Virus record (IMG/VR): IMGVR_UViG_3300030103_003364
Coordinates: 1-43,514 of that record
Length of the DNA stretch: 43,514 nt
From: a virus
Reading direction: 5' to 3' (one strand)
In this document: piece after piece, positions 1 to 43,514 of the stretch
Layout of the letters: each line of letters starts with the position of its first letter
Position numbering within the stretch: position 1 is the first letter of the stretch
Made by a program: the position numbers and the translations under genes
The notes under the pieces: model-generated
What the model saw: only the letters and a program-made list of their open reading frames with translations
The model's database searches: none
What the model was told of the DNA's origin: nothing

Positions 1-1
1 C

Positions 2-235
2 AGGCAGTATCCTTCCATGTTAGCAAGATGGAAAGGACATAAAGCAAGCTGGAAAGAGAAGATGGGTGGCGCTGATATAATCTATGTAAGGTATGATGAT
101 TTATCGCACCGTTTTGATAAGACACTTATGATAATATCTAAACGAATGGGTATCCCGATAATAGGTGGAATAGCAAGAAAGCCAGATAAAAGTAAAACTG
201 TCCAAGCAGGAGAGTTTAGCGAAAAGGAACTTTGA
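2..235 (+). CDS. Sulfotransferase, C-terminal part, cut by window edge
   Basis: The frame is open from base 2 to the TGA at 233-235 and matches the last 77 codons of the complete sulfotransferase at 40279-40911. Only the C-terminal third is present, so the PAPS-binding loop is missing because of the window edge, not because of a mutation. The protein stretch is almost identical to its partner until the last dozen residues, which differ (ending GEFSEKEL instead of GEFNEKEVT). The TGA overlaps the TTG start of the next gene by four bases, as in the other copy. Confidence 0.85.
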   Translation, partial: RQYPSMLARWKGHKASWKEKMGGADIIYVRYDDLSHRFDKTLMIISKRMGIPIIGGIARKPDKSKTVQAGEFSEKEL

Positions 236-1218
236 AAACAGCTTGTGTAGTAAGGTATGGAGCTTTTGGAGATGCGGTAATGGTGACACCAGTTCTCAGG
301 AAGTTAAAAGAGGATGGATACCATGTGACTATGAACATGACTCCAAGAGCAAAGAGTGTACTAAGAAACAATCCGTACATTGATAAATATTTAATACAGG
401 AAGATAATGAGATACCTAATGAAGAGCTTGGGGATTATTGGAAGAATTTATCTGAGAATTACGACAAGTTTATTAATTTATCTGGCTCTGTTGAAGGTGG
501 CTTACTTAAAGTTGAAGGAAAACCTGCTTTCCGTTGGGAGCATGAAGTAAGACATGAGAAATGCAATAAGAATTATTACGACGAACAGTTCCGAGTTGCT
601 GGATTCCCTGAAATTACAGGGAGAAATGGAGAACTCTTCTTTTCCTCACTTGAACATAAACTCGCCAAAGCATTTATTAAGAAATCAAGAAAGGCAAAAC
701 AATTTGTCGTTATGTGGTCGCTTGCAGGAAGTTCTTTCCATAAGAACTATCCATACACGCAGTTAGTTTGTGATTGGTTATTACGAGAATATAATGATAT
801 AGTTGTAATAACAGTTGGTGATGCTCTTAGCGTTATGTTAGAATGGGAGCATCCGAGAGTAAAATGCAGGTCTGATAAATGGTCTATTCGTCAGGCTATG
901 CTAATGACTAAATATGTAGACTTGGTGGTGGGAAGTGAAACAGGAATACTCAATGCGTCAGGGTGCTATGACACGCCAAAGATTGTCCTCTTGTCTCATT
1001 CGTCTGAGGAGAATCTCACGAAATACTGGAAGAACTGTACCAATTTACACGCAGGAGAGGACACACCTTGTTATCCGTGTCATCAGTTACATTATAGTCT
1101 TGAGTCTTGCCCTTTACACGACAAGCTAAAGACACCTTTATGTATGGCTAATCTTAAATTTGAGATAGTCAAGAACGAAATAGAACGACATTATAAGGAA
1201 TGGAAGAATGGATGTTAA
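232..1218 (+). CDS. Glycosyltransferase family 9 (heptosyltransferase-like), left allele
   Basis: The 328-residue protein has the GT9 layout. An N-terminal Rossmann start (RYGAFGDAVMVTPVLRKLK, about residues 8-26) resembles ADP-heptose:LPS heptosyltransferases. A C-terminal donor-site segment (DLVVGSETGILNASG, then a conserved region to SHSSEEN) follows. The family moves an activated sugar to a glycan acceptor in the cytoplasm; donor and acceptor here are unknown. A Cys-rich tail (PCYPCHQLHY, then further Cys residues) is unusual and could bind metal. The start is TTG, overlapping the sulfotransferase stop (TTGA), which suggests translational coupling. The paralogue at 40908-41897 is clearly homologous but diverged. 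Confidence 0.82.
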   Translation: MKTACVVRYGAFGDAVMVTPVLRKLKEDGYHVTMNMTPRAKSVLRNNPYIDKYLIQEDNEIPNEELGDYWKNLSENYDKFINLSGSVEGGLLKVEGKPAFRWEHEVRHEKCNKNYYDEQFRVAGFPEITGRNGELFFSSLEHKLAKAFIKKSRKAKQFVVMWSLAGSSFHKNYPYTQLVCDWLLREYNDIVVITVGDALSVMLEWEHPRVKCRSDKWSIRQAMLMTKYVDLVVGSETGILNASGCYDTPKIVLLSHSSEENLTKYWKNCTNLHAGEDTPCYPCHQLHYSLESCPLHDKLKTPLCMANLKFEIVKNEIERHYKEWKNGC

Positions 1219-1549
1219 AGTGAAAGATAATGGTACTCGTTCTCCTATGGGTATTTTATCAGTACAAACTGAAGAAACAGTTGCAAGACAAAAAGATAAA
1301 CCGTATAATGTGGGAGAATTTAATGATGGAGTAAAAGGAGATAGTGACGAATTAGAAGGTATGCCAACTCCAGATGAAGATAGGTTTGACGAAGGAGATT
1401 TTAACTTGGCTTTACGTTATCCTCATGCTATAAGAAGAATGTGGAGTGATGATGTAGCTATAGAAGTTATGGAAGCTCTACTACTTAATAAGCCTTTTGA
1501 ATTGCTAAAACAGAAACTACTACAGAAAGGAGAACAAGATGCTAGATAG
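1208..1549 (+). CDS. Conserved cassette protein A, unknown function (left allele)
   Basis: The 113-residue acidic protein is not recognised. Its ATG lies inside the last codons of the GT9 gene, and its end overlaps the next gene by 11 bases, so the genes are tightly coupled. Its homologue at 42246-42620 shares the middle motif GDSxELEGMPTPxE and a strongly conserved C-terminus (MWSDDVAIEVMEALLL, KPFELL, KGEQDAR). Conservation between diverged alleles argues that it is a real gene under selection. Its position just before a virion adaptor gene would fit a small structural or assembly role, but that is a guess. Confidence 0.7.
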   Translation: MDVKVKDNGTRSPMGILSVQTEETVARQKDKPYNVGEFNDGVKGDSDELEGMPTPDEDRFDEGDFNLALRYPHAIRRMWSDDVAIEVMEALLLNKPFELLKQKLLQKGEQDAR

Positions 1550-1730
1550 AATAGCAATAGGACTAAACATTATTCCTAATTCGCATCCTACGGATGAACA
1601 CCACAGGAAGATGGGTAACAAAAAGAGAATGGCAAGGTCAGAAGCAGACGATAGAATGAGGCAGAGAAGAAAGAAGCATGAAGATAAGAACTCCAGAATG
1701 GGGTCTGGTAATCACGGAATTGATAACTAA
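1539..1730 (+). CDS. Conserved cassette protein B, small basic protein (left allele)
   Basis: The 63-residue protein opens with DRIAIGLNIIPNSHP, shared with its homologue at 42610-42804, followed by a charged Arg/Lys-rich tail that is poorly conserved. A good ribosome site (AAAGGAG) lies inside the end of the preceding gene. The TAA overlaps the ATG of the next gene by one base. The fixed N-terminus and variable basic tail suggest a small binding or adaptor peptide. No family is recognised. Confidence 0.65.
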   Translation: MLDRIAIGLNIIPNSHPTDEHHRKMGNKKRMARSEADDRMRQRRKKHEDKNSRMGSGNHGIDN

Positions 1731-2245
1731 TGTATCATTTCCAAATACAAGAATATCGTAAAGGAAAAAAGGGGGAAGTAAGTATGGGCTATTGGGTCGG
1801 TATGACTACCAAGAGTGGTAGTGAAGCAAACTTCTATGTAGAAGATGATAACGGAACTAAGAGATACTACAATGGAAAAGATAAAAGGCATGAGTATAGG
1901 AATGAAGAACCATACGACCTAATAAAAGACCATACTAAATTAGTTAAAAAGATAGAGAAAGCTATAAAACCATTTGATGTAAAAGAAAATAAACCAGAAA
2001 TAGATTTAGAAGTAAAAACAGCAAATGCTGAAAGGTTTAAAGAACTCACAACTCCAGCAGGATTAAAAGCAAAGGAACTATTAGCTGGTGATGGATTAAA
2101 CCATGCTTCCTTTATTAGAGCATTAGGACAGGAAGTAAAACAAAGTACAAGGAAGAGTACAAAAGCACAGTATAATACTATACTAAATGAACTGACAGAA
2201 AATGATTTAATTAGAAAAGAAGGCTTGAATTATCTTTATAAGTAG
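1730..2245 (+). CDS. Conserved cassette protein C, unknown function (left allele)
   Basis: The 171-residue protein has two parts. The N-terminal 65 residues (GYWVGMTTKSG, NFYVEDD, YYNGKDK, EYRNEEPYD) are strongly conserved with the homologue at 42804-43328. The C-terminal part has a variable linker, then a helical region ending in GLNYLYK. That end resembles a small winged-helix-like fold, but this is only an impression. It is the last gene before the adaptor gene; the 36-base gap carries the ribosome site AGGAGA. Confidence 0.68.
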   Translation: MYHFQIQEYRKGKKGEVSMGYWVGMTTKSGSEANFYVEDDNGTKRYYNGKDKRHEYRNEEPYDLIKDHTKLVKKIEKAIKPFDVKENKPEIDLEVKTANAERFKELTTPAGLKAKELLAGDGLNHASFIRALGQEVKQSTRKSTKAQYNTILNELTENDLIRKEGLNYLYK

Positions 2246-2281
2246 TGTATATATTGTAATACAACAATAGGAGACGACATC

Positions 2282-3175
2282 ATGGCTGCTCCAACTGCAC
2301 CGACACTTACGATTATTACGACAGAAGGTATAAAGAAGGCTGGCTATGGTAACGCTGCATCTTCACTTTTAACTCGTTCACAAGACGAGTGGATAGAAGA
2401 GATAAAGAATGATATATGGACTTTATCTAAGAAGTTAAAATCCCTCTATGCTACTTCATTTGCTGTTACTACTAATGGAGTAGAGAAGTATTCCTACCCT
2501 ACAGATTTCTCCTCAGAAATGTCAATAACACTAATGACTGGAAGCGTTACTGGTACGGCTCAAGCAGGGGCGGCTACTACTATAACCCTTGCTGCTGCTA
2601 ATACCGCTTCTGATTTAATTGGCAAAGAAATAATGATTTTATCTGGTACTGGTTCTGCGCAGATAAACCAGATAACTGCCTTTGTAGCTTCCACTAATGT
2701 TGCAACCGTAAACGATACTTGGTCAACTAACCCTGACAGTACATCTGTTTATATGGTTGTTGATAAGTATAAAGACCTTCAGCAAACTCCTGTATGGCGA
2801 CATGACTCTGGAAGAACCTCACCAGAGAGAGGAGAACCTACACATTTCTTTCCTATCGGAGATTCCGATAATGGAGAATTTATTTTATTTCCTACACCTT
2901 TCCGTTCTGCGAGTGATACAAATGGGTACGGTATTCGTCATCAATATTATGCTGACCTTCTTCGTGTTGACCTGGCTTCTACTTTAATGACAACTTTATA
3001 TAGAAGGTGGAGGAGTCTCTTTATACAAGGTGTAAAGTATAAATGTTTAGAAGATTTAGATGACAATAGGCAGGGGCAGGAAGCTCAGAAGTATCGTGGG
3101 GATTTAAACGCTATGATTGTTCGTGAGGCTTATGGTGTGGATTTAAGTAATCTTAATATTTCGGTGGAGGGATAA
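2282..3175 (+). CDS. Putative head-tail adaptor/connector protein
   Basis: The 297-residue protein resembles adaptor-type proteins that podoviruses place between capsid and tail genes. It has a helical N-terminus (LTRSQDEWIEEIKNDIWTLS) and a beta-rich middle with a short inserted beta domain (residues about 80-160). Phrases such as PTHFFPIG and EFILFPTP, followed by YGIRHQYYADL, are typical of this group. Such proteins sit below the portal and join it to the tail tube. Its neighbours (nozzle-like protein, fibre) fit. The same gene restarts at 43370 and is cut by the window edge. The family call rests on sequence impression, not a search. Confidence 0.55.
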   Translation: MAAPTAPTLTIITTEGIKKAGYGNAASSLLTRSQDEWIEEIKNDIWTLSKKLKSLYATSFAVTTNGVEKYSYPTDFSSEMSITLMTGSVTGTAQAGAATTITLAAANTASDLIGKEIMILSGTGSAQINQITAFVASTNVATVNDTWSTNPDSTSVYMVVDKYKDLQQTPVWRHDSGRTSPERGEPTHFFPIGDSDNGEFILFPTPFRSASDTNGYGIRHQYYADLLRVDLASTLMTTLYRRWRSLFIQGVKYKCLEDLDDNRQGQEAQKYRGDLNAMIVREAYGVDLSNLNISVEG

Positions 3176-3702
3176 TGGCAAAAAAAAGAACAGCAACTCA
3201 GGAAGCTGAAGAAGAAGCAAAGAGAAAAAGACATGGTTGGAATAAAAAGAAGAAAAGAAAAGTATTGAACAAAGAAGAACTCCTGAAAGGTAAAGTTAAA
3301 AAGTTTGACCCAAGAGGTTCTGGTTATGACCAAAAAAACGCACCTCCAAGAAAACCAGCTAATCCTTCTGCTGGGAAGGAAGGAATCCCTCATCAGGATA
3401 CAAGAAATCCAAGAACAGGTCAAATTTTAAAAGGGCAAAAACATCCTACTTTTAGGTTAGGAATGGAGGGTGAAGAAGAGGCAGGTTACACAATCCATAG
3501 AGACGAATTAACTGGTAGGCTTTTTTCAAGAGCAAGAAGGAATCCCTCCGCAGCAGGGAATATGGTGTCCATAAAAGAACTCTTGGAGGAAAATGATAGA
3601 TATAGAAAAACTTTAGAGAGAAAGACAGCAACTCAGGAAGCTGAAGAAGAAGCAAAGAGAAAAAGACAAAAGACTGATTATAATAAAAAGAAGAAAAGGT
3701 AA
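3175..3702 (+). CDS. Lys/Arg-rich protein with duplicated ends
   Basis: The 175-residue protein is extremely basic. Both ends carry the segment ATQEAEEEAKRKR, encoded by a perfect 44-base direct repeat (3190-3233 and 3625-3668), and both are followed by KKKK runs. The C-terminus (TDYNKKKKR) matches a stretch of the large terminase (TDYNKKKMR) through a 24-base identical segment. The middle holds PRGSGYDQKNAPPRKPA and a region with GRLFSRARRNPSAAGN. The ATG overlaps the adaptor gene stop by one base. A DNA-binding virion or packaging-linked role is possible. No family is recognised. Confidence 0.6.
   Translation: MAKKRTATQEAEEEAKRKRHGWNKKKKRKVLNKEELLKGKVKKFDPRGSGYDQKNAPPRKPANPSAGKEGIPHQDTRNPRTGQILKGQKHPTFRLGMEGEEEAGYTIHRDELTGRLFSRARRNPSAAGNMVSIKELLEENDRYRKTLERKTATQEAEEEAKRKRQKTDYNKKKKR
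3190..3233 (+). repeat. 44-base direct repeat, copy 1 (copy 2 at 3625-3668)
   Basis: The same 44 bases occur at the start and end of the Lys-rich gene, in the same reading frame. The repeat is perfect, so it is either a recent duplication or kept identical by recombination. The flanks then diverge, although both continue into A-rich Lys codons. Confidence 0.9.
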
Positions 3703-3705
3703 ATA

Positions 3706-5331
3706 ATGGGATACTCAGGACAGACTATTGAGATTGATTTAAACGCAGGTGGGTTTAATTACAATCCTAACCTTGACTCTTTGCAGTTAGGAGCTATGAT
3801 TGATGGCTCTATTAATACAACTCTGCAAGATGGTGGGCGCAGGAAGCGTGGTGGTACTTCTCATGTAAACACTAGTGCCATTTCTGGTACACCTAAGTTA
3901 ATGAAGCTACATGATTTTATTCTGACTACTGGAACTCAGTTTCTTATGATGGCTGGTGCTGATGGAAAACTTTATAAGAATTTTACAGATACTTTAAAAA
4001 CAGGATTATCTACCACAAACTATTGGGATATGTCAAGCATGAATGACTTGCTTGTTACTACTGATGGTGCATCTGTATTACAGACATGGGATGGTGCTGC
4101 TGGTAGTACATCAGATGTGTCCACTCCTGCACCTGATTGGGCTACTGATTCTTTATATCCACAGCAGTTGGTTTTACATGGTAGAGGATTATCTCAAAGG
4201 ATGTGGTCTTGGACAACTAATAATAAAATCTTTGGTAGTAAAATATTTGATGCAGATGATTGGGGTGCAACTAATGGATTTATTTCAGACACTAATAACG
4301 TGTTTGCTACGAGAGAGGGAGGCAGTATTACTGGTATGTATGAGTTTGGTGATAGTTTGTTTATCACTACTGCTCGTAATACTTATATTCTACAAGACTC
4401 AAATTCTGACATTTCTACATGGGGTTTTACTTTAGCACAGTTTAATGCTGGTTCTGCTCATTGGAGAGTTATGGCACGGACTCCTAATGATATGTTGGTA
4501 ATGATGGATGATGGAGAAATTTATAGTCTTGTTACTGTAAATGCGAAAGGTGATTACAAAGCCTCAAGTATTACTAAACCAGCTTTTATAGATAGGTGGA
4601 TTAGAGATAATGTAGATTTAACACAGATAAGTAAGTTCCACATAAACTACGACCCTAAGATAAGGGCAGTATTGGTGTTTATGGTTAAGTCTGGTTCTAC
4701 TGTGGTTGATGTGTGCTTACCTTATTTTATAGATAGACCAGTTGACCAAGCGTGGGGTGCGCCTTTTGAGAATGAAGATTTTGATTGTGGATATAATGCT
4801 TCTGTTTCAGCTTTAGTTAAAGTTGCTGCTGGTGATTACAGATTAAGGACAGGTGCTAACACTACAGGGTTTGTTTGGGATTTAAACCAATCAACCTTTG
4901 CTGACAATAATGAAGCATACACGGGTAAGGTGTATTTACCAGAATCTGGATTTGGTGATAATGTAAGTATGAAGATGTTTAAGCGAATCATCTTCACAGG
5001 ATTTAATACAGCTATAAATGATGATGATGATTTAAGTCTTCAATGGACAACGGATGGGATAGCTAATACACCACAGTCTGTTAATTTTATAGCGTTGGCA
5101 TTAAAGGTTGATGACCCTGATGCTATCGTAGACCAAGCCATAGTAGGTTGTCCTAAAGGTAGTTTATATAACCTAGAGGCTATATTGCCTTTAGGACAAC
5201 CTGCTCGTAGGATAGGTATAAGATTTTCTAATAGTACAGAGGGTGATGACTTTTATGTAACTTCAGTTCAAGTAGATGTTAAACCTCTTGGGAGGAGACC
5301 GACACCAAGTAGAACATCAGTAGCTCAATAG
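3706..5331 (+). CDS. Tail nozzle/stabilisation-like structural protein
   Basis: The 541-residue, beta-rich protein begins with an early motif (GGRRKRGGTSHVN, about residues 43-55). This recalls podoviral proteins that close the tail tube, such as the P22 gp10 type, where a short N-terminal strand precedes a beta-propeller. Repeated strand-turn units with Trp and Asp (TNYWDMSSMNDLLVTTDG, QTWDGAAG) support a propeller-like fold. The gene lies three bases after the Lys-rich gene and nine bases before the fibre gene, in the tail block. The structural role is likely, but the exact equivalent is uncertain. Confidence 0.5.
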   Translation: MGYSGQTIEIDLNAGGFNYNPNLDSLQLGAMIDGSINTTLQDGGRRKRGGTSHVNTSAISGTPKLMKLHDFILTTGTQFLMMAGADGKLYKNFTDTLKTGLSTTNYWDMSSMNDLLVTTDGASVLQTWDGAAGSTSDVSTPAPDWATDSLYPQQLVLHGRGLSQRMWSWTTNNKIFGSKIFDADDWGATNGFISDTNNVFATREGGSITGMYEFGDSLFITTARNTYILQDSNSDISTWGFTLAQFNAGSAHWRVMARTPNDMLVMMDDGEIYSLVTVNAKGDYKASSITKPAFIDRWIRDNVDLTQISKFHINYDPKIRAVLVFMVKSGSTVVDVCLPYFIDRPVDQAWGAPFENEDFDCGYNASVSALVKVAAGDYRLRTGANTTGFVWDLNQSTFADNNEAYTGKVYLPESGFGDNVSMKMFKRIIFTGFNTAINDDDDLSLQWTTDGIANTPQSVNFIALALKVDDPDAIVDQAIVGCPKGSLYNLEAILPLGQPARRIGIRFSNSTEGDDFYVTSVQVDVKPLGRRPTPSRTSVAQ

Positions 5332-5340
5332 GAGGAGAGA

Positions 5341-7017
5341 ATGGCAACTTACATTAGTAACACAACGGCAAACACGACTTGGATAGCTAATATAACAGTT
5401 ATAACGGCAGCAAGATTAAACACAGAGAACACTAATATTCTTGCAAATGATGTTGCTTTGGATACAGCTTTAGCTCTTTCACATGACAGCACAGGTTATT
5501 TTAATCCTACTGTTGGAAGTGATGTAGCATCTACAAATGCTTTAACATTAGGCACAGGAAACATATTTGATATAACTGGTACTACTGCTATCACAAGTAT
5601 AGGTACTAAGGGTACTGGTTATATAGTTTGGCTTCAGTTTGATGGGATTTTGACATTAACTCACCATGCTACCGATTTAATTCTTCCTGATGATTCAAAT
5701 ATTACAACTGCTGCTGGAGATGTAGCTTGTCTTTATGAGTATGCTTCTGCCGATTGGAGATTAATTTCTTATAGCAGGTCAGACGCTACTTCAGGAGTGT
5801 TAAGTGTTGCGAATGGTGGAACAGGTGCTACCACATTAACTGATGGTGGAATATTGTTAGGTTCTGGAACTAGTGCTATAACTGCCATGTCGGTTCTTGC
5901 TGATGGTTCAATTATTGTTGGTGATGGTGCTACTGACCCTGTAGAATTAGCAGCGTTCACATCATCTACTGGAACATTAAAACATGAAAAGGGTGGGGTA
6001 GAGGCTGATATTTCAGCCATAGCTGATGGAGGCATAGTTGTAGGTACAGGAACAGGCACTATGGCAATAAGAGCAAGTGCTTTAACAGGCGGTGCATCTG
6101 GTTACATAAAACACGAGCTTGGTGGGGTAGAGGCTGATATATCTGCTATAGCTGATGGCGGTATGGTTGTAGGTACAGGCACAGGCACTATGGCTATAAG
6201 GGCAAGTGCGTTAACTGGCGGTGCATCTGGTTATATAAAACATGAACTTGGTGGGACTGAAGCAGACCTTTCAGCAGTAGCGGATGGTGATGTAGTTGTT
6301 GGAACTGGTGCTGGTTCTATGGGTTTAGAGTCTGGGGCTACTTTCAGAACAACAGTGGGGCTTGGAACAGGAGATAGCCCACAATTTACAACCCCATACG
6401 CATCCACAAGCATAGAGTTGGGACACGCTACAGACACTACATTAACGAGGTCAGCCGCAGGTGAGCTTGCTGTTGAGGGTACTGATGTAAAGAAAGTTGG
6501 GAAAGAAACTATATGGATTCCTGTTGAAGCCTTGACTCCTGCAACAACTCAACCTTGCGGAGATATGGAATTAATCGAGGCAGGCACGAATGACGTAGAT
6601 TATAATGTGATGGATTTTGATACAGGCTCAGATGAGTATGCTAATTTTAGAGTCCAGTTTCCAAAATCGTGGAATGAAAGCACGATTACTTTTCAAGTTG
6701 CTTGGACATCATCAGCTACGGATACAGATGGTGTTGCATGGGGATTACAAGGAGTGGCATTAGCGGATGACGAAACAATAGATTCTTCCTGGGGTGCTGC
6801 GGTAGTAGTTACTGATGACAATATCAGTGCGGCAGGTGATATGTTGATTACTTCAGAATCATCTGCGGTAACAATATCAGGTTCGCCAAGTGTAGATGAA
6901 ACAGTTATATTTAGAATATTCAGAGATGTTTCAGATGCTAATGATGATATGGCAGAAGATGCACGATTACTTGGAATAAGAATGTTTTTTACAACTGATG
7001 CCTCAACCGATACATAG
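5341..7017 (+). CDS. Tail fibre-like protein with tandem repeats
   Basis: The 558-residue, Gly/Thr/Ala-rich protein has a typical phage fibre composition. The N-terminal part (about 1-150) includes LNTENTNILANDVALD and a beta-rich segment. The middle has repeats of the form GGTGATTLTDGGILLGSGTS, then a 43-residue unit present twice and partly a third time (GGVEADISAIADGG, VVGTGTGTMAIRASAL, SGYIKHEL). The C-terminal 190 residues form a separate beta-rich domain that could be the receptor-contacting or trimerising tip. The ribosome site GGAGGAGAG sits directly upstream. Confidence 0.75.
   Translation: MATYISNTTANTTWIANITVITAARLNTENTNILANDVALDTALALSHDSTGYFNPTVGSDVASTNALTLGTGNIFDITGTTAITSIGTKGTGYIVWLQFDGILTLTHHATDLILPDDSNITTAAGDVACLYEYASADWRLISYSRSDATSGVLSVANGGTGATTLTDGGILLGSGTSAITAMSVLADGSIIVGDGATDPVELAAFTSSTGTLKHEKGGVEADISAIADGGIVVGTGTGTMAIRASALTGGASGYIKHELGGVEADISAIADGGMVVGTGTGTMAIRASALTGGASGYIKHELGGTEADLSAVADGDVVVGTGAGSMGLESGATFRTTVGLGTGDSPQFTTPYASTSIELGHATDTTLTRSAAGELAVEGTDVKKVGKETIWIPVEALTPATTQPCGDMELIEAGTNDVDYNVMDFDTGSDEYANFRVQFPKSWNESTITFQVAWTSSATDTDGVAWGLQGVALADDETIDSSWGAAVVVTDDNISAAGDMLITSESSAVTISGSPSVDETVIFRIFRDVSDANDDMAEDARLLGIRMFFTTDASTDT
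5992..6330 (+). repeat. 129-base tandem repeat in fibre gene
   Basis: Unit 1 starts at 5992, unit 2 at 6121, and a partial diverged unit 3 at about 6250. Each unit is 129 bases (43 codons). Units 1 and 2 encode nearly the same residues but differ at many third positions, so this is an older duplication rather than a fresh slippage event. Unit number could set fibre length. Confidence 0.85.
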
Positions 7018-7025
7018 GGGATGAT

Positions 7026-7307
7026 ATGATAACAGAGAAACAATGGTTAGTGAAATTGAAGAGGGCAGTAGAAAGAACCCACTGCCTCTACCACCAACGT
7101 TATCTCATTTGTGGAAGAACCTACAAACAAGATAACGTGATGGGTATGATAGCTGACAGAATAATCGAATTAGCGGAACAAGACGAAATGAATCAAGGGT
7201 TAATGGGTAAATTATTGAAGGATTATGAAGAGACCATATCATGTAAAGGAGAAGCCTTAAAATACATGGGTGCTAACCCCTCAAGTAGAAAGGTGGTAAT
7301 AACATGA
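7026..7307 (+). CDS. Hypothetical protein, tail region
   Basis: The 93-residue, mostly helical protein has two Cys residues near the N-terminus and a His/Tyr-rich stretch (HCLYHQRYLICGRTY). The stop overlaps the next gene by four bases (ATGA), giving translational coupling with the fibre-assembly-like gene. No family is recognised. Its place between the fibre and the fibre-assembly-like gene suggests a tail-related role. Confidence 0.6.
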   Translation: MITEKQWLVKLKRAVERTHCLYHQRYLICGRTYKQDNVMGMIADRIIELAEQDEMNQGLMGKLLKDYEETISCKGEALKYMGANPSSRKVVIT

Positions 7308-7819
7308 ACAAAGGGTTTAAAGTTTGGGATGATGAAATGCTCACAGATGTAAGTAAGTATCCAGAAGGTGAGAGTTTACCTGATAATTATCTTACAGGTA
7401 AAATTGTTAATAGTAAATTGGTATGGAGGCCAGTAGTTATAGGGGATAATCCTTCTTATGACCCTGATATACAAACAAAAACTTTTGAAAGAGTAATTAA
7501 TGATGACAATGTAACGATTAACTTTTTTGTTGTTGATAAAGATTTAGAAGAAATAAAAGAAAGCAAAAAACAAGAAACTAAAGGGAAAGGTAAAGAAATC
7601 GTATTATTAATAAGAAGTGAGGAGTGTCAAAGAAATGCAGCACTTGGACTTTTATCAGAACAGGAAACAAAAGATATAAAAACTGATATTGAAGCTGTTA
7701 GAAAGTATTATCACGAAGTATTTAAGCCATCACTTAATGCTTGTACTACAGTACATGAAGTAAAAGCATTAACTGTAGATTTCCCACTTTATAAAAAGGA
7801 TATTTATGTTCGGATATAG
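7304..7819 (+). CDS. Tail fibre assembly-like protein
   Basis: The 171-residue protein has a short beta-rich N-terminus (YLTGKIVNSKLVWRPVVIGD) and the sequence NPSYDPDIQTKTFE. This recalls the central motif of phage tail fibre assembly chaperones, in which a YDP-type loop precedes a helical tail. The C-terminal half is helical and charged. It follows the fibre gene, as such chaperones usually do, and overlaps the adhesin-like gene by 14 bases. The assignment rests on one motif and position. Confidence 0.4.
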   Translation: MNKGFKVWDDEMLTDVSKYPEGESLPDNYLTGKIVNSKLVWRPVVIGDNPSYDPDIQTKTFERVINDDNVTINFFVVDKDLEEIKESKKQETKGKGKEIVLLIRSEECQRNAALGLLSEQETKDIKTDIEAVRKYYHEVFKPSLNACTTVHEVKALTVDFPLYKKDIYVRI

Positions 7820-8780
7820 AACGATAGGTTTTGGTGGAAAAGCATCAAGGGGTGGTGGGGGGCCAGGAGATAGAGGTCTTTATGGTGGTGGTGAGGGTGG
7901 TCTAATGATAGATTATATAGCTATATCTACAACAGGTAATGGGACAGATTTTGGAGATGGATTGAGGTATCAGACCGCTGGCGGTGTGTGTAATGGGGGA
8001 AGTGGAGATAGAGGTCTTTTTTCTGGGGGTTCAGACCCCTGGCCTGGGCCGTACTCCTTTAATACTATTGCCGCTGTAACAGTTTCCACGCTGGGAGATG
8101 CCGAAGATACTGGAGACCTAACTGAAGGCAGGAGATTCATGGCTGGTGTTTCAAATGGTTCTGAAGACAGGGGTGTTTATATGGGTGGGTATATACCAGG
8201 GGGTGTCTATGCACGTGATACAATAGATTATGTAACCATATCTACAGCAGGTGATGCGATAGATTTTGGAGATTTACTGGTGGGTCACTTTTCAATGACT
8301 GGTGTTTCAAATGCCTCTGACAGGGGGGTTGCGTGTGGTGGAAGAACACAGGCGGTTAATGGAGTGAATACTCTGCAATATATAACTATATCTACGACAG
8401 GTGATGCGACAGATTTTGGGGATACATCAGTCGACAATATACAAACGAACGGAGGTTGTTCTAACGATACTGGAGATAGGGGAATTTATGGTGGTGGTGA
8501 GGCCACTTTATCCACTGTCTATGTAAATATTATTGAGTATATAACTATATCTACAGCAAGTGATGGGACAGATTTTGGGGATTTACTAGAGGCTCGTTAT
8601 AACCTTAGCAGTTGTTCTAATGGGGCGGCTGATAGGGGAACATTTGCTGGTGGCGCACCTGGGAACATAGATACTATAGATTATGTAACTATATCTTCGG
8701 AAGGTGATGCGGCAGATTTTGGAAACTTGACTAGTGGAAGAACTATGCAAAACACAGGGTTGTCAAATGGGCAGACATAA
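7806..8780 (+). CDS. Kelch-like repeat protein, candidate receptor-binding adhesin
   Basis: The 324-residue protein is made almost wholly of six or seven imperfect repeats of about 50 residues. Each carries DRG-(L/V/I)-(Y/F/A)-x-GG, then an I-(D/E)-Y-(V/I)-x-IST block, then D-(A/G)-x-DFGD. Gly-Gly turns with spaced beta strands fit a beta-propeller or kelch-type adhesin. Similar repeats are known from marine phage structural proteins. Its position next to the tail fibre genes supports a surface-exposed host-recognition role. It starts inside the previous gene and runs to 16 bases before the next. Confidence 0.6.
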   Translation: MFGYRTIGFGGKASRGGGGPGDRGLYGGGEGGLMIDYIAISTTGNGTDFGDGLRYQTAGGVCNGGSGDRGLFSGGSDPWPGPYSFNTIAAVTVSTLGDAEDTGDLTEGRRFMAGVSNGSEDRGVYMGGYIPGGVYARDTIDYVTISTAGDAIDFGDLLVGHFSMTGVSNASDRGVACGGRTQAVNGVNTLQYITISTTGDATDFGDTSVDNIQTNGGCSNDTGDRGIYGGGEATLSTVYVNIIEYITISTASDGTDFGDLLEARYNLSSCSNGAADRGTFAGGAPGNIDTIDYVTISSEGDAADFGNLTSGRTMQNTGLSNGQT

Positions 8781-8796
8781 CTATTAGAAAGGATTT

Positions 8797-9597
8797 ATGA
8801 ATAAAAACATTGAAACAAGTTTAGTAAAAAAGATAGACCAGATGGTAACATCTACCGAAGTAAAGTTTGCGTGTATAACTGAAGATAAACTCGCTGATAT
8901 AAATTCCAAGATGGCAGTTATAAAAAGAGCAACACAGTCTTTCGGTAAAAGGAATACTCAAACAACAAGCAAGCTCATGACCCTTAATATGCTGGCTTGC
9001 TCCCCTTACAGAGCATTAAGACAATGCCTTGCTCAAATAGAGAAAAAAAGAATTGCTATCAAAGAATCTATCTTTAAAATTAAAGAAACAGAAATAGAAA
9101 TTAAGGACTTTATTAAATCAGGTACAGAATTAGATTTACTAAAAGCAGAAAGAGCTAAATCAGGAATTAGTGACTCGGTTTTATATCTTGAAGGTGCGTT
9201 GAAAGAACTTGCAGGTTTCCAAGATGCTTACGAACAGATTAGAGTATCTAATAATATCAGGGAAAATTGGGATGAAAAAGATTTTGAAGAATCAGAACCA
9301 AGACACCATGTTATGTCTACTTTTAGGAATGGAATAAGAGATATGCTTGCAGCAGGTAATCTTGGTCATGGAACAGCCGAGTACATGGAGCAGTTTGGCA
9401 TACATCCAGTAAGAGCAATGAAAGAAATCTCTGCTTATATTAAGAAATGCGCTCAAAATGGTAATGATAATTATACCGATTATGTAAAGTTTTTAAATGA
9501 GATGGCAGACAAGTATTCAGAAAACTACAAGGAAGCTATGAAGCGACTTGGTCTAACAAATTTATTAACAGAATCTTTTTTATACAAGGAGGAGTAG
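8797..9597 (+). CDS. Helical coiled-coil protein, unknown
   Basis: The 266-residue protein is strongly helical, with heptad-like charged stretches (residues about 85-125) and few Gly or Pro. There is no signal peptide and no family is recognised. The TAG is followed at once by the ATG of a small membrane protein gene. It could be a tail-fibre-associated or internal virion protein; nothing in the sequence decides. Confidence 0.6.
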   Translation: MNKNIETSLVKKIDQMVTSTEVKFACITEDKLADINSKMAVIKRATQSFGKRNTQTTSKLMTLNMLACSPYRALRQCLAQIEKKRIAIKESIFKIKETEIEIKDFIKSGTELDLLKAERAKSGISDSVLYLEGALKELAGFQDAYEQIRVSNNIRENWDEKDFEESEPRHHVMSTFRNGIRDMLAAGNLGHGTAEYMEQFGIHPVRAMKEISAYIKKCAQNGNDNYTDYVKFLNEMADKYSENYKEAMKRLGLTNLLTESFLYKEE

Positions 9598-9759
9598 ATG
9601 AAAATATTAAAAGGATATAAGACTTATGTAGGAGCAGCAATCATGGCATCAACCGCAGTTTTAACTTACATTGGGTATCCACAGTATAACGAAATCCTGC
9701 TAACATTAGGAGCAGCACTTGGTATCACAGGTTTAAGAAATGCAATTGGAAAGGATTGA
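9598..9759 (+). CDS. Small two-helix membrane protein, holin candidate
   Basis: The 53-residue protein has two hydrophobic segments (about residues 10-26 and 32-48) separated by GYPQYNE, with a basic N-terminus (MKILKGYKTY). This fits small class II phage holins or related membrane proteins. The start directly follows the upstream stop and has a GGAGGAG site just before it. The next gene, three bases downstream, encodes another membrane-anchored protein. Holin function is inferred from size and topology only. Confidence 0.6.
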   Translation: MKILKGYKTYVGAAIMASTAVLTYIGYPQYNEILLTLGAALGITGLRNAIGKD

Positions 9760-9762
9760 TAA

Positions 9763-10068
9763 ATGGATAATGAAAACGGATGTTACAATGGCACTCCGCT
9801 TTTTTATAAATGGGTGGTCGGTGTTTTTACCATGCTCTTTGTCGCTGGTATCTTTGGTGTATATGAAACCAATATAAAACTTGCGAAGATAGAAGTAGAG
9901 ATTGAGAATCTACAGAGTATATTTGCAGACAGGTTTACAAGCATACAGGGTTCGGAGCTTACAAAGAGAGTTGTAGCTAATGAGGTTGACATAAAATTAA
10001 TAGCGGAAAAACTTAATGAGCATATTTTATGGGCAGCAAAACAAGAACAATGGTTAAAGGGTAAATGA
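9763..10068 (+). CDS. Membrane-anchored coiled-coil protein
   Basis: The 101-residue protein has one transmembrane helix (about residues 14-33, YKWVVGVFTMLFVAGIFGVY) followed by a helical domain with heptads (about 37-95). This topology is seen in hemolysin XhlA-type and inner-membrane spanin-like phage proteins. Its position beside the holin candidate supports a lysis or membrane role. The name cannot be fixed from sequence alone. Confidence 0.5.
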   Translation: MDNENGCYNGTPLFYKWVVGVFTMLFVAGIFGVYETNIKLAKIEVEIENLQSIFADRFTSIQGSELTKRVVANEVDIKLIAEKLNEHILWAAKQEQWLKGK

Positions 10069-10101
10069 GTTGCAAAAGAAGTATATATTTGTCATAATTA
10101 A

Positions 10102-10494
10102 ATGAGAAGATATAATTTTAGTGACAGACATGAGTTAGCAAATATGCTAATGGAAGAGGAGATACCACCGTTGGAACATAATTTTAGTAAAGGTTTAACC
10201 CATGTGTTAGTAGAGGATGATGTAATTAAAGGGTTCTTTACTATAAGCGGTAAGGTACAATCTGGTTATCCGTACTTGATGCACTTTTGTACGAAGAAGA
10301 AACATAGAACTCCTAAGTTAGCACGGACTTTAACCTCTGCATTGGTAGAGGCTGTTAAGGCTTTAGGAGCTAAGAAGTTTATTATTAATTGTCCGTTAGA
10401 AAAGAACTATCTGAAACGAGTTATTAGGTACTATTTTAAGACAAAACCTTACGGGAATAAAAGCAACCATGAATTTACATTAGTGGAGGTTTAA
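10102..10494 (+). CDS. GNAT-fold acetyltransferase-like protein
   Basis: The 130-residue protein has the order of a short GNAT domain. An N-terminal helix pair precedes THVLVEDDVIKGFFTI (strands 2-3), then MHFCTKKKHRTPKLARTL. That last segment fits the acetyl-CoA pyrophosphate loop region and helix 3, although no perfect Q/R-x-x-G-x-G/A is present. Some podoviruses carry such a protein among internal virion genes. It lies one base before an internal-virion-like gene. Acetyl transfer activity is uncertain because the loop is degenerate. Confidence 0.5.
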   Translation: MRRYNFSDRHELANMLMEEEIPPLEHNFSKGLTHVLVEDDVIKGFFTISGKVQSGYPYLMHFCTKKKHRTPKLARTLTSALVEAVKALGAKKFIINCPLEKNYLKRVIRYYFKTKPYGNKSNHEFTLVEV

Positions 10495-10495
10495 T

Positions 10496-11617
10496 ATGGG
10501 TGGTTCACCTTCAGTACCAGCACCAACGCAAGAGGAAAAAGATTTACAGGCAGCACAAACGGAAGCAATAACTACGCAGAACGCCTTGCTGATGGAGCAG
10601 TTAGAAGCATCTAAACAGGCAAGGGCGCAGCTACAGAGTATTGTTGAAATGACTGATGCTGAGAAGGCTCAGATAAAAGAGTTACAACAGTCTCAAATTT
10701 CGCTTGCTCAAGAGAGCCTTACCTTGCAGCGTAGTCAGATAGAGAGGGCAGAGCTATTAGAACCTGCTCAGTTTGCTTTATTAGAACAACAGACACAGAT
10801 TGCTCAGTCACAGTTTAACTTATTACAGCAAGCTATTGACAGAGAACCAACTGAATTAGAACAGAAACAAGAAGATATTGCTTTACTGCAAGCAGAGAAG
10901 GTAGAGAAGGCTCTGAAGGGTGAATTACCTATTAGCCCTCAAACTTTAGTTGCTGAGAAAGATGAGTTTAAGAAGTTAAAGGAACAGTTAGCAAGGGCTG
11001 GTATAGATGTGCAGGGTGATACCTTACAGGAAGCTACATCAGGTTCTACTGCTGGTATCCAGGCACTTCAAAGTTTAAAACAGAGATTTGACGCTATTAA
11101 GTTTGCAGAACAGCAAGGTGCTATTACTCAAGGACAGAGTTTATTATTACAAGGCGCTGGTGCTATAGCCAATATAGAGCAGAGGAGATTAGGAACTGCG
11201 TTTGGTAATACTGGAGCATTGTTACCACAGCAACAGCAGTTTGGTTTGTTTGACCCTACTGCTAATAGGTTGAGCCAGATAGGTGCTGCATCTCAGTTAG
11301 GGTTTGGTACTTCATTTCAGGGGTTTGGTAGTTTATCTAACGCTACTTCTGCTGCATTACAACCGTACCAGTTTCAGAGAGATTTACAGTTCCGAGCTAA
11401 CCAATCAGGAGGTGGTGGGTTTGGAAGTTTATTAGGTGGTATAGCTGGTATAGGTCTTGGTGCTGCTACTGGTGGTCTTGGTACTGCTGCTGGTGCTGGA
11501 TTAGCAGGACTCTTTGGTTCTATGGGGTCAAAAAAAAAAGTAGATAATCCTCCTAGTTCTTCTGGGTATAATCAACCTTATGGTAATAGTGTTAATAGCT
11601 ATTATCTATCAGCTTGA
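10496..11617 (+). CDS. Internal virion (ejection) protein, gp14-like type
   Basis: The 373-residue protein has a long Gln/Ala-rich helical N-terminal part (residues about 10-240) and a Gly/Ala-rich hydrophobic C-terminal stretch (about 305-345, GGGFGSLLGGIAGIG and following). The opening MGGSPSVPAPTQEE resembles many podoviral DNA-ejection proteins, which insert into the host envelope through such glycine-rich helices. It is followed by two more proteins that could complete the ejection set. The role is inferred from composition and order. Confidence 0.55.
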   Translation: MGGSPSVPAPTQEEKDLQAAQTEAITTQNALLMEQLEASKQARAQLQSIVEMTDAEKAQIKELQQSQISLAQESLTLQRSQIERAELLEPAQFALLEQQTQIAQSQFNLLQQAIDREPTELEQKQEDIALLQAEKVEKALKGELPISPQTLVAEKDEFKKLKEQLARAGIDVQGDTLQEATSGSTAGIQALQSLKQRFDAIKFAEQQGAITQGQSLLLQGAGAIANIEQRRLGTAFGNTGALLPQQQQFGLFDPTANRLSQIGAASQLGFGTSFQGFGSLSNATSAALQPYQFQRDLQFRANQSGGGGFGSLLGGIAGIGLGAATGGLGTAAGAGLAGLFGSMGSKKKVDNPPSSSGYNQPYGNSVNSYYLSA

Positions 11618-11662
11618 ATTGCAGGATACCTTAGGGAAATAAATTATTAAAAGGAGTACACT

Positions 11663-12844
11663 ATGGGATTCGGAAGTAATTTCTTTGGAGCAGCAACGGC
11701 AGCACTACCTCAAGGAGTGCAATTAGGGATACAAGGCGTTGCTTTGAAACGTCAGAAACGACAAGACCAGTTAAGGGAAGAGAAAGATACTATGGACTTG
11801 TTTCTGAAACAATGGAAAACAGCAGAGAACGACCCACTATTACAAGACACCATGTTAGAAGATTTTACTATCAAACATGGTACAGAAGAGGGTAATTTAC
11901 AATCATTTGCTCGTACATTTCAGGGTATGGGTGCTGATAAAAGAAAGATGTATATAAATAATAACAATACAATTAATGATGCCCTTGCTGGTAAGGGAAC
12001 AACTACAAAAGCACAAGGGTTAGCTGCTAACAATGCAAATAAAGCAATCATACGTTCTCTTGGTAGGGTAGTACCTACAGATATGAGGCACATAGATAGA
12101 CAGCTTGGTGGTTCTGATGCAGATTTAACAAGAAGGGAAAAACAGGAAGATTCTGATAGGAGATTTAAATTTTATGAGAACCAATCAAAAGTTTTAGAAA
12201 AGCAAGTTCAAGAGACAAAACTATTACTTGAGAAAAGTGATAACCAAGAAGGTAGAGATTTCCTTGAAACTTCTATTGGAAGATTGAAGTCACTACTACA
12301 GAATATGTATGCAAACGGAATGGGTTTCACTAATGAGTTTATTGAAAGTAAGTTTGAAATATTAGGTATAGGTGAAAAGAAACAACCAAAGGAAAGAAAA
12401 TTGTCTCAAAGTATAGTTGATGTTTTAGCAGGTAACGAATTTAATGTCAGACCAGAAGAGGCTACTCCTAAACAAATAGATGCTGCTAGTATAATTGTAT
12501 ATAACAAAAAACTTCAATTTGAAAAAGATAAGAGAAAATACCTAACTAATGACCGTGCTGAAATTAGAAAAGCTATGACTAGTGCTTCTTCTACTGCTGC
12601 TACAATAGCTAGTTTAAAAGCTAAAGATCAGAAAGCATTAGATATGTTCTCTGACCTTTATGCTCATGGTATTGATAAGAAAGATTTAGATTTTAAACCT
12701 GCTATTGCATTTGCTAAAGAGCTTTTAGTATTTGAGATAAAACAAATACAAAGAGTTACTGGTAAACCATTTCCTTTAATATTTGACAGGGAAATATTTA
12801 GTGAAGAAGAATTTAAACTACACTTTAAAAAGAAAGTAAAATGA
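11663..12844 (+). CDS. Putative internal virion protein, helical
   Basis: The 393-residue protein starts with a short amphipathic segment (GFGSNFFGAATAALPQGVQLG). The rest is highly helical and charged, with no recognised domain. The gene lies between the ejection-like gene and the giant protein gene, where podoviruses usually place internal core proteins. It has a clear ribosome site (AAGGAG). It ends one base before the next ATG. Confidence 0.5.
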   Translation: MGFGSNFFGAATAALPQGVQLGIQGVALKRQKRQDQLREEKDTMDLFLKQWKTAENDPLLQDTMLEDFTIKHGTEEGNLQSFARTFQGMGADKRKMYINNNNTINDALAGKGTTTKAQGLAANNANKAIIRSLGRVVPTDMRHIDRQLGGSDADLTRREKQEDSDRRFKFYENQSKVLEKQVQETKLLLEKSDNQEGRDFLETSIGRLKSLLQNMYANGMGFTNEFIESKFEILGIGEKKQPKERKLSQSIVDVLAGNEFNVRPEEATPKQIDAASIIVYNKKLQFEKDKRKYLTNDRAEIRKAMTSASSTAATIASLKAKDQKALDMFSDLYAHGIDKKDLDFKPAIAFAKELLVFEIKQIQRVTGKPFPLIFDREIFSEEEFKLHFKKKVK

Positions 12845-12845
12845 T

Positions 12846-15800
12846 ATGATATTGTCCATTCAGGAACTAGCAAGGAATCACAACTTTGATCTAGATGCAG
12901 CTAGAAAAGAAATGTCTGATGATGACATTGTTGCTTACCTAAATGAAAAGGAAACTAAAGGTTCTGCTATACAACCAGCTGCACCTGAAGCCACAGCTAC
13001 GCCTGTACTTACCGAAGCAACTGCTGCACCTCAAGTAGACATGGCAGACTTAGCTCGTAGAACAAGATTTGATTTAGAAGCAGCTAGGGAAGGTGGAATG
13101 TCTGATGAGAGAATACTCTCCTATATGAAAACACTCCGTGCTGATGAACCTGAACCTGAAGTAGAGGAACAAGAGCAAGACCTAACTTCGAGAATGCTCT
13201 CCTATATAAAAACACTCCATGGAAGATTTTCTGCTGATGATGATGAACCTGAAGTAGAGAAACAAGAGCAAGACCTACCTGATGATGATGAACCTGAAGT
13301 AGAGGAACAAGAGCAAGACCTACCTTCAGTTGATTTTACTACACCTAAAGGATTTGCTACTGCAGTTCTTGATGCTGGAAAGAATGTTTTTAGGTTAGGG
13401 ATAGGTCTTGGTGAGTTTATAATTGAAACAGGGGGTGGTCTTTATACTGGAGTTGTAAGTGAGGTAGCCCCTGAAACTGCGGAGAAGCACTTTCATGTAG
13501 ATGGTGGTGATTTCTTAAAAGCTATGGGTCAGTTCATAGAACAGTCAAGACTGGTATGGGAGAAAGCAGATGAACACCTTGAGTTTTTAGACCCAGAAAC
13601 TGAAGAAGGGGTGAGGGCGTTAGAGAAGGTTGAAAAAGTAATTGAATTTGCAATAGTAAAACCTGCAAAGTTTCTAACTAAGTTAGTAGTAGACCCTGAG
13701 AAATTCCCTCATAAAGCACAAGCTCTAGAGAATATATTTGGTGCTATAATACCAGTAGGATATAAGAAATTATATAATAATTCAAAAGCTATACGCAGAA
13801 GGATTAAGCGGAGAAGGGCAGAGTTTAAACAGAAGCAGGAAATAGTTGAGAAGATATTAGACCAACCAGAGTGGGATAAGGTAAATAAATCAAAGGGAGA
13901 CATTACTCCTGAGTTAAGAGAAGAGTTTAATAAAAAAGTAGAGGAAATAAAAAACGAGATTGAAAATAAGGTTAAGGTAGAGGAAGAGAGAAGTGAGATA
14001 AATGAAATATTTGAAGAGGCAGAGAAAGCAGAAGCGGTTGCTGAAAAACCTTTGCCTAAGAAAGCTGACGAGTTAACGGAAGTTAAAGAGTTAGAGAAGA
14101 TAATAAAGAATAGAGTAAAAGAATTAGAGATACAGCAGACTGCTAAACAAAAGAAGGAGTCAGTAGCTAAAGAGGCAGAACGATTAACTGATGCAGAGAA
14201 AGCAGAAGCGTTTGCTGAAGAACCTTTGCCTGGTGAACAACCTACTACAATAAGAGAGCAGAAAGCTAAAGAGTTAGAGAAGATAATAGAGAAGACTGAA
14301 AGAAGTAAGTTAGATGCTGAGTTTAAACGACTACAAAAGAAACTACAGGAAGGTACTCTAATTCCTGAAGACTTTGCTGAAGCAGCTAAAGCTGTACCTA
14401 CTAAGAAGCCTAAGTCTAAAGTAGAAGAGGAAGCACCTTCTATTGAAGAAGCTAAGACAGGTAGTGTTACTGAGCTAAGTGTAGGAGATAGTTACCTGCC
14501 AGCTAATCACCGTGCTCCATGGAGAATTGTTAAGAAGTTAGAGGATGGTGTAATAGCTAAGAGAGGAGATAAGTATAAGAAGTTTAGTGATGGTAAGAAG
14601 TCTAAGAATGTAAGCGCTGAAGAGATAGCGAAGATAGAAAAGGAAGGCGTATCAGATGTGGTACGTGATGAACCTGTCTTTAGTGCTGAAAAAGGAACAT
14701 TGGTTGATAACTTAGATATAGGTCGGAAGGAGAGAGCTTTAATAGAAAAGTATAAAATTACTAAACCTAAAGGTAAGATTGAACCGCCTACTGAAGTATC
14801 CACTACTGCCCTTGGCAAACTCACTGATGAACAAATCAGTAATGCTACTGTAGCTGAACTTGAGAAACTAAGTTACGCTACAAAGGTGAAGGGTGATGGT
14901 GTTACTAAGAAGAGAGTTAAAGAGATAAGATTAATTGCTCAGATAGAGAAGGATAGCAGGGCGTTAAAAAGGGGCTCAGCTAGATATGATTCTACCACTG
15001 GACAGAAGAAACCACTGGAGTCAACTAAAGAAGCAGTCTTTAGTGCTGAAGAAGGAGCATTGGTTTCTAACTTAGAGGTAGGTCAGTCATACTTACCTGC
15101 TGATTACTTCTTACCTGATGATTACTCACATACTTGGAAGGTTGTTAAGGTATTAGAAGATTCTGTAATAGCTAAGAAAGAAGATATGTATAGGAAGTTT
15201 AGTGATAGTAAGGTGACTAAGAATGCAAGCGCTGAAGAGATAGCGAAGATAAAAAAGGAAGTACCACATCTGGTACGTGATGAACCTGTCTTTAGTGCTG
15301 AAGAAGGAATATTGGTTTCTGACTTAGAGGTAGGTCAGTCATACTTACCTGCTGATTACTTATATACTTGGAAGGTTGTTAAGGTATTAGAAGATTCTGT
15401 TATAGCTAAGCGAGGAGATAAGTATAGGAAGTTTAGTGATAGTAAGGTGACTAAGAATGTAAGTGAAGCCGAGCTGTTAGAGGTTCTTTTAGAAAAGGAA
15501 GGCGTACAAGTAGATTATAATGTGGATGTGGTACGTAATAAACCTGTAGGTGAGATTGAACCTACTACTAAACCTAATATTGTTAATACCAAAAACTTAG
15601 AGGTAGGTGATTCTTACTTACCGCCTAATCATGTGTTACCTTGGAAGGTAGTCAAGGTAATGAAAGACTCTTTCATTGTTGTGAGAGGTAATAAGACTAA
15701 GCAGTTTAAACATCAGAAGCATAAGAAGTTAAGTGAAGAGCAGCAGAGAAGAGAAGATATAGACCTTGCTTACCAGAGGAGAGGCGAGAAGAGAGTAGGT

Positions 15801-18800
15801 GTTAAAGAAATATTCAGCGCCTCTAATATAACTAATCTGTTTACGAAATTCAGGAGAGATAAGGGTGCTATACAAGGTATCGCTGGTATCTTTGGGCTGA
15901 AGAATTTTGATGTAATAAGAAGGGCAGGTACTTTAGCTAAGAGGATAGCAGGTGGTAAGGTAAAGAAGTTTAAAGATGGAGCGGTAGTAGGAGAGCAACA
16001 TCTCTTTGGTATATATAATAGGTTAGAGCCTCACATACAGGCAGAGAAGACTGCATTAATCAAGAGATTTCTTGCTGATAGAATAGGATTAAAAGATGTA
16101 CCTCTGGAAGATATAGCAGTACAGGATTTGAACCTCTCTAAAGAGAGCAGGACTGAGTTAATTAAAAAGACTAAAGAACAACGTGCTATAAATAAGGAGC
16201 AGAACAGGACAGAGGAACAGAGGGAGAGAGCTTTAATAAGAGAGTCTAAGAGAGAGCTTGCCTTAGAGGAAGAAGCTGCAATAGATGCTGCTGAAGCAAG
16301 TCCTACCTTTGATATACCCCAAAAACCTCTACTGAAAATGGAAAGGATTATTACGCCAGAACAAACTGAAGCAATAGGTAAGATTATGGAGTCTGCATTA
16401 AGGGTAGCTGCTGCTAAGAGAACCAACTATTTACATCAGGCACGGAAGTTAGGTCTGTTAGAGAAGAACAAGATAGACCCAAGTAACTTAGAAGACTACT
16501 CAATAGCTGATGGTTTCTCTGATAAACAGATATCAGAGTTTCGTAGGCTTGATGACTTAAAGAAGTTAGGTAAGGCTAAAGGTTTAACTGAAGCAGATAT
16601 AACAGACATTAATAAAGTAATTGACAAGACAATTAAATCAGAGTTGCCAGATACCTTACTTAAAATACAGGTAGAGGACTTCATAAGAGAAGGGTTAAAA
16701 TCTGGTGAGTTGACACAGTTAGATGTTATAAAAGGTAAGTCTTCTATTAAGCATAAGGCTAAACCTATAGAGCTAACACCTGCTGAATTAGATGCTATTC
16801 CTACTGGAACTGAATACTTCTCTATTAAGTTTAATGAAGTAGTAACACTAACTGGTAAGTTCCCTAACAGATGGGAGGTACGTACTAAGTCAGGAAGAAA
16901 TCTTAATATATCTTTGAATGAAGCGTTGTCTGATGTAGGAGTAGGAAGCGACCTATTCTCACAGAGGGTAATTAAGCAATCTACATTTGATAAGGCTGTT
17001 AAGAGTATCAATGATGCTGGTAGAAGGACAAATGTAAACTTGATGACTGTCAATCCTAAGTTAGCTAAAGACTTAGCTATCATAGGAGCATATCATATAG
17101 AGAGTGGGGTTAAAAGGTTTAGTAAGTGGAAGGATGTTATGGTAGAAGAGCTTGGAACTGCTATTAGTAAGGTAGAGTTAAAGAAGATATGGAAAGAGTC
17201 TAAGAAGATGGTACGGCAGGTGGGTGCTAAGATGTTTAACCTTGTGAAAGAACGTGCCGTTAATATTAGTAAGGCTCAACTACAGAGCGATAAGTTTATT
17301 GTTAGGGAAGTTGAAAATAAACTGAAGAAGCTTAAGGAGAGAGAAGCTATACCATTTCTTATTCAGGGTATTAAAGATCCTAATGTGTTGAAGAAGATAG
17401 GGCGTGGTGATTTAATAGACTTAGTTAATAAGCCAACTAAAACAATGAAAGAGGTATCTGATAAGGTCAGTAAGTATTATGATGAAGCCTTTGCTTTCTT
17501 GAGGAGGGAGTGGGGAGAGGTTAAATTTAGAGAGAACTATGTAACACAGGTGTGGGATATACCTAAGCATAAAGTAAGGTCTACTGTTAGTTCATTCCAG
17601 ACACACAATCCTTTTACAAAGAAGAGAACTATACCTACATTAGAAGAAGGTATAAAGCTAGGGTTGACTCCTAAAACATTAGACATAGCTAAACTGCTTA
17701 GGATATATGACTCTGCTAAGATAAACTCTGCCTTTAACTTTAAGTTTGCTAAGGAACTATCAGAGTTGACAGGCACAGATGGTAACAAACTTATAATGAG
17801 AAGAGACAAAGCTCCTCAAGATTGGATAACATCAGACCATCCTGCATTACGGAGAGCTATGGCTATCAGTAAGACTAAGGATGGCAAGCCAGTTCTTATA
17901 ATGTCTGATGCAAAGTATCATCCTATGATAGCTACTGAGATGGATTTAGTATTTGGAGAGGGGTATAGCTTATTTGTTAAAGGAGTAGATGTTATAGGTG
18001 TGTATGAAGGTATTAATGCAATAGCTAAGAAGGGTCAGTTGTCATTGTCATTGTTCCATCATTTAGCATTAACTGAAGCTGCATTCTCAAGTGGTATAGG
18101 TATCAAGGCTATGAAGTTATGGAATCCGTTCAAGGTGTACAGAGCAGTAAAGAATAAAAACTTTGAGATATTTGATAGGATGGAGCTGGCTACTGATGCA
18201 ATAGAACATAGAGTTACATTTTCAGCATTAGAAGAAGTTAAGCAGGCTCTTATTCAGAGAGCATTAGAGACTGCTGAATTTAAAACAAGGAACGTGCGAG
18301 TCGTAGGCAAGACTGTTAAAGGAACAAGGATTGCTAATGAGTTGTGGGATAGAGCGTTGTGGGATTACTACCATAACACATTAAAGCTGTATGCTTATGA
18401 GGCTAATGTAGCACAGGCATTAGGTAAGGCACGTAAGATTAAAATGAAGAAGAAAGGAAAGGAACTAACTGAAGCAGAGGTAGAAGCTATTAAGAATGCT
18501 ATGGGTGACTTTGTTAATGACAGTTTTGGTGGACAGAATTGGCAGTTACAAAAGGTATTAGGTCAAAAGAAGATAAACCAGATGCTTCATTGGGCTTTTC
18601 TATCTCCTGATTGGACTATCTCTGTACTAAAACAGACTGCTGCACCAGTAACGGCAGTAGTTAAACTTGCTAAAGCTAAGAATATGGCAGAGGTAATGGC
18701 AGCTAAAGCATTAGCTAAACGTAGCGCAGCGTTCTGGATTAAAGCAGGAATATACTTTAACATAATTGCACAGGCTGTAAACTATCGCAACACGGAGAAA

Positions 18801-19592
18801 GCGTTTGGCGAGGGTAAGTTTACGTGGCAGAATGACCCTGGACATGAGTTTAATATGTTCTGGAAAGTGGGTGAGGATGATAATAAGGAATATTTAAGGT
18901 GGGGTAAGCAGTTTAGAGAGGTAGGGGAGGGAATGTTAGACCCTATCAAGAAATTTGGCTCTAAGTTAAGTCCTTTAGTAAGAGAATCTATAATTCAATT
19001 AACAGGTATGTCGCCAGGTGGAAGCTTCCCTGCTTCATTTGCTGATATACCTTTTTGGGAATCACTACCTAAAAGGTTAGGACATTTTGCTATACTACCA
19101 GTTCCTTTCTCATTAAGGTCACACATAAGTAATTCACCTAAGAACTTTATGTTTTCATTACCTACATCTAAGGGTATGACACCATATAAAACAAGGAAAC
19201 TATTTAGGGAAGCATTGACTTCATTCATAGATAAACATGAGACAGATAATATAGATGCTGTAGGTGTAGCGGATAAGGCAAGGCGAAGGCTATTCAGGAT
19301 ATATATATCAGCATTAGAGAATAGTTTAGATGCAGAAGAATTGTTTAAGTCAGCAGAGACCTCTGTTAAGTCTAAGATGTCTCTTAACGATAGGTCTGTA
19401 GCAAGGGAAATATATAAAGAGGTATCAAATCTCTCAACAAAGAAGGAGAAGAGAGACTTACTTGCTGCTTATAAGATGAAAGGTGTACTTACAATAAGAA
19501 TAATGAATAAACTTAAGGATGAAGCAAGACGTCAAGCTAATATAAAAAGACAACAAAGACAAGCTAATATTACAATTAACAAGAACAAGTAA
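12846..19592 (+). CDS. Giant 2248-residue virion/ejection protein
   Basis: Very large proteins at the end of the tail block are typically packaged and ejected with the DNA. N-terminally, a motif LAR-x4-FDL-x-AAR, then MSD and YL/YM, occurs twice (residues about 8-35 and 66-95). An acidic repeat DDEPEVEEQEQDLP follows, then long charged coiled coils. Four copies of a small beta-like unit (VGxSYLP, W(K/R)(V/I)VK, KFSD) lie at about 545-960. The C-terminal 800 residues resemble polyvalent phage proteins and contain hydrophobic stretches near 1735-1760 and 1940-1980. I recognise no lysozyme, protease or polymerase signature. Confidence 0.7.
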   Translation: MILSIQELARNHNFDLDAARKEMSDDDIVAYLNEKETKGSAIQPAAPEATATPVLTEATAAPQVDMADLARRTRFDLEAAREGGMSDERILSYMKTLRADEPEPEVEEQEQDLTSRMLSYIKTLHGRFSADDDEPEVEKQEQDLPDDDEPEVEEQEQDLPSVDFTTPKGFATAVLDAGKNVFRLGIGLGEFIIETGGGLYTGVVSEVAPETAEKHFHVDGGDFLKAMGQFIEQSRLVWEKADEHLEFLDPETEEGVRALEKVEKVIEFAIVKPAKFLTKLVVDPEKFPHKAQALENIFGAIIPVGYKKLYNNSKAIRRRIKRRRAEFKQKQEIVEKILDQPEWDKVNKSKGDITPELREEFNKKVEEIKNEIENKVKVEEERSEINEIFEEAEKAEAVAEKPLPKKADELTEVKELEKIIKNRVKELEIQQTAKQKKESVAKEAERLTDAEKAEAFAEEPLPGEQPTTIREQKAKELEKIIEKTERSKLDAEFKRLQKKLQEGTLIPEDFAEAAKAVPTKKPKSKVEEEAPSIEEAKTGSVTELSVGDSYLPANHRAPWRIVKKLEDGVIAKRGDKYKKFSDGKKSKNVSAEEIAKIEKEGVSDVVRDEPVFSAEKGTLVDNLDIGRKERALIEKYKITKPKGKIEPPTEVSTTALGKLTDEQISNATVAELEKLSYATKVKGDGVTKKRVKEIRLIAQIEKDSRALKRGSARYDSTTGQKKPLESTKEAVFSAEEGALVSNLEVGQSYLPADYFLPDDYSHTWKVVKVLEDSVIAKKEDMYRKFSDSKVTKNASAEEIAKIKKEVPHLVRDEPVFSAEEGILVSDLEVGQSYLPADYLYTWKVVKVLEDSVIAKRGDKYRKFSDSKVTKNVSEAELLEVLLEKEGVQVDYNVDVVRNKPVGEIEPTTKPNIVNTKNLEVGDSYLPPNHVLPWKVVKVMKDSFIVVRGNKTKQFKHQKHKKLSEEQQRREDIDLAYQRRGEKRVGVKEIFSASNITNLFTKFRRDKGAIQGIAGIFGLKNFDVIRRAGTLAKRIAGGKVKKFKDGAVVGEQHLFGIYNRLEPHIQAEKTALIKRFLADRIGLKDVPLEDIAVQDLNLSKESRTELIKKTKEQRAINKEQNRTEEQRERALIRESKRELALEEEAAIDAAEASPTFDIPQKPLLKMERIITPEQTEAIGKIMESALRVAAAKRTNYLHQARKLGLLEKNKIDPSNLEDYSIADGFSDKQISEFRRLDDLKKLGKAKGLTEADITDINKVIDKTIKSELPDTLLKIQVEDFIREGLKSGELTQLDVIKGKSSIKHKAKPIELTPAELDAIPTGTEYFSIKFNEVVTLTGKFPNRWEVRTKSGRNLNISLNEALSDVGVGSDLFSQRVIKQSTFDKAVKSINDAGRRTNVNLMTVNPKLAKDLAIIGAYHIESGVKRFSKWKDVMVEELGTAISKVELKKIWKESKKMVRQVGAKMFNLVKERAVNISKAQLQSDKFIVREVENKLKKLKEREAIPFLIQGIKDPNVLKKIGRGDLIDLVNKPTKTMKEVSDKVSKYYDEAFAFLRREWGEVKFRENYVTQVWDIPKHKVRSTVSSFQTHNPFTKKRTIPTLEEGIKLGLTPKTLDIAKLLRIYDSAKINSAFNFKFAKELSELTGTDGNKLIMRRDKAPQDWITSDHPALRRAMAISKTKDGKPVLIMSDAKYHPMIATEMDLVFGEGYSLFVKGVDVIGVYEGINAIAKKGQLSLSLFHHLALTEAAFSSGIGIKAMKLWNPFKVYRAVKNKNFEIFDRMELATDAIEHRVTFSALEEVKQALIQRALETAEFKTRNVRVVGKTVKGTRIANELWDRALWDYYHNTLKLYAYEANVAQALGKARKIKMKKKGKELTEAEVEAIKNAMGDFVNDSFGGQNWQLQKVLGQKKINQMLHWAFLSPDWTISVLKQTAAPVTAVVKLAKAKNMAEVMAAKALAKRSAAFWIKAGIYFNIIAQAVNYRNTEKAFGEGKFTWQNDPGHEFNMFWKVGEDDNKEYLRWGKQFREVGEGMLDPIKKFGSKLSPLVRESIIQLTGMSPGGSFPASFADIPFWESLPKRLGHFAILPVPFSLRSHISNSPKNFMFSLPTSKGMTPYKTRKLFREALTSFIDKHETDNIDAVGVADKARRRLFRIYISALENSLDAEELFKSAETSVKSKMSLNDRSVAREIYKEVSNLSTKKEKRDLLAAYKMKGVLTIRIMNKLKDEARRQANIKRQQRQANITINKNK
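14470..15770 (+). repeat. Fourfold repeat region inside the giant gene
   Basis: Related blocks start near 14480, 15077, 15329 and 15600. Each encodes VG(D/Q)SYLP followed by a Trp-containing strand and KFSD or KQFK. Between copies 1, 2 and 3 a second motif recurs (RDEPVFSAEEG, or SKEAVFSAEEG). Copies 2 and 3 are the most alike at DNA level, so they are the youngest pair. Confidence 0.8.
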
Positions 19593-21167
19593 CTATTCGT
19601 ATTCCCATTCTCCATCCTGCCTGAAAGTTGAACCACCTATCAGTTTAAACTTTGTTGTCATACCATTTGGATTGAGTGTTGAGTCTTTAAAGTTCTTACA
19701 CTTAACTATTGTTAGTCTACCACCACCTATATTAAGGTAGAGGTTAGGCTTTTGTAAGGTAGCCATGCCACCTACTCCTTCAGGAGCGCCCTTCTTTTTC
19801 TGTATACATATAACTGCTATACCGTTACGAAGTTTAACATGAATGTCTTTTATCCATTGACCTATCTTATAGTGTTCGTTATGAATTTCAAGGTAGTCAA
19901 TCACATTAAACCCATCAGGTTCTATAACATCAGCAAAGTTATACGACCTGTCCTCTGCTTTAAAGTTCCATGTACTGAGAGGTACATCACCGAAGAGTTC
20001 TAACTTAGTACGTAATGCTGAAGCACTCATCTCACAAGTATAATAATTGACAGGGTATTCGTTCATGTTTAGCTTTACCATATTCAAACTGAAGGTTGTC
20101 TTCCCTGCATTCGGTTCACCTGCTACCAGAATAATATCTTTTGGATAGATTCTTACCAGACTTTCCAGTTCAAAGGGGAACTTGATAGGTAGGGATTGAC
20201 TTGTTGCTTGCATGAAGTCAAGGTACTCACGCTTCTGGTCTAACTTTCTATACTTACCGTTCTCATTCTTATGATGTTCTACCATACCACTCTTGACTAA
20301 GCGGTGAAGTATGACACGGATATGGTTCTTATCTTTCGTAGACATAGCACCTAACTCTGAGAAACAATCTTGGATTCTGAAGTAACCTACTGTTCCATCT
20401 ACCCATTGTTCTACTTCTACTTTCCAATCATGTTGTTTCTCTATTGCTGTCTTGATTACGTTACGTACCTTCTCCTCTGCTACAGCAGGGTCAAACGGTG
20501 GATTACATTGAGCAGCCATAGCCATAAGTGTTTGATACATCTCATCCTCTTTCATCTTCCCACGATAAAGAGTGTTAGCCAGATAGAATAGGTCTACATC
20601 TCTTGTGCCATCATCATACATTTCCCTTGCTTTGTCTTTGGATTTCTTCTTTGTCTTATCAAGGGCATCAAGGTATGGTTGTGGTGGCATAGGTATTGGT
20701 GTGATAGATGGTCTATCTTCCCATGAATATGAGCCATCTTCACCCTTACTTGGTGGTAGTACAACGTAACCACCGTTAGCTCTAAGGTCACATCCTTTTA
20801 TAACCCTTGTGTTATTACTTAATCTACCGTTAGGACATTGAAAGAATAGATGTAAGCCACCGCTTTGTGTTACTGATATAGGATACTTAATGTCTTGAGG
20901 TATAAGAGGGAAGAGACTTTCATTTGCTTCTGCTAATTCATCTACATCTATCACCATAAGGTTGCTAATTGTTCCTGTTACTGTAGCTATTTGAGCCTTT
21001 GGATACTTCTTCCACCACTCATCTATCATTTCTTCTGTTACTTTGGTAGTCTGTAGGTTGAGTTCCCCTTTCTTCCATTCAAAGTATGGCTTCTTATTCT
21101 TTTGGATGGGAAATACATTCCAACCTAACTTCAGGTACTTCTTTGCTACTGTTACCATATTTGCCAT
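19593..21167 (-). CDS. Primase-polymerase fused to RecA-like helicase/ATPase
   Basis: The 524-residue replication protein has an N-terminal bifunctional primase/polymerase domain. VIDVDE (about 72-77) supplies acidic metal ligands, SGGLHLFF (102-109) the nucleotide-binding His strand, and CDLRANGGYVVLPPS another acidic residue. The C-terminal half is a RecA/DnaB-type ATPase with Walker A GEPNAGKT (350-357) and an expected Walker B near NVIDYLEI. It probably primes and unwinds phage DNA. No DNA polymerase gene is seen nearby, so host polymerase is likely used. The stop abuts the stop of the giant gene on the other strand with no gap. Confidence 0.85.
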   Translation of the reverse strand: MANMVTVAKKYLKLGWNVFPIQKNKKPYFEWKKGELNLQTTKVTEEMIDEWWKKYPKAQIATVTGTISNLMVIDVDELAEANESLFPLIPQDIKYPISVTQSGGLHLFFQCPNGRLSNNTRVIKGCDLRANGGYVVLPPSKGEDGSYSWEDRPSITPIPMPPQPYLDALDKTKKKSKDKAREMYDDGTRDVDLFYLANTLYRGKMKEDEMYQTLMAMAAQCNPPFDPAVAEEKVRNVIKTAIEKQHDWKVEVEQWVDGTVGYFRIQDCFSELGAMSTKDKNHIRVILHRLVKSGMVEHHKNENGKYRKLDQKREYLDFMQATSQSLPIKFPFELESLVRIYPKDIILVAGEPNAGKTTFSLNMVKLNMNEYPVNYYTCEMSASALRTKLELFGDVPLSTWNFKAEDRSYNFADVIEPDGFNVIDYLEIHNEHYKIGQWIKDIHVKLRNGIAVICIQKKKGAPEGVGGMATLQKPNLYLNIGGGRLTIVKCKNFKDSTLNPNGMTTKFKLIGGSTFRQDGEWEYE

Positions 21168-21176
21168 AGTTTCCCC

Positions 21177-21377
21177 TTAATTTAATTGGTGTCTCATGAT
21201 TGTCATAGCCCTTGTTCCTTCTTCTATCATAGCTACCCTACAATCATTACATAACACCATCTTCATTATTAATATTGTTGTAACACATTCTTTTAATAAG
21301 GATACAATCTCTTTCCTATCTAACTTCTCTAAATCCTTTGGCGTTAGCTTCATTTCTATGATGTCTTCTAACCTCAC
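21177..21377 (-). CDS. Small hypothetical protein
   Basis: The 66-residue helical protein (LTPKDLEKLDRKEIVSLLKE) has two Cys residues. The start is GTG, with GGAGGTGA upstream. Its end provides the AAGGGG ribosome site of the prim-pol gene. A 6-bp ACCCCA/TGGGGT hairpin lies between it and the upstream gene at about 21397-21422. No family is recognised. Confidence 0.55.
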   Translation of the reverse strand: MRLEDIIEMKLTPKDLEKLDRKEIVSLLKECVTTILIMKMVLCNDCRVAMIEEGTRAMTIMRHQLN

Positions 21378-21436
21378 TCACTCACCTCCTCTCAGATACC
21401 CCAAAATCCTCAAGCTATGGGGTCAAATTTTAATTA

Positions 21437-21577
21437 TTAATCACAACTGACGCAAGTCCTACACCTTGGACAGATACCCTTGAAATTAGCAGGTAGTAGA
21501 TTACCACAAACAGTACATTCTATCGGTTGCGCTGTCTCTTCTAAATCACACTTTCTGCACACACAATCATTTTCCAC
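21437..21577 (-). CDS. Small zinc-ribbon protein
   Basis: The 46-residue protein has nine Cys residues arranged as CVCRKC, CTVCG, CPRC and CVSC, which suggests one or two zinc sites of double-ribbon type. The start is GTG, with a GGGGGTG site about nine bases upstream. Such small ribbons often bind nucleic acid or act as host-directed early proteins. The GTG start is probably why a simple ATG scan would miss it. Confidence 0.6.
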   Translation of the reverse strand: MENDCVCRKCDLEETAQPIECTVCGNLLPANFKGICPRCRTCVSCD

Positions 21578-21591
21578 GCTTCTTCACCCCC

Positions 21592-21660
21592 TTAATTATC
21601 TTCAAATGGTACGTGCATATCGGTCAACGATACCACGTTAAACCTTTTTGCTTTAGCCAT
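21592..21660 (-). pseudogene. Truncated metallophosphoesterase N-terminus
   Basis: A 22-codon reading frame has a good ribosome site (AAGGAG, five bases before ATG). It encodes a basic start and then VVSLTDMHVPFEDN. The strand followed by D-x-H-x-P-F is the hallmark first metal-binding motif of calcineurin-like phosphoesterases found in phages. A TAA then ends the frame, directly before the ribosome site of the zinc-ribbon gene. It looks like the 5' remnant of a deleted phosphoesterase gene; a deliberate micro-peptide is the alternative. Confidence 0.45.
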
Positions 21661-21759
21661 GTTGTCTCCTTAAAATATGCTTACCCCTAATTCACCCATT
21701 GTAAGCGTTCCCATAGCTTGTGGATAAGGGGAAACATCAAACCCACAAACTCCCATAGG

Positions 21760-22089
21760 TCATGTTTCTAATACATCAATGTTATGCACCGCCTTCATCA
21801 ATTTAGATTTCAACTTAAACATATTGTACGCTGCACCTTTTTTCATACCTTTGACATCCTCTATCACGTATTGTGCTTTCTTCTCATCCCAATAGAGAAA
21901 GTCTGCTGTGTATGTACAAATCTTAATCATGTGTAGTATTATCACATACTTAGGCTGAGTCTTCAACTGGCTTATCTCTCCTGCTTTTTCCAGAAGTTTC
22001 AATTCTACATACCGATTAGCTTCCTTTGTAGAGCGAAAATAAATTCCATCTATATATTTAGGCTTTGCCCTATATTTGCTCTTCGTCAT
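21760..22089 (-). CDS. DUF1064-type endonuclease-like protein
   Basis: The 109-residue protein matches the DUF1064 pattern: a start with a substrate-binding turn (YIDGIYFRSTKEANRYVELK), then LEKAGEISQLKTQPKY, YTADFLYW and YVIEDVKGMK. The acidic residue, D in TADF and E-x-K-like EDVKG positions fit a PD-(D/E)XK nuclease core, as predicted for this family. Phages often place it near ERF or Rad52-type annealing proteins, as here. The start overlaps the ERF gene by 20 bases and lacks an ideal ribosome site, so translation may be coupled. Confidence 0.72.
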   Translation of the reverse strand: MTKSKYRAKPKYIDGIYFRSTKEANRYVELKLLEKAGEISQLKTQPKYVIILHMIKICTYTADFLYWDEKKAQYVIEDVKGMKKGAAYNMFKLKSKLMKAVHNIDVLET

Positions 22090-22885
22090 TAGATTCTGCG
22101 TACTCCTCTATAATAGCTTTTTGTAATGCTGTCATTTGTTGTAATGACCAATCTACAGGATATGATTTCTTACTAATCAGTTGTCTCATCTTAATGAAGT
22201 CACTCTCTACCTTTAGATGTTGTACTGCCGCTTCAATAGCTACATACAATGCCTCTTTCTCATTCGTTGGTTTATGTACTGGTATGTCATCTTTATATAC
22301 GCCTGGTATCCATACAAATCCGCACCCCTTATCATCATGGTTCTTCCAACAGGTAAGATGTCCTTTCTTAAACTTGTTTTCAATTACAGGTTTAGTTTTC
22401 TTACACTTAGGACAAGCGTATGTTTTAGAACCAGTTAGTTTAACTGTCTGCTTCGTTTGTTTGACTTCCTTCTTGGCAAGTGGTTCAGTAAGACTATCAT
22501 GGTCGGCATCTTTTGTATCATCTATCCCAAATAATCCATTAAGTGCATACTTACGAGCATAAGAAGAAGTTGCTCCAGTTATTTGTGCTACATCCATGCC
22601 TTTCTTAATCTCTGCTTCCCTTGCAAATGAAGATGTAATGATATAATCCTTTTCATTTGATAACTTGGCTACAGCATGAATGTAATACCTATCACCTATC
22701 TGAACAAGATTATCAGTTAATGTTAAATAGTAATCATCAGGTAACAGCTTCTTTACTGCTTCAACTATGTCTTCACATGAACGATAGTTAAATCCACCAA
22801 ATTTATTTACTTGACTTTTAGGTGCTTTTAAATTCTTTTGAATACTATGTAAAACTTTATTAATAGTAGGTTCTTTAATTGCCAT
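22070..22885 (-). CDS. erf: ERF-family single-strand annealing protein
   Basis: The 271-residue protein has a clear ERF signature. QKNLKAPKSQVNKFGGFNYRSCEDI (about 17-41) is followed by a beta region, then ITGATSSYARKYALNGLFGI (about 103-122). These proteins anneal complementary single strands in phage recombination and genome circularisation. The C-terminal half carries CPKCKKTKPV and CWKNHDDKGCG, a likely zinc site, and a helical tail. The neighbours are a DUF1064 nuclease-like gene and an exonuclease gene, forming a recombination cluster. Confidence 0.85.
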   Translation of the reverse strand: MAIKEPTINKVLHSIQKNLKAPKSQVNKFGGFNYRSCEDIVEAVKKLLPDDYYLTLTDNLVQIGDRYYIHAVAKLSNEKDYIITSSFAREAEIKKGMDVAQITGATSSYARKYALNGLFGIDDTKDADHDSLTEPLAKKEVKQTKQTVKLTGSKTYACPKCKKTKPVIENKFKKGHLTCWKNHDDKGCGFVWIPGVYKDDIPVHKPTNEKEALYVAIEAAVQHLKVESDFIKMRQLISKKSYPVDWSLQQMTALQKAIIEEYAESNDEEQI

Positions 22886-22893
22886 ACATCTCC

Positions 22894-23511
22894 TTAAAAG
22901 AATGTTTGTGTTAATAAGGATAAATCTTTAGTGAGTTGAACATCAACTCTACAGTATGATTCAATCTCTACTAATTTCCCTTCTTTGAATAACTTAGCCA
23001 CCTCCTCTCCTTGTCCAGATTTCTTACCAAGATGAAACATATTACAATAGTAATCTAATTTCTTTGCTTTAGACAAATCGTTACTGCATAATTTATACAT
23101 AACATCAAGAACATCTGAGTTATAACGATTGAGAATAAACTTCCTGCTTGGTTTGACTTTATGAAGAATGCTACGAATATAAATCAAAGGCAAATCATAA
23201 CCAATGATGTTAAATCCACCTACATAAACACTTGAATCTTGCACTCTCTCCCAAAACATTTCCAGCATTCCAACTTCATCACTACCTACGCTACCATACC
23301 ATGTTCCTTCAGGAGTGAGCATCTGGAGACAGACTATCTTAGCTGTCCAAGGGTCTTTAGCTAATCCTTGTTTAGACTTAATGTAAAATTCTTTCTGCCG
23401 TGCTTTAATCTTATCAGGGTCTTTTATGTTTGCAGGTGCTTTAAACTTAGGTAGGCATTCATCAGGTATATCTGTTCGTGCTACTGCTTCTACATCAAAA
23501 AAAGTTACCAT
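22894..23511 (-). CDS. DEDDy 3'-5' exonuclease
   Basis: The 205-residue protein resembles the predicted exonuclease group related to the PolB proofreading domain. Exo I is FFDVEA (about residues 4-9), Exo II GGFNIIGYDLPLI, and Exo III YCRVDVQLT near the C-terminus, with Tyr marking the DEDDy type. I chose the ATG at 23511 because it has a G-rich site just upstream and starts directly before Exo I. A longer frame to 23673 would overlap the next gene heavily. It probably trims single strands together with the ERF protein. Confidence 0.78.
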   Translation of the reverse strand: MVTFFDVEAVARTDIPDECLPKFKAPANIKDPDKIKARQKEFYIKSKQGLAKDPWTAKIVCLQMLTPEGTWYGSVGSDEVGMLEMFWERVQDSSVYVGGFNIIGYDLPLIYIRSILHKVKPSRKFILNRYNSDVLDVMYKLCSNDLSKAKKLDYYCNMFHLGKKSGQGEEVAKLFKEGKLVEIESYCRVDVQLTKDLSLLTQTFF

Positions 23512-23521
23512 GTTTCCCCCC

Positions 23522-23824
23522 TTAAAAGTTACTATGATACTTAGAATCAGCCCTAAAGTCAAGGAAATTAGAGCCATACTCATCACCAGACAATGTGTTT
23601 TTACCCTTCCCCTTTGCTCTACATAGGTCACACATTCTATGTTCAAAACAGGTAGAGAAAAACTCGGCATCACACTTCAGGCATTTACGATACTTCCTCT
23701 CTACCCTTCCTCTTGACAACTGCATTCTTTCAATCTGACAATTCTCACATTCTTCCATAAGGTACTGTGGGATGCCAACCCCACAGCCCTTACAGAAAGA
23801 ATTATAGCTCTTATTCTTCGGCAT
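23522..23824 (-). CDS. Zinc-finger protein with four CxxC knuckles
   Basis: The 100-residue protein has four CxxC pairs: CKGC, CENC, CLKC and CDLC, plus a further Cys-His pair (CFEH). This suggests two zinc sites in the first 75 residues, then a flexible tail. It starts beside a ribosome site near 23830 and lies between DUF932 and the exonuclease gene. It may bind DNA or guide the recombination proteins. The specific role is unknown. Confidence 0.65.
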   Translation of the reverse strand: MPKNKSYNSFCKGCGVGIPQYLMEECENCQIERMQLSRGRVERKYRKCLKCDAEFFSTCFEHRMCDLCRAKGKGKNTLSGDEYGSNFLDFRADSKYHSNF

Positions 23825-23833
23825 GGTCTCTCC

Positions 23834-24601
23834 TTAGTTAGTGATGTTAGTAAGAGCATTAGTAAATAATCCAGTATTTATTCTAATCTTATCTTTCATG
23901 GAGTCAACCTTTCTGGTAGTAAAGAACTGAGGTATTCCACTATCATTAAAACGTACTCCCTGCATACCTCCCATGAAGATGTTTTCCTGAGTCTTATTAT
24001 ACACGTTCCATACTGAATTAGATGCTTCTTCTTTCCTCTTAGTTATAAGTAAAGCAGGTTTCTCAAAGAATAAACCGTTATCATGGTTGAACTTTAACTT
24101 CTCTGCTTCATCAAGATAAGAATTGATTTGCTCTCTCTCCATGATAGTCTTTCTCATCTGCTTTACTATCTCACCTAAGACATTGAATTTCTGAGTAATA
24201 TCAATCACAGCATCTAAGAAGTGTAATGCTTTATCACCCTTATGTATTACTCTGTGAGAGAAGAACTCTGTTCCCATAATAAGACCATTCCCACATACAA
24301 AGCTAAATGCACCTGCCATCAGTTTATCAGCAGATTTACCATCATGTGAACCGAAGTATAATAGCCTTGATATTAAGGATTCATCTTCACTAACTTTTAT
24401 ATCACCGTTACGAAAATCAATAAGGTGATTCTGAAAACCTTTTCTTTTATCACTACGTACAGCAGTTCTCTGGATGGAATGTACATCCCATCCGAGAGAA
24501 CCAACTGTAGAGACTACTTCTTTAGATGAAATAAACTGATACTGGTTACTCAATCCATCCATCTCATGTATCTGTTCTACAGGGTCAAGAATTTGTGTCA
24601 T
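23834..24601 (-). CDS. DUF932 phage/plasmid protein
   Basis: The 255-residue protein matches the DUF932 group common in phages and plasmids: LLYFGSHDGKSADKLMAGAFSFVCGNGLIMG in the middle, preceded by a beta-rich half with KGFQNHLIDFRNGDI and followed by a helical tail. The biochemical role of the family is not settled. I chose the ATG at 24601 because AAGGAG lies seven bases before it; upstream in-frame ATGs at 24607 and 24619 are too close to that site. It overlaps the preceding gene end. Confidence 0.75.
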   Translation of the reverse strand: MTQILDPVEQIHEMDGLSNQYQFISSKEVVSTVGSLGWDVHSIQRTAVRSDKRKGFQNHLIDFRNGDIKVSEDESLISRLLYFGSHDGKSADKLMAGAFSFVCGNGLIMGTEFFSHRVIHKGDKALHFLDAVIDITQKFNVLGEIVKQMRKTIMEREQINSYLDEAEKLKFNHDNGLFFEKPALLITKRKEEASNSVWNVYNKTQENIFMGGMQGVRFNDSGIPQFFTTRKVDSMKDKIRINTGLFTNALTNITN

Positions 24602-24884
24602 TGTCATTCTCCTTTTCAATTAAATCCTCTATATCAGTAGCAATATTGCTAATGTTGGACTTTATGTCCTCTCCTGCTTGTTCTATATCTCTATATGAGT
24701 TTTCCAAATCTTGTAAGTAATTTTCCATGTCTGCGACATTATCACATATATCTTGTTCTTTCTGCTCAAGCTCGTTACGAATTTTCTTCACTAAATCATC
24801 ATTTATCTGCTGTTTTTTAGTATGTAATTTAACGTGTTCAATCACACTCTCCAATGCAGATATTATATAGCCAGTATCTATCAT
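24585..24884 (-). CDS. Small coiled-coil protein
   Basis: The 99-residue protein is almost entirely acidic heptad helix (KKIRNELEQKEQDICDNVADM and following), with no signal peptide. It overlaps the DUF932 gene and starts after a GAGGAGGTG site. It could be a structural partner of the DUF932 protein. No family is recognised. Confidence 0.55.
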   Translation of the reverse strand: MIDTGYIISALESVIEHVKLHTKKQQINDDLVKKIRNELEQKEQDICDNVADMENYLQDLENSYRDIEQAGEDIKSNISNIATDIEDLIEKENDNDTNS

Positions 24885-24976
24885 ACATTCACCTCCTCTC
24901 TTTCTATTTTGTTAGACAGTATACTCTTGTTCTCATAAACATCATGCACATCTAATTTAATTTCTCCTTGTTCACA
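24881..24976 (-). other. In-frame open stretch after a TGA stop
   Basis: This stretch is open in the same frame as the gene at 24977-25267, directly after its TGA, and ends in a TGA that overlaps the next ATG (ATGA). It would encode about 31 residues, including VHDVYENKSILSNK. No good start codon with a ribosome site is present; the GTG at 24947-24949 is the best available. It could be an eroded small gene, a readthrough tail, or chance. Confidence 0.25.
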
Positions 24977-25267
24977 TCATTCACCTCCTTTAGTTAATTG
25001 TTTACAGGAAGACTGACAATGCTCTGTTATAGCTGTTTCTATCAATCTCTCAATAGATGGCAGAATATCATAGACAGCAGGTGGAACAGCCATCTTATCA
25101 GATTCCTGCCAAGCATCAGTAGCAGCATGAAACTCTGTTATCTTCTTACCATGCTCTGTTTCCAGACTTACAGTAGCAGATATTCCAGGCATAGATTTCT
25201 CTTCTCGGTAACTGATACCAATATGTTTCAACTTAGCTTTCGTAATACTTATATCCATCTTTCTCAT
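24977..25267 (-). CDS. Hypothetical early protein
   Basis: The 96-residue alpha/beta protein has beta strands around ISATVSLETEHGKKITEF and a helical C-terminus. Its last codons encode LTKGGE and form the AAAGGAGGTGA site of whatever follows. A GGGGTG site precedes the ATG. The frame stays open beyond the TGA for 31 more codons, noted separately. No family is recognised. Confidence 0.6.
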   Translation of the reverse strand: MRKMDISITKAKLKHIGISYREEKSMPGISATVSLETEHGKKITEFHAATDAWQESDKMAVPPAVYDILPSIERLIETAITEHCQSSCKQLTKGGE

Positions 25268-25295
25268 TTAATCACCCCTTCCTATTGGTTATTTG

Positions 25296-25511
25296 CTAAT
25301 CGTTTTCTGGTGCTTCATTAAAATGTTTATCAATAAGTGCCATTATTTCTTCTTCAACAGTAAAAGCGTATATCTTATCATTATCAATAAAATAATCATA
25401 TATCTGGTTCTTCAGTTTATGACGCCTGTACTCTTGATGACGCCTGTACTCTTGTACATTTTCACTGATAATCTTGCTAGTAAATCTAGTTCTCATCTCT
25501 TTAGTTCTCAT
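25296..25511 (-). CDS. Hypothetical early protein with a six-residue duplication
   Basis: The 71-residue protein is basic at the N-terminus and acidic at the C-terminus. An 18-base exact tandem duplication (25420-25455) gives QEYRRH twice in a row, keeping the frame. The ATG follows a GGGGGTGAG site. No family is recognised. Confidence 0.55.
   Translation of the reverse strand: MRTKEMRTRFTSKIISENVQEYRRHQEYRRHKLKNQIYDYFIDNDKIYAFTVEEEIMALIDKHFNEAPEND
25420..25455 (-). repeat. 18-base exact tandem duplication
   Basis: Two identical 18-base units (25420-25437 and 25438-25455) lie inside a small early gene and add six codons. Perfect identity points to a recent slippage event. Confidence 0.9.
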
Positions 25512-25712
25512 TTACTCACCCCCTTTCTCTGTACAAGCATTATAAAACCTCTTTCCATCAAATCTCTCATTATCATGCTTGAATATGCGTGATAATACAT
25601 CAATCAAATCCTCAAGTGTAAAGTTACAGTACATATCTTCTCCGTCATCATATTTTGTATTGTACATAAGATTTAATACTTCAGCTATCTTGATATAGTC
25701 TTTTCTGCTCAT
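25512..25712 (-). CDS. Hypothetical early protein
   Basis: The 66-residue helical protein contains IKIAEVLNLMYNTKY and FTLEDLIDVLSRIFKHDN. Its end forms the GGGGGTGAG ribosome site of the next gene. A GGGGAGAGG site lies upstream. No family is recognised. Confidence 0.55.
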   Translation of the reverse strand: MSRKDYIKIAEVLNLMYNTKYDDGEDMYCNFTLEDLIDVLSRIFKHDNERFDGKRFYNACTEKGGE

Positions 25713-25739
25713 GCGACATCCTCTCCCCTTTAAAAAAAG

Positions 25740-25997
25740 TTAATAATTAATTCTTTCCTCTACATCTTTTTTATCTATATACAATCTGAATCTCTCCGCT
25801 TTGCTTATTGGTAAGTCTTGGTCGTATGTTCGTGGGTGTTTCTTCTCTTTCTTTGCAATACTTGCTCTCTTTCCATTCCCACGTTTTTTAGTCTTATAAA
25901 CATCTTTATTTAGATATTTATTAAAGAGAAACATAAAATACTTTCCCTCTACATTGTTAGGAATGTTACTCAATACATAATTAGATTTATTCTTCAT
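25740..25997 (-). CDS. Basic hypothetical early protein
   Basis: The 85-residue, Lys/Arg-rich protein (KKRGNGKRASIAKKEKKHPR) may bind nucleic acid. The start is uncertain: the ATG at 25997 follows GGTGATGATA, but 26003 and 26009 are also possible. It overlaps the end of the next upstream gene by about 10 bases. No family is recognised. Confidence 0.5.
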   Translation of the reverse strand: MKNKSNYVLSNIPNNVEGKYFMFLFNKYLNKDVYKTKKRGNGKRASIAKKEKKHPRTYDQDLPISKAERFRLYIDKKDVEERINY

Positions 25998-26145
25998 TAT
26001 CATCACCATTTAAGTCTTGTAATGTTCGTTTAAAAGTATTGACTAATATCTCTATATCATCCCCACTTAACGGTTCATCCCACGCAATAGCGGACTGTAT
26101 GACATGAGCAGAATCGTGAGCTATTGTTTCTAATTGACTCTCCAT
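25987..26145 (-). CDS. Small acidic early protein
   Basis: The 52-residue protein (ETIAHDSAHVIQSAIAWDEP) has an acidic C-terminus, which recalls small DNA-mimic or host-takeover peptides only by charge. I chose the ATG at 26145 because GGAGGTGAA lies directly upstream; the frame is open further but without a site. It starts next to the stop of the neighbouring gene. Confidence 0.5.
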   Translation of the reverse strand: MESQLETIAHDSAHVIQSAIAWDEPLSGDDIEILVNTFKRTLQDLNGDDNEE

Positions 26146-26146
26146 T

Positions 26147-26335
26147 TCACCTCCTTGTAACTGATTGTTCAATAATTTCTCTTTCTTTATTTGCACTCTC
26201 AGATGGATATACTCTTAAAGGCTCAACCTCTTTACCATCATAGTAACATGGGTCTTCAAATGCTGTTACAACCCAATGCCATCTACCTTCAATCTCTCTC
26301 AACATCAAATATGCACCTGTTGTATATATTTCCAT
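26147..26335 (-). CDS. Small hypothetical early protein
   Basis: The 62-residue, aromatic-rich, beta-type protein contains MLREIEGRWHWVVTAFEDP. The start overlaps the upstream stop by one base (TAATG) and has GGAGG seven bases before it. No family is recognised. Confidence 0.55.
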   Translation of the reverse strand: MEIYTTGAYLMLREIEGRWHWVVTAFEDPCYYDGKEVEPLRVYPSESANKEREIIEQSVTRR

Positions 26336-26535
26336 TAGTAATCCTCCAATGTATCTTGAATTAATTGGATTAAATACTCAATGTTACCTCTGTCTATCTT
26401 ATCTGATGCTAAATCTCTGGCACACATTAAAAAGCTGATTGACTCACCTAAGTAGTCTAACTTACTGTTCATCTTCCATGCAGTTATATATTCTTTGTTC
26501 ATTTCTTCCTCTGATAATGTGTTGAATTTCTCCAT
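26335..26535 (-). CDS. Small helical early protein
   Basis: The 66-residue protein begins MEKFNTLSEEEMNKE. I preferred this start over upstream in-frame ATGs because the GGGGAGG site inside the preceding gene sits nine bases away; a longer frame would run antiparallel in sense to a good Cys-cluster gene at 26537-26749. No family is recognised. Confidence 0.5.
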   Translation of the reverse strand: MEKFNTLSEEEMNKEYITAWKMNSKLDYLGESISFLMCARDLASDKIDRGNIEYLIQLIQDTLEDY

Positions 26536-26536
26536 G

Positions 26537-26749
26537 TTAGTCATCCTCCCCATAGGTATCATCAAAGCATCTCTCACACATACCTGACATTTCAAACTCT
26601 CTGAGACCAGTAGATGTGAACATATTAACACCATGATGTACAAACTGTCTGCAACTGACACATACCCCTACTGCATCAGTATTGTTTATACCACCATAAG
26701 TTGAATTAGCTAATGCATCTGCAAACTCCTGAAGTTCTTTTTTCAACAT
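26537..26749 (-). CDS. Small CxxC protein
   Basis: The 70-residue protein has CVSC (about residues 29-32) and CERC (about 58-61), separated by His and hydrophobic residues, forming one likely zinc knuckle. It has a GGAG site eight bases upstream and follows a hairpin terminator, so it may be transcribed by readthrough or from its own promoter. No named family is recognised. Confidence 0.55.
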   Translation of the reverse strand: MLKKELQEFADALANSTYGGINNTDAVGVCVSCRQFVHHGVNMFTSTGLREFEMSGMCERCFDDTYGEDD

Positions 26750-26756
26750 AATTTAC

Positions 26757-26790
26757 TCCAAAAAGTAAGGGGAGATTGCTCTCCCCATTA
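26757..26790 (-). terminator. Rho-independent terminator (leftward)
   Basis: Read leftward, a perfect 7-bp stem (GGGGAGA/TCTCCCC, 26769-26775 with 26780-26786, four-base loop) is followed by TTACTTTTT. It lies just after the stop of the small zinc-ribbon gene at 26793. Confidence 0.75.
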
Positions 26791-26792
26791 GG

Positions 26793-26954
26793 TTAGCTTT
26801 TTCGTCTACAGGCTGTACAACAACCCATAAACATTAAGTCTATGTCAACCACCATGCCACAGCTCCTGCAAGTAAATGTTTCCCCAAACTCTACCTGTTC
26901 ATTGCAGTCATATTGTTCAACTTCTGTTAAATCTAATTCCATGACATCTCTCAT
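26793..26954 (-). CDS. Small zinc-ribbon protein
   Basis: The 53-residue protein has CRSC and CCTAC knuckles about 17 residues apart, preceded by an acidic N-terminus (MELDLTEVEQYDCNEQVEF). GGAGGTGATATAGT gives a strong ribosome site. It is followed at once by a terminator. The likely role is metal-stabilised binding to nucleic acid or a host factor. Confidence 0.6.
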   Translation of the reverse strand: MRDVMELDLTEVEQYDCNEQVEFGETFTCRSCGMVVDIDLMFMGCCTACRRKS

Positions 26955-26982
26955 ACTATATCACCTCCTTTCCCCAAAGAAC

Positions 26983-27204
26983 TCAAGTTACTCTACGAGC
27001 ATTTGATTTTATTTCACTTACATAAACATCTCCCATCTCTCCATCTGGAGTAAAAGGAGACAGCACATCACAGAACCATCTGGCATTAGGTTTATCATCA
27101 TTCTTCTGCCATTTCTTGAGAACATACCATGTCCAGCCATCTAATGACTGCCATATCTCATGGGCATTCTCTCTCTTTACTGTTTTTTGACCTTCCCATC
27201 CCAT
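26983..27204 (-). CDS. Trp-rich hypothetical early protein
   Basis: The 73-residue protein has eight Trp residues and a small beta-type layout (WQSLDGWTWYVLKKWQK, ARWFCDVLSPFTPDGEMGDV). Such a Trp-rich face may bind a peptide or nucleic acid. GGAGGTGATATAG precedes the ATG. No family is recognised. Confidence 0.55.
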   Translation of the reverse strand: MGWEGQKTVKRENAHEIWQSLDGWTWYVLKKWQKNDDKPNARWFCDVLSPFTPDGEMGDVYVSEIKSNARRVT

Positions 27205-27240
27205 CTATATCACCTCCTTTCCCCTGAGTTACAGGTGTGT

Positions 27241-27411
27241 TCAACTCCCAAGATAATCTTTGCCATACATCTCCTCATCTATGATGAGGATCACCTCGTG
27301 TAGTTCCTTGATTACAGCATTGAGTATTAGTTTTGCCTCAATGCCATCACCAGATATGTGGCACAATGTTGCTCGTTTTATATCTGCCATCAATTCATCT
27401 ACATTTACCAT
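27241..27411 (-). CDS. Small helical early protein
   Basis: The 56-residue protein (VDELMADIKRATLCHISGDG) starts at 27411 after AAAGGAGGTGAGAAC. A longer frame would include the upstream repeated motif at 27432-27453, which fits better as a control element. No family is recognised. Confidence 0.5.
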   Translation of the reverse strand: MVNVDELMADIKRATLCHISGDGIEAKLILNAVIKELHEVILIIDEEMYGKDYLGS

Positions 27412-27431
27412 GTTCTCACCTCCTTTCAACT

Positions 27432-27453
27432 CTTTCCTGTGCATAACACGTCG
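27432..27453 (-). promoter_or_regulatory. Repeated upstream motif, copy 2 (possible early promoter)
   Basis: Read leftward, this holds CGACGTGTTATGCACAGG and then AAAG, 21 bases before a start codon. It matches 28337-28358 at 20 of 22 positions; both differences are transitions. It has no clear -35 box, so it could be a phage-specific promoter, an activator site, or an RNA element. Confidence 0.45.
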
Positions 27454-27459
27454 CACTCA

Positions 27460-27549
27460 TCAATCATCTATACCTTTGATAATACATACTAACTTCCATA
27501 CTATACCTGTAATAATGCCGTATAGTATCATCACAAACAGTAAGTCCAT
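27460..27549 (-). CDS. 29-residue membrane peptide
   Basis: The peptide is nearly all hydrophobic (LLFVMILYGIITGIVWKLV), with a charged end, so it is one transmembrane helix. The ATG directly follows the stop of the upstream gene (TAGATG), and AAGGAAGG lies just before it. Small phage membrane peptides can act in exclusion or lysis control; function is unknown. Confidence 0.45.
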   Translation of the reverse strand: MDLLFVMILYGIITGIVWKLVCIIKGIDD

Positions 27550-27717
27550 CTACACCTTCCTTCCTGCTTGAAGTTTAGCTATCTCTTTTCTGGACTCACC
27601 ACGTCTACCCTTTGCTACCGCTATCTTGGTCTTGGTTGTGAGGGCTTTGTATCGTCTATCCCTCAAGTCTGCCTCTTCCTGCTTTCTTCGTCTATCCTCT
27701 TTACGTGTTATTCTCAT
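27550..27717 (-). CDS. Small Arg/Lys-rich protein
   Basis: The 55-residue, highly basic, helical protein (RITRKEDRRRKQEEADLRDR) likely binds nucleic acid. The start overlaps the upstream stop (ATGA) and has AGGAGG seven bases before it. It is directly followed by the membrane peptide gene. Confidence 0.5.
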   Translation of the reverse strand: MRITRKEDRRRKQEEADLRDRRYKALTTKTKIAVAKGRRGESRKEIAKLQAGRKV

Positions 27718-27935
27718 GTAAACCTCCTATCTGTGTACAGCCACCTCATATTTGATTGACTAGACCATTTGCTCTTCCACCAACGTCTGCTACCTATATA
27801 GCATGATTTGTGCCTTACCAACCCCACAGCCTGTACTGCTACCTTAGACCATGCCAAGTTGTTAGCATCTACGCTTCCCTTAATGTACCTCTCACAGACA
27901 TAACACTTTACAGCACGGTTCATTGGGTTGTTCAT
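27714..27935 (-). CDS. Small treble-clef-like Cys/His protein
   Basis: The 73-residue protein has CYVC near residues 11-14 and a later RHKSC, giving a C-x2-C and H-x2-C set about 27 residues apart that could bind one zinc. The Trp/Arg-rich C-terminus (RRWWKSKW) suggests nucleic-acid binding. The ribosome site is GGAGGTGATAAG. Confidence 0.55.
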   Translation of the reverse strand: MNNPMNRAVKCYVCERYIKGSVDANNLAWSKVAVQAVGLVRHKSCYIGSRRWWKSKWSSQSNMRWLYTDRRFT

Positions 27936-27967
27936 CTTATCACCTCCTATACAGCTACCTTAATTTT

Positions 27968-27990
27968 GCTCTAAACCCCATGTTTAGAGC
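27968..27990. other. Perfect 9-bp hairpin
   Basis: GCTCTAAAC and GTTTAGAGC flank a five-base loop. It sits just downstream (leftward) of the strong terminator. It could stabilise the 5' end of the next message or serve as an operator-like inverted repeat. Confidence 0.6.
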
Positions 27991-27992
27991 AT

Positions 27993-28017
27993 AAAAAAAG
28001 GGGGGATTTCTCCCCCC
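27993..28017 (-). terminator. Strong rho-independent terminator (leftward)
   Basis: Read leftward, a 7-bp GC-rich stem (28011-28017 with 28000-28006, four-base loop) is followed by seven T. It lies directly after the first early gene, so that gene can be made as a single-gene message and the rest may depend on readthrough or on the second motif at 27432. Confidence 0.85.
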
Positions 28018-28022
28018 AAGTG

Positions 28023-28304
28023 TTACCGTTTGATCGCATTCAGGTTGAATGTGATCCCCGACCCTAGGTCAATCCATTGACCTAAAGTGCTGGCTATATT
28101 CGTGTTACCTGAACGATTAGACGTAGGTCTCCCTTCAACCGTGAGGTCAATGGTGAGAATTGCCTTACCATTGCTTACCTGTACGTCTATGTTCTCGCAA
28201 GGTTTAACCTCACGAGCTTTCTTCGCCTTTGGTTTAGCTATAGCACCCTTCTGTGCCATAAACTGTGCAAAGGCTTCCATCATATCTATCTGGGCCTTAG
28301 TCAT
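28023..28304 (-). CDS. First leftward early gene, unknown
   Basis: The 93-residue protein has a basic linker (PKAKKAREVKP) and then a compact beta-type domain (KAILTIDLTVEGRPTSNRSG). Base composition is visibly more GC-rich than its neighbours. AAAGGAGGTGATTTT gives a very strong ribosome site and a terminator follows, so high early expression is likely. It is the gene closest to the candidate origin and could be a host-takeover or DNA-binding protein. No family is recognised. Confidence 0.6.
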   Translation of the reverse strand: MTKAQIDMMEAFAQFMAQKGAIAKPKAKKAREVKPCENIDVQVSNGKAILTIDLTVEGRPTSNRSGNTNIASTLGQWIDLGSGITFNLNAIKR

Positions 28305-28336
28305 AAAATCACCTCCTTTCTTTTTAAATTTCTAAC

Positions 28337-28358
28337 CTTTCCTGTGTATAATACGTCG
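28337..28358 (-). promoter_or_regulatory. Repeated upstream motif, copy 1 (possible early promoter)
   Basis: Read leftward, this holds CGACGTATTATACACAGG and then AAAG, 33 bases before the first early gene. TATTAT or TATAC could be a -10 box. The near-identical copy at 27432-27453 also precedes an early gene. A 10-base palindrome (CCTATATAGG, 28364-28373) just upstream may be an operator. Confidence 0.5.
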
Positions 28359-28439
28359 TGTTACCTATATAGGGGTAAGGGGTCGGGGGGATAATGCGTT
28401 ATATTTCTTTGGTGCATCCTGTCTCTAACTATTTTCTAA

Positions 28440-28720
28440 AAAGCGATTATGTTTACTAAACGACTATCATCTGTTTACTAATTCCAGCAGTTTTGTTTAC
28501 AAAAGTATTACAGATTTATTACAAGAATATTACGAGAGTATTACAAAATATTACAAATATTACAAAGCAGTTTTCAATGTTTTCAACAAGTTAGCATTTT
28601 GCTGTTTTAAAAAACTATGCTATATATATATAGATTAATATATATACTATATTATATATTATATTAATAGAAGAGTCTATTACAAAGTATTACAACTTAT
28701 TACAATTCATTACAGAATAA
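28440..28720. other. Candidate replication origin with iteron arrays
   Basis: Array 1 has six TATTACA units (one TATTACG) starting at 28506, 28517, 28528, 28539, 28549 and 28558. Array 2 has four (the last CATTACA) at 28678, 28688, 28698 and 28708. All point the same way and are spaced 9-11 bases, about one helical turn. Between them lies a strongly AT-rich core of TATATA-type runs (28610-28670). Upstream, GTTTAC recurs exactly every 22 bases (28451, 28473, 28495). Such a layout fits an origin bound by an initiator, or a large regulator array in the divergent control region. Confidence 0.6.
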
Positions 28721-28829
28721 AAGTTTTAATTAGGGTATCCCCTTATTTTCACTTTTTTGTATGTACAGTTTTCTTGAACAATTAGGTTTATTAAATATAA
28801 TAATATTTATAATATTTATTAGTTTTTAC

Positions 28830-28857
28830 TTGACATCTTTTACTCAAATGCTATATT
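28830..28857 (+). promoter_or_regulatory. Sigma70-like rightward promoter
   Basis: TTGACA at 28830-28835 is followed after 16 bases by TATATT at 28852-28857. Transcription would begin near 28864, just at the 5' edge of the structured leader, and run into the rightward genes. This is the clearest promoter in the window. Confidence 0.65.
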
Positions 28858-28863
28858 GTAGTT

Positions 28864-28980
28864 ATCGGAGGCTAATTCCGTTAAACAGTCGCAGGTAGTT
28901 GGTGGGTGTACCGAAAGGTGCTAAAGGTTCTCTTTGGAGAGTAGGACTTGTAGATTCTTCGCATCCACCAGCTACCACTT
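28864..28980 (+). ncRNA. Structured leader RNA, unknown class
   Basis: A 15-bp stem joins 28894-28908 to 28962-28976 with only two G-U pairs. Inside it are a short hairpin closed by a GAAA tetraloop (28909-28920) and a second hairpin (about 28924-28949, TCTC/GAGA plus an outer AAG/CTT). Before it lies a 5-bp hairpin (28866-28870 with 28876-28880). The result is a multi-branched RNA at the start of the predicted rightward transcript, ending eight bases before the ribosome site. It could be a riboswitch-like leader, an RNA thermosensor, or a packaging-related RNA. I do not recognise the class. Confidence 0.6.
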
Positions 28981-28995
28981 TAAAGGAGTGCAGCT

Positions 28996-29526
28996 ATGAC
29001 AGAAGACAAAGCGCTTAAAAAGAAAGGAGGTGTAATAAACCAGAGGCACAGAATTAAGAAGAAGTACGACATAAACGAGGATGGGAAGATATATTACAAG
29101 AAGAACATACCTATAGAACTTCTTATAGAATACTTTGAGAAGGAGCTTACTTATGAAGACATAGGTAGAATACTTGGATGTACTTCTCAGAACGTAGCAA
29201 TGCGATTGCAGAAGGAAGGGTATTTCGTCAAGCGCAACAATGCTTTTAAGAAACATGAGATAAAGGTGCTTGAGAATATTAAAAGAAGATTTGCTGAAGA
29301 ACTGCAAACTAAGAACCTTGATAAATCATCAGCCCTTCAGATAGCTACTGCGTATGCTGTTATCTTTGACAAGATACGGTTGCTTGAAGGAAAGTCTACG
29401 GAGAACATTGATGAGGTTCACAGGATAGAACAGTTAAATGATACCAAAAAAACTTTACTTGAATTGTTAAAAGGTGTTGAAGATGCTAAAAAACTTAAAC
29501 CAAAGGAGGAAACAGATGGAGATTAA
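28996..29526 (+). CDS. HTH protein, possible small terminase subunit
   Basis: The 176-residue protein has an early helix-turn-helix (LTYEDIGRILGCTSQNVAMRLQKEG, about 51-75) and a helical C-terminal half with SALQIATAYAVIFDKIRLLEG. This pattern resembles phage DNA-recognition subunits of terminase, but also transcription regulators. It is the first gene behind the structured leader. The large terminase lies 4.5 kb downstream on the same strand. The ribosome site is AAAGGAG, seven bases before ATG. Confidence 0.45.
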   Translation: MTEDKALKKKGGVINQRHRIKKKYDINEDGKIYYKKNIPIELLIEYFEKELTYEDIGRILGCTSQNVAMRLQKEGYFVKRNNAFKKHEIKVLENIKRRFAEELQTKNLDKSSALQIATAYAVIFDKIRLLEGKSTENIDEVHRIEQLNDTKKTLLELLKGVEDAKKLKPKEETDGD

Positions 29527-29785
29527 ATATTTTAGAAAGTTTGAAAAAGGTAACATGAAAGGGTTTTTTGATTTAGTTTTAGATACAGGTATGGTTATAA
29601 CAGGAATGAAGTTACTCACAACTAAAGATGGAGATACATTTGTGGGGTTTAAGTCTGAATCGTATGAAGATAAGAACGGTGAAACTAAGTGGAAGAACCT
29701 TTGTTATTTCCCTGATAGAAAAGATGGAGACCAATTTCAAGAAGCTGTAGTTGGTTTAGCAACAGAAGCCTATGACAATGCCTAA
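29516..29785 (+). CDS. SpoVG-like small protein (tentative)
   Basis: The 89-residue beta-rich protein contains GFFDLVLDTGMVITGMKLL followed by GDTFVGFKSESYEDKNG. The two-strand plus loop arrangement resembles SpoVG-type nucleic-acid-binding proteins. I chose the ATG at 29516 because AAGGAGG lies just upstream; the start overlaps the preceding gene by 11 bases. Its stop lies in the first copy of a 19-base repeat. Confidence 0.4.
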   Translation: MEIKYFRKFEKGNMKGFFDLVLDTGMVITGMKLLTTKDGDTFVGFKSESYEDKNGETKWKNLCYFPDRKDGDQFQEAVVGLATEAYDNA

Positions 29786-30001
29786 GAAATTATTGAGGGT
29801 AAGAAGAGGTATTATAAATTAAAATAATTAAACCAACCCAAAAAAGGATTATAATATGAAGGTAACTATAATTTGCTGGAAATGTGGTGAGCAATACCCA
29901 GAGGACAAGAGTGCTTGCCCCATTTGTTGTGAACCAAAACAGGGAACAGAGAATCTGAAAGACAAATTTTAAACAAAACAAGTGACAATGCCTAAGAAAT
30001 T
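29773..30001 (+). repeat. 19-base direct repeats flanking a 191-base insert
   Basis: TGACAATGCCTAAGAAATT occurs at 29773-29791 and 29983-30001. In the first copy it holds the end of the SpoVG-like gene; in the second it is the start (ATGCCTAAG) of the ribbon-helix-helix gene. The insert carries one small zinc-ribbon gene. Confidence 0.85.
29856..29972 (+). CDS. 38-residue zinc-ribbon protein
   Basis: The protein has CWKCG and CPICC knuckles about 12 residues apart, giving a rubredoxin-like zinc ribbon with a short polar tail. It is the only gene between the two 19-base repeats, so it looks like a small inserted gene. A weak AAAGGAT site lies eight bases upstream. Confidence 0.5.
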   Translation: MKVTIICWKCGEQYPEDKSACPICCEPKQGTENLKDKF

Positions 30002-30176
30002 TCTACTTACAATACCCATAGACCTGCATTGGAAGATTAAGATGATGGCAGCAGGAGAAAAGAGGTCTATGGGAAATTTTATTAATGAAGCTATTAAACA
30101 TTCTATTGAAATAAGGGAGGACTACAATCATGCCAAGCATAATACCAAAAGGTTACGAAGCAAAGATGTATTATGA
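29988..30176 (+). CDS. Ribbon-helix-helix DNA-binding protein (putative)
   Basis: The 62-residue protein has a first strand (PKKFLLTIPIDLHWKIK), then MAAGEKRSMGNFINEAIKHSI, which fits the Arc/MetJ-type fold used in repressors. No clear ribosome site precedes the ATG, though an in-frame GTG lies six bases upstream. Its start may once have overlapped the SpoVG-like gene stop. The end overlaps the next gene by 47 bases. It is a candidate regulator of the phage control region. Confidence 0.5.
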   Translation: MPKKFLLTIPIDLHWKIKMMAAGEKRSMGNFINEAIKHSIEIREDYNHAKHNTKRLRSKDVL

Positions 30177-30699
30177 CAAACCGAACAAGATACAACTCAC
30201 TAGGCAGGAGATAGAAGACGCAGCACAAGCAGGTATAACAAGCTACCTCAATGCTGTATACAGGAATAACAGTAAACCTAACAACTCAGGTAACAGCACA
30301 ATCCAAAGTGCTATCTGCGGATATGCTGCTGAAGCAGCAGTTGCGAGAGCGCTTGACATTCCTTGGGATGGACACCTTAATGATATGGCAGGATATGATG
30401 TGGGTAAGTTTCAAATCAAGACCACAAACTGCCCTTGGGGTGATTTAGTTCTACAGGAGAACGACCTCAAATACGGCAAGTCTACTGATATATATATACT
30501 CGTAGTAAACAATATGTCTCGCCAGCGTTTTACTTTTAATCAAATCCCTACCTTCTGGATAATAGGTTTTGCTTCTTTAGACAGAGTAAAGGCAGAGGGT
30601 GTTCCTGCATATACAGATAAACAACTTAAATTAACACAAGAACAACTGTTAGATATAAATGAAATAACATTTCCTAAGAGTGTTGAGGTGGACAAATAA
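30130..30699 (+). CDS. PD-(D/E)XK-like nuclease fold protein
   Basis: In the 189-residue protein, a helix with a Glu (GYAAEAAVARALD, about 64-76) leads to YDVGKFQIKTT (about 89-99). The Asp and Gln-x-Lys positions match the metal-binding core of restriction-endonuclease-like folds. It is followed by DLVLQENDLKYG and a hydrophobic strand-rich part. GGGAGGAC lies upstream. It could be a homing-type, repair or restriction nuclease; the methyltransferase 360 bases downstream makes a restriction link possible but unproven. Confidence 0.5.
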   Translation: MPSIIPKGYEAKMYYDKPNKIQLTRQEIEDAAQAGITSYLNAVYRNNSKPNNSGNSTIQSAICGYAAEAAVARALDIPWDGHLNDMAGYDVGKFQIKTTNCPWGDLVLQENDLKYGKSTDIYILVVNNMSRQRFTFNQIPTFWIIGFASLDRVKAEGVPAYTDKQLKLTQEQLLDINEITFPKSVEVDK

Positions 30700-30776
30700 T
30701 ATATATATTAATATTACTTTTCTTGTTACCAGTTCAGGTATCAGCAGAAAGTTATATTAGGGAATACACTTACTAA
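30696..30776 (+). pseudogene. Fragment encoding a signal peptide, no normal start
   Basis: An open frame of 26 codons from an AUA (with GAGGTG six bases upstream) to TAA reads as a clear secretion signal (YILILLFLLPVQVSA), then AESYIREYTY. That last motif is the usual mature start of a larger family of bacterial secreted proteins, so this looks like a broken 5' end. An AUA-initiated secreted peptide is the other reading. Confidence 0.3.
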
Positions 30777-30800
30777 ACGATATTATAAGATGAGGTTATA

Positions 30801-31016
30801 ATGGGAACAGGTGACTATAATCTTTTTTGTAAAGGTAATAAAGTTCTAAAAAACAGGGAGGGTTATGATGCTATCTTCGGAGTTAGAAAGAATATGGAAT
30901 GCCATGTGTGTAAAATACAAGGAAGTGACCGCTATCATTTACGCAATAGTAATTATTATTGCACTCGTTGCGCTAACAATAATCACATGGTAATAGAAGA
31001 GCGTCATGTACCTTAA
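30801..31016 (+). CDS. Small zinc-ribbon protein (overlaps another candidate gene)
   Basis: The 71-residue protein has CHVC and CTRC knuckles about 18 residues apart (about residues 34-37 and 54-57). GAGG lies six bases before the ATG. The whole gene at 30865-30993 lies inside it in another frame, so either one is real or both are. No family is recognised. Confidence 0.45.
   Translation: MGTGDYNLFCKGNKVLKNREGYDAIFGVRKNMECHVCKIQGSDRYHLRNSNYYCTRCANNNHMVIEERHVP
30865..30993 (+). CDS. 42-residue membrane protein in an alternative frame
   Basis: The peptide begins MMLSSELERIWNAM and ends in a textbook transmembrane helix (AIIYAIVIIIALVALTIITW). A strong GGGAGGG site lies two to four bases before the first ATG and five to seven before the second. 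It lies wholly inside 30801-31016 in a different frame. Confidence 0.4.
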   Translation: MMLSSELERIWNAMCVKYKEVTAIIYAIVIIIALVALTIITW

Positions 31017-31060
31017 AAAAATCATAGTATATGCAAGTACCGCCCATACACTAACAAACC

Positions 31061-31963
31061 ATGACATTCGCTGAAATGAAAAAAGAAGATTACAATAAAG
31101 AAAGAAAAGTAAAGGATAGAAAAAAGAAAGCACAAGCAAGAGAATTACATTATTATGCTAATGACCATGATTTTCCAAAAGAAAATAATGAAATTCCAAA
31201 AGGATATGAAAATAAAATAATCTGTGGAGATTCAGAAGAAGTTTTAAAAAAATTGCCGAATAATTGTGTAGACTTGGTTTTTACTTCTCCACCATACAAT
31301 TTTGGGTTAGCTTATGAAAATTATGATGATGGTGTTCATTGGGAGAAATATATTGAAAAATTATTTGCTGTTTTCAAAGAATGTATAAGGGTTTTAAAAT
31401 ATGGGGGGAGAATTGTAATAAATGTTCAGCCTCTTTATTCTGATTATATCCCAATTCATCACATGATTACAAACTTCTTTATCCAGAATAAGATGATTTG
31501 GAGAAATGAAATAATATGGGAAAAAAATAATTATAATTGTAAATATACTGCTTGGGGTAGTTGGAAAAGTCCATCTAAACCTTACTTAAAATATACTTGG
31601 GAGTTTTTAGAAGTTTTTTCTAAAGGAGATTTAAAACATCTTGGAGATAGTAAAAATGCAGATATTACTGCTGATGAATTTAAAGAATGGGTTCTTGCTA
31701 AATGGAGTATTGCTCCAGAGAGAAAAATGAAAGATTTTGGTCATCCTGCAATGTTCCCAGAAAAATTAGCAGATAGAATCTTAAAACTTTTTAGTTTTAA
31801 AGGAGACATTATATTAGACCCTTTTAATGGTGTTGGAACAACTACGAAGGTTGCAAAAGAAACTGGTAGAAGATATTTAGGAATTGATACTTCAAAAGAA
31901 TATTGCGAGAAATCCGAAGAAAGGTTAAAGAAGTGGATTGACATATCAAAAAAGGTATGCTAA
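31061..31963 (+). CDS. DNA methyltransferase (N6-adenine or N4-cytosine), class beta order
   Basis: The 300-residue protein carries catalytic motif IV TSPPYN (about 75-80) before the SAM-binding motif I LDPFNGVGTT (about 252-261), the beta-class order. HPAMFPEKLADRI precedes motif I. It methylates the exocyclic amino group of A or C in DNA; specificity cannot be read. The gene is richer in A than its neighbours, a sign of recent acquisition. No clear partner restriction enzyme is adjacent, so it may protect phage DNA from host restriction. Confidence 0.88.
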   Translation: MTFAEMKKEDYNKERKVKDRKKKAQARELHYYANDHDFPKENNEIPKGYENKIICGDSEEVLKKLPNNCVDLVFTSPPYNFGLAYENYDDGVHWEKYIEKLFAVFKECIRVLKYGGRIVINVQPLYSDYIPIHHMITNFFIQNKMIWRNEIIWEKNNYNCKYTAWGSWKSPSKPYLKYTWEFLEVFSKGDLKHLGDSKNADITADEFKEWVLAKWSIAPERKMKDFGHPAMFPEKLADRILKLFSFKGDIILDPFNGVGTTTKVAKETGRRYLGIDTSKEYCEKSEERLKKWIDISKKVC

Positions 31964-32001
31964 AAGTTTATGATGAAAAAGATACTATGAGGAACTATAA
32001 T

Positions 32002-32433
32002 ATGAAAATGCAAATCATAGCGGTATTTATTCTTGTTATTTTATTATCTTATGCGTCTGCTTTTGATTCGGAACTGAAAGTTCCAAAGGCAACTGGCAAT
32101 AATGACCCCGACCCTCTCATAGATGTTTATGACTCTAAGGTGTACAAAGCGTTCATGAAAGAGAACCATGACAGGGTAGAGGAGTACCTTGATTCCCGTA
32201 AAGATGTTCACCCTATAGTCAGGAAATGTTTTGGAAAGTTTTTACATTCGGAAGCTGCTTGGTTTGACATGATTGACTGGTTTACATTTTCCACCAAGGA
32301 AGGTGTTCAGTGGTATCAACTGGAGAGCAGCGAGGTTAAGGCACTGCTGAACAAACATAAGTACATAGTTGACTGGGGTAACTGTTTACAGATTTCACTT
32401 CAAGAACAATGGAAAAACAAAAAGATATTATAG
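32002..32433 (+). CDS. Secreted protein of unknown function
   Basis: The 143-residue protein has a signal peptide (IIAVFILVILLSYASA) and a mature part starting FDSELKVP. I chose the ATG at 32002 because GAGG lies eight bases upstream. The mature domain has two conserved-looking Cys residues and WFDMIDWFTFS. It lies directly before the endolysin-type gene, so a periplasmic role in lysis or exclusion is possible. No family is recognised. Confidence 0.55.
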   Translation: MKMQIIAVFILVILLSYASAFDSELKVPKATGNNDPDPLIDVYDSKVYKAFMKENHDRVEEYLDSRKDVHPIVRKCFGKFLHSEAAWFDMIDWFTFSTKEGVQWYQLESSEVKALLNKHKYIVDWGNCLQISLQEQWKNKKIL

Positions 32434-32481
32434 GATTATTTCATTTAAATCAGTTTGGAAAAGAAATGGAGGAATATTTAG

Positions 32482-32841
32482 ATGTCAAAACAATTAACAA
32501 CCAACTTCCATTCTGATGAATTCAAATGCCCTTGCTGTGGCAAGGATGATATAGATATGAACTTTGTTATTAATCTACAGATAGCAAGAGACCATTCAGA
32601 TGTCAAGTTTATCATTACAAGTGGAGTGAGATGCGAGAAACATAACAAGGAAGTTGGTGGTAAAGAAACATCAAGTCACCTAAAAGGACTTGCTTGTGAT
32701 TTGGTGGCGCAAAACAGTTCTACGAGAGGACTATTGTTGAAAGCTATATATCATTCTTTTTTAAGAGTAGGAATAGGAAAAGACTTCATCCATGTGGATG
32801 ATGATATGGTTAAAGCACAAAATGTTACTTGGCTTTATTAA
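32482..32841 (+). CDS. M15-family peptidase (endolysin-type)
   Basis: The 119-residue protein matches the short Peptidase_M15 (YcbK-like) group. H66 and D73 (SSHLKGLACD) and H104 with D106 (FIHVD) are the zinc ligands and nearby acid. A CPCCGK motif near the N-terminus is common in this group. It cleaves peptide cross-links in peptidoglycan, most likely as the phage endolysin. GGAGG lies nine bases upstream. There is no signal peptide, so a holin or other route is needed for export. Confidence 0.85.
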   Translation: MSKQLTTNFHSDEFKCPCCGKDDIDMNFVINLQIARDHSDVKFIITSGVRCEKHNKEVGGKETSSHLKGLACDLVAQNSSTRGLLLKAIYHSFLRVGIGKDFIHVDDDMVKAQNVTWLY

Positions 32842-32863
32842 AAAGGATATGAGATGGTGAAGA

Positions 32864-32959
32864 ATGTTCCTTCGTAATGTGATTTTATTATATGTCTTGG
32901 TTCTTTTATCTTTTGTAATTTTATTTATAATTGGTCTAGGGATAATTAAATGGCTATAA
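32864..32959 (+). CDS. 31-residue membrane peptide
   Basis: The peptide is a single hydrophobic helix (VILLYVLVLLSFVILFIIGL) with a short charged N-terminus. It directly follows the endolysin-type gene. The ribosome site is weak. It may belong to the lysis set as a small holin-like or regulator peptide. Confidence 0.4.
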   Translation: MFLRNVILLYVLVLLSFVILFIIGLGIIKWL

Positions 32960-33040
32960 ATAAAAGTATGGCTGCTATTTATGGACTGAACAACCTATAG
33001 ACTCTGATGGCACATCAAAATAGAAAAGGGAGGAGAAAAC

Positions 33041-33355
33041 TTGGAAGTAAAAAAAGAAGAGAGATGCGGAAGCGAAGAAACAGGAAGAAGTAAGACACTA
33101 CAAGATGCTGAGTTTGATACAATGCAAAGTGATGATGGTGTTAAGATAGACCTTGCCTTTATTGTATTTATTATTAAGATGATGGCTAACTTCTTTGTAC
33201 TTATGGGTAAAGATAAACATAAAACTGCTAAAGTAGAACAGATGATGATAGATATGATAGTTAAATTCTTTGAAGAGAATAAAGGTAGGTCATTCTCTGA
33301 GTTTCTAACACAAGAACCAAGAAAAGAAGATACTGCTGATAACCTGGTGTCATAA
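33041..33355 (+). CDS. Small protein with one hydrophobic segment
   Basis: The 104-residue protein starts at TTG with a strong GGGAGGAG site. A hydrophobic segment (DLAFIVFIIKMMANFFVLMG) lies in the middle, between a charged N-terminus and a helical C-terminus. It overlaps the next gene by one base. It may be a membrane or oligomerisation factor in the lysis/packaging region. No family is recognised. Confidence 0.5.
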   Translation: MEVKKEERCGSEETGRSKTLQDAEFDTMQSDDGVKIDLAFIVFIIKMMANFFVLMGKDKHKTAKVEQMMIDMIVKFFEENKGRSFSEFLTQEPRKEDTADNLVS

Positions 33356-33696
33356 TGAATCTTAAATATTGGGGATTAGTGATATGTGTGTTAATTCTAT
33401 TTACTTTTGGTTTAAGAAATTCTTTCCTGAGAAAACGCGTAGCGAGGCTGATGGCAAAAGAGGAAAAGCATATACAGGCGAAGCGGAAGGAAAAGCTAAA
33501 TATTGCGATTGCTCCTTTGCAAACAGAGATACAAAGGTCAAAAAAGGAAAAGCACATAACAAAAAAAGAGTACAGGATATTACAATTCCAAGAAGAAGAA
33601 CTAAGAGAAAAGCTAAAAGCCGCACAAGAAAAGTACCGAAAAGCTCATGTAGATGAAATGCGTCTTAATGGAGAATTAGCCTATGCAGGAAAATAA
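33355..33696 (+). CDS. Membrane-anchored coiled coil, spanin-like (i-spanin candidate)
   Basis: The 113-residue protein has one N-terminal transmembrane helix (about 5-20) and then a long charged coiled coil (about 35-105). This is the topology of inner-membrane spanins that help disrupt the outer membrane. Its neighbours are the endolysin-type gene upstream and another membrane-coiled-coil protein downstream (14-base overlap). Spanin identity is inferred. Confidence 0.45.
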   Translation: MNLKYWGLVICVLILFTFGLRNSFLRKRVARLMAKEEKHIQAKRKEKLNIAIAPLQTEIQRSKKEKHITKKEYRILQFQEEELREKLKAAQEKYRKAHVDEMRLNGELAYAGK

Positions 33697-34042
33697 CAAG
33701 GGTTTTTGGTTAAATGTTTTAGTTGGTTTTGTTATTTTAGCATTAGCTATACTATGTGCAAAAGTTGCACTTGCTACAGAAGTAGAAGATATACAGGCAG
33801 AACTCATTACTAACCTTGAGAAACAAGTAGAGAAACAGAAAGAAATTAATACTGATAACGAAAAGATTATAGAAGGTAATAAAAAGATAATTGAGATGCA
33901 GGAGAAACATCTTGAGCTTCAGAACAAAGACATTAATAGATTAATAGATGAAAAGGTTAAAGGTGGGGATGGGATAGTAGATGATGTGAAAAAACAAGCT
34001 GCTATTCCTATGTTTATCTGGATACTCCTAAGTTTGTTATAA
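33683..34042 (+). CDS. Membrane/coiled-coil protein with C-terminal helix
   Basis: The 119-residue protein has an N-terminal hydrophobic segment (about 8-30) that could be a signal anchor, a heptad-rich middle, and a second hydrophobic helix at the C-terminus (PMFIWILLSLL). It abuts the terminase start without a gap. It may be a holin, antiholin or outer lysis partner. No family is recognised. Confidence 0.45.
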   Translation: MQENNKGFWLNVLVGFVILALAILCAKVALATEVEDIQAELITNLEKQVEKQKEINTDNEKIIEGNKKIIEMQEKHLELQNKDINRLIDEKVKGGDGIVDDVKKQAAIPMFIWILLSLL

Positions 34043-35656
34043 GTGGACATTAAATCTCTTGACATTAAAAAATTAAAGAAACTTCCAAGAGCAGAACGAT
34101 TAGCCCTTGCAGACAAGATTGATGAGTGGGAAAAGAATGTTCTTGGTGCTAAGTCAGACTTCCTGAAAAACCAAAATCCTTTCATATACTTTGAACCTTC
34201 TGATGGAACTGTATCTCCAGAGGGTATGGAGTTCCTTAGAAAGCACATCAACGAAGAGGATATACCTCCAAAGTTTGAATCTCAATTAGATGCTATTAAA
34301 GCATTAGCTGACAATAGTGTTATTGCTATCTTAGGTGCTAACCAGGCAGGTAAGACTCTTATTATTTGTATAATTGGGTATATCCTTTCTACTGGAGAAG
34401 TACCTGAGTTTTTAAAAGACATCTTTCCAAAAGAATTACTCCCTACTAAGTTTCCGGTTAAAGGTCGTGTGGTGGGTGTTGATAACAGGCAGTTGCTAAA
34501 TGCTGTTTTAAGGGAGTGGAAGAAGTTTGCTCCGAAGAACTGTTTAAGGAATGGTAACTGGAAGGATAGTTGGAACTCAGAGCGTAAGACATTGACACTC
34601 TACCGGAATAATAACTTTGTATTAGCTGAAGTAGAGTTTATGACTAATGAACAAGATGTGGATTCTTTTCAGGGGGTGCAGTTGCATTGGGTAGCTTATG
34701 ATGAAGAACCTAAAGAGAAGATTAGACAAGAAAACCTAATGCGTTTTATTACATCAGATAGAATTATAGAATTATTTGGTTTCACTCCGACTCATGGTTT
34801 GTCTTGGAGTTCGGAACTGTTCTTTAATAACGAAGATAATGATAATGTTAAGTTAATAAAGTTAGCTTCTATCACAAATAAGAAGGCTAACATAAAGATG
34901 TTGGAGGAAATAGCAACTCAGGAGACTGATTATAATAAAAAGAAGATGAGATTGCTTGGTGATTTTGTTTCACTATCCGGTCTTGTCTATTCAAACTTGT
35001 TTAGCGAGAAGGTTCATGTAGTAAAACCTTTTGACTTGAACATGGAAGAGTTTGTTGTTTATCGTGGGCTTGACCCACACATGACTAAACCAACTGTTGC
35101 TGTGGAGGTGGCAGTAGATAGGGAGGGTTTTAAGTATGTTGTCGGAACATATAAATCTAAACACGGAGACGACACAGAAATCATCAAAGAGAACTTGGCG
35201 AAACGAGCAGCTGACAGGAATTACAGGCTTGGGTGGACAAATTGTGACAAGTCTGCTGATAGCACTATACGCATCATTGGTGATTATAATGCTTTTGTGC
35301 TTTTGGGTAGGGGAGCTAATGCTATCCCTGCGCTCTTTAAGTCTGAAAAGTTTACTGGGTCTAAAATAGCAGGAGTAGATTTGATTAGACAAAACCTAAG
35401 AGTTGATGATAAAATTAACTTGCCAAAGTTAGTTATATTTGATATACCAGAAAACAAAGAACTTATACACTCCATGAAAACATTAGAACGAGATACGTTT
35501 GCAAATGAAGACATTAAAGTAAAAGACGATATTAAAGAAGGCAAACATGATGCTCATGCTGCGTTGCGTTATGCACATCAGAGAATAATGAACTGGATGC
35601 CTTTAAATCAAATAATACCAGAACCGGAAGAGGTTAATGAGACTGTAGGATATTAA
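34043..35656 (+). CDS. terL: Terminase large subunit
   Basis: The 537-residue packaging motor has an N-terminal ATPase with Walker A GANQAGKT (98-105) and Walker B WVAYDEE (216-222). The C-terminal RNase H-like nuclease domain starts near YRGLDPH (D344). It drives DNA into the prohead and cuts genome ends. The start is GTG, directly after the preceding stop. ATQETDYNKKKMR (about 291-303) is the segment whose DNA matches the end of the Lys-rich gene at 3175. Confidence 0.9.
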   Translation: MDIKSLDIKKLKKLPRAERLALADKIDEWEKNVLGAKSDFLKNQNPFIYFEPSDGTVSPEGMEFLRKHINEEDIPPKFESQLDAIKALADNSVIAILGANQAGKTLIICIIGYILSTGEVPEFLKDIFPKELLPTKFPVKGRVVGVDNRQLLNAVLREWKKFAPKNCLRNGNWKDSWNSERKTLTLYRNNNFVLAEVEFMTNEQDVDSFQGVQLHWVAYDEEPKEKIRQENLMRFITSDRIIELFGFTPTHGLSWSSELFFNNEDNDNVKLIKLASITNKKANIKMLEEIATQETDYNKKKMRLLGDFVSLSGLVYSNLFSEKVHVVKPFDLNMEEFVVYRGLDPHMTKPTVAVEVAVDREGFKYVVGTYKSKHGDDTEIIKENLAKRAADRNYRLGWTNCDKSADSTIRIIGDYNAFVLLGRGANAIPALFKSEKFTGSKIAGVDLIRQNLRVDDKINLPKLVIFDIPENKELIHSMKTLERDTFANEDIKVKDDIKEGKHDAHAALRYAHQRIMNWMPLNQIIPEPEEVNETVGY

Positions 35657-35667
35657 GGAGGTTCACA

Positions 35668-37428
35668 ATGCCGAAAGACGACTTCATAGGTACAGTAGAA
35701 CGGTGGAAGCATGAAGCACAGGAATTAAGAAGGCAGTATGATGACCAATGGACTAAAAACCTTAGAAATACTAAAGGTGTCTTTGATGCTGGAGAAGTAG
35801 AGAAGTCTAAGGTTAGAGGCAGGTCAAAGGTATTCTACAGGAAGATATGGGCTATATCGTGGCGTATCCTTGCATCTTTTTATCAGATATTCTTACGAGA
35901 CCCTGATAATTTTAAGATTACAGGCAGGGATGGGAAATCGGATACGCTGCGTTCTAAAATTTTGCAGTTTGTCACCAAGTGGCGCTATGACATGATGATG
36001 AGAGGTGATGGTTTATTTACTCAGTTTGTGTGGGCGTTTCAGGATATTATTAATATCGGTATTTGTGTTGGTAAATTTAGGTGGGTACTAAATGAGTATG
36101 ATGATAAGCCGGAGTTTGTACTATATCCACCTGAACAAGTTTATCACGATATGACCCATGCTATAACACAAAGAAAGAGATATTTTATATTTGAGAACTG
36201 GAGTACAAGAGAAGAGTTGTTGGAGTTAGGTTATGAAGATTCTCTGATAGATAAATTAGAACCGACTACTCCTGAAACTCAAATTGTAAGACAGACACGC
36301 CATGTAAATGAGAGAGACCCATTACAAGACCCTAAATCAAATGAATATTCTTCTGGTGGAAAATATAATGAGACAGGTAAAAATGAAGTTATTAAAGCAG
36401 AAGAGAAATTTGTGTGGTTTGAAACATTCTATAAAGAAAAAGGAAAGATATTCTTTGGCGCTCACTCAGGAGATACAGTCCTAAAAGAGCCGGAGGAATC
36501 TGTGTATGGCAGACGATACCCTATTGTATATGGTCAATGCCTTACCGAAGCTCATAAGGCTATCGGTGAGGGATTCCCTCAACCATTAGAAGGAGTCCAA
36601 GAGTCTATTAATGCACATCTTAATCAGAGAAAAGATAATGTTTCTCTTGCCTTGAATGGTAGAACGATTGTGTCACGCTTTGCTAATGTTGACTTGATGT
36701 CTCTAACACGGTCAAGAGCAGGAGGTGTTACTTTAGCTGATGATGTTAATGGTGTGATTGATAGACCTTTTAATAATGTAACACAGACATCTTATACTGA
36801 AGCTGCTGTAGATGATAATATGATGCAGGAGATGTCCGGTGTTACACCACAGAAGCAAGGGTTAGGAGCAGAGACTAAGGCAACAGTTGCTCAGATTAAT
36901 CTGGCAGAGTCAAATGCTAAAATAGACCTTTTTGCTGCAATAGTAAAAGAGACGTTCTTTGTGGATTTCTTTTCTGTGCTTGCTGGTTTAATACAGCGTT
37001 TTGAAACGGATGCTGCAATATTGCGTGTTGCTAATGAAAACTTCAGAGACTTAAATCCTACTGGTGTTCATATATTTGATTTAGGTGATGAAGTAGATTT
37101 AGAGATTAACGTAGGTCTTGGTGCTGTAGGTCGTCAGTTTGAAGTACAGCAGAATATGCTTGCCATGGATAGAGCTAATATGTCTAATCAAGCTATGATA
37201 GGATTATTACAATCAGGTGCGGTTACTGCACAGCAAGTAAGGTTGATAGATACTACAAAGTTCTTTGAGGAAATATTACCTAAACTTGGTCATAAGAATG
37301 TTCAGGATTTCTTCTTTGAAGTAGCACCACCTCCACAGCCTCAAGGTGGACAAAACCCTGCGTTAGCAGGAGCAGGACAACCTAATGTGGGTGTGTCCGG
37401 TGGACAACAAATAGGATTACCGCAGTAA
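35668..37428 (+). CDS. Portal protein
   Basis: The 586-residue protein directly after the large terminase is helical at the N-terminus (VERWKHEAQELRRQYDDQW). The middle contains a typical portal core (QPLEGVQESINAHLNQRKDNVSLALNGR) and the C-terminus is Gln/Pro/Gly-rich. Size, order and internal motifs fit a podoviral portal, which forms the ring through which DNA enters and leaves. The ribosome site is AAGGAGG. Confidence 0.8.
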   Translation: MPKDDFIGTVERWKHEAQELRRQYDDQWTKNLRNTKGVFDAGEVEKSKVRGRSKVFYRKIWAISWRILASFYQIFLRDPDNFKITGRDGKSDTLRSKILQFVTKWRYDMMMRGDGLFTQFVWAFQDIINIGICVGKFRWVLNEYDDKPEFVLYPPEQVYHDMTHAITQRKRYFIFENWSTREELLELGYEDSLIDKLEPTTPETQIVRQTRHVNERDPLQDPKSNEYSSGGKYNETGKNEVIKAEEKFVWFETFYKEKGKIFFGAHSGDTVLKEPEESVYGRRYPIVYGQCLTEAHKAIGEGFPQPLEGVQESINAHLNQRKDNVSLALNGRTIVSRFANVDLMSLTRSRAGGVTLADDVNGVIDRPFNNVTQTSYTEAAVDDNMMQEMSGVTPQKQGLGAETKATVAQINLAESNAKIDLFAAIVKETFFVDFFSVLAGLIQRFETDAAILRVANENFRDLNPTGVHIFDLGDEVDLEINVGLGAVGRQFEVQQNMLAMDRANMSNQAMIGLLQSGAVTAQQVRLIDTTKFFEEILPKLGHKNVQDFFFEVAPPPQPQGGQNPALAGAGQPNVGVSGGQQIGLPQ

Positions 37429-37431
37429 TTT

Positions 37432-37755
37432 ATGGTTGACATTAACGACATAGAACAAGATGTATTTATAGAAAAACTTGGTAAGTTTGAAGATATAACT
37501 AAACTTGCCAATATGCCAGAGTTTGATACTTTAAAGTTTTATTTTAATATGGTAGCAGACCAAGCATTGAAACGTCTTGTAATGAAGCCTGACCTTACTG
37601 TGGAAGAGCAAGCTGAGTTAAAGGCAATTATAAAAATTTGTAAGTATGAATTTGTAGCCATGCCAGAGTGGTTGAACAGTCAAGCTGCTCTTGCAAGAGA
37701 AGAATTAGAGTTTAGAAGAGAGCATGGTGTCTTAAATTTAAAAGATAAGACTTGA
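37432..37755 (+). CDS. Small helical protein between portal and scaffold
   Basis: The 107-residue helical acidic protein contains FIEKLGKFEDITKLANMP and LNSQAALAREELEFRREHG. Its place between portal and scaffold-like gene suggests a role in capsid assembly. No strong ribosome site is seen; the start lies three bases after the portal stop, so coupling is likely. No family is recognised. Confidence 0.55.
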   Translation: MVDINDIEQDVFIEKLGKFEDITKLANMPEFDTLKFYFNMVADQALKRLVMKPDLTVEEQAELKAIIKICKYEFVAMPEWLNSQAALAREELEFRREHGVLNLKDKT

Positions 37756-37855
37756 CATAATTATGCAAGTAGGTAAAAATCACTTTTAATCGGTCATCTG
37801 AACCGTATTCAGATATAACAAGCGAGAGTCTTGTAAAACTACTAAAGGAGGCTTT

Positions 37856-38794
37856 ATGCCTAAGAAAAAAGAAGCAAAAGCGGAGACCTCAACCGAAACA
37901 GAGGAAGTAGCACAGGAACAAGAAGCAGTACAAACGGAGACTCCTGACGAAAGTGGAGATGCTGGTGAACCTTCTGTAAGAGAGAAGATGTATGCTGAGT
38001 ATGCTAAAAGTCAAGAAGTAGAAGAACCTGTAGAGGAAAAGCAACCGGGAGAGACACCTGGAGAACCAGAAGCAAAACAAGACAAGAAAGAAGTTAAAGA
38101 GGATACTAAAACCGAAGATAAGACCGTACCTCTTGGCGCACTACACGAAGAACGACAGAAACGTAAAGAACTTCAGGCTGAAGTCGTTGAGTTGAAAAAT
38201 CAGGTCAAGGATATGCTCAACAAAGAGCGTCAAATTGACCCCGAAGAGGCAGGAGATGAAGAGTATATTGAGGATTATGACGCTGAACTTATCAAACTGA
38301 AAAAGCAGAATGAGGCGTTGACAGCAGAGGTAGATTCTATCAAAGCAAAAGACACGCAATCTGAAGCGGAAAAAGCGCAAACGGCTTTTCTAACTAAGGT
38401 GAATAAAGTCCACGAAGAACTTAAAACAGAGGGATTTGATGGATTTGAGGAATGCACACCAATGATAAGACAGCACATTCACGGACTTATAATGCAAGAA
38501 CCAGACCCACAGGAATACATAGAAGGTAGGAAACTACTTGATGTTGACACACCTGAAGGCTGGAAGAAAATTTATAAGGAAGAAATATATCCTTCTATTA
38601 AAGCAATTATTAACCAGAAAAAGACAGAAGAACTCATGGATGAGAGAATAGAGCGCAAGAAGAAAGCTGCTCTGTCCGGTAATTCTGGAGGTAGACCTGT
38701 TCAGTCAAAGAAAGAAAACGTAAACGATTTAAGTCCTGATGAAATGAATAAGCGTTATATGGAAATGCGTCAAAAGAGAGGTGCTGCGGTCTAA
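37856..38794 (+). CDS. Scaffold-like capsid assembly protein
   Basis: The 312-residue protein is very acidic and disordered at the N-terminus (EEVAQEQEAVQTETPDE), has a coiled-coil middle (QKRKELQAEVVELKNQVKDML) and a basic C-terminus (RIERKKKAALSGN). This is a common scaffold composition, and the gene lies directly before the major capsid gene. The strong AAAGGAGG site fits high expression. A 100-base gap upstream holds a weak TTGACA-type element (about 37752). Confidence 0.65.
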   Translation: MPKKKEAKAETSTETEEVAQEQEAVQTETPDESGDAGEPSVREKMYAEYAKSQEVEEPVEEKQPGETPGEPEAKQDKKEVKEDTKTEDKTVPLGALHEERQKRKELQAEVVELKNQVKDMLNKERQIDPEEAGDEEYIEDYDAELIKLKKQNEALTAEVDSIKAKDTQSEAEKAQTAFLTKVNKVHEELKTEGFDGFEECTPMIRQHIHGLIMQEPDPQEYIEGRKLLDVDTPEGWKKIYKEEIYPSIKAIINQKKTEELMDERIERKKKAALSGNSGGRPVQSKKENVNDLSPDEMNKRYMEMRQKRGAAV

Positions 38795-38825
38795 TCTTCT
38801 AAATTTAATTTAGGAGAAAAGACAA

Positions 38826-39788
38826 ATGGCTAACGAAATGAATTGGGTCAATCACTCCGGTGTATTGACTAACAATAAGTTGAATCAGTTTTTTCAGCGT
38901 TCAGCCCAACCTCTTTTCAAGTTTAGACAGTTCGTAGATGTTAAGGAAGCATTTGGAAAGTCCAGAGGTCAGTCAGTCAACTGGCTGAGAGTTGCTAATG
39001 TTGGTACTATGGGTGGAAACTTAACCGAAACCAACACCATGCACGAAACGACTCAGGCTTTAACATGGGGTACGCTTACGGTAGCTGAAGTAGGTAACTC
39101 TATTCCATTTACCTTTAAAGCAGAAGCATTATCTGAATTTGATATACAAGAAATTGTTAGAGGTGGAATGCTTGATGATGCTGCAAAAGTATTAGACGGT
39201 AAAGTTGAGAGAAGGTATAATGAAACGAAGTTACGCTTTGTCGGAACTTCCACTACCGCCCACACTCTTACTACTAACGGTACTGCTACTGTTACTAACA
39301 CTTCAATCTTAAATTCTCGCCATGTAAGAAAGATGAGACTTGAGTTGGAGAAGAGAAATGTTCCAGCATACGAAGGTGACTCTTATGTATGTATTGCTTC
39401 ATTGGAAGCCTTAGAGTCTCTTGAAGGAGCTATGGAAGGCGTAAATCAGTACACCGAAACTGGTGTTGATAAGATTTACAACGGTGAGGTTGGGAGGCTT
39501 CATGGTGTAAGGTTCGTTAAGGATTTCTACGCTTCACGGTTTACGATTGATGCTGATGCAAGAACTGCTACAGCTAAATCATGGACTACAGGCAACTCAC
39601 TTGATGCCTATATGTTTGGAAAAGGTGTCGTAAGAGAAGCCGTTGTTGTACCAGAGGAAGTTCGTATGAAGGTTGTTACTGATTACGGAAGGTCTAAAGG
39701 TATCGCATGGTATTTCTTAGGTGGATGGGCGTTAGAATGGGACACTGAGGCTGATTCAAGAATCATTAAGTGGGATTCTAATGCGTAG
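38826..39788 (+). CDS. Major capsid protein, N4-gp56 type
   Basis: The 320-residue protein has the HK97-like N4-gp56 layout: FKFRQFVDVKEAFGKSRGQ early, WGTLTVAEVGNSIPFT, then ARRYNE-type helical stretch, NVPAYEGDSYVCIASLEAL, and YNGEVGRLHGVRFVKDF. These C-terminal phrases are characteristic of the family. It follows the scaffold-like gene with a good site (AGGAG). It forms the icosahedral shell. Confidence 0.82.
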   Translation: MANEMNWVNHSGVLTNNKLNQFFQRSAQPLFKFRQFVDVKEAFGKSRGQSVNWLRVANVGTMGGNLTETNTMHETTQALTWGTLTVAEVGNSIPFTFKAEALSEFDIQEIVRGGMLDDAAKVLDGKVERRYNETKLRFVGTSTTAHTLTTNGTATVTNTSILNSRHVRKMRLELEKRNVPAYEGDSYVCIASLEALESLEGAMEGVNQYTETGVDKIYNGEVGRLHGVRFVKDFYASRFTIDADARTATAKSWTTGNSLDAYMFGKGVVREAVVVPEEVRMKVVTDYGRSKGIAWYFLGGWALEWDTEADSRIIKWDSNA

Positions 39789-39830
39789 TGTTTTTTTTAA
39801 TTAACTTATAATATAAGGAGGTGACATATC

Positions 39831-40214
39831 ATGGCTTATGATGATATGGTTGTTATTACTTACTCTTGGGGCGAAATAGATTTTGGTGCTGGCAGTGATG
39901 CTGTTGCTATCAAAGGATATGGAGGCAAGAAGGGTAAAATCCTAGACATTGGCGTGTCTGTAACCGAAACTTTTAATCAGGTTACGACCCCTGCGTATAT
40001 ACGAATGGGTACAACAGGAGACGCTGATGCTTATGCAGAGCTTAATATGGCTGCTGCTGCTGATACAGATTATTATAATATCCTTGACGACACAGACGCT
40101 ATTATAGCTGCTGCTGTTCCTGCGGATACTCAGATAGAGGTTGCTTTTATTACCCCTACTGGTGGTACTCCTGCTGGTAAAGGACACGTTAATATAACTA
40201 TCGGTTGGTTCTAA
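39831..40214 (+). CDS. Putative capsid decoration or head protein
   Basis: The 127-residue, beta-rich, Gly/Thr/Ala-rich protein (ITYSWGEIDFGAGSDAV, and GKGHVNITIGWF at the end) has a strong AAGGAGGTGA site. Small beta-sandwich proteins after the major capsid gene are often capsid decorations. It is the last gene before a terminator. No family can be named. Confidence 0.5.
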   Translation: MAYDDMVVITYSWGEIDFGAGSDAVAIKGYGGKKGKILDIGVSVTETFNQVTTPAYIRMGTTGDADAYAELNMAAAADTDYYNILDDTDAIIAAAVPADTQIEVAFITPTGGTPAGKGHVNITIGWF

Positions 40215-40220
40215 ATTTGT

Positions 40221-40270
40221 GGGGCTGGCTGTACGACATCTTGAATGGGATGCAGTCCAGCCCTTTCTTT
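40221..40270 (+). terminator. Rho-independent terminator after the head operon
   Basis: GGGCTGG-CTG (40222-40231) pairs with CAG-T-CCAGCCC (40253-40263), with one bulged T, and an inner CATC/GATG extends the stem. TTTCTTT follows. It separates head genes from the sulfotransferase cassette, so the cassette may have its own control or be made at lower level. Confidence 0.7.
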
Positions 40271-40278
40271 AAGGCTTA

Positions 40279-40911
40279 ATGAAACTTGTAATTGTAAATT
40301 CACATGAGCGTAGTGGTACTCATTTCTTAATGAATACGATTGCTCTCAACTTTGGATATTGTAGCTTTCCTTATTACAATATGGATATGCCTGTACTGCC
40401 GCACATACCTAATAATATGTTAGCGGTGCTACAACAGATACAAGAACCAAGACATATAATAAAATCACATTATGAAGGAACATTCTTCAGACCAATTATA
40501 AATAAAATTACAAAACACGCTCATGTGTTTTACATCTACAGAGAAGAAGAAGGTGTATTTAAAAGTTGTCTGAAGCATTGGAATAGTCTAACCTGGGAAG
40601 AAGCTGCCAGATGTGAAACTGTTGATGAGCTTAAAGTAGCACAACCTTATGGTGGTTGTATGCGTTATCAGTTCAGGCAGTATCCTTCCATGTTAGCAAG
40701 ATGGCAAGGACATAAAGCAAGCTGGAAAGAGAAGATGGGTGGCGCTGATATAATCTATGTAAGGTATGATGATTTATCGCACCGTTTTGATAAGACACTT
40801 ATGATAATATCTAAACGAATGGGTATTCCGATAATAGGTGGTATTGCTCGTAAACCAGATAAGAGTAAGACAGTACGGGATGGAGAATTTAATGAAAAAG
40901 AGGTCACTTGA
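40279..40911 (+). CDS. Sulfotransferase family protein (complete copy)
   Basis: The 210-residue protein opens with NSHERSGTHFLMNTI, the 5'-phosphosulfate-binding loop (about 7-21). HIIKSHYEGT (about 59-68) follows, then YIYREEEGVFKSCLKHW (about 85-101), which fits the 3'-phosphate-binding helix with Arg and Ser. The family moves sulfate from PAPS to a hydroxyl of a sugar, lipid or protein; the acceptor here is unknown. It overlaps the GT9 gene by four bases. No strong ribosome site is seen. The C-terminal third is matched by the cut copy at 2-235. Confidence 0.82.
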   Translation: MKLVIVNSHERSGTHFLMNTIALNFGYCSFPYYNMDMPVLPHIPNNMLAVLQQIQEPRHIIKSHYEGTFFRPIINKITKHAHVFYIYREEEGVFKSCLKHWNSLTWEEAARCETVDELKVAQPYGGCMRYQFRQYPSMLARWQGHKASWKEKMGGADIIYVRYDDLSHRFDKTLMIISKRMGIPIIGGIARKPDKSKTVRDGEFNEKEVT

Positions 40912-41897
40912 AAAAGCCGAAAGCCTTATTGATACGGTACGGAGCATTTGGGGATACGATTATGCTTACTCCTTTATTACGGAAATTGAAGGAGGAGGGA
41001 TACCATGTGACAATGAACATGACTCCGAGAGCAAAAGCTGTATTGAACCACAATCCTCACATAGACCAATACATAATGCAAAAGGAGAATCAGATACCTA
41101 ATGAACAACTTGGGAGTTACTGGAAGAATCTGTCTGAAGGTTACGATAAAGTTATTAATCTGTCTGGTTCAGTTGAAGGTGGTTTGCTTAAAGTTGAAGG
41201 AAAACCTGCTTTTCGTTGGGAGCATGAAGTAAGACATGAGAAATGCAATAGGAACTATTATGACGAGCAATTCAAAAAAGCAGGATATGATACAACAGGC
41301 AAGGTGGGAGAACTTTTTTTTACACGACTTGAGCATCAACTTGCTAAGACATACATTAAGAAATATAGAAAAAGATTTACGGTCATGTGGTCACTTGCAG
41401 GAAGCTCGTTCCACAAAAACTATCCCTATACACAAATAGTTTGTGATTGGTTATGCAAACTTTATGATGATATAGTATTTATTTTAGTTGGTGATGCTGT
41501 TAGTGTTATGTTAGAATGGGAGCATCCACAGGTAAAATGCAGGTCAGATAAATGGTCAATTCGTCAGGCTATGTTGATGACAAAATATGTTGATTTAGTA
41601 GTTGGCTCAGAGACAGGGATATTAAATGCGGCAGGGTGCTATGACACGCCAAAGATTGTCCTCTTGTCTCATTCGTCTGAGGAGAATCTCACGAAATACT
41701 GGAAGAACTGTACCAACTTACACGCATCTCAGGATGAAGTACCCTGTTATCCTTGTCATCAGTTGCACTATACTTTGGAGTCTTGCCCTTTACATGAGAA
41801 ATTAAAGACACCTTTATGTATGACACAACTTAAATATGAAGTTGTTAAGAACGAAATAGAACGACAATATAAGGAATGGAAAAATGGGTGTAGGTGA
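40908..41897 (+). CDS. Glycosyltransferase family 9 (heptosyltransferase-like), right allele
   Basis: The 329-residue protein has the same GT9 layout as its left-end partner: RYGAFGDTIMLTPLLRKLK near the N-terminus and DLVVGSETGILNAAG in the donor-binding half. The TTG start overlaps the sulfotransferase stop. An 85-base stretch (41632-41716) is identical to 959-1043 although flanking parts differ, suggesting recombination or selection at this segment. The C-terminal Cys set (PCYPCHQLHY and later Cys) is fully conserved between alleles. Confidence 0.82.
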   Translation: MKKPKALLIRYGAFGDTIMLTPLLRKLKEEGYHVTMNMTPRAKAVLNHNPHIDQYIMQKENQIPNEQLGSYWKNLSEGYDKVINLSGSVEGGLLKVEGKPAFRWEHEVRHEKCNRNYYDEQFKKAGYDTTGKVGELFFTRLEHQLAKTYIKKYRKRFTVMWSLAGSSFHKNYPYTQIVCDWLCKLYDDIVFILVGDAVSVMLEWEHPQVKCRSDKWSIRQAMLMTKYVDLVVGSETGILNAAGCYDTPKIVLLSHSSEENLTKYWKNCTNLHASQDEVPCYPCHQLHYTLESCPLHEKLKTPLCMTQLKYEVVKNEIERQYKEWKNGCR

Positions 41898-41985
41898 CGC
41901 AGAGGTATGGTTAAAAGATGACACGAATACTCCTTTTGGAGTGGAGCGTGATGGCAATAGGATTGTAGTTAAAGATGACTACTGA
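41884..41985 (+). CDS. 33-residue ORF, possible partial copy of cassette protein A
   Basis: The ATG lies inside the end of GT9, exactly where cassette protein A starts in the left copy. Its residues (KDDTNTPFGVERDG) recall the N-terminus of protein A (KDNGTRSPMGILSV). A full protein A gene follows at 42246, so this may be a leftover N-terminus split off when the extra gene entered. Confidence 0.35.
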   Translation: MGVGDAEVWLKDDTNTPFGVERDGNRIVVKDDY

Positions 41986-42268
41986 ATGGAAATGTATTAA
42001 GTGTGGTCAATGTTGTATTGGCGCTAATGTTACTGTAAACTTGGAAGCAGAAGCAGCAAGGTTCTATAGTTACTTTGGTATAGAGATAAGTAAAGTAAAT
42101 GATGAGTATAAAGGCAAATTTCAAACAGGAACAGTTTGTAAGTTCTGTAGGAATAAGATGTGCGAAATATATGAGAACAGACCACAGATATGTAAAGACT
42201 ACCCTATAGTAGAGAAGGATGGGAAGAAACAATGTTGGGGGGTAAATGATGGCACATATAGAAAGTGA
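41975..42268 (+). CDS. YkgJ-type cysteine-cluster protein
   Basis: The 97-residue protein matches the CxxCxxxCC family: CIKCGQCC near the N-terminus, CKFCRNKMCEIYENRP and ICKDYP later, with a final Cys. These proteins are predicted to bind zinc or an iron-sulfur cluster; some relatives modify proteins. It is present only in the right copy of the locus, between GT9 and protein A, overlapping both neighbours. Its partner role could be to activate or modify the cassette product, but this is inference. Confidence 0.75.
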   Translation: MTTEWKCIKCGQCCIGANVTVNLEAEAARFYSYFGIEISKVNDEYKGKFQTGTVCKFCRNKMCEIYENRPQICKDYPIVEKDGKKQCWGVNDGTYRK

Positions 42269-42620
42269 TAGTAGAGTAGAAAGTGGAATGGATTTTAAAG
42301 TTGATGGAGGTGAGATAACTCCATTGGGAATGATGTCTGTTCAGGCTGAAGCGATTATGAAGCGCAAGCAAGATAAGCCTCACTCAGTAGGTGTTTTTAC
42401 TGATGGCGCTAAAGGAGATAGTGGTGAGTTAGAAGGTATGCCAACTCCAGAAGAGTTTACTGAGTCTGATTTTAATGTTGCATTAAGATTCCCTTCTGCT
42501 ATAAGAACTATGTGGAGTGATGACGTAGCCATAGAAGTTATGGAGGCGCTGTTATTACATAAACCTTTTGAATTGCTAAACCAGAAACTACAACGGAAAG
42601 GAGAACAAGATGCCAGATAG
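42246..42620 (+). CDS. Conserved cassette protein A, unknown function (right allele)
   Basis: The 124-residue homologue of 1208-1549 has an extra N-terminal stretch (MAHIESDSRVESG) before the shared part. The middle and C-terminal motifs are the same as in the left copy. A G-rich site (GGGGGG) lies just before ATGATG. It overlaps the YkgJ-type gene and the next gene. Confidence 0.68.
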   Translation: MMAHIESDSRVESGMDFKVDGGEITPLGMMSVQAEAIMKRKQDKPHSVGVFTDGAKGDSGELEGMPTPEEFTESDFNVALRFPSAIRTMWSDDVAIEVMEALLLHKPFELLNQKLQRKGEQDAR

Positions 42621-42804
42621 AATAGCAATAGGACTGAATATTATACCAAATTCTCACCCTTCAGATGAACACCACGACAAGGTGAGAAAAGCAAAAAGGA
42701 AGAGAGATGCCGATAAAAGAGAGAGGATGCAGTTTGCAAGAAAGGGTAGAAACGGAGAAGATAAAATGAGAGACACACGGAACACTCCGATAGCACAAGG
42801 CTAA
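42610..42804 (+). CDS. Conserved cassette protein B (right allele)
   Basis: The 64-residue homologue of 1539-1730 is identical over DRIAIGLNIIPNSHP, then has a diverged basic tail (KAKRKRDADKRERMQFARKG). The gene has an AAAGGAG site and overlaps its neighbours in the same way as the left copy. Confidence 0.63.
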   Translation: MPDRIAIGLNIIPNSHPSDEHHDKVRKAKRKRDADKRERMQFARKGRNGEDKMRDTRNTPIAQG

Positions 42805-43328
42805 TGTTTCACTACCAGTTTTCATATTATAAACGGAACAATAGAGGAGAGATAAGTATGGGGTATTGGGTCGGCTTTACTGCCAAGAATGGCAAAGAAT
42901 GTAATTTCTATGTAGAAGATGATAGAGGAAAACGAAGATTCTATAATGGGAAAGACAAAAAAAATGAGTATAGAAGCGAAGAGCCATACGACACCTTAGA
43001 AGATAATACTCCAAAAGTTATAGAACGAAAAATAATACCAGATGCTTCAGAGCCAATACAAAGCACACATAACAGACCAGTATTAGAGCAGGAAGTAAAA
43101 GAAGCAAATGCTGAAAGATTTGTTGCATTAAAAACAGATTTAGGGCAGCAAGCAAAAGCATTATTGTCTGAGGGTAGGTTAAATCATACCACCTTTACAA
43201 AACTAATATCTAACAAAGCATCTTTAACTGACAAGAAACTTAGTAAGCCAAAGTATGATGCTATCATAAAGGAGTTAATAGATAACGAAATAGCAGAGAA
43301 AAAAGGCTTGAATTATATTTATAAATAG
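42804..43328 (+). CDS. Conserved cassette protein C (right allele)
   Basis: The 174-residue homologue of 1730-2245 shares a conserved first third (MGYWVGFTAKNG, NFYVEDD, FYNGKDKK, EYRSEEPYD), has a variable linker, and a similar helical end (KKGLNYIYK). Stronger conservation of the N-terminal third suggests that this part makes the key contact. Confidence 0.67.
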   Translation: MFHYQFSYYKRNNRGEISMGYWVGFTAKNGKECNFYVEDDRGKRRFYNGKDKKNEYRSEEPYDTLEDNTPKVIERKIIPDASEPIQSTHNRPVLEQEVKEANAERFVALKTDLGQQAKALLSEGRLNHTTFTKLISNKASLTDKKLSKPKYDAIIKELIDNEIAEKKGLNYIYK

Positions 43329-43369
43329 TGTATGTAGTAACTTAATATACAACATCAGGAGACGACAAC

Positions 43370-43514
43370 ATGGCTGCTCCAACAGCTCCGACACTTGCGA
43401 TTATTACAACTGAAGGTATAAAGAAGGCTGGCTACGGTAACGCTGCATCTTCACTTTTAACTCGTTCACAAGACGAGTGGATAGAAGAGATAAAGAATGA
43501 TATATGGACTTTAT
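43370..43514 (+). CDS. Head-tail adaptor-like protein, N-terminal part, cut by window edge
   Basis: The first 48 codons match those of the gene at 2282-3175, with only a few silent or near-silent changes and complete identity over the last 79 bases. The window ends inside the gene, so it is a cut copy, not a broken gene. GGAGACGACAAC precedes the ATG, as in the other copy. Confidence 0.75.
   Translation, partial: MAAPTAPTLAIITTEGIKKAGYGNAASSLLTRSQDEWIEEIKNDIWTL

Follow-up and report, generated by a model that had tools for sequence, protein, structure and literature searches.

The window analysed here is the whole 43,514-nt virus record IMGVR_UViG_3300030103_003364 (positions 1-43,514). It comes from an uncultured tailed phage and has genes for an SU10-type portal, a phage major capsid protein and a large terminase that matches phrog_2. 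A non-coding stretch separates its leftward genes, ending at about 28304, from its rightward genes, starting at 28996, and contains, in order, a series of TATTACA repeats, a promoter-like site and a structured element of 83 nt (28894-28976). The features of the region are as follows.

28497-28714, + strand: TATTACA repeats at 10-11-bp spacing around an AT-rich stretch, origin-like; context, outside the RNA
28830-28857, + strand: promoter-like site TTGACA-16-TATATT (11/12 in a consensus scan, TG before the second hexamer), predicted start at about 28864
28866-28880, + strand: small 5' leader hairpin CGGAG/UUCCG in the minimum free energy (MFE) fold, resembling the AUCGG-N9-CCGU start of the late leader at 37789
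28894-28909, + strand: 5' strand of stem P1, GGUAGUUGGUGGGUGU, the most conserved part, near-identical in copies L004B, L007B and G009
28910-28919, + strand: hairpin P2, ACC-GAAA-GGU, matched by a small hairpin in the corresponding position of L004B (GGGGAAACCCC) and L007A (GUGCUUCGGCAC)
28925-28949, + strand: hairpin P3 with the conserved GGAGAGUAGG, from the fold, with both-side stem changes between copies
28961-28976, + strand: 3' strand of P1, GCAUCCACCAGCUACC, pairing with 28894-28909
28984-28988, + strand: Shine-Dalgarno sequence AGGAG, 7 nt past the end of P1
28996-29526, + strand: first downstream gene, for a helix-turn-helix (HTH) and coiled-coil protein with a weak Sigma70_r4_2 match, small-terminase candidate

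The promoter-like site is the best-scoring one in the region by consensus scan. The first-pass annotation had placed the beginning of the structured RNA right at the predicted transcription start, but P1 begins about 30 nt downstream of it; from the end of P1 to the ATG at 28996 there are 19 nt. The suggestion that the HTH gene encodes a small terminase fits the position of its homologues, which sit upstream of TerL in L015, L067 and L068, and on this ground the gene may be a small terminase; confirmation by fold was not obtained, as the low-confidence predicted model was too poor for a fold match and gave no structural match. Origin-like arrays of 10-11-bp-spaced repeats also occur at L004:192-358 and L063:5606-5650, with sequences differing from those of the window, and the L004 array includes TTATCCACA DnaA-box-like units.

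Fold of the element in the window

P1 comprises 16 bp (13 Watson-Crick and 3 G-U) with zero mismatches; the stem had been recognized correctly by the first-pass annotation but counted as 15 bp with two G-U pairs. It is practically fully formed in the computed ensemble. For the 83-nt element the fold energy is -39.2 kcal/mol, where shuffled sequences average -21.5 (z = -6.0) and 0 of 200 do as well; for the full leader (28864-28980) z is -4.6. Uninterrupted helices with a loop of 20-130 nt, 16 bp or longer and containing no fewer than 8 G-C pairs, were sought across the whole window. Two turned up, P1 and one at 5142-5205, against none in 60 Markov-shuffled windows, in which AT-rich helices of 16 bp were nevertheless frequent (44 in 60). 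Both the absence of comparable helices from the shuffles and the z of the element bear out the earlier claim that such pairing is very unlikely by chance. The other helix, at 5142-5205, is a 22-bp hairpin, perfect with G-U pairs, inside the coding sequence 3706-5331.

The GAAA hairpin P2, proposed earlier as well, has counterparts in L004 and L007A but does not belong to the MFE fold of the window copy. The junction fold that forms it reaches -37.9 versus -39.2 kcal/mol for the MFE, and its pair probability is 0.03 for the window copy alone. Because L004 and L007A both carry a stable small hairpin at the equivalent spot, P2 is supported despite its non-MFE status; we consider it possible in the window copy and favoured by comparison with L004B and L007A.

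Related copies and conservation as RNA

Related contigs were gathered by a terminase search, and copies of the element were then sought by blastn and by pattern scans, which covered 2.9 million viral contigs and led to the copies in L004, L007 and G009, the 43.5-kb record of L063/L094. A search through the whole records of 15 relatives, several of which are short fragments, turned up copies in three. The confident copies number five, all from a single virus lineage: that of the window, one in L004, two in tandem in L007 and one in G009/L094.

L004, 797-877, minus strand: copy L004B, from blastn and pattern scans and the covariance model
L007, 160-231 and 233-318: tandem copies, from blastn and pattern scans and the covariance model

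A covariance model (R1) gave 58-92 bits for the copies in the window and in the contigs of two related viruses, which are the four copies on which it was trained. The G009 copy is an independent hit (19.1 bits, E 0.0016 within the 43.5-kb record; 12.8 bits without filters). A further sequence, L004A (968-1068), which directly follows the L004 promoter-like site, is at best a degenerate copy at 11.6 bits. Judged from scores and folds, the remaining pattern-scan hits in viral contigs are probably chance matches; the top ones reach 26.4 bits (L044, L046, L056), that of L044 lying inside a DNA-polymerase-like coding sequence. A scan of bacterial genomes gave five hits, none convincing by the covariance model. 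A blastn search with the leader, run on phage, plasmid and E. coli genomes with mimicry of rRNA or other sequences in mind, returned only chance matches of 20-29 nt.

The first-pass annotation had described a multi-branched RNA of no known class, to be compared with known RNA families. The relatives show compensating changes, and Rfam 15 gave no match at gathering score in the window, in agreement with that description; permissive scans (E up to 10) returned only chance-level hits, the best at the element being mir-H1 (E 0.22, 20.2 bits versus a gathering score of 97). On the minus strand at 27992-28084, outside the element, PrrB/RsmZ matches below threshold (24.9 bits against a gathering score of 44, E 0.017), probably by chance. 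The element represents a new family of structured RNA, though of a well-known type, the phage leader or intercistronic RNA, and no copy was found outside the lineage in the collections scanned.

The P1 sequence (UUGGUGGGUGU with CAUCCACCAGCU) is near-identical in the window, L004B, L007B and G009, while the interiors differ greatly; its length in the other copies is 10-16 bp. The P3 motif is GGAGAGUAGG in the window and L004B and AGAGAGUAGG in L007A, and L007B and G009 show at most a loose resemblance by eye (UGAGAUAG, UGAAAUAG). In the four-copy alignment, both sides have changed in 7 of 29 pairs and the inner hairpins show compensatory changes. Paired cells amount to 86.6%, falling to 45-47% when the partner is slid by one column; as the alignment has four sequences and the structure was derived from these, the statistics are support, not proof.

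The asymmetry of the G-U pairs between the strands is the stronger argument for RNA. Across the five copies, P1 contains 11 non-Watson-Crick pairs, all of them G-U in the mRNA sense and none A-C, together with two single bulges and no mismatch (counted with the better of two bulge placements for G009 and over 10 core pairs for L007A). A DNA palindrome would be expected to drift equally toward A-C and G-T. Since the exceptions are only G-U in the sense strand and the inner changes are compensatory, we are dealing with a structured RNA and not with a DNA palindrome. It is accordingly very improbable that the locus is a DNA element such as an operator, an origin hairpin or a small mobile element with terminal inverted repeats, even though its ends are inverted repeats, its placement varies among genomes and origin-like repeats lie near the window and L004 copies: besides the one-sided G-U pairs and the covarying inner hairpins, its orientation follows the downstream gene, and no origin-like repeats are found near the G009 or L007 copies. 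The pairing is a genuine, conserved folded-RNA element.

Genomic setting and possible function

The window copy forms the leader of the HTH gene. The tandem copies of L007 start where the upstream gene has its stop codon and are followed by a 64-aa gene, and the G009 copy separates a 133-aa from an 81-aa gene, after which comes a dATP/dGTP diphosphohydrolase-like gene; no promoter-like site was found adjoining the G009 copy. The L004 copy follows a promoter-like site, and no open reading frame is present on that strand for about 800 nt downstream. Constant across the copies are the mRNA sense, the non-coding gap and, where a gene follows, a distance of 7-9 nt from P1 to the Shine-Dalgarno sequence (9 nt in L007, 7 nt in G009). 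G009 has its HTH homologue (41% identical) on the opposite strand, at a distance of 574 nt; neither this gene nor G009's rightward leader, beside its own origin-like repeat array, has the element. The element is thus linked neither to the HTH gene nor to an operon switch. Because its copies precede unrelated small genes, and because the HTH homologue and the rightward leader of G009 lack it, a gene-specific switch is disfavoured, and the earlier proposal that it controls the operon switch is not supported for an RNA with copies inside the operons of L007 and G009.

Ligand sensing, which had likewise been proposed, is not supported either. A multi-branched, aptamer-like fold adjoins the ribosome-binding site, and the tandem units before a gene in L007 recall the glycine-type riboswitches, which are tandem aptamers. 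The latter differ in that the present element has a very stable P1, no expression platform, unrelated downstream genes and no Rfam match. No terminator was found in the stretch scanned (28300-29050), and no conserved alternative fold sequestering the Shine-Dalgarno sequence was found; a sequestering pairing, CACUUU-AAA-GGAGUG, can be drawn by eye for the window, but no comparable one for L007 or G009. With a 16-bp P1 essentially fully formed in the ensemble, inner loops that vary widely among copies and downstream genes without a common function, a ligand-sensing riboswitch or thermosensor seems very unlikely. The very stable P1 means that a constitutive scaffold or processing stem fits better than a switch, which corrects the tempting view of this leader as a gene-specific riboswitch.

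A role as an RNA part in packaging was a third early proposal. The element has about the size of the phi29-type packaging RNA (pRNA) and shares its three-way junction, and the window copy precedes the possible small-terminase gene. An RNA of that type would occupy a single conserved locus in a phage with a phi29-type packaging ATPase, whereas the loci found here differ and the phage has different packaging machinery, encoding a large terminase that matches phrog_2 as well as a candidate small terminase. Given also the two copies in L007, the absence of any at the matching place in G009 and the lack of an Rfam match, a packaging-motor RNA is scarcely credible.

We tentatively prefer the reading that the element is a modular, very stable cis-acting mRNA element that would be recognized or processed by RNase III or by an RNA-binding protein. 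To the structure, the conservation as RNA, the strand, the placement and the copy number established here, this reading adds transcription, protein recognition, processing and an effect on expression, each of which we infer. The element would be transcribed as part of the phage mRNA, in leaders and intercistronic gaps, where P1, enclosing a tetraloop-type P2 and a P3 with GGAGAGUAGG, would form a rigid module just before the ribosome-binding site. It might then be recognized by a nuclease specific for double strands (RNase III), or by an RNA-binding protein of phage or host, the transcript would be cut or protected at the element, and the downstream cistron could be expressed separately from the upstream part. 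RNase III is the simplest candidate partner: the element offers the long, nearly perfect double-stranded stem that marks its sites, in a transcript predicted from the promoter-like site. The R sites of phage T7 are RNase III processing stems of phage mRNAs, and they resemble the element as stable long stems in leader or intercistronic positions just before ribosome-binding sites; unlike them, it has a strongly conserved P1 sequence and encloses two hairpins. That conservation exceeds what RNase III requires, and the L004 copy, with no open reading frame downstream, does not suit a purely cis role in translation. The five confident copies moreover come from one lineage, and four of them trained the model whose pairs were counted.

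Second to cis processing or stability, and the main rival, stands a put-like processive antiterminator, in which the folded nascent leader would bind RNA polymerase and make it read through terminators farther along the phage operons; put RNA acts on the polymerase directly, suppressing its pausing and termination. The put RNAs of phage HK022 are about 70 nt long with two stem-loops, located just downstream of early promoters or about 270 nt after them, and putL and putR are related leader RNAs (PMC9378689). The present element is likewise a phage-encoded structured leader RNA near early promoters, with related copies recurring within a single genome and no evident protein partner; the window and L004 copies directly follow a strong promoter-like site, and a conserved sequence in a stable fold would suit polymerase binding. 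Its architecture nevertheless sets it apart from put, in which two consecutive stem-loops (~70 nt) stand without an enclosing helix, whereas here a helix of 16 bp encloses the rest. As some copies lie inside operons (G009 and L007), that of G009 with no adjacent promoter-like site, and as the scanned stretch has no terminator just downstream, we regard a put-like antiterminator as unlikely. Somewhat less likely still is a new antitermination or polymerase-modifying RNA that acts without protein, is structurally unrelated to put and serves this uncultured phage lineage as a portable unit in its leaders and operons.

A small RNA acting in trans, either cut out of the leader or transcribed from a promoter of its own, would suit L004, where the promoter-like site precedes a degenerate copy and a full one and no open reading frame follows; the GGA of the P3 loop is also reminiscent of sites bound by CsrA-type proteins. 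It remains improbable, as no terminator follows the element and a Shine-Dalgarno sequence comes immediately after it in three of the four genomes.

Antitermination, RNase processing and RNA-based packaging all came to light through phage leader RNAs. A lineage-specific element whose closing helix is kept while its interior, its neighbours and its copy number change lends itself to study as a candidate portable part for RNA-based control.

Other observations in the window and its relatives

The late (capsid) leader of the window (37789-37845) also occurs in L005, L007, L009, L010 and L063. Near its predicted transcription start it has a conserved possible pseudoknot, in which CGG:CCG and YCUGA:UCAGR interleave, and a hairpin, CAAG..CUUG. 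Six relatives preserve every one of these pairs, though variation occurs at one pair only. The early leader at 28864 also begins with AUCGG-N9-CCGU, as the late leader does, and CGG-N8-10-CCGT is found on the + strand of the window in these two leaders only. L005 (6711-6778) and L070 (G003, G008) carry a different 16-bp enclosed RNA structure with four G-U pairs between the late promoter and the conserved leader, absent there in other relatives; membership of this late-leader insert (L005/G008) in the present family is not supported, as it reaches only 6.3 bits with the element's model.

A coding segment of about 78 bp recurs in the window as an inverted copy 7.5 kb off (32858-32937 and 40430-40515), an insert present in L011 and missing in L004. 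The ends of the window (1-3200 and 40674-43514) are roughly 70-95% similar copies of the same genes, and joins in L012, L003 and L006 suggest a circular genome of about 40-41 kb, the two window ends coming from two strains.

Follow-up and report, generated by a model that had tools for sequence, protein, structure and literature searches.

Sulfotransferase and GT9 glycosyltransferase genes beside the capsid gene of an uncultured phage: a candidate virion-glycosylation island

What would a phage modify with a sulfotransferase and a glycosyltransferase that are encoded side by side among its head genes? The question is raised by positions 40279-41897 of IMG/VR record IMGVR_UViG_3300030103_003364, the full 43,514 nucleotides of which are referred to here as the window. 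An earlier note on this DNA had read the two genes as a pair of enzymes working as one system, either on virion proteins or on the host surface. The phage is presumably marine, going by the IMG sample numbers, and its close relatives are all metagenomic contigs.

Two predicted enzymes among the late genes

The sulfotransferase (ST) gene (40279-40911, + strand) encodes 210 aa and exceeds the Pfam cut-off for Sulfotransfer_1 (E 3.5e-5; 23.8 bits, cut-off 22). The closest PDB fold to its AlphaFold model (pLDDT 87.9) in Foldseek is SULT1D1 with PAPS (E 8.9e-8, probability 1.00), and a profile built from aligned relatives finds solved cytosolic sulfotransferases at E 4e-9. The phosphosulfate loop (K/R-S-G-T) is present as R11-S12-G13-T14 and in all full-length members of the A3 alignment, the one truncated sequence of which is without its N-terminus and hence without the loop. 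R88 and S96, eight residues apart, are invariant in 12/12 aligned sequences, phage and cellular, as is K62-S63-H64 in all 12; by comparison with SULT motifs, these are taken to be the 3'-phosphate pair and the K-x-H catalytic segment. Judged by its motifs, ST has a complete PAPS site, and its dN/dS of about 0.07-0.14, a rough value as dS is saturated, points to purifying selection. The earlier designation as a PAPS-type enzyme is borne out by the Pfam score, the PAPS-site motifs and the predicted fold. Searching 50,697 phage records with ST by tblastn gave 0 matches.

Pieces of the ST gene are also seen in the lysis region, where an insert at 32858-32962, 3' of the M15 endolysin gene, holds two of them antisense and in swapped order (reverse complement of 40430-40489, then of 40489-40515; 95-100% identity). 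The insert is present in L016 and missing from L021 and L025; it yields a 31-aa hydrophobic ORF (MFLRNVILLYVLVLLSFVILFIIGLGIIKWL) and looks like either a templated-insertion scar that creates a small membrane-type ORF or an antisense RNA to ST.

The GT9 gene (40908-41897, + strand, TTG start) encodes 329 aa and scores 18 bits against Pfam PF01075, below the cut-off of 22, which its relatives in L027, L060 and L071 exceed; the sole NCBIfam match is a weak one to heptosyltransferase I. A profile from aligned relatives reaches 3TOV, a GT9 (E 3.5e-5), and 3TOV is also the top PDB match in Foldseek (E 5.5e-15) to the AlphaFold model (pLDDT 95.2), with WaaF (7.4e-12), WaaC and TibC further along a series that extends to about 2e-7. 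The model predicts a GT-B heptosyltransferase fold. The N-lobe Gly-Asp motif (G15-D16) is kept in 22/22 aligned sequences and T236 of the C-lobe (D/E)TG donor-side motif in 22/23, while the C-lobe also holds a four-cysteine knuckle, with C280 and C283 in 23/23 and C293 and C304 in 22/22. With a dN/dS of 0.07-0.11, GT9 is likewise under purifying selection. These motifs and the 3TOV/WaaF-like predicted fold agree with the earlier description of a heptosyltransferase-like GT9, and the doubt raised with it, that neither protein might have a PAPS or nucleotide-sugar site, is answered by motifs and folds found in both. No match to GT9 was returned by tblastn of phage records.

As claimed earlier, the ST stop and GT9 start overlap by four bases (40908-40911), and the same XTGA overlap is seen in L021, L025, L035 and L036 and in both alleles of the window. 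Since it persists with three different GT9 start codons (ATG, GTG or TTG), the sequences suggest that translational coupling of ST and GT9 has been selected.

Upstream on the same strand lie the major capsid protein gene (38826-39788; PHROG 1357 major head protein, E 2.8e-21) and, directly 3' of it, a 127-aa gene (39831-40214) with no family match in Pfam or PHROGs, which from its position is a putative decoration protein and a candidate acceptor; an ORF of 110-200 aa, recognized by size and position only, is found immediately 3' of the capsid gene in 53/66 loci. The capsid and decoration genes are separated from the glycan genes by a GC-rich hairpin (40221-40264, + strand; MFE -22.9 kcal/mol, z -2.46), a possible attenuator that was not called by a simple terminator scan and that may reduce enzyme expression relative to capsid. 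Hairpins of -15 kcal/mol or below stand at the matching place in 28/66 loci, formed by unrelated sequences, with z from -0.7 to -5.4 in the nine relatives tested.

Downstream of the pair, where three unknown genes had been counted, there are four small ones on the + strand: a 97-aa CxxCxxCC metal-binding-type protein (41975-42268; PF03692, E 4.7e-10), present in one allele only and missing from the start allele, L012 and L015, and three genes conserved in relatives, of 124 aa (42246-42620), 64 aa (42610-42804) and 174 aa (42804-43328), the last strongly divergent between alleles. Genes similar to the CxxCxxCC gene recur in the islands of L023, L025 and L035. The island is closed by a 297-aa gene at a conserved position (2282-3175, + strand), a putative head-tail adaptor labelled by position only and with no PHROGs match; the earlier placement of the pair between capsid and adaptor genes holds for the position but finds no PHROGs support for the adaptor label. 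Elsewhere in the window, a 2248-aa ORF (12846-19592) has internal repeats of about 85% identity at 14527-15708, and repeated segments are found in a 324-aa ORF (7806-8780); both ORFs are without a PHROGs match and are possible repeat-built virion proteins.

The first 2.4 kb of the window (1-2426) aligns with its last 2.8 kb (40674-43514). The two are almost identical at either edge and 72-81% identical in between, and the end copy has the CxxCxxCC gene in addition. The start copy, on the + strand, holds the 3' end of a second ST allele (1-235; 94% aa identity to ST residues 133-209), a second GT9 allele of 328 aa, again with the four-base overlap (232-1218; 81% aa identity and dN/dS 0.11 against the first allele), and, from the end-copy alignment, second-allele 124-, 64- and 174-aa genes (1208-2245; 1208-1549, 1539-1730 and 1730-2245). 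The end copy runs on into the putative adaptor gene, of which the contig end leaves 48 codons (43370-43514, + strand; 98% identity to the first 48 codons of the ORF starting at 2282). The end allele is single-copy in L004 and the start allele single-copy in L012, both running from capsid to the next structural genes; the ends are therefore best read as alleles of one locus, and the idea that a single genome carries the system twice was rejected. On the simplest reading, we infer that the map is circular or circularly permuted, is about 40.7 kb long and has been opened within a stretch that varies between strains; the assembler presumably followed both branches of a strain bubble and so left two alleles at the contig ends. 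A 43,504-base record behind L021, in which a second GT9 piece is absent at the other end, is neutral on the circular map. The two diverged alleles matter for gene counts and copy number of the record. An exact 24-base direct repeat (3671-3694 and 34923-34946) is common to a 175-aa gene and a 537-aa gene (putative terminase).

A conserved GT9 in a variable glycan island

The earlier note had proposed searching related phage genomes for the pair and its gene position, and both are conserved: ST is found at 97-100% identity in twelve near relatives, and ST (59-72%) and GT9 (68-80%) occur together in L025, L021/L022, L035, L036 and L037. To keep GT9 out of the selection, loci were also gathered by capsid profile alone, with capsid identity down to about 40%. 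Of the newly fetched loci that extend 5 kb or more past the capsid gene, 34/35 have GT9 no more than 5 kb 3' of that gene, a count that includes some near-duplicate contigs, so that the effective number is somewhat lower, and that rests on a capsid profile built from GT9-bearing loci, more distant capsids being outside the sample. In these loci GT9 is on the same strand at a median of 2.2 kb from the capsid gene. Among relatives, ST is confined to the window's subclade and L047, and distant relatives keep GT9 with ST missing. By this distribution, GT9 appears to be the conserved core and the ancient member of the pair, and ST a lineage-specific addition. The same figures led to rejection of the idea that what is conserved is an operon of ST and GT9 on their own; the pair proposed earlier as a system survives as a combination conserved with its position, not as a two-gene unit, ST being an add-on in a larger island.

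The recurring order is capsid, small decoration-like gene, glycan genes and adaptor-like gene, and the gap between capsid and adaptor appears from its gene content to be a variable glycan island with mostly glycan-enzyme accessory genes. Across relatives it holds GT4, GT8, methyltransferases, Maf/DUF115-like proteins, radical SAM proteins, nucleotide-sugar enzymes and a GmhA-like isomerase. In L025, L021 and L037, additional glycan genes occupying as much as 4 kb separate capsid from ST; they comprise two GT4-type transferases and a Gfo/Idh/MocA oxidoreductase, with a methyltransferase in L021 and L037. L036, L023 and L047 encode an MptE-like protein of the Maf/DUF115 type together with a radical SAM/SPASM protein, and the ST of L023 is of a second, different kind to which the ST profile gives no match. 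The L024 island has a NeuD-like acetyltransferase, those of L088 and L058 a nucleotide-sugar dehydratase and a dehydrogenase, and L094, another record of the same type as L093, a GmhA-like isomerase between two GT9s. This phosphoheptose isomerase (L094, 10380-10991) scores 165 bits against NCBIfam gmhA, for which the cut-off is 209. GT9 itself is fused to methyltransferase and GT8 domains in L061 and L070 and is doubled in L027, L060, L091, L093 and L095.

A lack of any current role, with the pair carried as a passenger AMG or surviving as a decaying remnant, would be in keeping with the rarity of ST and with the sub-lineage L005-L009, in which an HNH endonuclease and a 10-bp insertion disrupt the GT9 motif, yet it is very improbable given dN/dS well under 1, intact catalytic motifs and the presence of GT9 in nearly every capsid-selected locus. 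In that sub-lineage the HNH-type endonuclease ORF lies between ST and GT9 (e.g. L006, 3483-4060), and the insertion (TGAATTATGC), identical in 5/5, splits the FGD catalytic motif between G and D and brings in an in-frame stop, the GT9 ORF outside it being 96-99% identical. A broken gene, an internal restart, a +1 frameshift or bypass, or a homing-site footprint could each account for it.

Candidate targets of the pair

The nearest non-phage STs have 36-42% identity to the phage ST. Such cellular STs are few: a scan of 84,980 species genomes gave four good matches, and a phylum sample of 395 genomes gave 1, the already known one, and no further ones. The ST of L075 is flanked by a TpsB transporter and a TPS exoprotein and is accompanied by two TPR-GT41 enzymes and one more ST, and that of L077 is beside two TPR-GT41 enzymes and further STs. 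L074 is a single 1002-aa chain of TPR, GT9-like region, methyltransferase and ST, the GT9-like part of which has weak matches to PF01075 (22.1 bits, cut-off 22) and, in a search of that one sequence, to the A4 profile (E 1.2e-5). GT41 being a family of protein glycosyltransferases, this company kept by cellular STs indicates protein-linked glycans.

The acceptor could be a non-virion protein of host or phage, such as a flagellin or an adhesin. Flagellin and adhesins are the usual targets of Maf/DUF115 and GT41 systems, and a cellular ST relative (L075) is housed in an adhesin locus; for Maf systems, flagellin is also the normal substrate in the literature (PMC11339370). Even so, this reading is improbable, as a lytic-stage gene of a head operon has little reason to target host adhesins and host adhesin or flagellin genes were not found in the phage islands.

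The reading favoured here, at a probability of roughly 0.55, is that the pair is part of a late virion-linked protein-glycosylation island and that a virion protein of the late operon is modified. GT9 would glycosylate Ser/Thr residues on a virion protein, perhaps with heptose or a related ADP-sugar, and candidate acceptors are the capsid, the putative decoration protein of 127 aa and a head fibre; ST would then move sulfate from host PAPS onto the glycan or the protein. Heptose is a reasonable first guess, from the GmhA-like gene in L094. Swaps of accessory enzymes between lineages would alter the surface glycan of the particle, and such swapping is as expected if there is diversifying pressure on surface charge or recognition. 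The virion-modification idea of the earlier note is partly supported in this way, by position and by enzyme company.

Several observations count for and against a virion target. TibC, a protein heptosyltransferase, is among the GT9 fold matches and the four C-lobe cysteines are kept, which counts in favour; Cys clusters also occur outside protein glycosyltransferases. On the other side, 3TOV is followed among the best fold matches by two LPS enzymes, WaaF and WaaC, the N-terminal beta-barrel of TibC is missing from the GT9 model, the late operon position would also suit a late host-surface enzyme, and no annotated glycan gene is found beside a head gene in those cultured phages whose portals are distant relatives (21-27% identity).

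Several of these points suit an unlikely though still substantial alternative, in which host LPS, capsule or another glycolipid is modified late, for example to prevent progeny from binding to debris or to block superinfection. The GT9 family includes LPS heptosyltransferases, as the high WaaF and WaaC fold matches and the heptosyltransferase I match recall, and NDP-sugar dehydrogenase, dehydratase and GmhA-like genes are present in related islands. Against a glycolipid target, no O-antigen flippase, polymerase, undecaprenyl-phosphate transferase or membrane acyltransferase was found among the island proteins scanned, GT9 is fixed beside capsid genes over deep divergence and is not mobile like a moron, and the cellular ST relatives are accompanied by GT41 protein glycosyltransferases. 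Modification of a virion protein is preferred because the LPS affinities of the GT9 fold are outweighed by its fixed position beside capsid and decoration genes, taken together with the glycan island and the protein-glycosylating neighbours of cellular STs.

Phage DNA bases are a further conceivable substrate, through hypermodification with sugar and sulfate, and nucleotide modification by glycosyl- and sulfotransferases has been mentioned as a phage precedent (PMC10829341). The chance of this is slight: the pair lies among head genes, away from the replication genes, and no base hydroxylase, hydroxymethylase or base kinase is present in the ten replication- and lysis-side window ORFs scanned, where an N6/N4 methylase is the only DNA-modifying gene; with no supporting genes in these ORFs the candidate was rejected. 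The N6/N4 DNA methylase (31061-31963; PF01555, E 1.5e-45) lies directly before the lysis genes.

If a virion protein is the target, a broader and more tentative proposal, held at somewhat short of even odds, is that a locus dedicated to capsid-linked glycosylation, built of a core GT9 fixed 3' of the capsid gene and of swappable accessories, is shared by a widespread clade of uncultured phages, and that sulfated virion glycoproteins occur in the window lineage. We know of no earlier case of sulfated phage particles. The capsid-adjacent position, the partner enzyme and the clade-wide island lead to the testable idea of charged sugars on particles, and, if true, variable islands would be a route to altered particle surface chemistry and adsorption at sea.

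Comparison with known systems

Mycobacteriophages, among them Che8, Corndog and Myrna, are described as encoding the enzymes that glycosylate their capsid and tail tube (Freeman 2023, as cited in PMC12363180 and PMC12619734). The likeness lies in phage-encoded glycosyltransferases, which here are proposed to act on virion proteins; the present locus differs in its GT9 family, its place directly 3' of capsid/decoration genes, its variable island and its ST. Virion glycosylation being known already in mycobacteriophages, the new parts are the capsid-linked GT9 island and the coupled ST, and literature searches on phage capsid glycosylation with a sulfotransferase or heptosyltransferase turned up no equivalent. 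If the proposal is true, virion glycosylation extends far past mycobacteriophages.

Among GT9 enzymes, WaaF and WaaC have fold and family in common with the phage protein at about 13% identity, the phage gene lying in an island and theirs in an LPS locus. TibC and other bacterial autotransporter heptosyltransferases are alike in GT-B fold, catalytic Asp near the N-lobe and four C-lobe cysteines; the iron ligands of TibC are Cys339, 342, 358 and 370, and its D110A variant is catalytically inactive (PMC4358343). The cysteine spacing is x2-x9-x10 in the phage GT9 as opposed to x2-x15-x11 in TibC, and in place of the TibC barrel the phage model begins with a Rossmann strand at residue 5. Assignment of GT9 to the TibC/BAHT group was ruled out, the defining beta-barrel being missing and no autotransporter substrate gene being found beside GT9 in the window or the islands.

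The cellular STs of L075, L077 and L074 resemble the phage ST in having protein-glycosylation neighbours, but their loci are chromosomal adhesin or other loci, with GT41 or a fused GT9-like domain where the phage has a separate GT9. Sulfotransferases of the PAPS superfamily, to which the window ST belongs, are also found in phages as AMGs, for example in OM43 phage genomes, where they resemble that of Synechococcus phage S-SRM01 and their role has been called unclear (PMC10580990); virion sulfation, if true, would give phage sulfotransferases a first function.
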